Source of the DNA: Psychrobacter arcticus 273-4
GTDB lineage: Bacteria > Pseudomonadota > Gammaproteobacteria > Pseudomonadales > Moraxellaceae
Length of the DNA: 64,000 nucleotides
Direction: 5' to 3'
Assembly (NCBI RefSeq): GCF_000012305.1
Contig: NC_007204.1
Span: forward strand, 62,001-126,000
Part shown: piece after piece, positions 1-64,000 of the stretch
Layout: every line of letters starts with the position of its first letter
Numbering within the stretch: position 1 is the first letter of the stretch
Translations under genes and position numbers: made by a program
The notes under the pieces: model-generated
The model's input: the letters and a program-made list of their open reading frames with translations, nothing else
Database searches by the model: none
What the model was told of the DNA's origin: nothing

Positions 1-129
1 TATCTCAATAACATCGCCGCCATCCGCTTTGCGAATTATCTTATGGAGCATCATAACCGGCTCAGGACAAATAAGCCCTTGGGTATCTAAATGATGATTA
101 ATATTTGAATCTAATGTTGAAGTCGTCAT
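1..129 (-). CDS. tusA: TusA/SirA-family sulfurtransferase, N-terminal part (cut by window edge)
   Basis: Too short for a long-ORF scan, but the minus-strand frame from ATG at 129 stays open to the window edge (43 codons). It reads a short leader followed by DTQGLICPEPVMMLHKIIRK. The CPxP box (Cys21-Pro-Glu-Pro) is the signature of TusA/SirA/YedF small sulfur carriers, where the Cys accepts persulfide sulfur for tRNA thiolation or related chemistry. The second half of the ~80-residue domain lies outside the window. TusA, YedF and YeeD paralogues cannot be told apart from this fragment, so the symbol is provisional. It follows the 205-717 membrane-protein gene on the same strand. Confidence 0.8.
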   Translation of the reverse strand, partial: MTTSTLDSNINHHLDTQGLICPEPVMMLHKIIRKADGGDVIEI

Positions 130-204
130 ATTTTATTTTATAAACCTAATAGATAAGTTTGATAGCTGTAAGCTTGTTTATTGCTGATCTTATAAAGTCG
201 TATC

Positions 205-717
205 TTATGCGTCAGTAGTAGTAATGGTTTCATTGTTTTCAGCACTTTTGTTATTCTCAGGTAAGTCGGCTAGGGCTAAAAAATTAAAGAAACGTTTAAA
301 GCTGACTTTGAATAAAAATGCCACGCCAAGCCATGATGCCAATCCTAACCAAGCGGTATCGGCAAATAATAGCCCGCCGATAAGAATGATGCTTGAGACA
401 CCAATGGTCATGATAACCATCGAGGTTTGATTGAGACGATAGCGATAGATAATAAAGGCATTATATAGCGTCAGTGGAATGGTCAGCGCCACCAGAGCAT
501 AAGGCAGGTTATAGAATAGTTGATACAGTAGCTGATTATCATGAAAGGCTTTGATACTGGCAATGGTGCCAAAAACCATAAAAGCGATAATAGCGGCATA
601 AATGAGATAGACGGCTATTTGGTTGACACGTTGGGCGCCTTTGATACGCGCAATAGCAAGCGGTGCAAAACCATGTCGCGAGCTATTGTGCAAAGATTGG
701 TCTGAGACAGTGGTCAT
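205..717 (-). CDS. Small integral membrane protein, unknown function
   Basis: I do not recognise this 170-residue protein. After a polar N-terminus of about 30 residues it shows four hydrophobic stretches, near residues 33-55, 66-90, 98-117 and 119-140. A charged C-terminal tail rich in Asn, Glu and Thr follows, so it is probably a four-helix inner-membrane protein. It sits 78 bp downstream of ruvX and 75 bp upstream of the tusA-like gene on the same strand, which suggests co-transcription. The ATG at 717 is the only sensible start, but its Shine-Dalgarno sequence is poor. No catalytic motif is visible. Confidence 0.7.
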   Translation of the reverse strand: MTTVSDQSLHNSSRHGFAPLAIARIKGAQRVNQIAVYLIYAAIIAFMVFGTIASIKAFHDNQLLYQLFYNLPYALVALTIPLTLYNAFIIYRYRLNQTSMVIMTIGVSSIILIGGLLFADTAWLGLASWLGVAFLFKVSFKRFFNFLALADLPENNKSAENNETITTTDA

Positions 718-795
718 AGTAATCAGTCATTTATTCGTTTGGATTGAAGGTGTATCAGATATTGATGAGACATTAAAAAGCAATCTAACGCTCAA

Positions 796-1329
796 TTAAT
801 CTGCTTTGATGGCGTCGATGGCAATACTACTATTAGGATCAGCAAAGTAGGTCGACATTAAAATACAAGCAGAGATGTCATCAATCGGGTCGCGCTCATT
901 TTGAATCCAGCCATTCTCCCATGCTATCTCACGCGCTGCGACGGATGTTAATCGCTCATCGCATAGAGATACGATCACAGGTAGATGCTGTTCCATTATT
1001 CTATGTGCTAGACGACGGGCAAATTTATGTGCTCGTTTTGATAGCATGGAGCTGCTACCGTCCATATTTAATGGCAGTCCGACCACCACCTTTGCCACGC
1101 CCCACACCTTGATGATACCTAATAGATTATCCCAATCAGGTTGACCATTATTCATCGCTAATATATCAAAGGCACGCGCTGTTTCTGTCAGGCTATTACC
1201 GAGTGCCATGCCCATTTTTTTAACCCCATAATCTAAGGCTAAGATAAGATGCGGCTTAATAGCTGGTTCAGCAACGCCAGTATCAGTATCAGTATCATTG
1301 CTATCTTTTATAAGAGTGCTGTCTACCAT
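796..1329 (-). CDS. ruvX: RuvX/YqgF, putative pre-16S rRNA nuclease (Holliday-junction resolvase fold)
   Basis: 177 residues with the RNase H-like YqgF fold. The first acidic motif, LALDYGVKKMG, has its Asp at about residue 33. It is followed by VVGLPLNMDG, then CDERLTSVAA and finally DDISACILM, which supply the other acidic residues. Family members are required for 5' maturation of 16S rRNA, and some cleave Holliday junctions. The protein carries about 25 more N-terminal residues than the compact E. coli version, including a short Asp-Thr repeat. It follows algH after 50 bp. The algH-ruvX (yqgE-yqgF) pairing is widely conserved, which supports the assignment. Confidence 0.93.
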   Translation of the reverse strand: MVDSTLIKDSNDTDTDTGVAEPAIKPHLILALDYGVKKMGMALGNSLTETARAFDILAMNNGQPDWDNLLGIIKVWGVAKVVVGLPLNMDGSSSMLSKRAHKFARRLAHRIMEQHLPVIVSLCDERLTSVAAREIAWENGWIQNERDPIDDISACILMSTYFADPNSSIAIDAIKAD

Positions 1330-1379
1330 AATAAAGGGAATTTCCTATTTTCATTTCTGTATTCGCTAAGCATATGATG

Positions 1380-1943
1380 TTAAGCATGACCGATGTCGCT
1401 GCTTAAATAATCAAAATTAACCCCAATCTTATCAGCGGCAATTTGCCAACGTTCTTCAAATGGTGTATCAAATAATAAGTTTAAATCAGCAGGGCATACC
1501 AGCCAGTCGCCGTTAGCAAGCTCCTGATCGAGCTGTTTTTTACCCCAACTGGCATGACCCAAGCACAGCTGATAATGCCCAACGCCTTGACCTGCTGCAA
1601 TACGTTTGAGGATATCTTGGCTAGTGGTAATGCAGACGTTTTCTGAGATGGCAAATGAGGATGCCCATTCTGGCTGTCCTGTATGCAGCACAAAGCCCAC
1701 CTCAGGATACATAGGACCACCTTCTAATGCCAGATCTTCCATTACCTGTGCATCAGTAACCTCAATATCCAAGTCTTCTAGCAACTTACCCACCCTAGAT
1801 TGCTCTAAAGGGCGGTTGATCATTAGACCGAGTGCGCCGTGTTTATCATGACGACAGATATAAATCAGTGCCTGCTCAAACCGTGGGTCTGACAGCTCAG
1901 GCGCCGCGATTAAGAAATGATGGGTCAAATTGGCTTTGGACAT
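1380..1943 (-). CDS. algH: AlgH/YqgE family protein (UPF0301)
   Basis: 187 residues, the family's usual length. Family hallmarks are the N-terminal [22 protein letters not shown], the [10 protein letters not shown] motif near residue 35, [13 protein letters not shown] in the middle and the [12 protein letters not shown] motif near residue 125. The molecular role of the family is not settled; in Pseudomonas it was named from alginate regulation. It sits between recN and ruvX, all on the minus strand, with ruvX 50 bp downstream. The start ATG at 1943 fits the family N-terminus. Confidence 0.93.
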
Positions 1944-2061
1944 AGAGACAAACGCAACCTACTAATAAAGGTGAGAGACCACTATATGGCGATAATGAGT
2001 AAAAAATCAACTAAAGCAAGAATTTAGCAGTCAAAAGGTATTTATGATGGTCAATCAATGA

Positions 2062-3741
2062 TCATTTAACATCGCTCAATAAACTGCGAGCATGGTCACG
2101 GGTGACGTCGGTTATGATCACACCACCAGACATACGTGCCAGCTCATCAACTTGATCGCTCTCAGTTAAGATGACAAGCTCACTTTCAGTTTGCTCGTCA
2201 TGGTGTTTTTGTACCAAAATATGCTGATGTGCTTGCGCTGCTACTTGTGCTTGGTGGGTAATAGCGAGTAATTGCTGAGTTTGCCCAAGTGCACGCAATA
2301 GCTCACCGACAACTTGTGCCGTACCACCACTGATACCGACATCAACCTCGTCAAAGACCAGCATAGGTTTTGCCGCATTATTATCAGCATTGGTCGCTTG
2401 CAAGACCTGCATCACCAGCGCCATACGTGACAGCTCGCCGCCTGAAGCGATTTTATGCAGCGGTTGCATCGGCATACCGACGTTGGCGCTAAATAATAAG
2501 TCGATATCATAACAGCCTTGCCCATTATATTGGCTGACATCGGTCTTTTTGGTAAATACGAACTCGCAGCGTGCATTGGGCAGGGCAAGCGGCTGTAATT
2601 GCTTAATCAGCTGTTTGCTGACAATCGGTGCGGCTTTAGAGCGTTCTTTATTTAGCTCAGTTGCTAGTGCTATATATTCTTGCCATGCTTGCTCGATTTG
2701 CACCGCCATTGCATCACTGCTTGGCTCGTTTTCTAACTGTTCTAATTGCGCTTCCCACCCTTTGGCTTCATTAATTAAGTCGTTGGCTGGCAGGTTGTGC
2801 TTACGTGACAGGCGATGACCTAAGCTGATTAAACTGTCTAATGACTGCAAGCGCTCAGGGTCAGGCAGTTGCTGCTCAGCATAATCTGACAACAAGCTGG
2901 TCACTTCAGTAATTTGCTGCTGCGCCAAATGCAGCTGTTCTGAAGCTTGCTCAAAGGTTTGGCTAACGCTCATCTGATTATCGCATAGCTTAATCGCTTG
3001 CCCGAGCAAGGTCATGACATCTGGTTCATCGGTATCATTATCGAGCAGATGCAAGCCATGACTGGCCTCGATCATCAGCGCTTCAATATTGGATAGTTCT
3101 TCATGCTCCGCTTCTACTTCTGCATAGTCAACGACCAATAACGGTGCGATATCTGCCAGCTGGCTTTGTAGAAGTTGAATACGGTCTTGGCGCTGCGCTT
3201 CACGGCTAGCAAGATCGTCAGCACGGCGTTTGAGCTGCTGATACTGCTGATAGCTACTGGTAGTTTTCGTAGTAAGAGAAGTTATCTGTGCCATTTCATC
3301 TAACCATTGCACCACAAACTGCGGTTTGAGCAACGCTTGCTGCGCGTGCTGACTATGAATATTGACCAGCAATGACCCTAAGCTTTTGAGTTCAGCCAAA
3401 CTGACAGGTGTTCCATTTAACCAAGCTTTTGAGCGTCCTGTATTATTGAGTTGCCGACGAATCAATACTTCTGGCTCTTCTAGCGCGCGCTCATTTTTGG
3501 CAAACCATTCAGCAATGACGGGGTTGTTTTCTACATCAAATTGCGCGTATATATCCGCGTGCGCCGCGCCATGTCTGACCATCGCCATGTCTGCGCGCTC
3601 GCCGACACATAAAGACAGCGCATCGAGTAATAGCGATTTGCCAGCACCCGTCTCACCAGTGATGACATTGAAGCCTTCAGCCACACTCAGCTCATGCTGG
3701 GCGATTAATGCAAACTGATGTAAAGTTAATGATACTAGCAT
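2062..3741 (-). CDS. recN: DNA repair protein RecN
   Basis: SMC-like ATPase acting in recombinational repair of double-strand breaks. The N-terminal Walker A is GETGAGKSLLLDAL. The central region of about 300 residues is Gln/Glu/Leu-rich with coiled-coil character. The C-terminal half carries the ABC signature ASGGELSRMALVMQ, Walker B MLVFDEVDVGISGG and a terminal ITHQAQVAAQAH switch. At 559 residues it matches the usual ~555. I start at ATG 3741, behind an AGAGG site, rather than at the adjacent TTG. A 138-bp repeat lies about 110 bp upstream of the start. No SOS box was identified with confidence. Confidence 0.96.
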   Translation of the reverse strand: MLVSLTLHQFALIAQHELSVAEGFNVITGETGAGKSLLLDALSLCVGERADMAMVRHGAAHADIYAQFDVENNPVIAEWFAKNERALEEPEVLIRRQLNNTGRSKAWLNGTPVSLAELKSLGSLLVNIHSQHAQQALLKPQFVVQWLDEMAQITSLTTKTTSSYQQYQQLKRRADDLASREAQRQDRIQLLQSQLADIAPLLVVDYAEVEAEHEELSNIEALMIEASHGLHLLDNDTDEPDVMTLLGQAIKLCDNQMSVSQTFEQASEQLHLAQQQITEVTSLLSDYAEQQLPDPERLQSLDSLISLGHRLSRKHNLPANDLINEAKGWEAQLEQLENEPSSDAMAVQIEQAWQEYIALATELNKERSKAAPIVSKQLIKQLQPLALPNARCEFVFTKKTDVSQYNGQGCYDIDLLFSANVGMPMQPLHKIASGGELSRMALVMQVLQATNADNNAAKPMLVFDEVDVGISGGTAQVVGELLRALGQTQQLLAITHQAQVAAQAHQHILVQKHHDEQTESELVILTESDQVDELARMSGGVIITDVTRDHARSLLSDVK

Positions 3742-4426
3742 CAACGCCTCTCATGACGGACAACAAACCTCTAATACGATGTAATGTCGTAGGAGAAAGT
3801 CATCTCTACAATAGGTTAAATAAAGGAATAAATCGGTTCAGTTAATACAGCTATAGTCGGTGAAAAGTAATATCCATACAACAGGTACTACTGGCACAAA
3901 TTTTTCTTGCTTGCTGTGCCTACGCAGACAGAGGCTGCAAAAAAATGACACCAGCAATACGGTAGCGACTTTACAGTATTTCAACTATACATAGATAAAC
4001 GCAATTGGCAAATAGTATGGTGGCAAATAGTCTTAAATACAAATCTTAAAGGTAATCAATAACCTCAATCAAAGCCATCATAATAAGCTGAACTTTCCTG
4101 CCGCTGTAACAAATTTTATAGATATAATGTGGTAGCATAATCTCACATAATGATAAACTCTTACCACCAGATTTTCATGAATTCTACGACAGAGCAGTTA
4201 TCTTGTAGAATGTGATATAAACCTGTGTGGCAGTAAGTATTAGTAATAAATGGTTATTTTTAAACCTATAAAACAAATCAACTCTATAATCAGCTCACAG
4301 TAAAGTAAAAACGCTATGGAGTCGATGGTAAAAGATGGATATAACAACGGTTATCTAAGCAGTTGCTTATCTACACATTCAATTTGGTTTTTTAGTTGGC
4401 AATAATTATTTAATAAGGAAGCCACT
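3742..4426. other. Intergenic region recN-ppnP
   Basis: Divergent intergenic region of about 685 bp between recN (minus) and ppnP (plus). It contains repeat copy A (3852-3989). The remaining ~440 bp before ppnP is AT-rich with no convincing ORF or RNA, and must hold the ppnP promoter. Confidence 0.6.
3852..3989 (+). repeat. MITE-like 138-bp palindromic repeat, copy A
   Basis: Starts TATAGTCGGTGAAAAGTAAT and ends AAGTATTTCAACTATA. The centre holds an inverted repeat, CTGGCACAAATTTTT paired with AAAAATGACACCAG, around GCTGTGCCTACGCAGAC. It has several private substitutions, for example GGCAC instead of GGTGC and TTACAG instead of TTAAAG, so it is an older copy. It lies upstream of recN. Confidence 0.9.
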
Positions 4427-4762
4427 ATGACAGCGGCGCAATTTACTAATGTAACAGTCAATGCTCAAGCCACGATATCCTATGATGGTCGTTGCTCAAG
4501 CCATACCATTATGTTCGAGGACGGTCGTCATAAAACCTTGGGTGTTATCTTGCCTTGTGACAATTTGGTCGAGCATTATCACTTTAGTACCAATACCTCT
4601 GAACGTATCGAAATCACCGGTGGTGAGTGCGAAGTCAAAATAAATGGTGAGGAAGCGTTCAGCTACTACCGCGCAGGACAGTCATTCGTGGTTGAAGGTA
4701 ACAGTGGTTTCAACCTACGCACAGAAGAGATCGTCCAGTATATCTGCCACTTAGAAGGCTAA
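4427..4762 (+). CDS. ppnP: Pyrimidine/purine nucleoside phosphorylase PpnP (YaiE, DUF1255)
   Basis: 111 residues forming a single cupin-like beta barrel, a little longer than the ~94-residue E. coli protein because of an N-terminal extension. The family pattern is visible: DGRHKTLGVILP near residue 32, then FSTNTSERIEITGGECEVKI, YYRAGQSFVVEGNSGFNLR and a C-terminal YICHLEG. Characterised members phosphorolyse several purine and pyrimidine nucleosides with little specificity. The start has a clear AAGGA site 6-7 bases upstream. The gene is monocistronic, ending in a hairpin plus T-run at 4815-4852. Confidence 0.92.
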   Translation: MTAAQFTNVTVNAQATISYDGRCSSHTIMFEDGRHKTLGVILPCDNLVEHYHFSTNTSERIEITGGECEVKINGEEAFSYYRAGQSFVVEGNSGFNLRTEEIVQYICHLEG

Positions 4763-4814
4763 TACGCCTCCAAGTGTCGTTAGATGATTGATGACGCCAA
4801 AAAGCCAATGATTC

Positions 4815-4852
4815 AAAAGAAATAAATCTTATCAGGTTTATTTCTTTTTTTT
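4815..4852 (+). terminator. Rho-independent terminator after ppnP
   Basis: AAAAGAAATAAA pairs with TTTATTTCTTTT (12 bp) around a 10-nt loop and runs into eight or more T residues. The stem is AT-rich but the layout is classical. Confidence 0.8.
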
Positions 4853-4967
4853 GCTGACATTATTTAGATGAAGAGGGTCATTAGTTGCTACAATTACACA
4901 CCTCTCTTTTTATCGCATAGTTTTTATCGTATCGTGCGATACCCATTTTATAATTAATAGGCCTATT

Positions 4968-5738
4968 ATGGCAAAACCTACCTATTTTTATGGCATTCAT
5001 GCCATTGATGCATTGCTCGAATACCGTCCTCTTGATGGGCTGAGTTTGTTTGTGCAGCAAGGGCGCGAGACTGACAGTCATGTCCAAGCTATTATGGCGC
5101 AAGCACGTGATAATGGTATTAGCATTCAACCAACGCAAAAAGACAAACTTACCCAGCTATGTGGTAGCCCGCAACATCAAGGTGTGGTGCTTAACGCCCG
5201 TCCATTAGGCTTCGCTGACGAAGGTTTGCTCGATACTCTTGCAGGGCGCGAGGATTGTTTGCTACTGGTACTAGATCAAATTACCGACGCCCATAACTTC
5301 GGTGCTTGCTTACGTACAGCAGTCGCCATGGGCGTAGATGCGGTTATTTGTCCAAAGCACCATGCAGCAAGCTTGACCCCAACCGTCGCCAAAGTATCAG
5401 TCGGCGCGGCTGAGATGATGCCCATTGTGAGCGTGACCAATTTAGCACGTACGCTGACAAAGATTAAAAATGCCGGTGTATTTGTGTTTGGCACCGCTTT
5501 AAATGCCGATGCCAAACCTCTACATACCGCAGATTTGACTGGAAAAATAGCCATTATTATGGGTTCAGAGGGCGAGGGGATGCGCCGCCTGACAACAGAA
5601 AGCTGTGATGAGCTGGTTTATATTCCGATGTCAGGCAACGAGCATGGCAACTTACAAAGCTTAAATGTCAGTGTGGCGACTGGTATGGCTTTGTATGAGA
5701 TTAATCGGCAGCGAACTTTAGCTGCTGGGCAAGCTTAA
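4968..5738 (+). CDS. rlmB: 23S rRNA (guanosine-2'-O)-methyltransferase RlmB
   Basis: SpoU/TrmH-family enzyme of 256 residues that methylates G2251 in the peptidyl-transferase P loop. The N-terminal substrate-binding domain begins FYGIHAIDALLEYRP. The trefoil-knot SAM domain carries the three SPOUT motifs: LDQITDAHNFGACLRTA (motif 1, near residue 104), IIMGSEGEGMRRL (motif 2) and IPMSGNEHGNLQSLNVSVA (motif 3). Its last 38 bases overlap the 3' end of coaE, which is encoded convergently. Confidence 0.96.
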   Translation: MAKPTYFYGIHAIDALLEYRPLDGLSLFVQQGRETDSHVQAIMAQARDNGISIQPTQKDKLTQLCGSPQHQGVVLNARPLGFADEGLLDTLAGREDCLLLVLDQITDAHNFGACLRTAVAMGVDAVICPKHHAASLTPTVAKVSVGAAEMMPIVSVTNLARTLTKIKNAGVFVFGTALNADAKPLHTADLTGKIAIIMGSEGEGMRRLTTESCDELVYIPMSGNEHGNLQSLNVSVATGMALYEINRQRTLAAGQA

Positions 5739-6393
5739 GATAGTCTTGATGGAGCGGCTCTAGTTGTGCATATAGCGCCGCAAGATCATTCTCATTTAAT
5801 ACCACATCATCGGCATGAAGATTGCGCTCTTCGCGGCTTAATTGATTGACCATAATGGCTTTAATTTTCTGTACGCTTAGCGCATCACGTTGACTGGCAC
5901 GCGCAAGCTGGGTGTCTTCTGTGGCATCCATCACCAAAATACGTTGGCATAAATTGGCAAGCCCAGCTTCTGCCGCTTCAATCAATAGCGGCGCTGACAA
6001 CACCACATACGGTGAGGTACTCTCTGCCAATTGCAGTTTTGCGGCTTCACGTATCGCGGGATGGGTAATGGCTTCAAGTTCAATTAGGGCGTCAGGATAA
6101 GTAAATACATGGGTTCGTACAGCGGCGCGGTCCATATCGCCATTGATATTTAGTACCCAATCACCGAATTTCCTCTGGATTTTGCGTAACGTTGCGCTGC
6201 CTTTGACAACTACTTCATGGGCAATGACATCTGCATCAATAATATCGATTCCCTGCTGCGCGAACCAGTTGCTAGCAGCTGATTTGCCACTACCGATACC
6301 ACCCGTTAAACCCACTACCAAGGTTTTGCTTTTATGGTCAGGTGCTTGCGGTTGATGTGAATAAGGTGAAGGTATTGCTGCGTATTTTGACAT
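5701..6393 (-). CDS. coaE: Dephospho-CoA kinase CoaE
   Basis: Catalyses the last step of coenzyme A synthesis, the ATP-dependent 3'-phosphorylation of dephospho-CoA. The P-loop GLTGGIGSGKSAASNWF lies near residue 29 and is followed by the DADVIAHEVV motif. Later motifs are ELEAITHPAIRE and YVVLSAPLLIEA. At 230 residues it is slightly longer than the ~206-residue E. coli enzyme because of an N-terminal tail. It lies downstream of pilD in the common gammaproteobacterial order pilBCD-coaE. The usual next gene, yacG, is absent; rlmB on the opposite strand overlaps the coaE 3' end by 38 bp. Confidence 0.95.
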   Translation of the reverse strand: MSKYAAIPSPYSHQPQAPDHKSKTLVVGLTGGIGSGKSAASNWFAQQGIDIIDADVIAHEVVVKGSATLRKIQRKFGDWVLNINGDMDRAAVRTHVFTYPDALIELEAITHPAIREAAKLQLAESTSPYVVLSAPLLIEAAEAGLANLCQRILVMDATEDTQLARASQRDALSVQKIKAIMVNQLSREERNLHADDVVLNENDLAALYAQLEPLHQDYLKLAQQLKFAAD

Positions 6394-6476
6394 AATAATG
6401 ACTTATCTGACTGATAGAAGGCTAATGACGGTAGTCAATGAAAGGTTGAAAATAACGATCGGGAAGTGGATACTGC

Positions 6477-7376
6477 TTAATTATACATGCCTAAATACCA
6501 ATTAACGATATCTGAACCATATAACAACGCCACGATACCCGCAATGGCAATATAAGGACCAAAAGCAAAGGGCTTGCTCTCGCCTTGTTTTTTTATAAGG
6601 ATAAGACCAACGATGGAGCCAAGTAAAGATGACAATAGAATAACCAATGGCAACATCACAGGACCAAGCCACGCGCCCAGTACTGCCAATAATTTAAAGT
6701 CACCTTGTCCCATGCCATGTTTTTTGGTGATCAAATAAAATATCTTGACCACTATCCATAGAGATAAAAACCCCAACAGTAAGCCCCATATCGACTGAGT
6801 AGGGGAGACAAACCAGCCTTGTGAGTTTACCGCCAGTCCCAACCCTGCCAATGGAAAAGTTAAGCGGTCAGGTAATAGCTGCGTATCAAAATCGATACCG
6901 GTTAAAACGACTAGTGTCCATACCAAAATCAATGCTGATAGCCCAGCCGTACTGACACCAAACTGATAAATGACCAATACAGATAGCAGCGCAGTGACCA
7001 GCTCAACGACAGGATAACGCAGTCCAATAGTCGTTTTACATTCTGAGCAACGACCACGTAGTACTATCCAGCTGATTAAAGGGATGTTTTCATACCATTT
7101 GATTTTATGGGCACAATGCGGGCAGCGTGAAGCAGGGCGGCTTAAGGTAATAGGTATATCGGTGGCAATAATATTGACCAGTGGCGTCGTATGCTCACGT
7201 GGTATGTCTGCTTGCTCATACATAAACTGGCTACATTCTTGTCGCCAAACCGATACCATCATCAGTGGTATACGATGAATCACCACATTTAAAAAGCTAC
7301 CTACACAAAGTCCTAGTAGACCAAATACGACCAAAGCGATACTCATATTTTCTTGTAATAACTGTATAAATTGCAT
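6477..7376 (-). CDS. pilD: Type IV prepilin peptidase / N-methyltransferase PilD
   Basis: Inner-membrane aspartyl protease that cleaves the type III leader of prepilins and methylates the new N-terminal Phe. The 299 residues start with a hydrophobic helix containing GLCVGSFLNVVIHRIP. Two CxxC pairs follow, RCPHCAHKIKWYENIPLISW and RCSECKTTIGLRYP, giving the cytoplasmic zinc-binding loop. Catalytic Asp motifs are seen as GIDFDTQLLPDRLT and GMGQGDFKLLA. Seven to eight membrane segments fit the family. The start has an AAGGA site, and the gene begins 25 bp after pilC, so the two are clearly co-transcribed. Confidence 0.96.
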   Translation of the reverse strand: MQFIQLLQENMSIALVVFGLLGLCVGSFLNVVIHRIPLMMVSVWRQECSQFMYEQADIPREHTTPLVNIIATDIPITLSRPASRCPHCAHKIKWYENIPLISWIVLRGRCSECKTTIGLRYPVVELVTALLSVLVIYQFGVSTAGLSALILVWTLVVLTGIDFDTQLLPDRLTFPLAGLGLAVNSQGWFVSPTQSIWGLLLGFLSLWIVVKIFYLITKKHGMGQGDFKLLAVLGAWLGPVMLPLVILLSSLLGSIVGLILIKKQGESKPFAFGPYIAIAGIVALLYGSDIVNWYLGMYN

Positions 7377-7401
7377 GAATGAGCTGTCCTTTAATGAGCT
7401 T

Positions 7402-8625
7402 TTAGCCTACCACTGAGCCCATTTGAAAAATTGGTAGGTACATGGCAATGACCAAGCCACCGACTAATACGCCAAGTACCGCCATAATAAGCGGCTCCAT
7501 CAAGCTGGTCAAACCATCAACCGCGTTATCGACTTCGTTTTCATAGTAGATCGCTACTTTATCGAGCATGTCTTCCAAGCTACCAGACTCTTCACCGATA
7601 CCAACCATTTGAATGACAAGGCTTGGAAATAAATTGGTTGAGCGTATGGAGAACTGTAATTGTTGCCCTGTAGAGACGTCATTTTTGATTTGCTGAATCG
7701 CGTTATAAAACACCACGTTATTTGCCGCGCCCGCAGTAGAGTCCAGAGCATCAATAAGTGGTACGCCAGCAGCAAAAGTGGTAGACAAAGTGCGAGCAAA
7801 ACGCGCAATAACAGCTTGGTAAGCGATATTACCAAATATCGGGGCTTTTAATGCCACACGGTCTAAGAAATCGCGAAATTTCTTTGAGCGCTTCTTAGCT
7901 TCTGAAAATCCGATAATAGCGCCACCGATAAACACAATTAACATGAACCACCACGCTTGCATCCACTCAGACATACTTACTACCATCTGCGTAAAAGCAG
8001 GTAGCTCTGCGCCAAAAGAGCCAAATAAATCAGCAAATACTGGAACGACTTTAACGAGCAGAATGATGGTCACAATGATAGCGACTACAACGACCGCGAT
8101 AGGATATTTCATGGCTTTTTTGATTTTAGCTTTGAGCAGCTCGCTTTTTTCTTTATACGTCGCAACCCGCTCTAACATGGTTTCTAACGCACCTGACTGC
8201 TCACCAGAATCGACAAGCGAGCAAAAAAGGTCATCAAAATATCGTGGATGCCTGCGTAATGCTGAAGCAAAGTTGCCACCAGCTTCAATATCGGCTTTGA
8301 TTTGTAAAACCAAATCTTTCATACTTGGGTTATCGAGAGAGTCAGCAACAATTTCAAAGGATTGGGTCAATGGCACCCCAGCTTTCATCATCGTTGCCAA
8401 TTGACGCGCAAAAATAGCAATATCGATAGGCTTGATGGGTTTTTTAAAGCTATATAAGGGTTTTGGCTTTTTCTTGATACTTTTAACCGTGATACCTTGT
8501 TTGCGCAATGTGGCTTTGGCAAGCTCTAAGCTATGACTGGTGGTCTCACCTTTTACCTTTTGCCCGCGCCGGTTGACCCCATCATAGACAAAGTCTAACA
8601 GCATGTCGGTCTTAGCTTTTGCCAT
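7402..8625 (-). CDS. pilC: Type IV pilus inner-membrane platform protein PilC
   Basis: 407 residues with two tandem T2SF domains. The first, from about residue 70, begins IAIFARQLATMMKAGVPLTQ. The second, from about residue 270, begins VIARFARTLSTTFAAGVPLI. Three hydrophobic segments are present: IAVVVVAIIVTIILLVKVVP, a second near WWFMLIVFIGGAIIG, and the C-terminal LIMAVLGVLVGGLVIAMYLP. PilC couples the cytoplasmic ATPases to pilin assembly. The start at 8625 has a strong GAGGAAGG site. It lies 236 bp downstream of pilB and 25 bp upstream of pilD. Confidence 0.96.
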   Translation of the reverse strand: MAKAKTDMLLDFVYDGVNRRGQKVKGETTSHSLELAKATLRKQGITVKSIKKKPKPLYSFKKPIKPIDIAIFARQLATMMKAGVPLTQSFEIVADSLDNPSMKDLVLQIKADIEAGGNFASALRRHPRYFDDLFCSLVDSGEQSGALETMLERVATYKEKSELLKAKIKKAMKYPIAVVVVAIIVTIILLVKVVPVFADLFGSFGAELPAFTQMVVSMSEWMQAWWFMLIVFIGGAIIGFSEAKKRSKKFRDFLDRVALKAPIFGNIAYQAVIARFARTLSTTFAAGVPLIDALDSTAGAANNVVFYNAIQQIKNDVSTGQQLQFSIRSTNLFPSLVIQMVGIGEESGSLEDMLDKVAIYYENEVDNAVDGLTSLMEPLIMAVLGVLVGGLVIAMYLPIFQMGSVVG

Positions 8626-8861
8626 GTCCCTTCCTCAAAAAATGGTCTGATATAATCCAGTATAGATAATACGATCTAGAAAACGTGCTTCACTCATCGG
8701 TTTAAGTGGATATACTTTATTTTAGCGCAAAAAACCAGTGTTTATCTGTTTTGTTTCCGCTGCTACTGACTATTGTTCAGCAGCAATCATACAACAAGCT
8801 TTACGGCCGCGATGAACTTTACTCGAAGCAATATCTGTACCAAATTTTTCAACCAACTAGG

Positions 8862-10571
8862 CTATCCAGACGTCACGCGCATCATTTCTTGAATACTGGT
8901 CACGCCTTGTAACACCTTTAAAACACCAGAACGACGTAAGTCTCTAAAACCATTTTTGAGTGCCGCATCTTTGATATCTATCGCGTTACCATCTTCCATA
9001 ATAATACGTGAAATGTCGGGAGTGATTTTCATAACCTCATAAATACCGACACGCCCTTTATAGCCTTCACGGCATTTATTACAACCGACCGGCTCATAAA
9101 TGATATTGTCTGTATTGTCCAAGTCAGCATCGGTAAAGCCCAGCTCAAGCAAACTTTGACGCGGAATATTGATGGATTTTTTACAGCTTTTACATAAGCG
9201 CCGTGCTAACCGTTGGGCAATGACCAAGTTGACGGAAGTAGCAATATTAAAGGAAGCTACACCCATGTTGAGTAACCGCGTCAATGTTTCAGGCGCTGAG
9301 TTGGTATGTAGGGTTGAAAGTACCATATGCCCTGTTTGTGCTGCTTTAATCGCAATTTCAGCGGTTTCAAGGTCACGAATTTCACCAACCATCACGATAT
9401 CAGGGTCTTGGCGTAAAAATGATTTGAGGGCAGTAGAGAAGGTCAATCCCACTTTTGGGTTGACGTTGACCTGATTAATGCCTTCAAGGTTAATTTCGAC
9501 AGGGTCTTCGGCGGTTGAGATATTGGTCGAACCAGTATTCAGAATATTGATGCCAGTATAAAGTGAGACGGTTTTACCAGAGCCAGTAGGACCTGTGATA
9601 AGAAGCATCCCTTGCGGTTTATGTAACGCTTCTAAAAACATATCTTGTTGGTCAGGCTCGTAGCCTAATCCTTCAATACCGAGCATGGCTGATGAAGGGT
9701 CTAAGATACGCAAAACAAGCTTTTCGCCAAATAAGGTTGGCAGGCAGCTTACCCGAAAGTCGATGGCCTTATCTTTAGATATCTTAAGCTTCATACGCCC
9801 ATCTTGTGGTACACGGCGCTCTGAGATGTCCATTTGTGACATCACTTTTAGACGTGCGGCAATTTTTCCAGCAAGCTGCACGGGCGGATTGGCCATCTTT
9901 TGCATCACACCGTCAACTCGAAAGCGCACTCGATAGCTTTTTTCATAGGGCTCAAAATGTAAGTCGGATGCACCCATACGAATGGCATCAACCAGCATTT
10001 TATTAACAAACTTGACGACCGGTGCTTCATCGACACTATCAGAAAGTTTGGTCGCGCTGTCCTCTTCTTCACTCTCATCAAAGCCAATATTTAAATCACT
10101 ATCAGAAAAGCTATCAAAACTTTGCATGGTATCAGCGTAAAGGTTTTCAATACACCTTTTAAGCTTGTCTTCTTCAACCACGACTGTTTCAATCGACAAG
10201 CGTGAGTTGAAGGCAATCGCATCAATCGCATCGATACGGGTCGGATCACTAAGTGCCACAAACAAGCGTTGCCCGCGCTTAAACATTGGTAAGGCATTAA
10301 ACTTACGCACGATTTTTTCATCGACCAAATCTTTTGGGATAACCTCTGAGCTGAGCGCATCGAGATCAAATAAAGGGTCGCCAAACGCTTGCGACAGCAT
10401 TTGTGCCAATTGATAGGCATTGGCAAGCTTGTGCTCTACCAGATAAGAGACCAGTCCTATTTGCTGCTGCTGCGAATCAGTCTGCGCCGCTTTCATATGC
10501 GCTTCGCTTACGATACCTTCGCTAATCAGCTGCTGTGCTAAGCCACCGTATTTACTGGTTGTGATAGACAT
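8862..10571 (-). CDS. pilB: Type IV pilus extension ATPase PilB
   Basis: Hexameric secretion ATPase that powers pilus extension. An N-terminal MshEN/T2SSE_N-type domain precedes the ATPase core, which has Walker A GPTGSGKTVSLY, the Asp box and Walker B DPDIVMVGEIRD, and the His box STLHTNSAPETLTRL. A C-terminal tetracysteine zinc motif, CKSC then CNKC, is intact. I start at ATG 10571 (569 residues, the family's usual length) because AAGGAG lies 8 bases upstream; a longer frame to 10637 lacks support. First gene of pilBCD. No pilin or PilT gene is nearby. Confidence 0.96.
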   Translation of the reverse strand: MSITTSKYGGLAQQLISEGIVSEAHMKAAQTDSQQQQIGLVSYLVEHKLANAYQLAQMLSQAFGDPLFDLDALSSEVIPKDLVDEKIVRKFNALPMFKRGQRLFVALSDPTRIDAIDAIAFNSRLSIETVVVEEDKLKRCIENLYADTMQSFDSFSDSDLNIGFDESEEEDSATKLSDSVDEAPVVKFVNKMLVDAIRMGASDLHFEPYEKSYRVRFRVDGVMQKMANPPVQLAGKIAARLKVMSQMDISERRVPQDGRMKLKISKDKAIDFRVSCLPTLFGEKLVLRILDPSSAMLGIEGLGYEPDQQDMFLEALHKPQGMLLITGPTGSGKTVSLYTGINILNTGSTNISTAEDPVEINLEGINQVNVNPKVGLTFSTALKSFLRQDPDIVMVGEIRDLETAEIAIKAAQTGHMVLSTLHTNSAPETLTRLLNMGVASFNIATSVNLVIAQRLARRLCKSCKKSINIPRQSLLELGFTDADLDNTDNIIYEPVGCNKCREGYKGRVGIYEVMKITPDISRIIMEDGNAIDIKDAALKNGFRDLRRSGVLKVLQGVTSIQEMMRVTSG

Positions 10572-10806
10572 TAAGATTGCTCCTTGCTCGATATTTGGTA
10601 GGCGATATATTTGCCTAAATCGCAGACTATTCACCATGCTTAACTATCACCATTGTATCGTTGATAGTTAAGCTAATGGTTAAAATAGTTATTTTAAATA
10701 CGGGTTTGAAATATAGAGAAAATCGATTGTCTGCACTTTATCCTATATTGAGAGAATCATATAGGGATTTACGTGAGCGCAAAGGTTTTATAGAGAGTAG
10801 GGCTTG

Positions 10807-10834
10807 ATTGGCGATTGGCAATTGGCGATTGGCT
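10807..10834. repeat. Short tandem repeat, four 7-bp ATTGGCN units
   Basis: ATTGGCG, ATTGGCA, ATTGGCG and ATTGGCT in direct succession, 28 bp in total, in the pilB-tpiA intergenic region. It does not code. It could be a slippage tract or clustered binding sites; nothing in the sequence decides. Confidence 0.75.
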
Positions 10835-10947
10835 AATCAAAAATAATCATTTAGCCATATTTACTAAAAAAACGGTTAAAGGGTCAGTTCTGATTTGGGG
10901 CGCACTACACTATAGCACTTGTGAAATATTTGTTATACTTGCGCGCA

Positions 10948-11084
10948 TATAGTGGAAATACTTTAAAGTCGCTACCGTATTGCTGGTGTAAATTTTTTGC
11001 AGCCTCTGTCTGCGTAGGCACAGCAAGCAAGAAAAATTTGCACCAGTAGTAGGTGTTGTGTCGATATTACTTTTACCGACTATA
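10948..11084 (-). repeat. MITE-like palindromic repeat, copy B (137 bp)
   Basis: Inverted orientation relative to copy A. It starts TATAGTGGAAATACTTTAAA and ends TTTTACCGACTATA, with the central CTGGTGTAAATTTTTTGC and GCAAGAAAAATTTGCACCAG arms intact. One base is missing in the distal end (TTTTACCG for TTTTCACCG). It ends only 42 bp before the tpiA start codon, so the tpiA 5' leader or promoter probably lies in or next to it. Confidence 0.9.
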
Positions 11085-11126
11085 TTAGCCACATTGGCAG
11101 CCATACATAAGACAAGGTAAAGAAGA

Positions 11127-11936
11127 ATGCAAGCTTGGGTAATTGGAAATTGGAAGCAGAATCCAGCAACGAGCCATGACGTTGACGCGCTACTGAATGA
11201 ATTATGCACTGCTATTAGTACAACTAAGCAACTTAGCCACAACAACTCCACGCGCTGTCAAATAATGGTGGCACCAAGTTTTTTGCATTTAGCAGCAGTG
11301 AGTAGTCGCCTCAAAGACACCTCGGTACTATGTGCCGCCCAAGACGTCAGTGCCTATAGTGCCAGTGTGGGCGCCTATACCGGTGACTGTTCAGCCCAGC
11401 AGATTGCTGATGTTGGGGCTACATGGACCATCCTTGGTCACTCAGAGCGCCGTCAGTACCACCAAGAATCCAACGATACTTTATTGCAAAAAATGACCCA
11501 TGCTTTGACCCAAGAGTTGGGCGTAGTATTTTGTATCGGTGAAACCCAAGCACAATATGATGCCAAGCAAACGCTGCCAGTCATCGATAGTCAGTTAGCA
11601 GTGGTCAAAAAGCTCATTGCTGAGCAGCCAGAAGTTATTGATTCATTATCGACTCGTCTCATTATTGCTTACGAGCCGGTATGGGCGATTGGTACTGGTA
11701 AAGTACCAACAGTGTCAGAGGTGAGTGCCACTCATCAATATATCAAGCAAACACTGGCAGGTTTTGCCGATTCGTTATCTAACATGACTGTTTTGTATGG
11801 CGGTAGTGTCAATGCTGATAATGCAGATAGCTTTGCTGCTGATCCTATGATTCATGGTGCTTTGGTTGGCGGCGCTTCACTAAAGGCAGAGAGCTTTTTG
11901 GCGATTGTCACCGCTTTTAGTAAAGGCAGTATGTAA
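11127..11936 (+). CDS. tpiA: Triosephosphate isomerase TpiA
   Basis: Interconverts dihydroxyacetone phosphate and glyceraldehyde 3-phosphate. 269 residues, TIM barrel. The active-site Lys is in IGNWKQNP (the commoner form is GNWKMN). The catalytic His is in [10 protein letters not shown] near residue 108, the catalytic Glu in [15 protein letters not shown] near residue 187. The phosphate loop [11 protein letters not shown] and ALVGGASL close the barrel. The start ATG at 11127 follows AAGG/AAGAAG purine runs. The order tpiA-secG-tRNA-Leu is conserved in gammaproteobacteria. The class I aldolase at 35383 supplies its substrates. Confidence 0.97.
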
Positions 11937-12164
11937 TAGATCATTGCTAGATAGAATAAAGGTGTGAGTCTTTATTTTATTTCTTATTCACAAAATGTCT
12001 TTATCAGTTGGCAAAAGTGGGTTTAACAGTGCCCTTGCAATCGTGTACAATGCGCCTTATTTATATCATCAGTTTGGCATCATTTGCCATTCATCTTTAT
12101 CACTATTAAACCACACGATTTATTTTTCGTTATCAGTCGTCATTACGCGGCAAAAGAGGCCACC

Positions 12165-12473
12165 ATGTTTACGTTTATATTAACCCTGCATATTATTGTG
12201 GCGATTGCCATGATTGGCTTGATTTTGATACAGCATGGTAAAGGGGCAGACGCAGGGGCTTCTTTTGGTGCTGGCTCCTCAGGTACGGTATTTGGTGCAG
12301 CGGGAACGGCTAACTTCTTAACACGTGCGACGGCCGTATTGACCGCCATCTTTTTCATCACCAGTATGTCCCTTGCGGTTCATGCTCGTAAGCAAGCGGA
12401 AGATCAGTTTCGTCTAGATGCGCCGGTTTCAGCACCACAAACGCCGCGCCCTTTAACACAAAATCCTCAGTAG
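12165..12473 (+). CDS. secG: Preprotein translocase subunit SecG
   Basis: Small auxiliary subunit of the SecYEG channel. 102 residues with two membrane helices: TFILTLHIIVAIAMIGLILI at the N-terminus and a second near residues 51-70 (TRATAVLTAIFFITSMSLAV). Between them lies the family signature QHGKGADAGASFGAGSSGTV. A polar Pro/Gln-rich tail follows. I start at ATG 12165, behind AAAGAGG, since the longer frame from 12084 adds 27 residues unlike SecG. It lies between tpiA and tRNA-Leu as in relatives. Confidence 0.95.
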   Translation: MFTFILTLHIIVAIAMIGLILIQHGKGADAGASFGAGSSGTVFGAAGTANFLTRATAVLTAIFFITSMSLAVHARKQAEDQFRLDAPVSAPQTPRPLTQNPQ

Positions 12474-12567
12474 CGGGTTTTAGGTCACGTTTTTTAAGTA
12501 GGCAACCCTTGCTATTTGAAAGCGTTACATTTACAATGCTTTTTCTGTTTTGACAAGTCTTAGACCC

Positions 12568-12597
12568 TTGATGCCTACCTTACGCGTCAACTATAAC
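12568..12597 (+). promoter_or_regulatory. Candidate sigma70 promoter for tRNA-Leu
   Basis: TTGATG at 12568-12573, an 18-bp spacer and TATAAC at 12592-12597, 36 bp upstream of the tRNA. The match is moderate. A TTGACA at about 12550 has no partner at proper spacing. Confidence 0.4.
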
Positions 12598-12633
12598 GGG
12601 TATTGAGAATATAGATAAAGCAGTTAGAGTAAT

Positions 12634-12717
12634 GCGATTGTGGTGGAATGGTAGACACGCCATCTTGAGGGGGTGGTGGCGCAAGCTGTGGGGGTTCAAG
12701 TCCCCCCAATCGCACCA
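12634..12717 (+). tRNA. tRNA-Leu, anticodon GAG
   Basis: 84 nt including an encoded CCA. The acceptor stem GCGATTG pairs with CAATCGC and the discriminator is A. The D arm carries TGGTGGAATGGTAGACA as in class II Leu tRNAs. The anticodon stem CCATC/GGTGG encloses loop TTGAGGG with GAG at positions 34-36. A long variable arm and the T arm GGGGGTTCAAGTCCCCC follow. It decodes CUC and CUU. Its place after secG matches leuU of E. coli. Confidence 0.96.
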
Positions 12718-12796
12718 AGTTTTAAAGTTGTATCGTATTAAGTGAGTCGTTCATAAATAGGTAAAATTTTTAATTTAATTTATTTTTAAATAAAGA

Positions 12797-12825
12797 TTGA
12801 CACTTATATAAAACCTCCCTATAAT
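12797..12825 (+). promoter_or_regulatory. Consensus sigma70 promoter of initiator tRNA
   Basis: TTGACA at 12797-12802, a 17-bp spacer and TATAAT at 12820-12825: a full consensus match on both hexamers. Transcription would start near 12832, ten bases before the tRNA. There is no GC-rich stringent discriminator right after the -10; the following bases are ACGCATTC. Confidence 0.85.
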
Positions 12826-12841
12826 ACGCATTCAAGATTGA

Positions 12842-12918
<77 letters not shown>

Positions 12919-12965
12919 CTTTTTATACTGATGTTTTGCACACTAAATTTGTCAGTAACAATCAG

Positions 12966-12992
12966 CCCACCATTATGCTTGTGGGTTTTTTT
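12966..12992 (+). terminator. Terminator or attenuator after tRNA-fMet
   Basis: CCCAC, a 10-nt loop, GTGGG, then seven T residues, 48 bp after the tRNA. The stem is only 5 bp, so partial read-through into rimP-nusA is likely. Confidence 0.65.
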
Positions 12993-13376
12993 GTATCTAA
13001 CGGTCTGTGTAATCGCGATATCTATCCTACTTATGCTAAGCTCTATGTCTATAGAGTGCGATACCATTTATAGAAGCTTGTCATCAGTCGCCATTCATGG
13101 TGTGATGATACTTAAGCACACTATCTTTTATTCCTCACTCTTTTATCGATAGTACTGCTTTATAAGTAATAAAAGCATGGCGCGGCTGAGCTTGATATTT
13201 GTCAGGCTTACCCTGATATAAACACCCAGTAGATATCATTTGTGTTTATACTTTAAGCATAAGACAATCACTGTGGTTTAAATAATGATAGGTTCTTATT
13301 AAGTCATGATGAAGAAAAACTTCAGCAGGATTTATTAAGTAAGATAGATAAGTGAATAGGAAAATATAAACAGATT
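12993..13376. other. Intergenic leader upstream of rimP
   Basis: About 380 bp between the tRNA terminator and rimP. It is AT-rich. A short frame crosses it but has no ribosome site or recognisable protein. I see no convincing promoter or structured RNA; E. coli has a long leader in the same place. Confidence 0.4.
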
Positions 13377-13877
13377 ATGAAGCTTTCGACCAAAGTTACA
13401 GAATTAACCAATATCATTGCCCCTGCCGTCGCTGCTTGCGATGTGGCACTATGGGGTATCGAGTTTGCACCACAAGGCAATCGCTCTTTGTTACGCATCT
13501 ATATTGAGGCATTGCCAGAAGAGCAAGCCCAAAATAAGCAAGTAACGATTGAAAACTGTGCAGCAGTGAACCACCAAGTGAGCGGTATTCTTGAGGTTCA
13601 TGATCCGATTGCTGGTGAGTTTATTTTAGAAGTGTCTTCACCTGGTTTTGACCGTGCTTTCTTCTCAGATGAGCAGATGCATGCTTATGTTGGTCAGACC
13701 GTGAGTTTACGCTTGATACAAGCGATTGGTGAAGGTGATAAAAAACGCCGTAAAGCAACCGGTACTTTAAATAGTATCGATGGCACCTCTTTGAAGCTGA
13801 CTGCCACTGATGGCGAGCAGTTCGAGATTGCATTAAGTAATATTGATAAAGCCAATTTAATTTATGAAGATGCTTAA
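13377..13877 (+). CDS. rimP: Ribosome maturation factor RimP
   Basis: 166 residues, close to the E. coli length of 150. The N-terminal alpha/beta domain contains DVALWGIEFAPQGNRSLLRIYIE and the hallmark VNHQVSGILEVHDPIAGEFILEVSSPGFDR around residues 60-90. The C-terminal SH3-like barrel ends in IALSNIDKANLIYED. RimP binds the 30S precursor and helps assemble the S12 region. First gene of the nusA operon, with nusA 132 bp downstream. The ribosome site is weak: an AGGA lies about 15 bases from the ATG. Confidence 0.95.
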   Translation: MKLSTKVTELTNIIAPAVAACDVALWGIEFAPQGNRSLLRIYIEALPEEQAQNKQVTIENCAAVNHQVSGILEVHDPIAGEFILEVSSPGFDRAFFSDEQMHAYVGQTVSLRLIQAIGEGDKKRRKATGTLNSIDGTSLKLTATDGEQFEIALSNIDKANLIYEDA

Positions 13878-14009
13878 TCTATTCGCTATTAGACCGTTTT
13901 ATGATAAATACAGCTAGTCTGATGGCTTAGATGGCTGATGGTGAAAATATAGAGTAAGTCAAAAATTATAAAATTTAAGTCAATTAAAAAATGATAGGAC
14001 AGGTATAGC

Positions 14010-15494
14010 ATGAGTCGTGAAATCTTAACGGTAGTAGAAACTGTCAGTAACGAGAAGGGCTTAAATCCTGAAGATATCTTTGAAGCAATTGAAGATGCCT
14101 TGGTAGTCTCGACTAAGAAAAAAGTATATACCGATCAGCCAGAAGTAGAAGTGCGGGTCTCAATCGACCGTGCAACGGGCGATTATGATACTTATCGTTA
14201 TTGGACAGTGGTTGCAGATGAAGACCATGAAATGCCTGCTTGTCAGCTTGCGATTACTGACCTTGATCAAGACGAATGGTCAATTGGTGATGTCAAAGAA
14301 GAGCAAATTGAGTCGATTGAATTCGGTCGTATTGCTGCCACTCAAGCCAAACAAGTTATCATCCAAAAGATTCGTGAAGCTGAGCGTAATTTAGTAGCAG
14401 ATGCTTTTGAGCCACGTGTTGGCGAGATGATGTACGGCGAAGTCAAAAAACAAACCCGTGATGGTTACATTATTGATTTAGGTGACAACGCTGAAGGTTA
14501 TTTGTCACGTGATCAGATGTTGCCACGTGAGCAGCTGCGTGCAAAATCGCGTATCAATGCTATTTTGTATCATGTGAACCGTGAAAACCGCGGCGCACAG
14601 TTATTATTGTCACGTACGCATCCTGAAATGCTCTCGGCATTGATGCAAAAAGAAGTGCCTGAGATTGCAGAACAAATCATCGAAATTCGTAATGTCGCTC
14701 GCTTGCCGGGTACTCGTGCTAAAATAGCGGTTAAGACCAACGATCATCGTATCGATCCGGTTGGTGCTTGTATCGGTATGCGTGGTACACGTATCCAAGC
14801 GGTACAGCAAGAGCTTGATGGCGAGCGTATTGATGTGGTGGTTTGGTCAGATGATCCTGCCCAATTTATCATCAGCTCTTTGGAGCCCGCAGACGTAAGC
14901 AGTATCATCTTAGATGAAGATACGCAGTCGGCTGATATTATCTTTAGCACCAACGATCAATTGGCGCGTGCAATTGGCTCACAAGGTCAAAACGTACGCT
15001 TAGCCTCTGAGCTGACCGGCTATAAGCTGAATATGATGCTAGAAGAAGAGTATCAGCAGCGTCAAGCAAACGAATCTAAAGCTTTTATTGAACTATTCTA
15101 TGAACGTCTAGAAGTGGATAAAGACTTAGCACAAGCGCTTGTCGATATTGGTTTTACCAGTATTGAAGAAGTGGCTTATGTACCAGTCGAAACCTTCTAC
15201 GATATCGAGGGATTAGATGATGACGCGATTGATATGATCCAAGAGCGTGCAAAAGAAGTGGTCATCGCAGACGAATTGGTCAAACAACAGAACATGAAAG
15301 AGCCAAGTCAAGAACTACAAGATCTTGAAGGAATGACGGTCAGTTGGGCTTATAAAATGGCTCAAAAAGACATCATTACCGTTGATGACTTGGCAGAACA
15401 AGCCGTCTTTGATTTAGAAGATATCGAAGATTTAGATACCGAAACCGCAGGAAAACTCATCATGAAAGCTCGGGAATCTTGGTTCAATGAATAA
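14010..15494 (+). CDS. nusA: Transcription termination/antitermination factor NusA
   Basis: 494 residues. Domains in order: N-terminal RNA-polymerase-binding domain (residues 1-~125, beginning MSREILTVVETVSNEKGLNP), S1 domain (~135-200), KH1 (~205-275, with DPVGACIGMRGTRIQAV), KH2 (~280-345, with AIGSQGQNVRLASELTGY), and two acidic helix-hairpin-helix repeats at the C-terminus (~365-430 and ~440-494). The C-terminal repeats are the AR1/AR2 type seen in gammaproteobacteria. An AGG-containing purine stretch precedes the ATG. It is followed by infB after 151 bp. Confidence 0.97.
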   Translation: MSREILTVVETVSNEKGLNPEDIFEAIEDALVVSTKKKVYTDQPEVEVRVSIDRATGDYDTYRYWTVVADEDHEMPACQLAITDLDQDEWSIGDVKEEQIESIEFGRIAATQAKQVIIQKIREAERNLVADAFEPRVGEMMYGEVKKQTRDGYIIDLGDNAEGYLSRDQMLPREQLRAKSRINAILYHVNRENRGAQLLLSRTHPEMLSALMQKEVPEIAEQIIEIRNVARLPGTRAKIAVKTNDHRIDPVGACIGMRGTRIQAVQQELDGERIDVVVWSDDPAQFIISSLEPADVSSIILDEDTQSADIIFSTNDQLARAIGSQGQNVRLASELTGYKLNMMLEEEYQQRQANESKAFIELFYERLEVDKDLAQALVDIGFTSIEEVAYVPVETFYDIEGLDDDAIDMIQERAKEVVIADELVKQQNMKEPSQELQDLEGMTVSWAYKMAQKDIITVDDLAEQAVFDLEDIEDLDTETAGKLIMKARESWFNE

Positions 15495-15645
15495 GCGGTA
15501 ACTGCATATCGCTGTCTTTTGGTGATATGCTATCGATAATAAAGTGCTGGTATGATTGCAACATAAATACCAGCCTTACCCCAATCATTTGTAGCCAACA
15601 ACTGAATTGAACATATAGCAAATAATAGACAGTAGGTGATAATAA

Positions 15646-18372
15646 ATGGCAGATAAGACCGTCAAAGAACTGGCAGATATGGTAAGCAAAACCGCAAGTG
15701 CTGTACAACAGCAACTGGTAGATGCTGGACTGCCTGCGCGCGCAGAGGGTGACCTAGTCACCGAGCTTGAGCAGGAGAAGTTGGTGACGTATTTAAAGCA
15801 AAGTCATGGTCAGGAAGAAAAGCGTCGTATTAGTCTGAAGTCTAAGACGACTAGCACCGCGCGTGTGACTGGCTCTTCGGGAAAATCTAAGAGCGTCAAT
15901 GTTGAAGTGCGTAAAAAGAAAGTATTTGAAAAGCCTGATCCAGAAAAGATGGCTGAAGAATTGGCTGCACGTGAGCAAGCGATGATTGAGTCGCAAGCGC
16001 GTGCTGCTAAAGATGCTGAAGACCGTGCTGCTACTAAGAAAAAATCTGAAGAACGTCAAGCAGCTACCTTAGCCGCGATGCGTGCAAGCCTCGGCTCTAG
16101 CAAAAAATCAGACGATAAGAACGATGATATCTCAACGTCAGTGGTTGTGAAAAAAGGCGGTAAGACTACTATTGAGGTCAAACCAAAAGAACAACCTAAG
16201 AAGAAAGTTGCTGCGACGAAACCAAAAGTTGAGACGGCAGTTGAGCGTAAAGCTCGCGAAGTGCGTGAAAAAGAAGAAGCTCGTTTACGCGAGATCGAAA
16301 CAGAAACACGCCGTACCCAAGCTGAAGAAGCGCAAAAGCGCACGCTTGAGCAAATGCGTAAAATGGCCGGTCAATATACGGATCAGCCAGCGACTGAAGT
16401 TCGTAAAGATGAGCCATTGGCAGAAGGTTTAGTCGGTGACGCATTAGAAGAATCGTTTGAGAAAGAACGTCGTGAAATCAAGCGTGGCACAAGTAGCACT
16501 ACTGCCCGTGGTCGTGGTCGACGTAAGAATCAAGACGAGCGCGAAATTAAAAACCGTAAAAATGGTTTGCGTTCAAGTCAGTCAGCACAGCATAAGTTTG
16601 AAAAACCTGTAGAAAAAATCGTTTATGATGTAGAAATTAGTGAGCAAATCACGGTTTCTGATCTTGCCCAGCGTATGGCAGTGAAAGCTCGTGAAGTGAC
16701 TAAGTTACTCATGAAAATGGGCGAAATTGCTCGTGAATCAGATACGATTGATCAAGCAACTGCTAGTCTAATCGTAGAAGAGATGGGTCACAATCCAGTA
16801 CCTGTGAGTGATACTAAGGTTGAAGACGATCTACAAGATGCGGCTGATGAGCGCAGCAGTAACGTACAAACGCGTCCACCAGTTGTTACTATTATGGGTC
16901 ACGTTGACCATGGTAAGACGTCATTATTAGATAAAATCCGTGAAACGAAAGTGGCTACGGGTGAAGCGGGTGGTATTACTCAGCATATCGGTGCTTATCA
17001 TGTGAAAACAGCACGTGGTGTCATTACTTTCCTTGATACCCCAGGTCACGCCGCCTTTAGTGCAATGCGTTCACGTGGTGCTCAAGCGACGGATATCGTT
17101 GTACTGGTCGTCGCTGCTGATGACGGCATGATGCCACAAACTGAAGAAGCGATTGATCATGCCCGCGCTGCTGGTACGCCGCTGATTGTTGCAATCAACA
17201 AAATGGATAAGCCAAGTGCTGATCCTGATCGTGTTCTTAACGAATTGACTGCAAAAGAAGTGGTATCAGAAGAATGGGGCGGTGATACCCCAATGGCTCG
17301 TATCTCAGCCAAAACAGGTGATGGTATTGATGAGCTGCTAGAGCTTATTAGCTTGCAAGCTGAGTTAATGGAATTAGAAGCACCATTAGATGGTCCTGCT
17401 CAAGGTGTGGTTATTGAGTCAAGACTGGAAAAAGGTCGTGGTCCTGTCGTTAGTGTCCTTGTCAAAAAAGGTACATTGAAACAAGGTGATTTAGTTTTAG
17501 CCGGTGAACATTACGGTAAAGTCCGTGCAATGACCGATGAGCATGGTCAACGTATTCAGTCAGCTGGACCATCTATCCCTGTAGAGATTTTAGGGTTACC
17601 TGAAACGCCAGCAGCTGGTAGTGAATTCTTAGTCTTAACCGATGAGAAAAAAGCCCGTGAAGTTGCAGACTTTAGAACCAACCGTGAGCGCGAGCGTCAG
17701 CTTGAGCGTCAAAACGCGATGCGTCTAGAGAGCATGTTTGATCAAATGGAACAAGGCAATGTTTCATACTTAAATATCGTTCTAAAAACCGATGTTCGCG
17801 GCTCGCTTGAAGCGTTACTGTCAGCACTGAATGAGTTATCAACTGATGAAGTTAAAGTCAGAGTGATTAGCTCAGGCGTTGGTCCTATCTCTGAGTCAGA
17901 TGTGACGCTAGCAGAATCTAGTGAAGCGGTATTGTTAGGCTTTAACGTTCGTGCAGATGCCACCGCACGCCGTAAATCGGACACAGCCAACATGGATATT
18001 CGCTATTACAGTGTTATTTATGGCTTAATTGATGATGTGAAAGCGGCCATGAGTGGTATGCTTGCGCCAGAACATCGTGAGAAAATCTTGGGTGTTGCAG
18101 ACGTTCGTGAAGTATTCCGCTCTAGTAAGTTTGGTGCAGCTGCCGGTTGTATGGTGGTTGAAGGTACGATTTATCGCAACAAACCTATCCGTGTATTACG
18201 TAATGACCAAGTTATCTTTACCGGTCAATTGCAATCATTACGTCGCTACAAAGAAGACGTTAATGAAGTACGTACCGGTATGGAATGTGGTCTAGCCGTT
18301 CGCGGTTATGATGTAGAAGCTGGTGATAAAATCGAAGTCTTTGAAATCCAAGAGTTCGCACGTACTATCTAA
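15646..18372 (+). CDS. infB: Translation initiation factor IF-2
   Basis: 908 residues. An N-terminal IF2_N-like domain ([16 protein letters not shown]) is followed by a long, highly charged Lys/Glu/Arg/Ala linker to about residue 310. A second IF2_N domain follows (~325-380), then the G domain with G1 [16 protein letters not shown]3 DTPGHAAF and G4 NKMD, and finally domains II-IV. The protein places fMet-tRNA on the 30S subunit using GTP. AGGTG precedes the ATG. A strong terminator follows at 18471-18504, so rbfA and truB probably depend on read-through or their own promoter. Confidence 0.98.
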
Positions 18373-18470
18373 AGTCACTGGTAAAATTAGGATGGTACAT
18401 CATGCAATCCGCTTTATTAACTGAGTATGGCATGATGGGTTAGCTATCTTATAAATATTCAGCTGTACTT

Positions 18471-18504
18471 AGGCCTAACAGGTACATCCTGCTAGGCCTT
18501 TTTT
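18471..18504 (+). terminator. Terminator between infB and rbfA
   Basis: AGGCCTAaCAGG pairs with CCTGcTAGGCCT around TACAT, with one unpaired base on each side, and runs into six T residues. This is one of the strongest terminators in the window, inside a cluster usually read as one operon. Confidence 0.88.
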
Positions 18505-18586
18505 AACAAATATTAGTCGTTAAATTTATTAATAAATGATTATATTGATCAATAAAAATAAGTCATATTAAAAACAAGGTAATAAC

Positions 18587-18991
18587 ATGAACCAACGTTT
18601 ACAACGTTTAGCTGACCAGATTCAGCGTGAGCTTGCTGTCCTTATCCGTGACGCGGTCAATGATCCACGTCTGACAGGTTTTGTCACTATATCTAGCGTT
18701 AAAGTCAGCCCAGACCTAGGCTATGCCGATGTATATGTGACCATTATGGAGCCTGAGCTCAATGATGCCATGACCATGTCAAATCACGAAGAAAGCATCA
18801 AAGTGCTGAATAAAGCGGCAGGATTCTTGCGTACTGAGCTGAGTCATAGCTTAAAAACTCGCACAACACCGCGTTTGCGCTTTCATTATGATGAAGTTAC
18901 CGCCCGTGGTAATTATATGATGGATTTAATCAGTAAAGCGGTTATTAAGACTGAAGAAAATGAGTCTGACGAGCAAGAAAACGAAGAGTAG
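18587..18991 (+). CDS. rbfA: 30S ribosome-binding factor RbfA
   Basis: 134 residues, the family length. Starts NQRLQRLADQIQRELAVLIR, with VNDPRLTGFVTISSVKVSPDLGYADVYVT in the KH-like fold and LRTELSHSLKTRTTPRLRFHYD near residue 85. RbfA binds the pre-30S subunit and is a cold-shock protein needed for 16S maturation at low temperature. An AAGGT site precedes the ATG. truB starts 16 bp after its stop. Confidence 0.96.
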   Translation: MNQRLQRLADQIQRELAVLIRDAVNDPRLTGFVTISSVKVSPDLGYADVYVTIMEPELNDAMTMSNHEESIKVLNKAAGFLRTELSHSLKTRTTPRLRFHYDEVTARGNYMMDLISKAVIKTEENESDEQENEE

Positions 18992-19007
18992 AAGGGTAAA
19001 AGTCATT

Positions 19008-20150
19008 ATGTCTATCGCATCTACGCAAGCGGATAAAAAGTCTAGTAATCACCCTGACAAGATTAAAATTTCGGGTGTTATTTTAGTCGATAAGCCTCAA
19101 GGTATGACTTCACAGCAAGTGGTGTCAAAGGTAAAATATTTATTCAAATCGCCTAACCATGACAGCAAAAAAGCAGGTCATACCGGAACACTTGATCCGA
19201 TGGCAACGGGGTTGTTGCCTATCTGTTTGGGTGAAGCGACTAAGTTCAGTCACTATCAGCTTGATGCGGATAAATCTTATCAAGCGACTATTTTACTTGG
19301 TAGTCAAACTGATACCGGTGATGCTGATGGACAAGTCACTGCTGAGGCAACGATTTCAGCGTTTGATGATACAATGTTAGACAAAATTGCCCAGCAGTTT
19401 CTAGGTGCCCAGCAGCAAATTCCACCGATGTATTCTGCCTTAAAAAAAGATGGCAAAAAACTCTATGAATATGCTCGTGCTGGTATTGAAGTAGACCGCC
19501 CTCCAAGAGATATTATCCTCAAAGCCATTGAGTTGAAAGCAATCGATGAGCAGCAAATACAATTGACAGTCACCTGTTCAAAAGGCACTTATGTGCGTGT
19601 GTTGGCAGAAGATATTGCCAAAGCCATAGGTACACTTGGGCATTTGACGGCACTGAGCCGTTTACAAGTGGGTGATTTTAAAATCGATGAGACAATTACG
19701 CTTGCAAATTTAGAGGCGTTGGCATTAGAACAACGTCAGACATATCTATTGCCAGTAGATGCCTGCATCGATATTAATGCTGAGCTTACATTATCATCAG
19801 AGCAGTGTGAGCGTGTGCAAATGGGTCAACGTTTGAATGTTATCGATCAGTTGACTAATGATTTGCAAAGTTATATTACATCAGCTATCGAACAGCACTT
19901 ATCTACTAGCAATAAAAACGCTGCTGTTAATCAAAATGTTGAAGATGATAACGATGATAACGATGATAACGATGATAACGATGATAACGATGATAACGAT
20001 GATAACGATGATAACGATGATAACGCGCAGCAATTGCTACATGAGATACCGGTAGATATTCGTCTTATCGATGAGCATGGAACGTTTATCGGTCTAGGGG
20101 CAGTGAGCTTAAATGGTCGATTGCAACCTAAAAAATTGATTCAGTTATAA
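19008..20150 (+). CDS. truB: tRNA pseudouridine-55 synthase TruB with an (Asp-Asp-Asn)9 insertion
   Basis: 380 residues from the ATG at 19008, behind GAAGGG; an in-frame upstream start overlaps rbfA. Makes pseudouridine 55 in the T loop. The catalytic Asp lies in GTLDPMATGLLPICLG, followed by the KSYQATILLGSQTDTGDADG loop and, in the second half, CSKGTYVRVLAEDI. The C-terminal domain is unusual. Between residues ~265 and ~350 it holds an insertion with a pure run of nine DDN triplets, after which the frame resumes with IPVDIRLIDEHGTFIGLGAV. E. coli TruB is ~314 residues, so the extra length is mostly this insertion. Confidence 0.96.
   Translation: MSIASTQADKKSSNHPDKIKISGVILVDKPQGMTSQQVVSKVKYLFKSPNHDSKKAGHTGTLDPMATGLLPICLGEATKFSHYQLDADKSYQATILLGSQTDTGDADGQVTAEATISAFDDTMLDKIAQQFLGAQQQIPPMYSALKKDGKKLYEYARAGIEVDRPPRDIILKAIELKAIDEQQIQLTVTCSKGTYVRVLAEDIAKAIGTLGHLTALSRLQVGDFKIDETITLANLEALALEQRQTYLLPVDACIDINAELTLSSEQCERVQMGQRLNVIDQLTNDLQSYITSAIEQHLSTSNKNAAVNQNVEDDNDDNDDNDDNDDNDDNDDNDDNDDNAQQLLHEIPVDIRLIDEHGTFIGLGAVSLNGRLQPKKLIQL
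19944..20024 (+). repeat. In-frame minisatellite, nine perfect copies of GATGATAAC
   Basis: Nine uninterrupted 9-bp units (81 bp) inside truB encoding nine Asp-Asp-Asn triplets. The copies show no drift, which points to recent expansion. As the unit is a multiple of three, copy-number change keeps the frame. Confidence 0.98.
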
Positions 20151-20240
20151 TTTGAGTAGGTGGATTTAGGCATTTTTATAACTCAACAGCTGTAAAACTT
20201 ACTAAGAATTCACACAAATCACATATCGTCACATTTTATT

Positions 20241-20274
20241 GCAGGTTTCACCTATAGTGAAACCTGCTTTTTTT
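20241..20274 (+). terminator. Terminator after truB
   Basis: Perfect 11-bp stem GCAGGTTTCAC/GTGAAACCTGC with a CTATA loop and seven T residues. Confidence 0.92.
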
Positions 20275-20340
20275 GTATCTTGATTAAGTCAGCTAGGGAA
20301 AGCATGACACGGATGAAAAGCATAATAAGAAAGTTAAATA

Positions 20341-20478
20341 TATAGTCGGTGAAAAGTAATATCGATACAACACGTACTACTGGTGCAAATTTTTCTTGCT
20401 TGCTGTGCCTACGCAGACAGAGGCTGCAAAAAATTTACACCAGCAATACGGTAGCGACTTTAAAGTATTTCAACTATA
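20341..20478 (+). repeat. MITE-like 138-bp palindromic repeat, copy C
   Basis: Clean copy, TATAGTCGGTGAAAAGTAAT to AAGTATTTCAACTATA, close to the consensus. It lies between the truB terminator and the 61-codon ORF whose ATG is 13 bp beyond its end; the ORF's AGGA ribosome site begins just outside the repeat. Confidence 0.93.
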
Positions 20479-20491
20479 AATAGGAATTAAT

Positions 20492-20677
20492 ATGAGCAAT
20501 TCAGTAAAAGATATGGATGAGCAAGAACAAGAGATTAATCAACTTGTAGAAGATATCAATCCTAGTGCTGACAATTCTCCTGACAGTGTAGCAGAAGCTA
20601 CCACTGCGCCGTTAGCTGAAGATGAGCTGGGCGGTACGGCTAGTGAAGATGATGTCCAAAAACATAATAAGTTTTAG
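20492..20677 (+). CDS. Small acidic protein of unknown function
   Basis: 61 residues, very acidic (Asp/Glu-rich) and with no hydrophobic segment. It begins MSNSVKDMDEQEQEINQLVE and ends in VQKHNKF. I do not recognise it. An AGGA site 7 bases before the ATG and a terminator 90 bp after the stop (20767-20802) make a coherent small transcription unit. The upstream boundary is repeat copy C. It sits between truB and rpsO, which are usually adjacent, so it is an insertion in a conserved gene order. It could be an intrinsically disordered protein. Confidence 0.6.
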   Translation: MSNSVKDMDEQEQEINQLVEDINPSADNSPDSVAEATTAPLAEDELGGTASEDDVQKHNKF

Positions 20678-20766
20678 AATATAAGGTTAGCTGCTATAGT
20701 TTCATGTTTATTTGTTGATAGGTAATAACTATTTACTCATCAATAACCATGTATTCATAAAGTCAT

Positions 20767-20802
20767 AACAAAAAACTGCTGTTAGCTCAGCAGTTTTTTG
20801 TT
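20767..20802 (+). terminator. Terminator between the small acidic ORF and rpsO
   Basis: AACAAAAAACTGCT pairs perfectly with AGCAGTTTTTTGTT (14 bp) around an 8-nt loop. The T-run is part of the stem, so it could act in both directions. Confidence 0.85.
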
Positions 20803-21014
20803 ATAATTGGCGTCATATTTAAATACGGTTTAGATTATTCTAAACGGTTTTAAATAACAGTTATGACTCATTGAGCTTGTCGTACACTAGGTCAACTCTA
20901 GTAATGCAGGGTTGTCCTGAATGACGTACAGGCTATTTTATTGACTATTCTATTGCTCCTTGATGCTTAAATTTTAAGACCATCAAGGCGCTCTTAGCAT
21001 TGCCGGAGATATTT

Positions 21015-21281
21015 ATGCTAACTAATGCCGATCGCGAACAAATCATCGCTCAATACCAACGTGGCGAAAGTGACACAGGTTCACCAGAAGTTCAAGTAGC
21101 CTTGTTAAGTGCTCGCATCAACGATCTACAAAACCATTTTAAAGCACATAAAGCGGATCATCACAGCCGCCGTGGTCTTATCCGTATGGTTAACACCCGT
21201 CGCAAACTGCTTGATTACCTAAAAAGTAAAGATCTTGGTCGCTATACCACCCTTATTAGCCAGTTAGGTCTACGTCGTTAA
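21015..21281 (+). CDS. rpsO: 30S ribosomal protein S15
   Basis: 88 residues, the family length. Contains [20 protein letters not shown], the RNA-binding [22 protein letters not shown] and the terminal ISQLGLRR. Binds helices 20-22 of 16S rRNA as a primary binder. I choose the ATG at 21015, behind GGAG at 6-7 bases, over a TTG at 21000. A terminator at 21404-21436 separates it from pnp, as in E. coli where rpsO and pnp are partly uncoupled. Confidence 0.97.
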
Positions 21282-21403
21282 TTTGGCGACAGTAGTACGA
21301 ATGGTTGCTAAAACGAAATATGCCTTAATCAGGCAGTATTTTAGATTTTTTGCGGAGCCATTTGGAACTTGCTTGTTGATATCGATAAAATAGATTTTTC
21401 TAA

Positions 21404-21436
21404 AAACGGTGTGGAATAGTTTCACGCCGTTTTTTT
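21404..21436 (+). terminator. Terminator after rpsO
   Basis: AAACGGTGTG pairs with CACGCCGTTT (one G:T wobble) around a 9-nt loop, with a run of seven T residues. Confidence 0.85.
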
Positions 21437-21906
21437 ATGCTTATCGGTATGGTGTGAGCTAAAGTACATAAATATAAGCTCATAATTGACTGATTAGTAA
21501 GTATTATTAAGAAACAGACAGTGCGGCATTTGATTGGTCAATGACCATAAATCACTGTAAAATAATGCCTTAGTAATTTTTTTGCATTGTTTATGATAGA
21601 TATATAAATAGATAAACATGCATAACTACAGTATTTAAAAGGCTCCATAGATGGAGCAGTTTTGATGCTATAAAAATTTAAATGATAGTTATAGCAAACC
21701 GAATTTTAGCATCAACCAATATGCAGGGCTAAGCGAGCTAGATAAGCCAGTTGCATAAGATAAATATTTGATAATAATAGTTTCGATAGACAAGATTTAT
21801 AAGTGTAAAGACAGTCTGTTAGAAGCTATATACCAAGAATTTTAATGACAGATATCAGTATTTTTTGTGCTGATATTATTTCGTCAGTCAATATTAGGAA
21901 AATTAT
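21437..21906. other. Long leader region upstream of pnp
   Basis: About 470 bp with no gene. It contains a compact hairpin at 21642-21657 (GCTCCA-taga-TGGAGC). In E. coli the pnp leader forms a stem that RNase III cuts for autoregulation; whether this region does so is only inference. It is otherwise AT-rich without clear signals. Confidence 0.45.
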
Positions 21907-24009
21907 ATGACAATGTTTAATACCATTAAGCGTGAATTTCAATACGGCAACCAGCAAGTTGTCATCGAAACAGGGCGTATTGCTCGCCAAGCAAACTCTA
22001 TTTTAGTACACATGGGCGGCGTTACTGTGTTGGTAGCAGCGGTTGTAAAGTCTGATGCCAAAGAAGGTCAAAACTTCTTTCCATTGACTGTCAACTACCA
22101 AGAAAAAATGTACGCTGCAGGTAAAATTCCAGGTGCTTATGGCAAGCGTGAAGGTCGTGCAAGCGAGTCTGAAACCTTAACGTCGCGTCTGATTGACCGC
22201 CCAATCCGTCCGCTATTCCCTGAAGGCTATGTAAACGAGATTCAAATCACAGCGACGGTTGTATCATCTGATAAAACTCAATCAGCAGATATCGCAGCAT
22301 TAATCGGTGCTTCAGCGGCGCTAGCTATCTCTGATGCCCCATTCAATGGTCCTGTTGCTGCCGCCCGTGTTGGTTTTATCAATGGTGAGTACGTACTGAA
22401 CCCTACTCTTGAAGAGCTTAAAGAAAGTGATCTTGATTTGGTCGTGGCTGGTACAAAGTCTGCCGTATTGATGGTTGAATCTGAAGCTGCAGAGTTATCA
22501 GAAGATCAAATGCTAGGCGCAGTATTATACGGTCATCAGCAGCAGCAAATCGTTATCGATAACATTGCCTCAATGGCAGCAGAAATTGGTACTGCTAAGC
22601 AGCAATATACCGCTCCTGTACGTGATCAAGCGTTAGAGACTGGTATGAAAGAGCAGTTTGGTGCGCAAGTATCTGATGCTTATACGATTACTGATAAGCA
22701 AGCTCGCTACAGCAAGCTTAACGAAATTAAAGACGCCGCTATTGTAGCCCTTGCTGGCGATGCTGAATCAGAAAGCTATAGTGATACAGTATCTGAGTTA
22801 AAAGAGATTTATAACGATCTAAAATATCGTACCGTTCGTGACAATATTTTGTCTGGTAAGCCACGTATTGATGGTCGTGATTTAGAGACCGTTCGTGCTC
22901 TTGATGTACAGGTTGGTGTACTACCATTTACTCATGGTTCAGCACTGTTTACACGTGGTGAAACCCAAGCCTTGGTAACGACTACCCTTGGTAATACTCG
23001 TGACGTCAATATGATTGACTCGCTAGCGGGTACGATTCGTGACCATTTCATGTTGCATTACAACTTTCCGCATTTCTCAGTAGGCGAAACGGGTCGTGAA
23101 GGTATTCCTAAACGTCGCGAAATTGGTCATGGTCGTCTAGCACGCCGTGGTGTACAAGCGATGCTGCCTGATAGCGACCGCTTCCCGTATGTCATCCGTG
23201 TGGTATCTGAGATCACTGAATCAAACGGTTCATCATCAATGGCTTCTGTTTGCGGCGCGAGCTTGGCATTGATGGACGCTGGTGTACCAATTAAAGCACC
23301 AGTTGCTGGTATCGCCATGGGTCTGGTCAAAGAAGGCGAGCGTTTCGCGGTATTGTCTGACATCTTAGGTGATGAAGATCATCTTGGCGATATGGATTTT
23401 AAAGTTGCTGGTTCTAAAGATGGTATTACTGCCCTGCAGATGGATATTAAAATTGAAGGTATTACACCAGATATCATGGAGCAAGCGTTAAAACAAGCCC
23501 ATGCTGGTCGTATTCATATCCTAGACGCGATGAACAAAGTATTGCCTGAGAGCCGTACTGAAATCAATGCTCATGCGCCTAATTATGCAGTAATTGAGAT
23601 CAATCCAGACAAAATCCGTGACGTTATCGGTAAAGGTGGCGCGACGATTCGTCAGCTAACTGAAGAAACTGGTGCGGTTATTGATATCGATGATGCGGGT
23701 ACTATTCGTATCTTTGGTGAAAACAAAGCGGCAACTAAAGCAGCGATTGCTAAAATCGAAGCAATCACGGCAGAAGTTGAAGTGGGTAAAACCTATGAAG
23801 GTACGGTCGCTCGTATCGTCGACTTCGGTGCTTTTGTTAACGTATTACCAAATACTGATGGCCTCGTCCATATCTCACAAATCGCTGATGAGCGCGTAGA
23901 AAACGTTTCTGACTATCTAAAAGAAGGTCAAATCGTGAAAGTACTGGTACAAGACGTTGATAATCGTGGTCGTATCAAGTTGACTATGAAAGGTATTGAG
24001 CAAAGCTAA
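21907..24009 (+). CDS. pnp: Polyribonucleotide nucleotidyltransferase (PNPase)
   Basis: 700 residues. Two RNase PH-like domains flank an all-helical linker. The first begins [20 protein letters not shown]; the second includes [20 protein letters not shown] domain near residue 560: [21 protein letters not shown]1 domain at the end: [19 protein letters not shown] and [14 protein letters not shown]. PNPase degrades RNA 3'-5' with phosphate, works in the degradosome and is needed for growth in the cold in several bacteria. AGGA precedes the ATG. A second ATG two codons later is also possible. Confidence 0.98.
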
Positions 24010-24038
24010 TGCTTGATATTTGATAGCGTTAACATTTA

Positions 24039-24093
24039 GAAAACCGCTTTGGGTGGCTTATTATCATTATAAGTGCCTAAGGCGGTTTTTTTA
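24039..24093 (+). terminator. Terminator after pnp
   Basis: AAACCGC pairs with GCGGTTT and the longer arms (GGGTGGCTTA / TAAGTGCCTA) can pair inside, giving a long imperfect stem followed by seven T residues. Confidence 0.75.
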
Positions 24094-24111
24094 TGGGCGT
24101 AAAGAATAACT

Positions 24112-24134
24112 GACTTTAAAGTATTTCAACTATA
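24112..24134 (+). repeat. Solo 23-bp end fragment of the MITE-like repeat
   Basis: GACTTTAAAGTATTTCAACTATA is identical to the right end of the 138-bp repeat, with no other repeat sequence attached. It is an exact inverted copy of the start of repeat copy D (24268-24290), with 133 bp between them. Confidence 0.85.
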
Positions 24135-24267
24135 CCATCACGGCAAGCACGATAGTAACGTTGGTAATTATCAGGATATAGGGTTTTCGCTCGAGTAAGA
24201 ATAGGATCTAAAAGGAGAGCAGCGCTATTAACAGGCACTATTAGCAGCTGAGCACTGCTATTTAGAA

Positions 24268-24405
24268 TATAGTTGAAATACTTTAAAGTCGCTACCGTAT
24301 TGCTGGTGTAAATTTTTTGCAGCCTCTGTCTGCGTAGGCACAGCAAGCAAGAAAAATTTGCACCAGCAGTACCTGTTGTATCGATATTACTTTTCACCGA
24401 CTATA
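24268..24405 (-). repeat. MITE-like 138-bp palindromic repeat, copy D
   Basis: Full copy in minus orientation, TATAGTTGAAATACTTTAAA to TTTTCACCGACTATA. It abuts a hairpin (24405-24445) just past the 3' end of the minus-strand gene at 24461. Confidence 0.93.
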
Positions 24406-24445
24406 GAGGTATGAGTGAATGGCAAAGATGCCATCATCAACCTCT
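24405..24445 (-). other. Stem-loop without T-run, next to repeat copy D
   Basis: Read on the minus strand: AGAGGT, then ATGGCA-tctt-TGCCAT, then ACCTCT, a two-step hairpin 15 bp after the stop of the 24461 gene. The place where a terminator T-run would be is occupied by the start of repeat copy D. Confidence 0.6.
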
Positions 24446-24460
24446 TTATAAAAGCATACG

Positions 24461-25066
24461 TTAGTTAGCGTTGGTTTTAGCCGCAGTATCAGCCTCTAAT
24501 TGGGCAATTTGTTGCTCAAGTAGTGCGATTTCTTGAGCCTTAAGTTCAGTCAACTGTTTGGTCATGGCAATCTGTTCAGCAGCGAGCTTTTCTTGTCCGG
24601 CTAAGCGCTTACGTTCATCTTCTAAGCGATCAATTTCTTCTTTGGCTAAGCTGTTCGTTTTTGGCAATGGCGCTTTTAAGATAGCTTTAGGGTCAGGGAT
24701 GTTAGCACTTGTCGTAGTTAGGTCAGCTTTATTCTGAGCTAACGTAGTATCATTGGTTTCCAAGTAGCTATTGTCTAAAGCACTATTTTCTAAGCTACCA
24801 GTTTCTAGGCTACCAGTGTCTAAGTCACTTGCGGCACTATCTAATAGTAAGGCATCGGTTTGGCTAGCTGGTGTTTCTTCGGTAGTCGTAGGTAATTGTT
24901 CGGCATCAGTGGTATTGGTTTGGGGCACCGTGCCTTTCCAAACCAAATAGCCGATCAATAGCACAATCAATAGAATACCAAACCACCATTTTTGACGTGG
25001 CTTAGCAGAATGGGTAGATTGTTTCGAAACTTTATTAAATAAAAGACGCATTTTCTTGCTTTTCAT
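24461..25066 (-). CDS. Single-pass membrane protein with C-terminal coiled coil, unknown function
   Basis: 201 residues that I do not recognise as a named family. A basic N-terminus precedes one membrane helix near residues 27-44 (WWFGILLIVLLIGYLVWK). A Thr/Ser/Asp-rich linker follows, including a short repeat of S-L-E-T-G type (residues ~80-100). Then comes a Glu/Leu/Gln/Ala-rich coiled coil from ~135 to ~195 (KLAAEQIAMTKQLTELKAQE). The topology suggests an N-in anchor with a long soluble tail. It follows yheV on the same strand after about 150 bp. Confidence 0.65.
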   Translation of the reverse strand: MKSKKMRLLFNKVSKQSTHSAKPRQKWWFGILLIVLLIGYLVWKGTVPQTNTTDAEQLPTTTEETPASQTDALLLDSAASDLDTGSLETGSLENSALDNSYLETNDTTLAQNKADLTTTSANIPDPKAILKAPLPKTNSLAKEEIDRLEDERKRLAGQEKLAAEQIAMTKQLTELKAQEIALLEQQIAQLEADTAAKTNAN

Positions 25067-25217
25067 ATCACAGTCAATTTAGGTTAACAATATCAGTTGC
25101 CATACTATAGCAAACTCAAAATAAAATGCCTATCTATTGCTAGATAGGTGAGTGCATACCGTACTATTTACAGTAACTATGAGGTATGACTGTTTGATGG
25201 TCAAAATTTAAGTGGTT

Positions 25218-25472
25218 TTATTTAAATTTGACCGTGCCACTGGTTCCGGTGATCATAGCATCACGAGTGAGTTGGTCTTCAAGATGGTTCTTTGCACTGA
25301 TAGCATCAGGATCAGGACGATGTTCGGTATGTCCGCACAGCGTACATTCAATATATTCATCAGGTGCAGGGGTGACGATATTTATTTGTACTACCGAATC
25401 CATGATCTGACATTTCGGACAGCGAACGCCTGCTAAAAACTGCCGCTTTGGGCGCGTTGATTGATAGCGCAT
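25218..25472 (-). CDS. yheV: YheV-family putative zinc-ribbon protein
   Basis: 84 residues. The N-terminal RPKRQFLAGVRCPKCQIMD and central YIECTLCGHTEHRPDP give two CxxC knuckles (CPKC and CTLC) of a zinc ribbon, the layout of E. coli YheV. Function unknown. The ATG at 25472 directly follows the prlC stop codon (TAAATG on the coding strand), so it is translationally linked to prlC. The C-terminal ~20 residues are longer than in E. coli. Confidence 0.85.
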   Translation of the reverse strand: MRYQSTRPKRQFLAGVRCPKCQIMDSVVQINIVTPAPDEYIECTLCGHTEHRPDPDAISAKNHLEDQLTRDAMITGTSGTVKFK

Positions 25473-27698
25473 TTATATCACCTTACGAGTTGTTTGGGCA
25501 TTGGCAGCCGTACTGTTTTTAGTCTGGTTGTTAGTATCAGCAAAACCGCTATGACGTAACAGAGCCTCAATACTGGCACTGCGACCACGGAAGTTCTCAA
25601 AATTCACCTTAGCTGGAAAACTACCACCAACGGACAAGATGGTCTCACGGAAGGCTTTACCTGTGATAGGGTTAAAAACACCTTCTTCTTCAAACTTACT
25701 AAAGGCATCGGCAGATAACAGCTCTGCCCATTTATATGAGTAATAACCAGCGGCATAACCACCGGCAAAGATGTGACTAAAGCCATTGGCAAAGCGGTTG
25801 TAATCAGGCGTCTGCACAATGGCAATATCATCACGTACGCTGTTAAGGGTAGTCAAGATACCTTTATAATCAAGCACTGGTGTCTGCGCATGAATCAACA
25901 AGTCAAACAAGGCAAATTCGATTTGACGGAGCGTTTGTAGTCCACTTTGGAAGTTTTTGACTGCCAATAGCGCATCAAGCTTATCTTTAGGCAAGGGCGC
26001 GCTCGTTTCGACATGACTGCTAATAAGAGCAATACCTTCCGCATCCCATGCCCAGTTTTCCATAAACTGGCTTGGCAGCTCGACGGCGTCCCATTCTACG
26101 CCATTGACGCCAGCAACATCACCAATGGTTACTTGAGTCAACAGATGATGTAAACCGTGACCGAACTCATGGAATAAGGTGACAACTTCATCATGAGTCA
26201 ATAAGCTTGGCTTACCATCGAGTGCTGGGGTAAAGTTGCCCACCATAAAGCACACTGGTAGCTGCTGATGATCTTGCTTATTATAACTATAACGCGACTG
26301 AAAGCCACTCATCCAAGCACCGCCGCGTTTACCACTACGGGCAAATAAATCAAAGTAGAAACCACCAAGCAAATTGTCATCAGCATCGAATAATTGATAA
26401 AAACGGACATCATCGTGCCAACGTGATGCTAATGATTTGTCTGTACTATTATTTGCGCTGTCATTACTTTGCTCTTGTACTTTGATACCGTATAAACGCT
26501 CAACGATAGCGAATAACCCGCTAATCACTCTTGGTAATGGGAAGTACGAGCGAATTTCTTCTTGTGATAAGCTAAACTCACTTTGTTTTACCTTTTCGGC
26601 GATATAAGCACTGTCCCACGGCTGTAAATCTTTAATACCGTAATCTTGCGCGTACTTTTGCAATTGTGCCAAATCTTGCTCAGCAGTTGGCGTTGCTTGC
26701 ACAGCTAAATCACGCAAAAAGGTTTCCACTTCCGCCACGCTATCTGCCATTTTGGTGGATAGCGATACTTCTGCATAGTTATTAAAACCCAGTAATTTGG
26801 CTTTTTGCTCACGTAACTGCAAAATCTGACTCATGATATCGGCGTTATTGAGCGATTCTCCTTTGGCATTGGTATGCTCATCAAACTCAGAGGCGCGGGT
26901 GACATAGGCGCGATATAACGTCTCGCGTAGATGGCGATCATCGGCATGGGTCATGATGGCAAGATATACAGGCATATTTAAGCTTGCCACATAATACGGG
27001 CTTGGCAATGCATCAACCTCTGTTTGCGTGAGCGAACCATTTGCAAGCTGGTTTGTTTTGTACTGCTCACCTGCATCAGCTACTAATGCCAAGCCACTGT
27101 CGGTCAAGCCTGTCAACTGCTCTTGTTTAAGCGGTAAAACATAAGCTTGAGTAGCATCTAAGACATGGTCTGAAAAAGTGGCTGACAACGTAGACAGCTG
27201 GCTTTGAATGGTAGCAAATTTGTCTTGTTCTGTTTTAGGTAGTGCGACCCCTGATAACTCAAAGCTGCGTAGCGCAAGCTCAATAGCTCGTGCTCTAGCA
27301 GGCTCAAGCGTTGCAAAGAATGCTTTATCATTGATAATCGCTTGATAACGGCTAAATAGCGGCTGATGCTGCCCAACTCGCGTACCATAGGCAGACAGCT
27401 TTGGTAGCAGCTCATGATGGACATGACGAATCTCATCGTTACTCATCACGCTATTAAGATGCGACAAAATTCCCCAGCTGCGATCCAGTGCTAGGTTGAT
27501 ATGGTCAAAGTCTTTTATATCGGTTAGCGCTTGCTCAGCGTCTATCGGGGTAGACGCTTCCTTGGTCTCTGTCATCACCGTTAATTCATCTAAAAATGCA
27601 TTAGCCGCGTCAATGGCGCTAATAACTTGCTGTTGTAAGGTACTTGGCGCAGGATCTGCAAAATCGACAAGATGTAACTCTGAAGAAATAGAAGTCAT
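25473..27698 (-). CDS. prlC: Oligopeptidase A (M3 metallopeptidase)
   Basis: Cytosolic thimet-type zinc peptidase that degrades oligopeptides, including cleaved signal peptides. 741 residues; E. coli PrlC is 680, and the extra length includes loops such as the Asn/Ser-rich stretch near residue 420. The zinc site HEFGHGLHHLL is intact, followed by the distal ENWAWDAEG element carrying the third ligand Glu. C-terminal features are FSHIFAGGYAAGYYSYKWAE and LRHSGF. The ribosome site at the ATG is weak. yheV begins directly after its stop. Confidence 0.95.
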   Translation of the reverse strand: MTSISSELHLVDFADPAPSTLQQQVISAIDAANAFLDELTVMTETKEASTPIDAEQALTDIKDFDHINLALDRSWGILSHLNSVMSNDEIRHVHHELLPKLSAYGTRVGQHQPLFSRYQAIINDKAFFATLEPARARAIELALRSFELSGVALPKTEQDKFATIQSQLSTLSATFSDHVLDATQAYVLPLKQEQLTGLTDSGLALVADAGEQYKTNQLANGSLTQTEVDALPSPYYVASLNMPVYLAIMTHADDRHLRETLYRAYVTRASEFDEHTNAKGESLNNADIMSQILQLREQKAKLLGFNNYAEVSLSTKMADSVAEVETFLRDLAVQATPTAEQDLAQLQKYAQDYGIKDLQPWDSAYIAEKVKQSEFSLSQEEIRSYFPLPRVISGLFAIVERLYGIKVQEQSNDSANNSTDKSLASRWHDDVRFYQLFDADDNLLGGFYFDLFARSGKRGGAWMSGFQSRYSYNKQDHQQLPVCFMVGNFTPALDGKPSLLTHDEVVTLFHEFGHGLHHLLTQVTIGDVAGVNGVEWDAVELPSQFMENWAWDAEGIALISSHVETSAPLPKDKLDALLAVKNFQSGLQTLRQIEFALFDLLIHAQTPVLDYKGILTTLNSVRDDIAIVQTPDYNRFANGFSHIFAGGYAAGYYSYKWAELLSADAFSKFEEEGVFNPITGKAFRETILSVGGSFPAKVNFENFRGRSASIEALLRHSGFADTNNQTKNSTAANAQTTRKVI

Positions 27699-27881
27699 AA
27701 AGGGGTTCGCTATAAATAATGAGTGTTATGAGTAAACTGCTTTAATTTGGCGTAATTATTTAAACCGTCGAATAGCGTTATTGCTCGCATTCTTAATAAA
27801 TTTGATCAGTATAAAAATGTGTCAAAATCAAGTACCTCGATGTGAGGATAATAGTTATGGTGTATTCGATAATCACTATTG

Positions 27882-28019
27882 TATAGTTGAAATACTTTAC
27901 TGTCGCTACCGTATTACTGGTGTAAATTTTTTGCAGCCTCTGTCTGCGTAGGCACAGCAAGCAAGAAAAATTTGCACCAGTAGTACGTGTTGTATCGATA
28001 TTACTTTTCACCGACTATA
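27882..28019 (-). repeat. MITE-like 138-bp palindromic repeat, copy E
   Basis: Full copy in minus orientation with private changes (ACTTTACTGTCGC for ACTTTAAAGTCGC, and TATTACTGG for TATTGCTGG). It lies between prlC (minus) and the Balon-like gene (plus), about 300 bp upstream of the latter. Confidence 0.93.
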
Positions 28020-28322
28020 GTATGTAAATGATGGGTCTTTATTGGTGAAAATACAAGCTGAGAACTTAAGCTTTATCGCACTGTTAACCAACTTACATTT
28101 ATTAAGGTTGTTGTGGCAGACTTTGATACCATTTACAAAGCGTCATCATTTGCTTGCAAATTAACCCTATAGATTATGAGGTCAAGTTGATAGGGTTATA
28201 GAATAACTGATGTTATTACGAGTATGCCGTCGCCATATAGCAAAAATATAGAATAACTAACAGGCAAGGCATACCAAAAGTAGTACTGGAAATTCATGGT
28301 CATAAAACAAGGAGCAGTATTT
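28020..28322. other. Upstream region of the Balon-like gene
   Basis: About 300 bp with no gene. It holds an inverted repeat GTATGCC (28222-28228) / GGCATAC (28268-28274) and a near-duplicated TATAGAATAACT motif, both in the last 130 bp before the start codon. They may form a structured 5' leader; I cannot assign a promoter. Confidence 0.45.
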
Positions 28323-29435
28323 ATGAAAGCAACCCTCAAAAGCTTACGCGAGACAAAGGCGAATCCAGCAGTCAGTATTTTTGTCAAAACGCACCGCGAA
28401 CACCCTGCCAATGACAAAGACCCTATTGCCCTAAAAAACCAATTAAAAGTCGTCGAAGAACGTCTAACCAATGAGTATGACAAGCGTACAGCGACCACTA
28501 TCTTAGACAATATCCATGCTAAGACTAAAGAGCATAATCATAATCTTAATCTAGATACGTTAGCTATCTTTGCCAGTACTGACGACGTACAAGTGATTCG
28601 TATGCCCATTGATACCACTGAGCGCGTGGTCATCTCACATCGCTTTGCGACCCGTGATTTGGTGCGTGACATGGCAAGTGCTGTGCATTATTATACTTTG
28701 GTATTGACTCGTGATAAGGCGCGTTTAATTGAAGTCTCTAATGATCGCGTGATACGAGAATTCGATCTAGACGATACTGCCCAAAACAATATGGAAAATA
28801 TTCCATTCCCTATCGACAATAATGGACTTCATACGACAAGCGATGGTGGATCAGATCGCTCAGCAAATAATGACAGCAGCGCGTTAAAAGAGTTCTTTAA
28901 CCAAGTAGATAAGAGTGTTCAAGAACTGTGGGGCGAGCATAAAATGCCACTCGTTGTCGTTGGCGATACCAAAAATATTGGCTACTATAAAGATGTTTGT
29001 GACCGTCCGGATAATATCATCGCTACGGTATCAAATGCCACCAATCTAGAAGAGGGTAGTGCGCAGCATATTATCAACAGTGTACAAGAAGCAGTAGAAG
29101 GTTATCGTACCTCGCTACACCAAGCGGCACTGGGTGAGATTGATAAAGCGCGCGGGGCAAATAGACTACAGACTGATTTGCAAGAAGTCTATCGTAGTGC
29201 TTTTCAGGGCGTAGGCGATACTTTGTATGTCCGCCGTGGTTATATTCAACCGGCTAAAATTGATGAAAAAGCGCAAACGCTAAGTCTTGCTGATGATTCA
29301 GGCGCAGAAGGTATCACTGATGATGCCATTGGTGAAATCATTGAGCATGTCATTCATAATGGCGGCAAAGCGGTATTTATGCCACAAGATATTATGAGTG
29401 AAGACCAACCGATTGCTCTTGTCACCCGCTATTAA
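28323..29435 (+). CDS. Balon-like ribosome hibernation factor (bacterial eRF1/Pelota homologue)
   Basis: 370 residues from ATG 28323, which has AAGGAG 8 bases upstream; an in-frame upstream start is less likely. Three-domain eRF1/Pelota-like architecture by inspection. Domain 1 spans ~1-120 (MKATLKSLRETKANPAVSIF). The central domain (~122-265) opens HYYTLVLTRDKARLIEV and is broken by an acidic Ser/Asn/Gly linker (~165-187). The L7Ae-like C-domain (~270-370) contains LYVRRGYIQPAKID and ends ITDDAIGEIIEHVI...FMPQDI...IALVTRY. There is no GGQ tripeptide, so peptide release is not expected. Balon from cold-shocked P. urativorans binds the ribosomal A site with EF-Tu; assignment here is from recognised family pattern and genus. 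Confidence 0.78.
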   Translation: MKATLKSLRETKANPAVSIFVKTHREHPANDKDPIALKNQLKVVEERLTNEYDKRTATTILDNIHAKTKEHNHNLNLDTLAIFASTDDVQVIRMPIDTTERVVISHRFATRDLVRDMASAVHYYTLVLTRDKARLIEVSNDRVIREFDLDDTAQNNMENIPFPIDNNGLHTTSDGGSDRSANNDSSALKEFFNQVDKSVQELWGEHKMPLVVVGDTKNIGYYKDVCDRPDNIIATVSNATNLEEGSAQHIINSVQEAVEGYRTSLHQAALGEIDKARGANRLQTDLQEVYRSAFQGVGDTLYVRRGYIQPAKIDEKAQTLSLADDSGAEGITDDAIGEIIEHVIHNGGKAVFMPQDIMSEDQPIALVTRY

Positions 29436-29630
29436 TAGATGGCTTAGGCTCAGTAACGAATTAGCCATTGGTCATTGATAGCACATGGGTATAGTATGAG
29501 AGCATTGGTTCAATATGAGCCAATGCTCTTTTTATATGTATGGTTTTATAGTGCCTCGATTATATTTCAAACGATTATTTTTTATTTTAAGCCGGCCATA
29601 TTCAATACCTACTCTATAAATACTGAGTTT

Positions 29631-30404
29631 ATGACTAATACTATTATGACTAATACCACCTCTTTTCTACTCACAAGCTATAACATTCATAAAGGCATGT
29701 CGCCGATGAATCGCCAAGTCAAAGTTCAGGGTATTGCCCAAGCGCTTGATATTATTGGTTCCGACATACTCTGCCTACAAGAAGTACAAGGGCAAAACCT
29801 CAAGCGCAATATTCAGTATAATGAATACCCTGACCAGTCTCAGCACGAATGGTTTGGTGAATATTTGCAACTAGAAAACAGTTATGGCAAAAATTCAGAA
29901 TACGAAAACGGTCATCATGGCAATGCCGTATTGAGCCGATTTCCGCTTGATCCCAAGCATAACGTCAATATTACGGTTAATAAGCTTGAGCAGCGCGGGG
30001 TTTTACACTGTGAAGTGCAGCCGGTAGGTTGGAATGTGCCAGTGGTGGTTTTATGTGCCCATTTAAACCTATTTGAGCGCGATCGTATCAAGCAATATGA
30101 AGCGATTGTTAACTATGTCCGAGATGAGATTGCACCTGATCAGCCATTGATTTTGGCAGGAGATTTTAATGATTGGAAAAAAATGTCTTGTGATAAGCTG
30201 GCATCGAATTTGGGCATGACCGAAGCTTTTAAACATTGTCATGGCAAGCTGCTGCCAACATTTCCAGCGAAGTTACCTGTGCTAAGCTTAGATCGTATCT
30301 ATGTACGTAATCTGAGAATAAAAGACGCTTGGGTACATACGGGTAAACCGTGGTCAACCCTGTCTGATCATCTGCCTTTGAGTGCAGAATTGGCATTGCC
30401 TTAG
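29631..30404 (+). CDS. Endonuclease/exonuclease/phosphatase (EEP) family protein
   Basis: 257 residues from ATG 29631. The frame extends upstream to 29475 through hydrophobic, non-conserved codons, and ATG 29646 is also possible because no start has a strong ribosome site. EEP-fold motifs: LTSYNIHKGM (Asn of motif 1), DILCLQEVQG (catalytic Glu), NGHHGNAVLSRFP, LAGDFNDWKK (metal-binding Asp and Asn) and SDHLPLSAEL (terminal Asp-His pair). The family includes DNA-repair nucleases and phospholipid or nucleotide phosphohydrolases. Substrate cannot be inferred, though short members next to transporters are often phosphodiesterases. It lies ~200 bp after the Balon-like gene. Confidence 0.85.
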   Translation: MTNTIMTNTTSFLLTSYNIHKGMSPMNRQVKVQGIAQALDIIGSDILCLQEVQGQNLKRNIQYNEYPDQSQHEWFGEYLQLENSYGKNSEYENGHHGNAVLSRFPLDPKHNVNITVNKLEQRGVLHCEVQPVGWNVPVVVLCAHLNLFERDRIKQYEAIVNYVRDEIAPDQPLILAGDFNDWKKMSCDKLASNLGMTEAFKHCHGKLLPTFPAKLPVLSLDRIYVRNLRIKDAWVHTGKPWSTLSDHLPLSAELALP

Positions 30405-30463
30405 AGTAAAAAACCAATAATGGAATAAATAACGCTAAACAGTAAAATAAAAAAGGATGATAA

Positions 30464-31462
30464 ATGATGTCTGATAAACAAATCCCAAAGACCCAGCATG
30501 CGGTACTCATATGTGAGTTTGGTGCACCTGAAGTCATGACGTACCAAGATGATGTCGCCGTACCTGAATTGACAGATGATCAAGTGCTGGTAAAAATTGC
30601 TTACGCAGGTATCAATCCTGTCGATTATAAAACCCGTCAAGGTAAAGGTTGGGGCGCTGCCAATATCAAAAAAGATAAGTTTGATCATAATCAGCCCGCG
30701 ATTTTAGGTTTTGATATGTCAGGCACAGTGGTCAAAAGCCGTAGCACAGATTTTGTGGTTGGTGATAAAGTGGCGGCATTAACCTTTAACGGTGGATGCT
30801 ATGCTGAATATGTCGCTGTCGATGCCAAAATGCTGGCACGTGTACCTAAAACTGTTACCTTAGAGCAGGCAGGCGCACTGCCTTGTATTGGACAAACAGC
30901 GCTACAATTTGTTGAGTTTGCCGACATAAAAGAGGGCGAGCATGTAGTGATGAACGCCCCAGCAGGCGGTGTTGGTCATTTATTGATACAGCTTTTGATA
31001 GATAAAGTTGCCAAAAACAATGTTAAAGTCACGCTTATTTGTTCAGCAGAAAAGTATGAAAAACTGGATAGCTTGATAGACACCAGCCAGCTTGCAGGCT
31101 GGATTGATTACACCAAGGACGAAACGTTCCCTGAGCTGCAAGCTGATGTGCTACTGGATTTGGTCGGTGATGAAGCTGGTGTACGAGCGCTGAACGTTGT
31201 GAAAGATTCTGGGCGTGTGTATGTGCTACCAACGATTTGGGTAGATAAGCTTAAAGAGGCAGGCAGTCAAAAAAATCTAAGCGTTGAGGGCTATGCGGCT
31301 CAGCGTAATGGCGAAGACATGGCGCGTGTTTTACAGCTTGTGGCAGATGGTCAGCTGACTTTACGTTTGCAAAAGACCTATCCATTAGCAGAAGTGATTG
31401 CTGCCCATCATGAGCTGCAAAAAGGCGATGCTTTTGGTAAATTGGTGTTAAAAGTCAGCTGA
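30464..31462 (+). CDS. NADPH-dependent quinone oxidoreductase-type protein (zinc-free MDR)
   Basis: 332 residues of the medium-chain dehydrogenase/reductase superfamily. The GroES-like N-domain has AYAGINPVDYKTRQGKGW and ILGFDMSGTVVKSR. The Rossmann domain has APAGGVGHLLIQLL as its nucleotide-binding turn. Zinc-ligand motifs of alcohol dehydrogenases are absent, which places it with quinone reductases and related enone reductases. AAGGA precedes the start; a second ATG follows immediately. The gene starts 60 bp after the EEP gene, so the two may be co-transcribed. Substrate unknown. Confidence 0.88.
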   Translation: MMSDKQIPKTQHAVLICEFGAPEVMTYQDDVAVPELTDDQVLVKIAYAGINPVDYKTRQGKGWGAANIKKDKFDHNQPAILGFDMSGTVVKSRSTDFVVGDKVAALTFNGGCYAEYVAVDAKMLARVPKTVTLEQAGALPCIGQTALQFVEFADIKEGEHVVMNAPAGGVGHLLIQLLIDKVAKNNVKVTLICSAEKYEKLDSLIDTSQLAGWIDYTKDETFPELQADVLLDLVGDEAGVRALNVVKDSGRVYVLPTIWVDKLKEAGSQKNLSVEGYAAQRNGEDMARVLQLVADGQLTLRLQKTYPLAEVIAAHHELQKGDAFGKLVLKVS

Positions 31463-31497
31463 GTCAAATTTAATTCATTGCTAGGTTTAGTTAATAG

Positions 31498-32115
31498 CTA
31501 GCTTTGATTATTGGAATATATCTGGCGAAAGGTTAGGCTAATACGTCCTGTAGCTACCGTTTTAGTTTTGGTAATGCTATGCTTCCAAAAGCTCTGAGTA
31601 TCACCGTGCATGACAATGAGCTGACCTGACTCAAGATAGAGCTCGACTTTATCTTGAGTTTTTTTATGCTTAAAGACAAATTTCCGTGTAGCACCGAGCG
31701 ATAACGAAGCAATAACCGGCTGCTCACCGAGCTCTTTTTCATCATCGTCATGATAGCCCATGCCGTCATCGCCAGAAGGATAATAGTTGAGTAAGCACGA
31801 ATTGAAATTAGCATCAATTCCAAGCGCTGATAACTGCTGCTCAACATGTTGTTTCACATGAAACATAGTATCCGTCCATGGTATCGTTTGACGCCTATGA
31901 CCAGAGTACTGATAGTCAATATTGCTATCACCCATCCAAACGATTTGACGCGTCGTAATATGCGTCTTACCAAATAAAGTGACGATATCCGCTTGCCAAG
32001 GTAGCTCGGTCACTAGGTTATAAAATAAGGAGCTGGGATAATCAATAACAATCCCTAAGTTATTTACCTGTCCGTCATAAGGCAATAGATTGATGCGATT
32101 TATGAATGCTTCCAT
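31498..32115 (-). CDS. alkB: AlkB-like 2-oxoglutarate/Fe(II) dioxygenase
   Basis: 205 residues. The jelly-roll core shows MGYHDDDEKELGEQPVIASLSLG, with the Fe ligands His and Asp, and the distal HSITKTKTVATGRISLTFR with the third His and the 2-oxoglutarate Arg. The length and the LNYYPSGDDGMGYH pattern fit the AlkB family in Proteobacteria that resembles human ALKBH2/3. Such enzymes repair N1-methyladenine and N3-methylcytosine by oxidative demethylation. It lies 49 bp upstream of the ABC exporter's 3' end on the same strand and converges with the oxidoreductase gene. Confidence 0.9.
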   Translation of the reverse strand: MEAFINRINLLPYDGQVNNLGIVIDYPSSLFYNLVTELPWQADIVTLFGKTHITTRQIVWMGDSNIDYQYSGHRRQTIPWTDTMFHVKQHVEQQLSALGIDANFNSCLLNYYPSGDDGMGYHDDDEKELGEQPVIASLSLGATRKFVFKHKKTQDKVELYLESGQLIVMHGDTQSFWKHSITKTKTVATGRISLTFRQIYSNNQS

Positions 32116-32164
32116 ACAATAAACACGTCCCTGTGAAAGGTTATTGTTAATAAAGCGCTTTTAA

Positions 32165-34078
32165 TTAACTGTCTTCACCTAAGAAGCCACCGCTTTGACG
32201 ATGCCACAAGCGTGCATAGACGCCATGTAGATTCAATAGCTCGTCATGACTGCCTTGCTCAATGATTTGACCTTTATCCATCACCACCAGTCTATCAAGA
32301 GCAGCAATGGTTGATAAGCGATGGGCGATAGCAATAACCGTCTTGCCAGTCATAATATCGTTTAAGCTTTCAGTAATTGCAAATTCAATCTCAGAGTCAA
32401 GAGCGCTGGTGGCTTCATCTAATAATAAAATCGGCGCGTTTTTTAGCATAACACGAGAGATGGCAATACGCTGACGTTGACCACCAGAAAGTTTGACGCC
32501 GCGTTCACCAACTTGGGTATCAAGTCCAGTATTGCCTTTATCATCATATAAGTCTTTGATAAAGTCCCATGCTTGGGCTTGTTTTGCCGCGATGACAATC
32601 TCCTCATCAGTGGCATCCGGACGACCATAAGCGATGTTTTCGCGCACGGTACGATGTAATAAAGAGGTATCCTGGGTGACCATACCGATTTGCTGACGTA
32701 ATGATTCTTGGGTAACTTCATCAATCGCTTGCCCATCAATAAAAATCTTACCGCCATCGACATCAAAAAAGCGCAGTAGCAGATTGACCAAAGTGGATTT
32801 ACCGGCACCTGAGCGCCCAACCAGACCGATTTTTTCGCCCGGTTTGATGTCTAGATAAAAGTTGTCAAGCAGCTTTATGGTAGAGATACTGGCGTTATTG
32901 ATGCAATAGCCATTGATATCATTGCTATTGCTAGCCTCGTTATCATCATTATTTTCATAACTAAAATTAACATTGTCGAAGACAATACGTCCATTAGTGA
33001 CATCTAACGCAGGTGCATTTGGCTTATCAGTAATCATTTGCGGTGCAGATAAAGTATGCATGCCATCTTGTACCGTACCGATACTTTCAAACAAACTTGC
33101 TGTCTCCCACATTATCCAGCGCGTTAAACCATTTAAGCGTAGTGCCATGGCGGTTGCAGCGGCAATAGCACCGACACCAATCGCGTCTTGTTGCCATAAA
33201 TACAAGCCAATACCAGCAGTACTACTGACCAAAACAACACTAATCAAATGCGTTGAAAATTCAAGATAGCTGACCCAGCGCATCTGTGCATGGACGGTAC
33301 CCAAAAACTGCCCCATAGCGTTTTTGGCGTAACTGAGCTCACGGCGCGAGTGGCTGAACAGCTTGACGGTCATAATATTGGCGTAAGCATCAGTGATGCG
33401 CCCCGTCATCAAGGCGCGAGCATCCGCTTGTACGATAGCTGTCTGTTTGAGCTTAGGAATAAAAAACCACATTGCGAGACAAACCAGTACAAACCACGCG
33501 ATAAAGGGTATTAATAATAGACTATCAAGATTAAAGAGAATAATGCCTGAGGTGATAAAATAGACTGCGACATACATAAACATGTCGGTAACTGTCATAA
33601 CGGTATCACGTACTGCCAATGCCGTTTGCATTACCTTTGCTGAGACACGACCAGAAAACTCATCTTGATAAAACTGCATCGATTGTCCAAGCATGCGCTG
33701 ATGAAAACGCCAGCGCATCTGCATAGGGAATACCCCTTGCAAGGTCTGAAAATGGATAAACGATGACAAGGCAATCCATAATGGGCTGACGATCATCACC
33801 GCCAGCATGAGTAGCAGCATGTCGCCTTTTTCTAGCCACAGATTTTCCGGCGTATAAACCCCAAGCCAATCGACGATATTACCAATCCAAGCAAAGAGCA
33901 TGGCTTCGTAAATACCAATACCCGCTGACAAAATCATAAACAGCAGTAGCCAGCCGCGTAGACCGTTAGTACATGCCCACAAAAATTTCAGCATACCATC
34001 ACGAGGTGAGGGTAGCGGCATCGGTGTTTCAGGGAAGGCAGGTAGGCGATTTTCAAAAAAGTGAAATAGAGTGTTCAT
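32165..34078 (-). CDS. ABC exporter, fused membrane and ATPase domains
   Basis: 637 residues from ATG 34078; a frame from 34129 uses a TTG. Six membrane helices occupy about residues 35-310 (first near GWLLLFMILSAGIGIYEAML). The nucleotide-binding domain has Walker A GLVGRSGAGKSTLVNLLL, signature LSGGQRQRIAISR, Walker B ILLLDEATSALD and H-loop IAHRLSTI. This is the MsbA/multidrug type half transporter that works as a homodimer. An Asn/Asp/Ser-rich loop of about 25 residues (NNDDNEASNSNDIN) sits at the start of the ATPase domain. Substrate unknown. No strong ribosome site. Confidence 0.92.
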   Translation of the reverse strand: MNTLFHFFENRLPAFPETPMPLPSPRDGMLKFLWACTNGLRGWLLLFMILSAGIGIYEAMLFAWIGNIVDWLGVYTPENLWLEKGDMLLLMLAVMIVSPLWIALSSFIHFQTLQGVFPMQMRWRFHQRMLGQSMQFYQDEFSGRVSAKVMQTALAVRDTVMTVTDMFMYVAVYFITSGIILFNLDSLLLIPFIAWFVLVCLAMWFFIPKLKQTAIVQADARALMTGRITDAYANIMTVKLFSHSRRELSYAKNAMGQFLGTVHAQMRWVSYLEFSTHLISVVLVSSTAGIGLYLWQQDAIGVGAIAAATAMALRLNGLTRWIMWETASLFESIGTVQDGMHTLSAPQMITDKPNAPALDVTNGRIVFDNVNFSYENNDDNEASNSNDINGYCINNASISTIKLLDNFYLDIKPGEKIGLVGRSGAGKSTLVNLLLRFFDVDGGKIFIDGQAIDEVTQESLRQQIGMVTQDTSLLHRTVRENIAYGRPDATDEEIVIAAKQAQAWDFIKDLYDDKGNTGLDTQVGERGVKLSGGQRQRIAISRVMLKNAPILLLDEATSALDSEIEFAITESLNDIMTGKTVIAIAHRLSTIAALDRLVVMDKGQIIEQGSHDELLNLHGVYARLWHRQSGGFLGEDS

Positions 34079-34360
34079 AGGCAATAGCAATACGTCAAGA
34101 TAAGCGTGAGTAGACACCGTCTTGAGCAATTATATAAGTGAGTAAGTAGTGTGCTATTTTAGCAAATCTTAACCACCACGCTTACAGACTAATTGTAATT
34201 TGAACGCAGCAGACACTAATTCCGATATCTTATGACTCATAAAGATAAATGGCTTGCTGCATACGACCTATATTGTTACATTCTATGATTTTCTTTGATT
34301 TTAAGATCAACACTGATATAGAGATATCCTCAACATGATGGATGATTAAGGAAAAAAGTT

Positions 34361-35209
34361 ATGATGTATTTAACGATAGCGGTGCTATGTAGCGTTGCTG
34401 TCTCTGTGCTACTCAAAGTATTGCGCCAACGTGATATCGATATCCGTCAAACCATCGTTGCTGGTTATCCAGTCGCCTTTTTGCTGACGTGGTTGTTATT
34501 GAAGCCGGATATTAGTGGCATGAGCGCCCTTGGCGGAGCGTGGGCTATTATTATCGCCCTTGGTGTGCTGTTGCCAGCGGTGTTTATCATTCTTGGGCGC
34601 GCGATTGAGGCGGTCGGTATGGTAGCCACCGATGCCGCTCAGCGTTTATCGTTAATTATTCCTATTGTCTCGGCATTTCTCTTATTTGGAGAAGTATTGA
34701 CAGGCACACGTGTTTTCGGCTTATTGCTTGGATTTTTGGCACTTGGGGCGCTGATTTACCATCCGCATCAGGGTCAGATTAGCAAACAAGCCAAACATAC
34801 ACCGCTATGGTTGTTTGGCGTCTGGGCAGGCTATGGCATTATTGATATTTTATTCAAACAAGTCGCTAAGCAAGGTGCTGCCTTTCCGCTGACACTATTT
34901 GTCAGTTTTGGCTTAGCGGCTTTATTGCTGCTTATTTATCTGTTGATCAACCGCGTCCGCTGGCAGGGTAATGCCCTTGCGGCAGGAATCTTACTAGGTG
35001 CACTAAATATGGGCAATATTTATGCTTATATCCGTGCCCATCAAGTATTGTCCGAATCGCCAAGTATTGTTTTTACCGCTATGAACGTTGGCGTAATTGC
35101 TGTTGCTACTCTTATTGGTATTGGGGTATTTAAAGAATCGCTCAACCGTATGAATATCGTAGGTTTATTATTGGCGATTTGCTGTGTGGCAGTCTTGTTT
35201 TTGGCTTAA
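34361..35209 (+). CDS. DMT-superfamily (EamA-like) permease
   Basis: 282 residues, almost entirely hydrophobic, with about ten membrane helices in two five-helix halves joined near residue 145 (IYHPHQGQISKQAKHTP). The layout is that of EamA/DMT metabolite exporters. Each half ends with a motif of the family (RVFGLLLGFLALGALI and NRMNIVGLLLAICCVAVLFL). The start has AAGGAAAA upstream and a second ATG follows. Substrate unknown. Monocistronic, about 280 bp from the divergent ABC exporter. Confidence 0.85.
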   Translation: MMYLTIAVLCSVAVSVLLKVLRQRDIDIRQTIVAGYPVAFLLTWLLLKPDISGMSALGGAWAIIIALGVLLPAVFIILGRAIEAVGMVATDAAQRLSLIIPIVSAFLLFGEVLTGTRVFGLLLGFLALGALIYHPHQGQISKQAKHTPLWLFGVWAGYGIIDILFKQVAKQGAAFPLTLFVSFGLAALLLLIYLLINRVRWQGNALAAGILLGALNMGNIYAYIRAHQVLSESPSIVFTAMNVGVIAVATLIGIGVFKESLNRMNIVGLLLAICCVAVLFLA

Positions 35210-35382
35210 ATGCTTTTGGTTTAATAGGGGCATGGCGCCAATTTTATAGGTGCTTTTGCTGTTCAGATATAGGCACATATAGCATCCTATGGTAAGGTTA
35301 TCTACGAACGGTTAGATCAATATCAGCTAAAGATCTCATTTGTGACACTTGATCTTAATAAATAAAACAGGATGCTCTTTCC

Positions 35383-36273
35383 ATGGAATACCAAAAGCAA
35401 TTACAACGTATCAAAAATGGTTCAGGATTTATCGCCGCCCTTGACCAAAGTGGTGGCAGTACGCCAAAAGCGTTAGAGAACTACGGGGTTATGGGCGATG
35501 CCTATGACAATGACGAAGCCATGTTTGACCAAGTGCATGAGATGCGAGTGCGTATCATGACGTGCGACTGCTTTGATAATGAGCGTGTGCTTGGTGCGAT
35601 TTTGTTCGAAGATACCATGGAACGAGCAGTCAATGGTAAGCCAACGGGCAACTATTTATGGGAAGACAAGCAAATCGTCCCATTTTTAAAGGTCGATAAA
35701 GGCTTAGCAGAACGTATGAATGGCGTGCAAGTCATGCGTCCGATACCTAATTTAGACTTATTATTGGATAAGGCAAAAACCTATTCAGTATTTGGCACTA
35801 AAATGCGCTCTGTGATTTACGAGCCAAATGTCGATGGCATTGAGCTGGTCGTCCAGCAGCAGTTTGATGTGGCAAAGCAAATCCTATCAAAGGGTTTGAT
35901 GCCTATCGTTGAGCCAGAAGTGGATATCAATAGCGCGCAAAAGCATGACTGTGAGCTGATGCTTAAAGCCAGTATCTTGCGTCATCTTGAGCGCTTAAAC
36001 GATGAGCAACAAGTGATACTTAAGCTGACTTTGCCTGAAGAAGCAGGATTTTATCAAGAACTGATGGACCATCCAAAAGTGCTTAAAGTGGTCGCATTAT
36101 CAGGTGGCTATAGCCGCACAGATGCCTGCGCGAAACTTAAGCAAAACCCAGGTATGATTGCGAGCTTCTCGCGTGCCTTTACCGAAGGCTTAAGCAAACA
36201 GCAAAGCGATCAAAAATTTGCCGATACCATTAATACTTCGATTGATGAGATTTATCAGGCGTCTAAAGTTTAA
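35383..36273 (+). CDS. fda: Class I fructose-bisphosphate aldolase
   Basis: 296 residues, the bacterial single-domain class I type. Starts with GSGFIAALDQSGGSTPKALE. The Schiff-base region is in VILKLTLPEEAGFYQEL near residue 215, with PIVEPEVDI and VVALSGGYSRTDAC following. The enzyme splits fructose 1,6-bisphosphate into the triose phosphates used by TpiA and runs in reverse in gluconeogenesis. AGGA lies 10 bases before the ATG. A bidirectional terminator at 36313-36354 ends it. Confidence 0.94.
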   Translation: MEYQKQLQRIKNGSGFIAALDQSGGSTPKALENYGVMGDAYDNDEAMFDQVHEMRVRIMTCDCFDNERVLGAILFEDTMERAVNGKPTGNYLWEDKQIVPFLKVDKGLAERMNGVQVMRPIPNLDLLLDKAKTYSVFGTKMRSVIYEPNVDGIELVVQQQFDVAKQILSKGLMPIVEPEVDINSAQKHDCELMLKASILRHLERLNDEQQVILKLTLPEEAGFYQELMDHPKVLKVVALSGGYSRTDACAKLKQNPGMIASFSRAFTEGLSKQQSDQKFADTINTSIDEIYQASKV

Positions 36274-36312
36274 CGTCTAGATTTTGATCTTAAAGTTTAG
36301 ATTGTAACGCAT

Positions 36313-36354
36313 AAAAACACCCCATAAGTTGTGTCCAACTTATGGGGTATTTTT
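36313..36354. terminator. Bidirectional terminator between fda and thiC
   Basis: Perfect 12-bp stem ACCCCATAAGTT/AACTTATGGGGT with a 6-nt loop, AAAAAC on one side and ATTTTT on the other. Serves fda on plus and thiC on minus. Confidence 0.9.
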
Positions 36355-36384
36355 ATGGTTAATTTAGATATTAATTTTACTGCT

Positions 36385-38493
<2,109 letters not shown>

Positions 38494-38663
38494 TCAACAC
38501 CGCCAGTAGCTGCGGGGCAAGCCTATCCCATACCGATAAATTCAATCACAATATAATGCTGTTATCAAAATAAATCCTGATAAGTCATCTATAAAAGATT
38601 GGTGGGCATCATTTTATTTATTGGCATACAGCAATATACAGCGCTGCTAGATACTGACAATAA

Positions 38664-38690
38664 TAAAAAGGCATTTTTGCGCGCCCTTTA
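38664..38690 (-). terminator. Candidate expression-platform terminator of the thiC riboswitch
   Basis: On the minus strand AAAGGgC pairs with GCCTTT, one G bulged, across a 10-nt loop and is followed by TTATT. It is 22 nt after the riboswitch aptamer. The stem is short, so this is a tentative terminator. Confidence 0.4.
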
Positions 38691-38712
38691 TACAGATATA
38701 ACATAAGCTTAA

Positions 38713-38817
38713 GACTTCCCTGCGTCGGTACTAACCGCATCAGGTTCGGCGGGTGGTTTCTCAGCGACCATATGTTAACTGCATGTTAAGCAGTCAATAT
38801 ATATCGCACCCCGAGTC
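38713..38817 (-). promoter_or_regulatory. TPP (THI-box) riboswitch upstream of thiC
   Basis: On the minus strand the 5' part ACTCGGGGTGCG is followed by a variable hairpin (TGACTGCTTAACATGCAGTTAACA). Then come CGCTGAGAAACCACCC, CCGAACCTGATGCGG, TTAGTACCGACGC and AGGGAAGTC, the conserved blocks of the THI element in the right order. The optional P3 extension is short. About 250 nt separate it from the thiC ATG, so control at the ribosome site would need long-range pairing; a transcriptional switch is more likely. Confidence 0.95.
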
Positions 38818-38902
38818 TGTCAGTGTTGTGAATCTTCTTAATACTATCAAACTTCGACGACAAGTCCTAGTCATTTACCTGTTTGTTAGTATCGTTTCAA
38901 TA

Positions 38903-39193
38903 TTAGCTTTCTGGTGTCCAGCCCTGAGCACGCTCATAATCTTCATTATCTAAAAACTTGTCACGCTGCTCGGTCAAAAACTGCTTCGCTTTCGGATCTA
39001 GCATACTGAGATGGTTTTCGTTAATTAGCATGGTTTGCTGCTCAAGCCACTCTTTCCAAGCCTTTTCAGACACAGTTTCTTGTAGTTCTTGACCCTTTTT
39101 ATTCGGAAAAGGAGGATGCGGCATCTTTGGTAAGTCTTGCTGATATTTACGGCAAAATACGGTATTGGCTTGTGGGTTAAAGGTTGCGGTCAT
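38903..39193 (-). CDS. yggX: Fe(2+)-trafficking protein YggX
   Basis: 96 residues. Family pattern [20 protein letters not shown] with the single conserved Cys near residue 14, then [23 protein letters not shown] and [10 protein letters not shown]. YggX helps protect iron-sulfur proteins from oxidants. I start at ATG 39193, with AGGAG 6-7 bases upstream. The frame is open a further 49 codons upstream through the whole of repeat copy F to a GTG, but that extension is unlike YggX. The repeat ends 17 bp before the start codon. Confidence 0.95.
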
Positions 39194-39210
39194 GAGTAAC
39201 TCCTGATTTA

Positions 39211-39348
39211 TATAGTTGAAATACTTTAAAGTCGCTACCGTATTGCTGGTGTAAATTTTTTGCAGCCTCTGTCTGCGTAGGCACAGCAAGCAAGAAAAAT
39301 TTGCACCAGCAGTACGTGTTGTATCGATATTACTTTTCACCGACTCTA
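39211..39348 (-). repeat. MITE-like 138-bp palindromic repeat, copy F
   Basis: Full copy, minus orientation; the far end reads CCGACTCTA instead of CCGACTATA. It lies 17 bp upstream of the yggX start codon, and argH lies on its other side. Confidence 0.93.
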
Positions 39349-39409
39349 GTGGTTTTTTAATGATTTTAAGAAGAGATAGGATTGCCTAATACTGTACCTG
39401 ATTCTGCTC

Positions 39410-39436
39410 AAAAAAACACCCGCAACGAAGGCGGGT
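39410..39436 (-). terminator. Terminator after argH
   Basis: On the minus strand ACCCGC-cttcgtt-GCGGGT followed by G and seven T residues, 66 bp after the argH stop. Its position between argH and repeat copy F ends argH before yggX. Confidence 0.8.
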
Positions 39437-39501
39437 ATTTTATGGTAAAAATATGACATTAATGAGCTACCTAGATTAACCCGGCAGTTAGACAAAAATG
39501 T

Positions 39502-41007
39502 TTACGCAAATACTTCTAAGCGGGTACGTCCACGGCTGATGGCTTGCTTCACTTGATTGGGCGCAGTACCACCCAAGTGGTCACGAGCGGCAAGTGAACC
39601 TTCTAAAGTCAAAAAGTCAAAAACATCATCGCCAATCGCATTACTAAATTGCTGTAGTTGTGCTAATGATAAATCGCTCAAATCCACGCCTTCTTTGATG
39701 CCTAACGCAACGGCATTACCAACGACTTCATGAGCATCACGGAATGCAACACCATTGCGCACCAGATAATCGGCTAAATCGGTCGCAGTAGCGTACCCTT
39801 TCATCGTTGCGGCGCGCATGTTTTCTTTATTGGGTGTAATATTCGGTAGCATATCAGCAAACGCCAATAACGAACCGGTCAAGGTATCAACACAATCAAA
39901 TAGCGGTTCTTTATCTTCTTGGTTGTCTTTATTATAAGCAAGTGGCTGACTCTTCATTAGGCTAAGTAACGTCATCAATTGCCCAAATACGCGCGCCGCT
40001 TTACCACGAACTAACTCTGGCACGTCAGGGTTTTTCTTTTGCGGCATGATAGATGAGCCAGTACAAAAGCGGTCAGGGATTTGCACAAAGTTAAATTGCG
40101 CGGACATCCATAAAATAATCTCTTCACTCATGCGTGACATGTGCATCATCAAAATAGACGCTGCCGAGGTGAACTCAATCGCAAAATCACGATCCGATAC
40201 GGCATCAAGCGAGTTTTGGCAAATACCTTCGAACCCTAACAGTTCAGCAGTAATGGTACGGTCAATCGGGAACGTTGTACCAGCAAGTGCGGCACTACCA
40301 AGAGGCATTTGATTGATACGTCGACGTGCATCGACCAAGCGTTCGGTATCACGGTACAGCATTTCAAACCATGCCATGACATGATGACCAAAGCTGACAG
40401 GCTGCGCGGTTTGCAAATGGGTGAAGCCTGGCATGATGGTATCGGTATGCTGCTCAGCCAAATCAAGTAAGCCACTTTGTAAGCGAACCAATAGCGCAAT
40501 GATATTATCGGTCTCTTCACGTAACCAAAGACGAATGTCAGTCGCCACTTGGTCATTACGGCTGCGTCCGGTATGCAGTTTTTTGCCCACTGCGCCGACG
40601 ATATCGGTCAGGCGTGATTCGACGTTCATGTGGACGTCTTCTAGGGCAATCGACCAGTTAAACTCACCGGCTTCGATTTCACGCAGCACTTGTTGTAAGC
40701 CATCAATGATAGTCGCAACGTCATCAGCTTCCAAGATACTGCACTCTTTAAGCATGGTCGCATGAGCGATTGAGCCTTGAATATCATGGCGAGCAAAGCG
40801 TTGGTCAAAGCCAACCGATGCGGTAAAGGCAGCAACAAAGCTGTCAGTCGCTTCACTAAAGCGTCCGCCCCACATCTGCTGACCCTGACTGCTAGGAGGG
40901 ATGTTCTGTGCGGCAGCGTTTGTTATAGAAGCATCTGTGCTAAACTCAGAAGCAGATGAATTGTTATTTGAATCAGGATTACTAAGGTTTGAAGAGTTGG
41001 CGTTCAT
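39502..41007 (-). CDS. argH: Argininosuccinate lyase
   Basis: 501 residues. Last step of arginine synthesis: argininosuccinate to arginine plus fumarate. Family signature [19 protein letters not shown] with catalytic Ser, plus [10 protein letters not shown] at the true core start, [14 protein letters not shown], and [15 protein letters not shown] with the His. There is a 44-residue Ser/Asn-rich N-terminal extension before MWGGRF; Met45 could be the start, but relatives in Moraxellaceae also carry such tails. A partial repeat (copy G) lies about 90 bp upstream. Confidence 0.96.
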
Positions 41008-41097
41008 ATCGGTCTAAGACAAGTCAAGAGAATAAGAACTCAAGTATAGCAAATGATGAGGTTGCCTTACTAGCGGAGCGCTTAGAGTTTTTTATAC

Positions 41098-41168
41098 CCT
41101 ACGCAGACAGAGGCTGCAAAAAATTTACACCAGCAATACGGTAGCGACTTTAAAGTATTTCAACTATA
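41098..41168 (+). repeat. Half copy of the MITE-like repeat (copy G)
   Basis: 71 bp from CCTACGCAGACAGAGGCTGC to CAACTATA. The break point is at the central loop, so exactly the right half remains; the sequence to its left is unrelated. It lies between argH and hemC. Confidence 0.9.
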
Positions 41169-41384
41169 CCGGGACTACGCGAAAAGATTCAAAACATCTA
41201 AGCATTGCCTGCTTTCTTTCCTAAAATAATCTCTCCATATCATCAAACCCTTATTTATGCTTAAATAGGGGTATTTTTTTTGCATTATTATTGTTATAAA
41301 CCATTTTTATGCCGCATCTTGGGCGACAAACTCGCATTATTTTCGAGCAATGAAAATTTAGTATTAAAATTATTGAGGCCTTTT

Positions 41385-42422
41385 ATGAGCACCATGCAGC
41401 AACCTGCTTTGACTACCTTAAATATTGCCACGCGCCAGAGCCCATTGGCATTATGGCAAGCTGAGCATATTCGTGATCGGCTACTAGTGTTGTATCCTGA
41501 GATGACGATTAACCTGCTAAAAATCGTCACTAAGGGTGACAAAATTTTGGATACGCCACTGGCAAAAATTGGCGGTAAAGGTTTGTTCGTCAAAGAGCTT
41601 GAGCAGGCATTGTATGACAAGCAGGCAGATATTGCGGTGCACTCTCTAAAAGATGTGCCCATGGATTTACCAGAAGGCTTGACGTTAGGTGTTTATTGCA
41701 AGCGTGCCTCGCCAACCGACGCTTTTGTTTCCAACACTTATCATAGTATCGATGAATTGCCACAAGGTGCGGTAGTCGGTACAGCAAGTTTGCGTCGTCA
41801 GTGTCAAATCAAAGCTTATCGTGCAGATTTGCAAATTAAAACCCTGCGCGGCAATGTCGGTACGCGTTTAAGCAAGTTAGATGCTGGCGAGTATGATGCT
41901 ATTATTTTGGCGACTAGTGGTCTACAGCGTCTTGAGCTTAATGCACGTATTCGCAGCGAATTGGATATCGATATATGTTTGCCAGCGGTTGGGCAAGGTG
42001 CGTTAGCGATTGAATGCCGCGCAGATGATGACGAAGTATTAAAGTTATTGGCACCTCTTAATGATGACAAAGCCCGTATTCGCCTGATTGCTGAGCGCGC
42101 ATTAAATCGACATCTGCAAGGTGGTTGCCAAGTACCTATCGCCGCTTATGCTGTACTGCAAAAGGCAGACGCATTGGCTGCTGATAATGACGACAATGGC
42201 AGTGTTAGCAACAATAATGACGCAGGCGATACCTTGTGGTTGCGTGGTCGCGTTGGTCAAGAAGATGGTAGCGAGCTGCTTAAAGTTGAAAAGCGTCAAA
42301 CATTAACGGGCAGTCAAGCTGAGCAAGAAGCCCAAGCCAACCAGCTGGGTATCGAAGTTGCTGAGATGCTATTAGAAGCTGGTGCTGGTGCTATTTTGTC
42401 AGCGATCTATCACCCTGAATAA
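41385..42422 (+). CDS. hemC: Porphobilinogen deaminase HemC
   Basis: Joins four porphobilinogens to hydroxymethylbilane in haem synthesis. 345 residues from ATG 41385, with GAGG at 6-7 bases; the open frame begins at 41280 with a TTG and is not conserved. Motifs: [25 protein letters not shown] with the catalytic Asp, [11 protein letters not shown], and [13 protein letters not shown] with the dipyrromethane cofactor Cys. An Asn/Asp-rich loop ([15 protein letters not shown]) near residue 270 is longer than usual. hemD follows after ~115 bp. Confidence 0.97.
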
Positions 42423-42538
42423 TAGCCAAACTGGATAACACTGGATATATACCGAATCACCATGATAACTCAATCATAGAGCTATCATGGTTTAGATTGC
42501 TTTATGGTTATGCTAACGCTATCCGCTTTTTTTACGGT

Positions 42539-43522
42539 ATGTTTATGTCTTGCTCATCACCTAAGTCCACGGATTCAAATCAGCCAATTGATACGCCATC
42601 ATTGCTGCCGCAAGTCGTCATCAATACGCGCCCAGTAGAGCGTGCTGCACCGCTGACGCGACATTTACAAGCGGCAGGTATGTCGGTCATTGATATGCCG
42701 ATGTTGACACTGCAACCGCGTTCAACCACTGACAATGATATGATACTGATGCGCCAATGGCTAGCAGGCGAGTATCAAGCACTGGTCATCGTCAGCCCGA
42801 CAGCGGCAGCCTCAGGTTTGGCTATCTGGCAGTTGCTTGAGCGTGAGCGTCAAGCTAATGGCGCGACTGATAAAGCAGTAGAGGGCATAGAAGATAGCTT
42901 GGGGGTTTTAGTCGCGCCAAGCCATCTGATTGCGGTTGGAGAAGCGACTGCTGCGGTGTTAAATGAGGTGAAATTACCCTTTGCTAGCTATCAAGTACTG
43001 CAGCCTGCTATTGCTAATAACGAAGGGATGCTATCGATGCCTGAGATTGACAGCCTGCAGGCGGGGGATAAGCTGCTTGTGTGGCGGGGTCTTGGTGGAA
43101 GACGATTATTGGTCGATACGCTACAGGCGCGCGGAGTTCATATCGATAGTATTGCTTGGTACGAGCGCAAGATACCTGTCGATGCCATGGCGCAGTATCA
43201 GCAATGGCTACAAGATTTCGATAGTCAGAATGCGATAGGTGGCATAACCATATCACAGCAAGCAAAACCCATTGTCATTGTGAGTAGTGGCACAGCATTT
43301 GAGCATTGGCAAAGTATCGTTCAGGCTACCAAAACATTAAATTTAGCAGCAGAAAACCAAGCGATGTCAGTCAATGTGACGCTTGAGCTATCAGACTTTG
43401 CTTATGTAGTATTGGGCGAGCGCTTAGCCAATATGGTTGCTGAGCAGCATTTAAGTTATTGGCGTGTGGAAGACTTGGCGCCAGAAACCATTCTTGCTGC
43501 TATTAATACAACGAGCTTATAA
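42539..43522 (+). CDS. hemD: Uroporphyrinogen-III synthase HemD
   Basis: 327 residues from ATG 42539; ATG 42545 is close and the ribosome site is weak. Closes hydroxymethylbilane into uroporphyrinogen III. The two-domain HemD fold is seen from VVINTRPVERAAPLTRHLQA and LVIVSPTAAASGLAI, then LVWRGLGGRRLLVDTLQARG and IVIVSSGTAFEHW. The sequence of this family is poorly conserved, but place after hemC and before a HemX-like gene settles it. It has insertions (ERERQANGATDKAVEG) that lengthen it beyond the ~246 residues of E. coli. Confidence 0.9.
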   Translation: MFMSCSSPKSTDSNQPIDTPSLLPQVVINTRPVERAAPLTRHLQAAGMSVIDMPMLTLQPRSTTDNDMILMRQWLAGEYQALVIVSPTAAASGLAIWQLLERERQANGATDKAVEGIEDSLGVLVAPSHLIAVGEATAAVLNEVKLPFASYQVLQPAIANNEGMLSMPEIDSLQAGDKLLVWRGLGGRRLLVDTLQARGVHIDSIAWYERKIPVDAMAQYQQWLQDFDSQNAIGGITISQQAKPIVIVSSGTAFEHWQSIVQATKTLNLAAENQAMSVNVTLELSDFAYVVLGERLANMVAEQHLSYWRVEDLAPETILAAINTTSL

Positions 43523-43652
43523 TATTTAAAATATAGCTAGTTTAAGATAAAAGAGAGACGTTTAGAGTAATATGCTACTGCTATAAAACTTATTTACTCT
43601 ATGTGCTCAGCTGATTACGCTTAACCTTATCAATCATGAACGGTGTGGCCTT

Positions 43653-44612
43653 ATGCCAATGAACTCTGAATCGTTATCGAATGACCCTTCTGCTCTTCAG
43701 CAGCGCCGGCAAGCAAATATGTTCTTGTTACGCTTGCAATGGGTAGTTATTTTATTGTTGATAGGCGTCTTACTGTGGCTATATATCAGTCAGCAGCGCT
43801 TTGCACATACAGTCAATGAGCGTTTGCAAAGTAATGAGCAAGTTGTCAGCCGTTTAAATGAGATGGACGACCGCTTATTTGTGATGAATCAACAAACGCT
43901 GCCAGCGACTAGTGCAGCTGTCAGTAGCCAAGCTCAAAACCAGCTAGATTTATTGCGTATTCAGATACAAGCTGCTGATAGATTGTTGGCAGACAGCAAT
44001 AACAGTGCGGCGATTGATTTATTGCAAGGTCTGCATTGGCAGCTCTCACAAAAAAGTAATGAGATTGCGCCTGCACTAACGGTCGTCATTAAGCAAAGTT
44101 TGGTCAAAGATATTCAGCGCTTGCAGGCGAGAAGCGCTCAGCCAAGCCCTTGGCAGCTGCAAAATCTTGCGATTCAAAATATCCAAGACTTTTTATATCG
44201 CCATGAGCGTGCTGCTAATACTAATGCTGATTTCAAAAGTGCAGCCCAGAAAAACACAGCGCCGAGTCAATCTGCTGACAATAGCCGTTTAACGCGTCGG
44301 CAACTGACGATTCATGAAGCCATTATGACCTTAAATTTAGCCAGTCAAGCCAGCAATATGCATGATCGTGATCAGTTAGTCATGTATTTAAATCAAGCCC
44401 GCAAGCAGCTGCAAACGCTGATGCCTCCTAAGCAAGCAGAATCGCAGGCTTCTATCGATAGTAGAAAACAGTCCGACAAAAATGACTTACAGACCAAATC
44501 CTCTCCTAAAAATATGACAGAAGTGATAGAAGGTTTGGATCGATTGATTGCCACTGCACCAAAAACATCACCATTGTTGACCTCGCAGATGTTAAATAAG
44601 CCGCAACGTTAA
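43653..44612 (+). CDS. hemX: HemX-like membrane-anchored coiled-coil protein
   Basis: 319 residues. One membrane helix near residues 29-46 (WVVILLLIGVLLWLYIS) is followed by a long Gln/Leu-rich helical region. The pattern with LLRIQIQAADRLLADSNNSAAIDLLQGL matches the C-terminal part of HemX from E. coli, encoded after hemD. HemX has no proven methyltransferase activity; its role is unknown. It is likely in one operon with hemC and hemD (131 bp after hemD). Start MPMNSES; the second Met is possible. Confidence 0.75.
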   Translation: MPMNSESLSNDPSALQQRRQANMFLLRLQWVVILLLIGVLLWLYISQQRFAHTVNERLQSNEQVVSRLNEMDDRLFVMNQQTLPATSAAVSSQAQNQLDLLRIQIQAADRLLADSNNSAAIDLLQGLHWQLSQKSNEIAPALTVVIKQSLVKDIQRLQARSAQPSPWQLQNLAIQNIQDFLYRHERAANTNADFKSAAQKNTAPSQSADNSRLTRRQLTIHEAIMTLNLASQASNMHDRDQLVMYLNQARKQLQTLMPPKQAESQASIDSRKQSDKNDLQTKSSPKNMTEVIEGLDRLIATAPKTSPLLTSQMLNKPQR

Positions 44613-44670
44613 TGGTTTGCTGATTTACACTATTGTTTTAAAGCATTATAAAAATAAGAGGCAGGCAGTT

Positions 44671-45156
44671 ATGGAACTTTTTAATCAAACATCTATAGTT
44701 AATACTTTGGACAATCATCGTCCTGACGCGCTATCGCATTATCCAATTATTCATCAGCAGCCGATTCATTGGGGTGAAATGGATGCCTTTAATCACCTAA
44801 ATAATGTGGTGTACTACCGTTACGCTGAGTCAGCCCGTATTGGCTACTTGCAAGCGCTTGGCATGTTTGATGGCAATATGGTGACGGTATTAGCACAATC
44901 CAGCTGCCAGTATTTACGCCCAGTGACTTATCCGGATACCTTGTTATTAGGCGTGCGTTGCCAGCGCTTAGGCACGACCAGCATTGCGATAGAGTACAGC
45001 TATTATAGTACAGCACAAGCTGCCATCGTTGCGACCGCGGATGCAGTTATAGTGCGCTTAGATAGCAATGGTCAAGATAAAATGCCATGGACTGATGAAG
45101 AGCGTGAACGGCTGCTAGCACTAGAGGCAACATTTGGCCATATCCCAAAAGTCTAA
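44671..45156 (+). CDS. Acyl-CoA thioesterase, hot-dog fold (4HBT/YbgC-like)
   Basis: 161 residues from ATG 44671, with an AGAGG/GGCAGG stretch upstream; a frame from 44617 has no support. The 4-hydroxybenzoyl-CoA thioesterase motif HWGEMDAFNHLNNVVYYRYAE contains the catalytic Asp. SCQYLRPVTYPDTLLLGVRC follows in the central strand. The family hydrolyses acyl-CoA esters and the substrate cannot be read from sequence. It starts 58 bp after hemX and may be the last gene of the hem unit. A terminator follows at 45193-45230. Confidence 0.88.
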   Translation: MELFNQTSIVNTLDNHRPDALSHYPIIHQQPIHWGEMDAFNHLNNVVYYRYAESARIGYLQALGMFDGNMVTVLAQSSCQYLRPVTYPDTLLLGVRCQRLGTTSIAIEYSYYSTAQAAIVATADAVIVRLDSNGQDKMPWTDEERERLLALEATFGHIPKV

Positions 45157-45192
45157 GTATGGTGTTTTGTCATTAAGCTTTGAACAAATAAG

Positions 45193-45230
45193 AAAAAGGG
45201 CGTACCAACCTCGGTTGATGCGCCCTTTTT
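45193..45230. terminator. Bidirectional terminator between the thioesterase and ribB genes
   Basis: AAAAAGGGCG pairs with CGCCCTTTTT and an inner CCAAC/GGTTG stem encloses CTC. A-run and T-run flank it, so it can stop both strands. A transcript of ribB would have to cross repeat copy H to reach it. Confidence 0.85.
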
Positions 45231-45260
45231 ATGGATCATAAACTTTCATTTTTAATGAAG

Positions 45261-45398
45261 TATGGTTGAAATACTTTAAAGTCGCTACCGTATTGCTGGT
45301 GTAAATTTTTTGCAGCCTCTGTCTGCGTAGGCACAGCAAGCAAGAAAAATTTGCACCAGTAGTACCTGTTGTATCGATATTACTTTTCACCGACTATA
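45261..45398 (-). repeat. MITE-like 138-bp palindromic repeat, copy H
   Basis: Full copy, minus orientation, with one end changed to TATGGTTG. It ends two bases before the ribB stop codon (45401-45403, minus strand). Confidence 0.93.
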
Positions 45399-45400
45399 TA

Positions 45401-46513
45401 TTAATCTTGTTTTGGTGCATGAACACAATCAACTACATTTAGATCAAAACCTGATAAGGCATGGAATTTCATCGGTGATGACAACAGACGCATATCACGT
45501 ACCCCTAGATGGCGTAGTATCTGCGCGCCAACACCAATGCTGCGATAAGGTTGCTGGGTGATGGTAGACATAGCTTCATTCAATGACGCTTTATCCAAAG
45601 CATCACCCAGGTCAGTCGGCTCATGATTACCAATCCAAACCAAAACACCGCGCTCTGATGTGCTAATCTCTTCCAATGCTGAGCGCACGCTCCAGCCGCT
45701 ACGCCCAGTGGTATCATTCTTGGCGGCAAACAAGTCACGTAACGGATGAAAACCATGAACGCGAACGGTGCTAACACCTTGGCTCACATCGCCTTTAACC
45801 AAAGCTAAATGAGTCTCGTCAGCACCAAACTCACGGAAACGATGTAAGGTAAAGGTACCGTACTCTGTCTCAAAGGGATGCGCTGCAATTTCTTCAACAG
45901 TCTGTTCGTTGGCAATACGGTAATTAATCAAATCAGCAATCGTACCGATTTTTAGGTCATGTTCCTTTGCAAACACTTCAAGGTCATCGCGGCGTGCCAT
46001 GGTGCCATCCGCATTAATAATTTCAACAATAACCGCTGCTGGCTCAAGTCCCGCAAGACGTGCCAAATCGCAACCCGCTTCGGTATGTCCGGCGCGATGT
46101 AAGACGCCGCCATTTTGTGCCATGATTGGGAAAATATGCCCAGGTTGCACGATGTCTTCTGGCTTTGCGGAAGAGGAGACGGCTGCTTGAATGGTACGAG
46201 CACGGTCAGCGGCTGAAATACCAGTCGTCACCCCTTCAGCCGCTTCAATAGAAACGGTAAAGTTGGTGCTAAATTTTGCTTCATTACGATCAGACATGAG
46301 TGGCAGTGCCAATTGCTGACAACGTGCTTGTGATAAGGTCAAACACACTAATCCGCGCGCATGGGTAATCATAAAGTTGATATCATCAGGGCGAACATGG
46401 GTCGCTGCCATGATAATATCGCCTTCGTTTTCGCGGTCTTCATCATCCATCAAGATGACCATTTTACCTGCACGAATGTCTTCGATAATCTCAGGAATCG
46501 TATTTAAACTCAT
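45401..46513 (-). CDS. ribB: 3,4-dihydroxy-2-butanone-4-phosphate synthase with degenerate GTP cyclohydrolase II-like C-domain
   Basis: 370 residues from ATG 46513. The N-terminal half (~1-200) is a complete DHBP synthase: LMDDEDRENEGDIIMAATH with metal and substrate acids, HARGLVCL, and HTEAGCDLARLAGL. The C-terminal half resembles RibA (FETEYGTFTLHRF, LALVKGDVS), but where RibA has HSECLTGD...RCDCG it reads RVHGFHPLRDLFAAKN. The zinc Cys residues are missing, so GTP cyclohydrolase activity is not expected. I saw no FMN riboswitch within 250 bp upstream. Confidence 0.93.
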   Translation of the reverse strand: MSLNTIPEIIEDIRAGKMVILMDDEDRENEGDIIMAATHVRPDDINFMITHARGLVCLTLSQARCQQLALPLMSDRNEAKFSTNFTVSIEAAEGVTTGISAADRARTIQAAVSSSAKPEDIVQPGHIFPIMAQNGGVLHRAGHTEAGCDLARLAGLEPAAVIVEIINADGTMARRDDLEVFAKEHDLKIGTIADLINYRIANEQTVEEIAAHPFETEYGTFTLHRFREFGADETHLALVKGDVSQGVSTVRVHGFHPLRDLFAAKNDTTGRSGWSVRSALEEISTSERGVLVWIGNHEPTDLGDALDKASLNEAMSTITQQPYRSIGVGAQILRHLGVRDMRLLSSPMKFHALSGFDLNVVDCVHAPKQD

Positions 46514-46707
46514 AGGATGTCTCAATATTTTATTATATAGATAGGTGTTAATTTGGGATATAAAGCGTTATCTAATTATTGCTTATATATCATTATGAGG
46601 ACATTTTAACGCTTTTCATCCCACTATGCTTCCTCATCTCGAAACTATATAGAGCAGTTTGTCCAAAATCGTGATTGGTATCATTAATAGTAATGACAAT
46701 TGACATA

Positions 46708-46760
46708 TCACCGCACATAATCACCGCACATAATCAGCCATATTGTGAGCCATATTGTGA
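46708..46760. repeat. Two adjacent short tandem duplications at the rarA 3' end
   Basis: A 13-bp unit TCACCGCACATAA occurs twice (46708-46733). A 12-bp unit GCCATATTGTGA follows, also twice (46737-46760). They end 4 bp beyond the rarA stop codon. Confidence 0.85.
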
Positions 46761-46764
46761 GCCA

Positions 46765-48054
46765 TTAGTCATTGCTGGCGGCTTGGCTTTTTAACCAATC
46801 AACAAACTGCTTACTATGCTGTTCACGTTGATTGTCCGCAAATTCATAAAAGCGCGTGCCTATCAACTTATCTGGTAAATAGTTTTGCGCATAATAATGG
46901 TTAGGATAGTTATGCGGATAGACATAATCTTGTCCATAGCCTTGCTGACGCATCAACTTAGTCACGCCATTACGCAAATGTAGCGGCACAGGTGAGGCAT
47001 CCTTTTCTGCTAAGCTCATTGCGGCATTGATAGCGTTGTATGTACTGTTGCTTTTTGCGCTGGTTGCCAGATATACCACTACTTGCCCCAAGATAATACG
47101 TGCTTCTGGCATGCCGATAGATTGTACACTACGTAGGGCAGCATCAGCGAGGAGTAAGGCATTGGGGTTGGCATTACCGATATCTTCACTGGCCAAAATC
47201 ACCAAGCGCCGCGCGATAAAATCAGCTGGCTCTCCGCCAACGAGCATTCGTGCCATCCAATATAGCGCAGCATCGGGGTCTGAGCCACGCACAGACTTTA
47301 TCATGGCGGAGACAATATCATAATGCTGCTCACCATCTTTATCATAGCGTACGAGTGCTGTCTGAGCGACCCGAGCGACCAATGCATCGTCGATGATGAT
47401 CGGTGATTGCTTAGTGTCAGCTGTTTGAATCGCTAGCTCCAATAAATTGAGAGACTTTCTAGCATCTCCATGCGCCAATTGGCTGATGGTTTGCTGTGCT
47501 TGTAGGTCGATGGACAGTTGCTTAAGAACATTGTCTTCCAAAAGCGCACGCTGTAATACCGCGCTGATTTGCTCAGGCGTCAATGGTTCTAAGCGATAGA
47601 CTTGGCAACGTGATAACAGCGCATTATTGACACTAAAAGAAGGGTTTTCAGTGGTCGCGCCAATCAAGGTAATATCGCCAGACTCAACTGCACCGAGTAA
47701 GGCATCTTGCTGCGCTTTATTAAAACGATGTATCTCATCAATAAATACTACAGGCGACTCAAAGCTTAGCGAATCCTTACTATCTAATACCTCGCGTAAC
47801 TGTTTAACCCCAGTATTTAGCGCGGACAACGCATGAAACGGTCTGCCAACGGCATCGGCAAGCAACATGGCAATGGTTGTTTTTCCAATACCTGCTTCCC
47901 CATGCAAAATGATAGAGGGCAGGTGTCCTTGTTCCACCAAGCGCCGTAATGGAGCACCGACTGCCAACAAATGCTCTTGGCCAATGATGGTATCAAGCGT
48001 GGTCGGACGCATACGTTGGGCTAAGGGCGTATCAGCATGAAAATTAGGCGGCAT
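46765..48054 (-). CDS. rarA: Replication-associated recombination protein A (RarA/MgsA)
   Basis: AAA+ clamp-loader-like ATPase at stalled forks, binding SSB and single-strand/double-strand junctions. 429 residues. Starts with [20 protein letters not shown], Walker [13 protein letters not shown], Walker [20 protein letters not shown] and sensor 1 [19 protein letters not shown]. The C-terminal half includes [19 protein letters not shown] and the terminal IGTRFYEF, both typical. Downstream of ribB's start on the same strand after about 250 bp, so likely independent. Confidence 0.96.
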
Positions 48055-48386
48055 AAAATTCTCTATATATTCGTTATTTAAGGCTTTTTATTGTAAAATT
48101 AAACAGTTGTCCATAAGCTATAACATTGAATTGCTGTTTTCCATATTTGTCTTCATAACGCTGTCTTTATGACGATTAAGCGATTGGTGGTTGTAAATAA
48201 GGTGATAAGTAATACTTTTATGAATAACTGTTATAAAGGATAGGCTAACGCAGATTCACGTTAATAAAAGTCAGCTAAATGTACAGCTTATGTCTTTAAC
48301 GCTTTATTTATATCTATATTATCGCTATTAAGGTATTAACTGATTCTATAAGCATGATAGATCACATATAAAGGATGATAATAGTC
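48055..48386. other. Intergenic region rarA-48387
   Basis: About 330 bp, AT-rich, divergent promoters expected. I see no gene, repeat or structured RNA. Confidence 0.4.
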
Positions 48387-48878
48387 ATGTTGCAGTCGAT
48401 CTTTAAACGTCTATTTAATCATCATTCGGTACCTACTAAGGCGACTAAACGGCAGGCGCGCAAGCTTACTACCGGTGAGATAAAGCTGGCGTATTCAGTC
48501 TTTGGCGATAGCCTCAAACTTGATGACATTGAGCTGAAGACAGCATGGTGGGTACTCAAGCATTATGCGGTGAGTCCTAATGGTCATCTTTATTTTCATC
48601 CAGTAGATTGGGTTGAAGATTTCAGTCAAGCGGCATTGGGCAAGCAAAGTTGGCTGATACATGAACTGACACATGTATGGCAGCTGCAACAAGGCTTGAA
48701 GGTAGTGCGTGGTGCTATTATCGATCGCCGCTATGACTATGTGTTAGAAGTGGGTAAACCTTTTTTTAAATATGGTATTGAGCAGCAAGCACGCATGGTA
48801 CAAGACTATTTTGTCCGTCGTCAGCGCGGAGAAGATTGTCAGGATCTCGCAAGCTGTATTCCATTCTTAGTCGTTTAA
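48387..48878 (+). CDS. Small HExxH protein, putative metallopeptidase-like, unknown function
   Basis: 163 residues from ATG 48387, about 11 bases after AAGGA; ATG 48375 overlaps that site. The central WLIHELTHVWQLQQGL is an HExxH zinc signature (His-Glu-Leu-Thr-His). It is preceded by a domain containing FGDSLKLDDIELK and HLYFHPVDWVEDFS. The C-terminal part has EQQARMVQDYFVRRQRG, which could supply the third ligand Glu (the Glu in IEQQ). I have seen similar proteins annotated as Vgr-related, with no known function. No signal peptide, so it is probably cytosolic. It could also be inactive. Confidence 0.7.
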   Translation: MLQSIFKRLFNHHSVPTKATKRQARKLTTGEIKLAYSVFGDSLKLDDIELKTAWWVLKHYAVSPNGHLYFHPVDWVEDFSQAALGKQSWLIHELTHVWQLQQGLKVVRGAIIDRRYDYVLEVGKPFFKYGIEQQARMVQDYFVRRQRGEDCQDLASCIPFLVV

Positions 48879-48985
48879 TCGATGGATAAGCTTGAGGTTA
48901 GCAGCTCATACCGTGATTGATTCTTAAGTTTAACCTTTATATAGCTATGTGACATTTTTGTTTTTAACACAGGAAATAAATTCAG

Positions 48986-49837
48986 ATGTTTAAATTTTTG
49001 CCAGAAAAGCCTAATAGTGAAGATTGTTGTAACCTTGCCAAGAAGGGCACTGGGCGTTCACGGTATTCGAAGACCTTACTTGCGACGGTATTGACCGGCG
49101 TCTTATTGTTAAGCGGATGTCAGCAGCAAGCAGCAAAAGACAATGTAGCGGATAAGCCACAAACTAGTGAGCAAAAGAGCGAAGAAGACACTCAACCTAT
49201 GGTGCAAAGTGACTCGGCTGCGGCTCGTATAGAGCATTTTCAACCTTTATATGTTACCCAGTTTCAAAGATTACAGGGGCGTCTGCAAGCAGAGTATGAG
49301 TCGCTACAAGCCGCTGATGTCGCAGACAGTGCAAACTCTTTATTGGTCGATGAGCCTACCGATGCTGTTGAAACTAGTAATGATCAGCCAGTTAACAGCA
49401 ATACTGAAGTCGGCAAGCGTGATTTAACAGTGTTAAAGCGTATTAGCTTAGAGCCACGGAAGCCTATTATATTGACCGAAGAGCAGATTATAGAGCGCTA
49501 TGAGCAAGCAATGGAAGTGCTTTATCAGCCGGTAACCACGCCACTGAATGCGCAGGATATAGATACTTTGATTAATATCGCAACCTTAGTGCCACAGCTT
49601 TTTGAAGCTCCAGAAATCGCTGGCAGAGTAAGCGCCAAAAGCCCTGCATTGGCACGTTTGATTATCCAGCATCAAGTCTGGGAGCAGATAGAAGCCCAGC
49701 AAGTACTTGATATGCAGAAAATGAAACAAAACCAACAGCAAGAATTTGAGATGCTAATGGCGAAATTTAATGAAACCATCGAAGGTTATGACGAACAAAT
49801 CGCTAAATATGAGCAAACGTTAAAAGAATTTAAGTAA
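48986..49837 (+). CDS. Predicted lipoprotein with coiled-coil C-terminus, unknown function
   Basis: 283 residues. A 35-residue basic and polar leader, unusually long for a lipoprotein signal, precedes the hydrophobic stretch TLLATVLTGVLLLSGC; the lipobox is LLSGC with Cys near residue 45. After a Ser/Asp/Gln/Glu-rich linker the protein is helical and rich in Gln, Glu and Leu, ending in a coiled coil (QQQEFEMLMAKFNETIEGYD). A start further in, or a signal I cannot delimit, is possible. A terminator follows at 49856. Confidence 0.7.
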   Translation: MFKFLPEKPNSEDCCNLAKKGTGRSRYSKTLLATVLTGVLLLSGCQQQAAKDNVADKPQTSEQKSEEDTQPMVQSDSAAARIEHFQPLYVTQFQRLQGRLQAEYESLQAADVADSANSLLVDEPTDAVETSNDQPVNSNTEVGKRDLTVLKRISLEPRKPIILTEEQIIERYEQAMEVLYQPVTTPLNAQDIDTLINIATLVPQLFEAPEIAGRVSAKSPALARLIIQHQVWEQIEAQQVLDMQKMKQNQQQEFEMLMAKFNETIEGYDEQIAKYEQTLKEFK

Positions 49838-49855
49838 TCTGTTAAATCTAGTCAT

Positions 49856-49886
49856 AAAAAAATCTCGCACATGGCGAGATTTTTTT
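49856..49886. terminator. Bidirectional terminator between the lipoprotein gene and gltA
   Basis: AAAAAAATCTCGC pairs perfectly with GCGAGATTTTTTT around a 5-nt loop. It can end the lipoprotein gene on plus and gltA on minus. Confidence 0.9.
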
Positions 49887-49901
49887 ATACCTGCTCAATA
49901 A

Positions 49902-51182
49902 CTATTTACGATCTTCAACTTTAACAAAATCGCGATGCGTTTCACCAGTATATAACTGACGTGGACGACCGATTTTGAACGGTGTGCTGTGCATCTCAAG
50001 CCAATGGCTGATCCAACCAGAGGTACGAGCCAATGAGAAGATGACAGTAAACATTGACGTTGGGATTCCGATGGCTTTTAAGATAATGCCAGAGTAAAAG
50101 TCAACGTTTGGATACAGGTTACGCTCAACGAAGAACGGGTCTTCTAAAGCAATTTTCTCAAGCGCCATTGCAAGCTCAAGCTTAGGATCATTGATACCCA
50201 ATGCGCCTAATACTTCATCACACGTTTCTTTCATGACTTGTGCACGTGGGTCAAAGTTTTTATAAACACGATGACCAAAGCCCATCAGTTTCACTTCACG
50301 GCTCTTCACTTTTTCCATGAACTCAGGCACGTTTTCTACAGAACCGATTTCATCGAGCATCTCAAGTACCGCTTCGTTGGCGCCACCATGTGATGGACCC
50401 CACAATGCTGCGATACCAGCAGCGATACAAGCGTAAGGGTTTGCGCCAGTAGAGCCAGCTAGACGTACGGTAGACGTTGATGCGTTTTGCTCATGGTCAG
50501 CATGCAGGGTAAAGATTTTGTCCATGGCGCGAGTGATAACGTCATTGGTTTTATAATTAACATCAGCAGGCGTTGCAAACATCATGTATAAGAAGTTTTC
50601 AGCATAATTGAAATCATTACGTGGGTACATGAACGGTTCGCCTTTTGAGTACTTATAACTCATAGCGGCAAGCGTTGGCATTTTAGCGATAAGACGAATC
50701 GCTGTAATCTCACGATGTTCTTCGTTGCTAATATCTAAATTTTCATGATAAAACGCTGATAAAGCACCAACGACACCAACCATAATCGCCATTGGATGCG
50801 CGTCACGGCGGAAGCCTTCAAAGAACTTACGCAATTGATCATGAACACCCATATGCTTACGGATTTTTTCATAGAAATCTGCTTTCTGCTCAGCGTTAGG
50901 CAGGTCACCATGAATCAGTGCATAAGCCACTTCTAGATATTCTGCATTGTTTGCTAACTGGTCGATAGGGTAGCCGCGATGCAATAGTTCGCCTTTACCA
51001 CCATCAATGAAGGTGATTTTTGATTCGACAGGAGCGGTTGCCATAAAGCCTGGATCATAGGTCCAGTAGCCAGCTTTTTGGAAAGCAGCAACATCAATAA
51101 CTGACGGTCCTAAAGTGCCTTCAGTAATAGGAAGTTGGTAATCCTTACCATCTACGGTCAATGTGGCTTGATTATCAGCCAT
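49902..51182 (-). CDS. gltA: Citrate synthase
   Basis: Condenses oxaloacetate and acetyl-CoA. 426 residues, the hexameric gram-negative type with the N-terminal beta domain ([20 protein letters not shown]). Catalytic motifs: [16 protein letters not shown] with the first His, [18 protein letters not shown] with the second His, and the Asp in [13 protein letters not shown]. The GGAG site is about 8 bases before the ATG. It is divergent from sdhCDAB with about 1 kb between them, the standard gammaproteobacterial gltA/sdh layout. Confidence 0.97.
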
Positions 51183-52231
51183 AATTTAATCTCCATTGTT
51201 TTAATTTGTTAGAACAAAAATAGTAGTGACGCACACCCTCGCATCATAATATAGTCAAATGGACAAAATGAATGTGACCCATTTAATATGCAGGCTATAT
51301 TAGCAGTTATTACTCAAGTTTTGAAAAGACTTTTACCATTTTGACCCACAATAGACGTGCGCTAACAGTACTTATCGGCTGTAAACTTTGTATCAAAATA
51401 TGTCTGGTAGGTAATTTAATTGTAAACCACCCTGTTTTCCATAGCGTAATGATTATTGTTAACACCGACATAGGAAGCCGATTTTAGCCAAATACTATGT
51501 TGAGATATTTGCTGTTACCGACTATAAAACAGACATAGCATCATTGACCGACAAACGCGTTTGGATTTGTAGGGTAGTAAGACTGAGTAATACTAATGAA
51601 TTTATATTGCAAATAGCGAGTTTTTTGTTAATTAATCTCTAATAACCACTATTTAGGGAATAAATTTGTAATTAGTGCTCAGTCATTTTATAATTAGAAG
51701 AATTTAACTGGCACTAGCTTTGCGAAAATTGATGGCTTGTCTTGATAAAGTAAATAATGGGCTTTGCTCCATTCATACTTTGTTACGATTGAATGATCAT
51801 TTTGTAGACCAAGACTGAGCTTGTCGCTTGAATATTCTTGTTAACTGTTCTATTTTTAAATAGCCTACAGTGAAGGTTAGCTTAACGAAAAAGGATAATA
51901 TAGAGATGACTCCATGGCGTTATCTTTTTTTGTTAATGAGAACCAGTAAAAATAGAATAGTTAATCGATTTATCCCCTGCTTCGTTTTATGGTCTGTTAA
52001 TATGTAGACAGCTTGTTGTTGAAAGGATGTATCAGCTCATTGAGCGAGGGTTGAGTTTCTATAATGACCCTAGCACTCCTTGCAGACTTTCAGATTTAGC
52101 GCAAATTAAACGACGTCAGCTAGCCCTTCCTTACTTTATTCGTCTCGTGTGTTGCTCACCGCTTATAGATAGTGTTTGTATCGGGCGTTGATAGCAGATA
52201 CAGGAGTATAACCGCAAAAAGGATGCCCGCT
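51183..52231. other. Long non-coding interval gltA-sdhC
   Basis: About 1,050 bp between the divergent gltA and sdhC starts. It is AT-rich, with no long ORF. At 51504-51526 a stretch ending TTACCGACTATA resembles one end of the 138-bp repeat. At 51906-52007 a 33-codon frame (MTPWRYLFLLMRTSKNRIVN..., with AAGGA 10 bases upstream) is possible but unsupported. I could not identify a structured RNA by eye. Confidence 0.5.
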
Positions 52232-52609
52232 GTGAAAAGCAACCGACCTATTGATCTGCCCCTAAGCCAAGTGATTAGTGTTAATCGATCACCGATTGCG
52301 ATTGCTTCAATCTTGCATCGTATCTCTGGCATTGTTTTATTCTTACTTATTCCAGTCATGCTGTGGTTATTGCAGAATTCTTTGGCATCGCCTGAGAGTT
52401 TTGAAACCGTATTTGATAATGTCCTTGTGCGCTTTTTGGCATGGATTTTCGTCGCCGCCATCGCTTATCACTTTGTGATGGGTATGAAGCATTTATTTGC
52501 TGATATGGGCATGAATGAAGAGCTGAAATCTGGCCGTGCCGCCTCTATGATCAGCTTTGTAATTGCAGCGATTTTAATTGTCGCGTCATTTGTATGGGTG
52601 ATGTTCTAA
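52232..52609 (+). CDS. sdhC: Succinate dehydrogenase cytochrome b556 subunit SdhC
   Basis: Membrane anchor binding haem b and ubiquinone. 125 residues from GTG 52232, giving MKSNRPIDLPLSQV, which matches the N-terminus of relatives. AAGGA lies 8 bases upstream of the GTG, whereas the ATG at 52223 overlaps that site. Three membrane helices follow SILHRISGIVLFLLIPVMLW, where Ser, His and Arg of the quinone/haem region are visible; HFVMGMKHLFADMG holds a haem-ligand His. Its stop overlaps the sdhD ATG (TAATG). Confidence 0.93.
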   Translation: MKSNRPIDLPLSQVISVNRSPIAIASILHRISGIVLFLLIPVMLWLLQNSLASPESFETVFDNVLVRFLAWIFVAAIAYHFVMGMKHLFADMGMNEELKSGRAASMISFVIAAILIVASFVWVMF

Positions 52610-53013
52610 TGAAAAACGATTCAGGAATCAAAAGCGCAACCAGTCTAACCGGCTCAGGTTCACGTGATTGGATTGTCCAGCGTATCAGTGCGGTGGTCTT
52701 GGCAGTTTACAGTGTGGTGCTACTGGGCTTCTTTTTGACCCATGGCGATGTCACTTATACTGAATGGTCAAACTTTATGACTAGCCTACCAATGCGTCTG
52801 TTTAGCTTAGTGGCAGTTCTAGCCCTTGCCGGTCACGCATGGATTGGCATGTGGACCGTATTTACTGACTATATCACTACAGGCAAACTGGGCGCGAGCG
52901 CAGCGGGTCTACGTCTGGTATTACAGACCTTAATGATTATTGCCGTTTTAGTATTTTTATTCTGGGGCATCATGATTTTTTGGGGTAATGGCTTCGGTGT
53001 CGTTGCTGTTTAA
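52609..53013 (+). CDS. sdhD: Succinate dehydrogenase membrane anchor SdhD
   Basis: 134 residues with three membrane helices: IVQRISAVVLAVYSVVLLGFF, RLFSLVAVLALAGHAWIGMW and VLQTLMIIAVLVFLFWGIMI. The conserved DWIVQRISAV and HAWIGMWTVFTDYI elements carry the quinone-site and haem-ligand region. The ATG at 52609 shares bases with the sdhC stop (TAATG), so translation is coupled. The longer frame from 52594 lies in sdhC. Followed by sdhA after 178 bp. Confidence 0.94.
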   Translation: MKNDSGIKSATSLTGSGSRDWIVQRISAVVLAVYSVVLLGFFLTHGDVTYTEWSNFMTSLPMRLFSLVAVLALAGHAWIGMWTVFTDYITTGKLGASAAGLRLVLQTLMIIAVLVFLFWGIMIFWGNGFGVVAV

Positions 53014-53191
53014 TTCTCAGATAGATATGCACATTTTAGTAAGTGGTTGAAGGCGGCTTAAATACCCAGTTTTGTACAATTTCATCATCCATATCCGTGC
53101 TTTGAGTCGATGATTCAGCTCGGAGTGCATGACTGGTTAAGCAGTCCTTGTATTTACTTCGTAAGTATTAACAGGCATTAGGAAAACCGTA

Positions 53192-55042
53192 ATGGCAACT
53201 AGACAAGACAATACCATTAGCAATATCAAAACCCTAAACTATGACGCGGTCATCGTTGGTGGTGGCGGTTCAGGTATGCGTGCATCATTGCATTTAGCTG
53301 AAGCCGGCATGAAGGTTGCAGTATTGACCAAAGTATTCCCAACTCGCTCGCACACTGTTGCAGCCCAAGGCGGTATTGGTGCAAGTCTCGGTAACATGAG
53401 CAACGATAACTGGCATTTCCACTTTTATGACACCGTTAAAGGGTCAGACTGGTTGGGTGACCAAGACGCGATTGAATACATGTGCCGTGAAGCGCCAAAA
53501 GTTGTTTATGAGCTTGAGCACATGGGCATGCCGTTTGACCGCAATGAGGACGGCACGATCTATCAGCGTCCCTTTGGTGGTCATACCTCAAACTATGGCG
53601 AGAAAGCGGTACAACGTGCGTGTGCTGCTGCTGACCGTACCGGTCATGCACTATTGCATACCTTATATCAAAAAAATCTACAGCAAGGTACTGAGTTCTT
53701 TATCGAGTGGATTGCACTTGATTTGATCAAAGATGACGCTGGTAATATCAATGGCGTTATCGCGATTGAACAAGAAACAGGTACGGTTGCTGTGTTCCAA
53801 TCACCAATCACGGTATTGGCAACGGGCGGTGCTGGTCGTATCTTTGCGGCATCTACCAACGCTTATATCAATACTGGCGACGGTATTGGCATGGCGGTAC
53901 GTGCTGGTATTCCATTGCAAGATATGGAGTTTTGGCAGTTCCATCCAACGGGCGTTCATGGTGCCGGCGTACTATTGACCGAAGGTTGCCGCGGTGAAGG
54001 CGCAATCTTACGTAATAAAGATGGCGAAGCCTTCATGGAGCGTTATGCGCCAACGGTTAAAGACTTGGCACCACGCGATTTGGTTTCTCGTTCTATGGAC
54101 CAAGAAATCAAAGAAGGTCGTGGTTGTGGGCCAAATGCTGACCATATCGTGATGGACATGACGCATCTAGGTGTTGAAACCATCATGAAGCGTCTGCCTT
54201 CAGTATTCGAGATTGGTAAAAACTTTGCTAACGTCGATATTACTAAAGAGCCGATTCCCGTTATCCCAACCATTCACTACATGATGGGCGGTATTCCAAC
54301 CACGATTCATGGTCAAGTGATTGTACCGGATCTAGAGGCAGGTACTGATGAAGACGGTTTATATGCTAAAGGTAATGTGATTAAAGGTCTTTATGCGATT
54401 GGTGAATGTGCGTGCGTTAGTGTCCACGGTGCCAACCGTTTAGGTACCAACTCACTACTAGACCTATTGGTATTTGGTCGTGCGGCAGGCAAGCATATCG
54501 TTGATGAGTTCCATCATGCGGACCATAACTACAAGCCACTTGATCCTCGTGTCCTTGATTATACGGTCAGTCGTTTAGATAAGCTGCAACAGTCAACGTC
54601 AGGCTACAATGCGCAAGACGTTGCCGATGAGATTCGTGCGACCATGCAAACGCATGCTAGTGTTTTCCGTACGCAAGCAATGATGGACGAAGGCGTTGCA
54701 AAAATTCTAGCGCTAGGCGATAAGATTGATCAGATTCATTTGGCAGACAAATCACAAGTCTTTAACACGGCTCGTATCGAAGCCTTTGAAGTGGCAAACC
54801 TTTATGAGGTCGCAAAAGCCACGATGATATCTGCTGCCCAGCGTCACGAAAGTCGCGGCGCGCACAGTGTCTCTGACTATGACCGTCCAGAAGATGATGC
54901 ATACGCACCAAACGGCCGTAACGATAACGATTGGATGAAGCATACCTTATGGTATTCTGAAGGCAATAAAATCATCCATAAGCCTGTTCGTAAAGTGCCA
55001 TTGACGGTTGATTATATCGAACCAAAGGTTCGCGTCTACTAA
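53192..55042 (+). CDS. sdhA: Succinate dehydrogenase flavoprotein subunit SdhA
   Basis: 616 residues. FAD-binding Rossmann turn VIVGGGGSGMRASLHLAEAG; the flavin-linked His in TRSHTVAAQGGIGASLG; substrate site HPTGVHGAG and RGEGAILRNKDGEAFMERY; catalytic Arg in RDLVSRSMDQEI; and the second flavin element ECACVSVHGANRLGTNSLLD. It oxidises succinate to fumarate. AGGA lies 8-9 bases before the ATG. Complex II genes are in the order C-D-A-B. Confidence 0.98.
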   Translation: MATRQDNTISNIKTLNYDAVIVGGGGSGMRASLHLAEAGMKVAVLTKVFPTRSHTVAAQGGIGASLGNMSNDNWHFHFYDTVKGSDWLGDQDAIEYMCREAPKVVYELEHMGMPFDRNEDGTIYQRPFGGHTSNYGEKAVQRACAAADRTGHALLHTLYQKNLQQGTEFFIEWIALDLIKDDAGNINGVIAIEQETGTVAVFQSPITVLATGGAGRIFAASTNAYINTGDGIGMAVRAGIPLQDMEFWQFHPTGVHGAGVLLTEGCRGEGAILRNKDGEAFMERYAPTVKDLAPRDLVSRSMDQEIKEGRGCGPNADHIVMDMTHLGVETIMKRLPSVFEIGKNFANVDITKEPIPVIPTIHYMMGGIPTTIHGQVIVPDLEAGTDEDGLYAKGNVIKGLYAIGECACVSVHGANRLGTNSLLDLLVFGRAAGKHIVDEFHHADHNYKPLDPRVLDYTVSRLDKLQQSTSGYNAQDVADEIRATMQTHASVFRTQAMMDEGVAKILALGDKIDQIHLADKSQVFNTARIEAFEVANLYEVAKATMISAAQRHESRGAHSVSDYDRPEDDAYAPNGRNDNDWMKHTLWYSEGNKIIHKPVRKVPLTVDYIEPKVRVY

Positions 55043-55250
55043 TTCTAGACGGCTTGCATCTGATGTATACAGACAGCATAAACGTTTTATCCTTTATTCA
55101 TTTATTAAAAAGGTGACCGCCAGCTACAAGCTCATGCCAGCGCCCTATTAATCAGTACTTGATGCTAATTATCAGTACATATCAATAGTCAGCGCGATTA
55201 TGTTGCAATCTTTGTATGCCCGCCATCACCTACGTGTGGAGTTTAGCATT

Positions 55251-55961
55251 ATGAGCCGAGGTACTCGCACCATCGAAATCTATCGCTACGATCCTGATCT
55301 GGACGCAGCGCCGCGTATGCAAACTTATACGGTTGAGTTATTAGACTCAGATCGTATGTTGCTTGACGTATTATTACGCCTAAAAAAGGAAGATGAAACC
55401 CTCACCTTCCGTCGCTCATGCCGTGAAGGCATCTGTGGCTCTGATGGCATGAATATTAACGGTAAAAATGGTCTAGCATGTCTGATCAACATGAACACTT
55501 TGCCAGAAAAAGTAACGGTCCGTCCGTTACCAGGTTTGCCAGTAGTTCGTGATTTGGTCGTTGATATGAACCAATTCTATGAGCAGTACGAAAAAGTACA
55601 CCCATTCTTAATCAATGATCAGCCAGCGCCTGCGACGGAGCGTTTGCAGTCACCTGAGCAACGCGAAAAGCTCAATGGTTTGTATGAGTGTATTTTATGT
55701 GCTTGCTGTTCAACCAGCTGCCCATCATTCTGGTGGAATCCTGATAAGTTCTTAGGACCATCAGCACTATTGCATGCCGATCGTTTTGTTTCTGACAGCC
55801 GTGATAGTGATACTCGCGCTCGTCTGGCTCGTTTAGACGATCCATTCAGCTTATTTCGTTGCCGCGGTATCATGAATTGCGTATCAGTATGTCCAAAAGG
55901 TTTGAATCCAACCAAAGCTATCGGTCATCTGCGTAATTTGTTGCTTGATCAAGCAGGTTAA
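55251..55961 (+). CDS. sdhB: Succinate dehydrogenase iron-sulfur subunit SdhB
   Basis: 236 residues from ATG 55251, behind GGAG at about 9 bases; a frame from 55200 is not conserved. The [2Fe-2S] motif is CREGICGSDGMNINGKNGLAC, the [4Fe-4S] motif CILCACCSTSCP and the [3Fe-4S] motif CRGIMNCVSVCPKGLNP. The ubiquinone-site WWNPDKFLGPSAL is intact. It lies about 210 bp after sdhA. The strong terminator at 56002-56035 ends the sdh operon before sucA. Confidence 0.97.
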   Translation: MSRGTRTIEIYRYDPDLDAAPRMQTYTVELLDSDRMLLDVLLRLKKEDETLTFRRSCREGICGSDGMNINGKNGLACLINMNTLPEKVTVRPLPGLPVVRDLVVDMNQFYEQYEKVHPFLINDQPAPATERLQSPEQREKLNGLYECILCACCSTSCPSFWWNPDKFLGPSALLHADRFVSDSRDSDTRARLARLDDPFSLFRCRGIMNCVSVCPKGLNPTKAIGHLRNLLLDQAG

Positions 55962-56001
55962 TATACCTTTTAGCATCAATTAGCTTTATAATAGCGCTAT
56001 A

Positions 56002-56035
56002 AAAAAACACCACCTAAGATAAGGTGGTGTTTTTT
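56002..56035 (+). terminator. Terminator after sdhB
   Basis: AAAAACACCACCT pairs with AGGTGGTGTTTTT (13 bp) around a 6-nt loop and continues in T residues. Confidence 0.92.
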
Positions 56036-56152
56036 ATTCGTTAAAATAAGCAGAAAAACCATGTTTGCAAGATCGCGAAATTAAGCTATTTCATCTATAG
56101 ATTTTAATTAGCATCAAAAAACACGATGGCAAGTAAGGCGATATTAACAATA

Positions 56153-56290
56153 TATAGTTGAAATACTTTAAAGTCGCTACAGTATTGCTGGTGTAAATTT
56201 TTTGCAGCCTCTGTCTGCGTAGGCACAGCAAGCAAGAAACATTTGCACCAGTAGTACGTGTTGTATCGATATTACTTTTCACCGACTATA
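56153..56290 (-). repeat. MITE-like 138-bp palindromic repeat, copy I
   Basis: Full copy, minus orientation, with a few changes (CTACAGTATTGC for CTACCGTATTGC and AAGAAACATTTG for AAGAAAAATTTG). It lies between the sdhB terminator and sucA. Confidence 0.93.
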
Positions 56291-56411
56291 CGTTGCTCAT
56301 GTGTAAGATGACCTGCTATCTGGCTCGTCTCTCTATATAATTGTCGATAGCAATGATTAAGCGCAGAAAATTACGCTCTCATTGTTATATTATAAAGGTG
56401 AATGACGTTAG

Positions 56412-56550
56412 TATAGTCGGTTCAAAATAAAATCGATACGTTATTAAAGAGGTGTGACTGGTATAAACTTCTCTTGCTTGCTGCTATCACAGAGGCTACG
56501 AAAAATTCATCCCAGTCGCACTGTATCGGTTTTACAGTGGATCTACTATA
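56412..56550 (+). repeat. Divergent relative of the MITE-like repeat (type J, 139 bp)
   Basis: Shares TATAGTCGG at one end, the ATCGATAC block, CTTGCTTGCTG and AGAGGCTACGAAAAATT in the middle, and ACTATA at the other end. The rest differs strongly, including GATCCACTGTAAAACCGATAC read inward from the right end. It is nearly the same length as the main type, so it appears to be a second subfamily, 121 bp from copy I. Confidence 0.8.
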
Positions 56551-57046
56551 GAAGGTATATAATACTGAGGTTGAAACTGATGCATAGCAGTAATGTATGA
56601 ATATGCAGAATGTCAATCAGATATAAGTTGCTCAAATTGATACTAGATATTCATTGTATAAATACCTAGTATTGAACAAACAAACTATGGCTACAAAGGT
56701 AGGCATGTTACGCTATACGGCAGTGTATAATTTGTCAAATAGTCATTACAAAGCTACAATAGCCAAGTTATTCAGCAGAAATGACTGATAAGTAAGCCAG
56801 CTGAAAAAAATTTGACAAAAATGTTTTAAACAACAATTCAGTGATAACTGATAGCATCATATAAATTAATGTTTTGCGAAGAGTGACATAACAAAACTGA
56901 ACGTTCGCAAATAATTTGAGTGATGTTCTATGTTAATTGTTTATTGTTAAAAAGCTATTTATTAAATAGCTGAGCCACCCATATACAACAGATTCCACAA
57001 TAATAAGCACGATTCCATTCATTTATCTATCAAATAGACGATTATT

Positions 57047-59932
57047 ATGAATAGTATAACTAAAGAAGCAGCGAGCGTAGATAACACAGAATTGGCCGCT
57101 GATAACGCCAATTATATTGATATCCTCTACGAGCAGTATTTAGAAGATCCTAATAGTGTTGGCACTGATTGGCAAACGTATTTTGAACAATACAAATCGC
57201 CAAATGATGAGCCACACAATGCCATTAAAGACCAGTTTTTGTTATTAGCCCGTAATCAGACGGCTAATAAGGTCAGTACTGACACCAATAGCTCAGCTAG
57301 AGGTCATCGCAACAATGTTGGTGATAATAAGCAAATGGGCGTACAGCAGCTCATCTCAGCTTACCGTCGTCGCGGTCATCGCCGTGCACAGTTAGATCCA
57401 TTAAGTTTATACCCACGTGCGGAAGTAGAGGATTTAACCCTTGCCTATCACAATCTTTCTGAAGCGGATCTTGATACGGTATTCCCTACTAATGATCTAA
57501 ATATTGGTAAAAATGAAGCATCGTTACGTGAAATCATTGAGATCATGGAGCGCGTCTATTGCCGTTATATCGGCGTAGAGTATATGCACGTGACCACTAG
57601 CACAGAAAAGCGCTGGATGGAAAAATACTTAGAAACCAATCTAGGTCACATCTCTTTTGATACAGAAAAACGCTTGTCTATTCTTGAGCGTTTGACCGCA
57701 GCGGAAGGTTTAGAGAAGTACCTTGCGCGTAAATATACCGGCGTTAAGCGTTTTGGTTTGGAAGGTGGCGAGAGCTTTATTCCAGCTATCAATGAAATCA
57801 TCCAACGTGCTGGCGGTTATGGCACCAAAGAGATGGTTATTGGTATGGCGCACCGTGGGCGTCTAAACTTATTGGTTAATATCTTGGGTAAAAACCCTGC
57901 CGATTTGTTTGATGAGTTTGATGGCAAAGTACAGCCAGAAAAAGGCTCAGGCGACGTTAAATATCACAATGGTTTTTCATCGAACGTGATGACGCCAGGT
58001 GGCGAGGCGCATTTAGCGTTAGCGTTTAACCCATCACATCTTGAAATCGTTGCTCCTGTATTGCAAGGCTCAGTACGTGCGCGTCAAGTACGTCGCAATG
58101 ATCAGTCACTTCATGAAAACAAGGCGGGCAATTCAGTATTGCCAATCGTTGTTCATGGTGATGCCGCATTCGCAGGTCAGGGCGTAGTGCAAGAGACTTT
58201 CCAGATGTCACAAACCCGTGCTTATACCACGGGTGGCACACTACATATTGTTATCAATAACCAAGTTGGTTTTACCACCAGTCGCCAAGAAGACTTGCGC
58301 TCGACAGAATACTGTACTGATGTGGCAAAAATGGTTCATGCGCCAATTTTACACGTCAACGGTGACGATCCTGAGTCTGTGGTATTTGCCGCGCAATTGG
58401 CATTAGATTATCGTTATGAGTTTGATAAAGACATCATCATAGATCTCTTCTGCTATCGCCGTAACGGTCACAATGAGGCCGATGAACCTTCAGCTACCCA
58501 GCCATTAATGTATGCAGTGATCAAAAAACTACCAACGACTCGTACTATTTACGCGCAAAATCTGATCGCAGAAGGTTTGCTGAGTAAAGAAGATGAAACG
58601 CGTTTAGAAGATGAATACCGTGAATCGTTAGACCGCGGTGAATACGTTGCCAACTCACTGGTAAACGAGCCTAATGAGCAGCTATTTGTCGATTGGAAAC
58701 CTTATTTGGGTCATGATTTGGTCGATGATTGGGATACCAGTGTCGATATCGAAGTATTAAAAGGTTATGGTCGTCGCATGGCGCAAATGCCTGAAGGCTA
58801 TAAGCTACAGCGTCAAGTACAAAAAGTTGTTGAGCAGCGCTTGGCCATGCAAACCGGTGAAGAGCCTTTGAACTGGGGTGCGGCTGAGACATTGGCATAC
58901 GCGTCACTGGTCAATAATGATAAAGTGCTGGTACGTATTACTGGCGAAGATGTAGGCCGTGGTACGTTCTCACATCGTCATAGCGAGCTATACAATATTG
59001 AAGATGGCAGCATGTATGTGCCACTTGCTCACATGAGTGAAGACCAAGCACGCTTTTCGACTTATAACTCTTTATTATCAGAAGAAGCGGTACTGGCTTT
59101 TGAATACGGTTACGCGACGACAGTACCAAATGCATTGGTTGTTTGGGAAGCGCAGTTCGGTGATTTTGTCAACGGCGCGCAAGTGGTGATCGACCAATTT
59201 ATCGCTAGTGGCGAGACCAAATGGCAGCGTGTTTGTGGTTTGACCATGCTATTGCCTCACGGCTTTGAAGGTCAAGGTCCTGAGCATTCATCAGCCCGTC
59301 TTGAACGCTTCTTGCAGTTATGTGCCGAAGATAATATGCAAGTCATCACACCAACGACTCCTGCACAGATTTATCACGCGCTACGTCGTCAGGCGGTTCG
59401 CCCAATTCGTAAACCACTAATTGTTATGTCGCCAAAGAGTTTGCTACGTCATAAGCTTGCGACTTCTCAATTAGAAGAATTGGCAAATGGTAAGTTTGAA
59501 ACCGTGTTGCCAGAGATGGATCAGCAAAATCCGGACAATGTGACTCGTATGGTGCTATGTGGCGGCAAGGTTTATTATGAATTACTAGAACAGCGCCGTG
59601 CGCTAGGTTTAGACCATGTGGCAATCGTTCGTATCGAGCAGCTCTATCCTTTACCAGAAAAACGCTTAATTGCTGAAATCGAAAAATACAGCAACTTAAA
59701 AGAAATCGTTTGGACGCAAGAAGAGCCATTGAATCAAGGGGCTTGGTATTACTTAGCACCACATATGTTCCGCATTGTCGTACCGCATCCAACCAGAGCA
59801 AAAGTTATGGAGCCGGTGGCACGTCCTGCCAGTGCAGCACCTGCGACAGGGTCAGCAAAATTACACGTTAAGCAACAACAAGATTTAATCGCTGGTGGTC
59901 TTGGTATCAGTGTAGATGAGCTGTCTATTTAA
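57047..59932 (+). CDS. sucA: 2-oxoglutarate dehydrogenase E1 component
   Basis: 961 residues. Thiamine-diphosphate enzyme that decarboxylates 2-oxoglutarate. N-terminal region YIDILYEQYLEDPNSVGTDWQ binds E2. Core motifs: GMAHRGRLNLLVNILGK, HNGFSSNVMTPGG, FNPSHLEIVAPVLQGSVRAR, GDAAFAGQGVVQET with the ThDP-binding loop, NNQVGFTTS, and GQGPEHSSARLERFLQLC in the pyrimidine-domain half. Starts at ATG 57047, weak Shine-Dalgarno. sucB follows after 164 bp; together with lpd they form the complex. Confidence 0.98.
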   Translation: MNSITKEAASVDNTELAADNANYIDILYEQYLEDPNSVGTDWQTYFEQYKSPNDEPHNAIKDQFLLLARNQTANKVSTDTNSSARGHRNNVGDNKQMGVQQLISAYRRRGHRRAQLDPLSLYPRAEVEDLTLAYHNLSEADLDTVFPTNDLNIGKNEASLREIIEIMERVYCRYIGVEYMHVTTSTEKRWMEKYLETNLGHISFDTEKRLSILERLTAAEGLEKYLARKYTGVKRFGLEGGESFIPAINEIIQRAGGYGTKEMVIGMAHRGRLNLLVNILGKNPADLFDEFDGKVQPEKGSGDVKYHNGFSSNVMTPGGEAHLALAFNPSHLEIVAPVLQGSVRARQVRRNDQSLHENKAGNSVLPIVVHGDAAFAGQGVVQETFQMSQTRAYTTGGTLHIVINNQVGFTTSRQEDLRSTEYCTDVAKMVHAPILHVNGDDPESVVFAAQLALDYRYEFDKDIIIDLFCYRRNGHNEADEPSATQPLMYAVIKKLPTTRTIYAQNLIAEGLLSKEDETRLEDEYRESLDRGEYVANSLVNEPNEQLFVDWKPYLGHDLVDDWDTSVDIEVLKGYGRRMAQMPEGYKLQRQVQKVVEQRLAMQTGEEPLNWGAAETLAYASLVNNDKVLVRITGEDVGRGTFSHRHSELYNIEDGSMYVPLAHMSEDQARFSTYNSLLSEEAVLAFEYGYATTVPNALVVWEAQFGDFVNGAQVVIDQFIASGETKWQRVCGLTMLLPHGFEGQGPEHSSARLERFLQLCAEDNMQVITPTTPAQIYHALRRQAVRPIRKPLIVMSPKSLLRHKLATSQLEELANGKFETVLPEMDQQNPDNVTRMVLCGGKVYYELLEQRRALGLDHVAIVRIEQLYPLPEKRLIAEIEKYSNLKEIVWTQEEPLNQGAWYYLAPHMFRIVVPHPTRAKVMEPVARPASAAPATGSAKLHVKQQQDLIAGGLGISVDELSI

Positions 59933-60096
59933 TTGCTCATCTAAATAACTAAATAACAGATTGTATGTAATCAATGAATCAGGCGATGACAGTCAGTACC
60001 CAGTGAGACAATTTAAATATCACGTTTTTACATGGTGCTGACTGCCTATCACGACTTAATTATAAATAGTAATATCCAAATCTAAGGAGTATATCG

Positions 60097-61329
60097 ATGG
60101 CTGAAATTAAAGCCCCCGTTTTTCCAGAATCGGTTGCCGATGGTACAATCGTTGAATGGCATGTCACTGAAGGTCAGCAAGTAAACCGTGATGACCTATT
60201 AGCTGAAATCGAAACTGACAAAGTTGTATTGGAAGTGGTCGCGCCTGATAACGGTGTTGTGACCAGAATCGTTAAGCAAGTAGACGATACCGTGTTGTCT
60301 GATGAGCTGATTGCTGAATTTGAAGCTGGTGCTAGCGCCAGTGCTGAAGCGGCTCCTGCTGTTGATCCAGATCAACCAGCTGCGCCAGTACAACCTAAGC
60401 AAGCAACAGATGGCGGCGAGCCAGCACAAGCGTCTGCTGAAGCTGATCATAAAGATCAAAGCCCAGCGGTACGTAAAGCGGCTAAAGTCTCTGGTGTAGA
60501 TCCTAAAAACGTTGAAGGCAGTGGTCGCGGCGGTCGTGTGACCAAAACTGATATGTCAAACCCAACGTTAAAAGCGGACAGCTCAATCACTTCTGATAGT
60601 GGTCGTCCTGTTGCTGAGGCAGTTGGCGAGCGTACAGAGAAACGCGTGCCAATGACACGTCTACGTAAGACAATCGCGAATCGTCTGCTAGCCGCTTCTC
60701 AAGAAACGGCAATGCTAACGACGTTCAACGAAGTCAACATGAAACCGTTGATGGACATGCGTACTAAGTATAAAGATCAGTTTGAAAAGCGTCATGGCAC
60801 ACGTTTAGGCTTTATGTCGTTATTCGTAAAAGCGGCGACTGAAGCACTAAAACGCTACCCAGCTGTCAACGCGTCATTAGACGGTGATGATATTGTTTAT
60901 CATGGTTACTATGACATCGGTGTTGCCGTATCTTCTAACCGTGGTCTTGTAGTACCAGTATTGCGTGATACTGATCGTATGAGCATGGCAGATGTTGAAG
61001 CCAAGATTCGTGAGTTTGGTGGTAAAGCACAAGAAGGAAAGCTTGGTCTAGAAGACATGGTTGGCGGTACGTTTACCATCTCAAACGGTGGTGTATTTGG
61101 TTCATTGATGTCAACACCTATCTTGAACCCACCACAAACCGCTATCTTGGGTATGCATGCGATCAATGACCGTCCTATGGCGGTTAATGGCGAAGTTAAA
61201 ATCTTGCCAATGATGTATCTTGCATTGTCTTATGACCATCGTATGATTGATGGTAAAGAAGCGGTACAATTCTTAGTAACATTGAAAGAATTGGTTGAAG
61301 ACCCTACTATGCTACTCTTAGATCTTTAA
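60097..61329 (+). CDS. sucB: 2-oxoglutarate dehydrogenase E2 (dihydrolipoyl succinyltransferase)
   Basis: 410 residues. Lipoyl domain (1-~78) with the modified Lys in [14 protein letters not shown] near residue 43. An Ala/Pro/Gln linker follows, then the E3-binding domain (~125-160, [20 protein letters not shown]). The catalytic domain (~185-410) has [17 protein letters not shown] with the catalytic His and Asp. AAGGAG stands 8 bases before the ATG. A perfect 12-bp hairpin with T-run (61338-61370) directly follows, separating it from lpd. Confidence 0.98.
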
Positions 61330-61337
61330 GTTTTTAG

Positions 61338-61370
61338 GCTTGTATCAGTGATGACTGATACAAGCTTTTT
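61338..61370 (+). terminator. Terminator-like hairpin between sucB and lpd
   Basis: GCTTGTATCAGT-gatg-ACTGATACAAGC, a perfect 12-bp stem with tetraloop, followed by five T residues, 8 bp after the sucB stop. It may end sucAB or reduce read-through to lpd. Confidence 0.88.
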
Positions 61371-61580
61371 AGTTTTGTATAGATTATCTTTCAATGCCTT
61401 TTAGCTTTTTCAGTTTTATCTTATGAGCAATAAGCTAAGAATACTCAGCAGCCATCTTTATTGTCTTTTTAAACGCATCTATTATCTAACACTTAGATAT
61501 CGTATTGGTTATCGAATAGATAAGTCGATGGTTTACTAACGAGATAAAATTGGTTTATATGATACTTAAAATTAAAATAG

Positions 61581-63041
<1,461 letters not shown>

Positions 63042-63110
63042 TTTTAACGGCTAAAGATATTTTAAGTGTATTAAATGCTTATTAAATGATGACATGATCA
63101 TCGCACTGTT

Positions 63111-63143
63111 TGAATGACTATTTTGAATGACTATTTTGAATGA
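63111..63143. repeat. Short tandem repeat between lpd and sucC
   Basis: A 13-bp unit TGAATGACTATTT occurs twice in a row, plus a third partial TGAATGA. It lies 85 bp before the sucC start. Confidence 0.8.
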
Positions 63144-63227
63144 TGCCTTGGTCTTAAGTACAGTAGAATATTCTACAATGTATAGGTTTTTATTTTTTAC
63201 TAATAGTAAAAATAAAGGATTCAATCA

Positions 63228-64000
63228 ATGAATTTACATGAGTATCAAGCAAAAGAGCTATTGAAAAGCTATGGCTTGCCAATTCAAGAAGGCCTCATTG
63301 CCTACAGTGGCGACGAAGCAGCGGCAGCTTTTGATAAAACCCCAACCGATATCGCAGTCATCAAAGCACAGGTTCATGCTGGTGGTCGCGGTAAAGCGGG
63401 CGGCGTTAAATTGGTTAAGACTCGCGAAGAAGCCAAGCAAGTGACTGATGAGCTTATCGGTACTAACCTTGTAACTTATCAAACGGATGCCGCTGGTCAG
63501 CCAGTGAACTTCGTTTTGGTTGCAGAAGATATGTACCCAGTACAAACTGAGCTATATCTTGGCGCTGTTGTTGATCGCTCTTCACGTCGTGTGACGTTTA
63601 TGGCATCAACTGAAGGTGGTGTTGAGATTGAGAAAGTTGCAGAAGAAACCCCTGAAAAAATCTTTAAAGTAAGTATTGATCCACTGGTTGGTTTATTGCC
63701 ATTTCAAGCGCGTGAAGTGGCGTTTAAATTGGGTTTAGAAGGCAAGCAAATCAGTCAGTTCGTTAAATTGATGACTGGCGCTTATCAAGCATTCGTTGAA
63801 AACGACATTGATTTACTTGAGATCAACCCATTAGCCGTGCGCGAAAATGGCGAGATTGTTTGTGTTGATGGCAAAATTAGTATCGACTCAAACGCTTTGT
63901 ATCGTCTGCCTAAAATTGCTGCGCTACAAGACAAATCACAAGAGAATGAGCGTGAGCTTAAAGCGGCTGAGTTTGATCTAAACTATGTTGCGCTAGAAGG
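63228..64000 (+). CDS. sucC: Succinyl-CoA synthetase beta subunit, 5' part (cut by window edge)
   Basis: The frame runs off the window after 257 codons. Starts [18 protein letters not shown], the universal start of SucC. The ATP-grasp domain is visible: [20 protein letters not shown] and [22 protein letters not shown]. The enzyme makes ATP or GTP from succinyl-CoA. AAAGGA lies 8-9 bases before the ATG. sucD is expected next. Confidence 0.97.

Follow-up and report, generated by a model that had tools for sequence, protein, structure and literature searches.

Psychrobacter arcticus 273-4 (NC_007204.1) is the strain in which a balon knockout was described, and bacterial ribosomes are reported to be parked by Balon during cold and starvation (PMC10901736). 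Whether the gene at 28323..29435 encodes this factor, how its product may act on the ribosome and what may drive its expression are the questions raised by this locus. The window, that is the whole stretch of DNA analysed, comprises 64,000 nucleotides (bases 62001-126000 of the single contig of 2,650,701 bases that was scanned as the genome), and positions refer to the window unless marked otherwise. Coordinates of the features are collected in Table 1.

Table 1. Features of the balon locus and copies of the dispersed repeat in the window.
Feature	Position	Strand	Remarks
balon	28323..29435	+	370-aa aeRF1-type ribosome hibernation factor, ~41.4 kDa, pI ~5.3
N-terminal part, residues 1-121	28323..28685	+	108/121 identical to solved Balon (89.3%); decoding-centre-binding by homology
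Middle domain, residues 122-296	28686..29210	+	baeRF_family3 (PF18845, 110.4 bits); 141/175 identical (80.6%)
C-terminal part, residues 297-370	29211..29432	+	56/74 identical (75.7%); EF-Tu-contacting by homology
Terminator-like hairpin	29498..29530	+	15 pairs, then Ts; 63 nt past the balon stop codon
Conserved block, TTACAAA-N5-ATCATTTGC-TTGCAAA	28133..28160	+	two TTRCAAA repeats 21 bp apart; probable activator site
TGATAGGGT, instance of TGnTAnnnT	28188..28196	+	fixed 27 nt after the block; putative extended -10
138-nt repeat, full-length copies	3852-3989, 10948-11084, 20341-20478, 24268-24405, 27882-28019, 39211-39348, 45261-45398, 56153-56290
138-nt repeat, partial copy	41098-41168		71 nt

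Identity of the gene product

The open reading frame is intact and without internal stop codons, in agreement with the 370-residue protein initially proposed. A longer start at the in-frame ATG 28296, nine codons upstream of 28323, was considered and rejected because AAGGAG lies shortly 5' of ATG 28323 and the alignment begins with residue 1 of solved Balon. At the other end of the gene, the terminator-like hairpin suggests that balon transcription may stop there, a type of evidence that is weak when taken alone since the region holds two such sites compared to 1.0 expected.

When compared by phmmer with solved structures, the protein matched three PDB entries, the best match being 8rd8_B (E 2.1e-205, 684.6 bits, residues 1-370 against 1-369), and the sole two other rows were S12-type ribosomal proteins with E values of 0.2 and 1.5. 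On the strength of the match itself and of the depositions that belong to the paper, we take 8rd8, 8rdv and 8rdw to be Balon of P. urativorans. The initial annotation had named an alignment with this protein and the Pfam baeRF profiles as checks, and both bore it out. Identity to 8rd8_B amounted to 305 of 370 residues (82.4%) with a single one-residue gap, was high in all three domains, and left 65 positions that differ (one of them the gap), in proportion most in the C-terminal part. Among the Pfam profiles, baeRF_family3 scored best, far above its gathering score of 31.5, and its match at residues 122-296 was used to set the limits of the three parts. Furthermore, the NCBIfam equivalog NF052287, "AOC03_06830 family ribosome hibernation factor", was matched over the whole model at 513.6 bits (cut-off 330), and no difference from this family was seen; AOC03_06830 is named as Balon of P. 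urativorans in PMC10901736. As NF052287 lies far over its cut-off and the alignment with solved Balon runs end to end, the label 'Balon-like' given at first was an understatement for what is a Balon ortholog. We put the probability that 28323..29435 encodes Balon at about 97%, its steps on the ribosome being derived from the ortholog. The molecule name of chain B in PDB entry 8rd8 is 'Methyl-accepting chemotaxis protein', by which name-based searches may be misled.

Two other readings were weighed. A Pelota/Dom34-like rescue factor, which would split or clear stalled ribosomes instead of preserving them, would have the three-domain superfamily and the missing GGQ in common with our protein, and a Dom34-like non-catalytic function was among the proposals made in 2019 for the baeRF-1 clade (PMC6514570). 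Such a role is nevertheless very improbable in view of the end-to-end orthology with a protein whose structure was determined in hibernating ribosomes, where it occupies the A site, and of the altered growth of the P. arcticus deletion on recovery from dormancy (PMC10901736). That the protein belongs to another baeRF family and merely resembles Balon is more improbable still: families 6, 7, 11 and 8 do score above their own Pfam cut-offs, at 27-34 bits, but family 3 is ahead by 77 bits, NF052287 stands 184 bits above its cut-off, and four relatives from the same order outside the window's family remain below that cut-off (e.g. L131, 23% identical).

The identification of 28323..29435 as balon is correct, and the family, the ribosome-bound structure and a deletion in the genus are already published; since the protein is already known, little is added as discovery, and the case illustrates that Balon is recognisable from raw sequence without tools. 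The gene is probably the one that was knocked out in P. arcticus for the Balon paper. As reported there, the deletion mutant grew slightly above the wild type in optimal conditions, whereas after three months' dormancy it displayed a visible growth defect on day one and a slower return to stationary phase on day two, with rRNA levels comparable to those of the wild type (PMC10901736).

Motifs and proposed action on the ribosome

aeRF1 and Pelota (Dom34) have the three-domain layout and A-site binding in common with Balon at an identity of about 10%, and Balon is described as differing from them in the lack of GGQ and NIKS and in its association with EF-Tu(GDP), where the others rely on a delivery factor bound to GTP (PMC10901736). 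In our protein GGQ, the catalytic motif of aeRF1-class release factors, is missing as initially noted, and NIKS is likewise absent from its 370 residues. Over its whole length it resembles P. urativorans Balon in the three domains, the absence of both motifs and the HP dipeptide at residues 27-28. NIKS was found in none of 79 distinct aligned rows, the window's included, and GGQ occurred in two of them (L047, residue 347; L120, residue 337), in both cases in the C-terminal part, where it is probably a chance occurrence.

The HP dipeptide lies inside HREHPAND (residues 24-31), and His27-Pro28 is identical in 8rd8_B; we infer that it is the HP motif of the Balon paper. Across 21 aligned relatives 22 columns were invariant, including P15, H24, R25, P28, N30, D33 and R134. 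H27 is not invariant: among 12 of the aligned rows, L105, L119 and L121 carry FP and L120 carries SP, and FP is also found in L123. Not every member of the wider group therefore has the HP dipeptide.

The linker at residues 165-187 fits its initial description as an acidic Ser/Asn/Gly segment: of its 23 residues 5 are Ser, 4 Asn and 3 Gly, with 4 Asp against a single Arg. It does lie in the domain that would hold GGQ, within the baeRF_family3 match. The linker is poorly conserved and is directly followed by a highly conserved segment: in 70 Psychrobacter-like rows the window's residue was kept on average in 69% of cases in the linker, in 83% over residues 122-296 and in 96% over residues 188-206. 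The middle domain aligns without gaps to 8rd8_B. The linker is a plausible candidate for the lasso loop.

By analogy with the ortholog, the N-terminal domain would contact the decoding centre via the HP motif and leave the mRNA untouched, as is reported for Balon (PMC10901736). The middle domain would be placed against the peptidyl-transferase centre, where the lasso loop would replace GGQ and the trapped bL27 tail would keep the centre inert; in the published structure the loop takes the place of GGQ at A2602, and the bL27 tail is trapped (PMC10901736). The C-terminal domain would contact EF-Tu(GDP), a contact also described for Balon, and A-site binding together with EF-Tu(GDP) under stress has been described for the ortholog, and in vitro also for a homologue from mycobacteria (PMC10901736). 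The predicted outcome is a ribosome that is inactive yet preserved and to which HPF/RaiA could bind too. RaiA and Balon can occupy one ribosome together (PMC10901736), and a joint block of the A site by GGQ-less baeRF proteins and HPF was already proposed in 2019 (PMC6514570).

Distribution and neighbourhood

The genome of the window contains one Balon gene, which is its one baeRF_family3 match, and no paralogue was found in it. It also holds one S30AE match, HPF/RaiA, which likewise serves ribosome hibernation but belongs to a separate protein family, and no match to RMF. Among 149 genomes of the window's family, 61 exceeded the NF052287 cut-off. The window's genus accounts for 41 of these and three other genera for 20 (13 of g10, 5 of g15 and 2 of g7), and weaker matches came from three more genomes, one of g2 and two of g15 with fragments. 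Across the order 9 of 293 genomes exceeded the cut-off, all of them of the window's family, and relatives below it were present in four genomes outside that family. Potential archaeal homologues of Balon have also been mentioned (PMC13324472).

The two g15 fragments (G110:C1:878260-878541 and G143:C88:224940-225221) are short, balon-like and carry two TAG stops. Five other g15 genomes have balon over the cut-off without stops. The balon gene has apparently decayed in these two genomes.

Of 76 loci, the neighbourhood was compared in 69, all of named Psychrobacter and above 12 kb in length. Divergent oligopeptidase A and DUF2387 genes stand beside balon in every one of them, 63 also contain a gene of the endonuclease/exonuclease/phosphatase family, and the window's whole nine-gene order is kept in 41. 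The HPF gene is distant from balon in the genome, beside an rpoN-like frame as judged by eye from translated frames. Across the genus the neighbourhood of balon is stable; it does not form a stress operon and does not lie beside raiA/hpf, in which Psychrobacter differs from the typical Balon neighbourhoods reported in PMC10901736.

By the same reading by eye, the HPF/RaiA gene in the piece at genome 243500-247500 adjoins rpoN-like and sigma-factor-like frames.

Conserved block upstream of balon and the dispersed repeat

Alignment of 80 upstream regions revealed that most of the 300 nt 5' of balon have diverged, and that the parts kept are approximately the last 30 nt and positions 28133-28196, which comprise the TTRCAAA block, ending 162 nt 5' of the start codon, and the TGnTAnnnT element. 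Of 81 distinct upstream regions from Psychrobacter, 70 contain the 12-mer TTTGCTTGCAAA with no more than one mismatch (56 of them exactly), 6 contain it with two or three mismatches, and 5 lack it. In nine rows from other genera it occurred only with two or three mismatches at scattered places, or not at all, and these matches look like chance. In 73 of the 76 rows with the 12-mer, its TTGCAAA is preceded by TTACAAA at exactly 21 bp, and TGnTAnnnT follows exactly 27 nt after the 12-mer in 74, compared to one match in total at 29 other offsets (15-44). The two rows without TGnTAnnnT are L067 and L081, and in the latter the 12-mer is a three-mismatch match far upstream. The TTRCAAA block and TGnTAnnnT thus stand at a fixed distance in 74 of the 81 regions, which are related and hence do not count as independent; the surrounding sequence, however, has diverged.

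Moreover, searching 30 genomes of the genus for the 28-nt pattern with at most three mismatches detected it in 26, whereas a reversed control gave 0 of 30. Of its 27 sites, 26 lie 151-512 nt before balon on the same strand, and the fetched piece around the remaining one is without balon. Two of the four genomes without the pattern (G008 and G128) do carry balon. In the window's genome, the direct repeat with at most two mismatches was found at 15 places compared to 7 for the reversed control, and no regulon is claimed; balon's site is the only one with as few as one mismatch. An inverted repeat, TAACCCTAT/ATAGGGTTA, which the window shares with its closest relative just after the block, was dropped because TAGGGT is kept in only 3 of 76 rows, while TAGCAT is found in 55 of 76.

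What this block does can be read from its arrangement. The 28-nt block is probably an activator site: an activator would bind the pair of TTRCAAA repeats, which are spaced by two helical turns and lie about 45-70 bp upstream of the predicted transcription start. TGnTAnnnT would serve as an extended -10 element without a good -35 box, and transcription would start near 28203, so that the mRNA leader would measure about 120 nt in the window and as much as several hundred nt in relatives, which is also the case for cold-shock genes. A sigma-70 scan that required two hexamers had no hit at the block (6 promoter-like sites compared to 6.3 expected), which argues against a standard promoter there, and the fixed distance of TGnTAnnnT makes the extended -10/activator reading more probable. 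We regard the complete reading, in which balon would be driven by a distal extended -10 promoter, an activator on the TTRCAAA repeats and a long leader, as a tentative one with a chance slightly below even. Since no equally good second site was found in the genome, the regulator may serve balon alone.

The predicted RNA fold of 28131-28322 is ordinary (z -1.79), 12 of 200 shuffled sequences being equally well folded, and for this reason we do not claim a structured leader. Likewise, no Rfam element reached its gathering score in 20000-36000. The words promoter, upstream and regulon are absent from the main text of PMC10901736, a statement that applies to that paper only. The promoter-like block represents a small, testable lead on the control of Balon expression.

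A 138-nt repeat is dispersed in the window in eight full-length copies, 93-100% identical, in addition to the partial one. It starts with TATAGT and ends with ACTATA, with a long internal hairpin in between, and a narrow search for literature on P. arcticus with the term 'miniature inverted-repeat' found none. In its structure the repeat resembles a Correia-type MITE. A further copy lies about 0.4 kb downstream of the HPF/RaiA gene (L177). Across the 2.65-Mb genome, a 23-nt core of the repeat has 313 matches (158 + 155) with at most three mismatches, compared to 0 for the reversed control.
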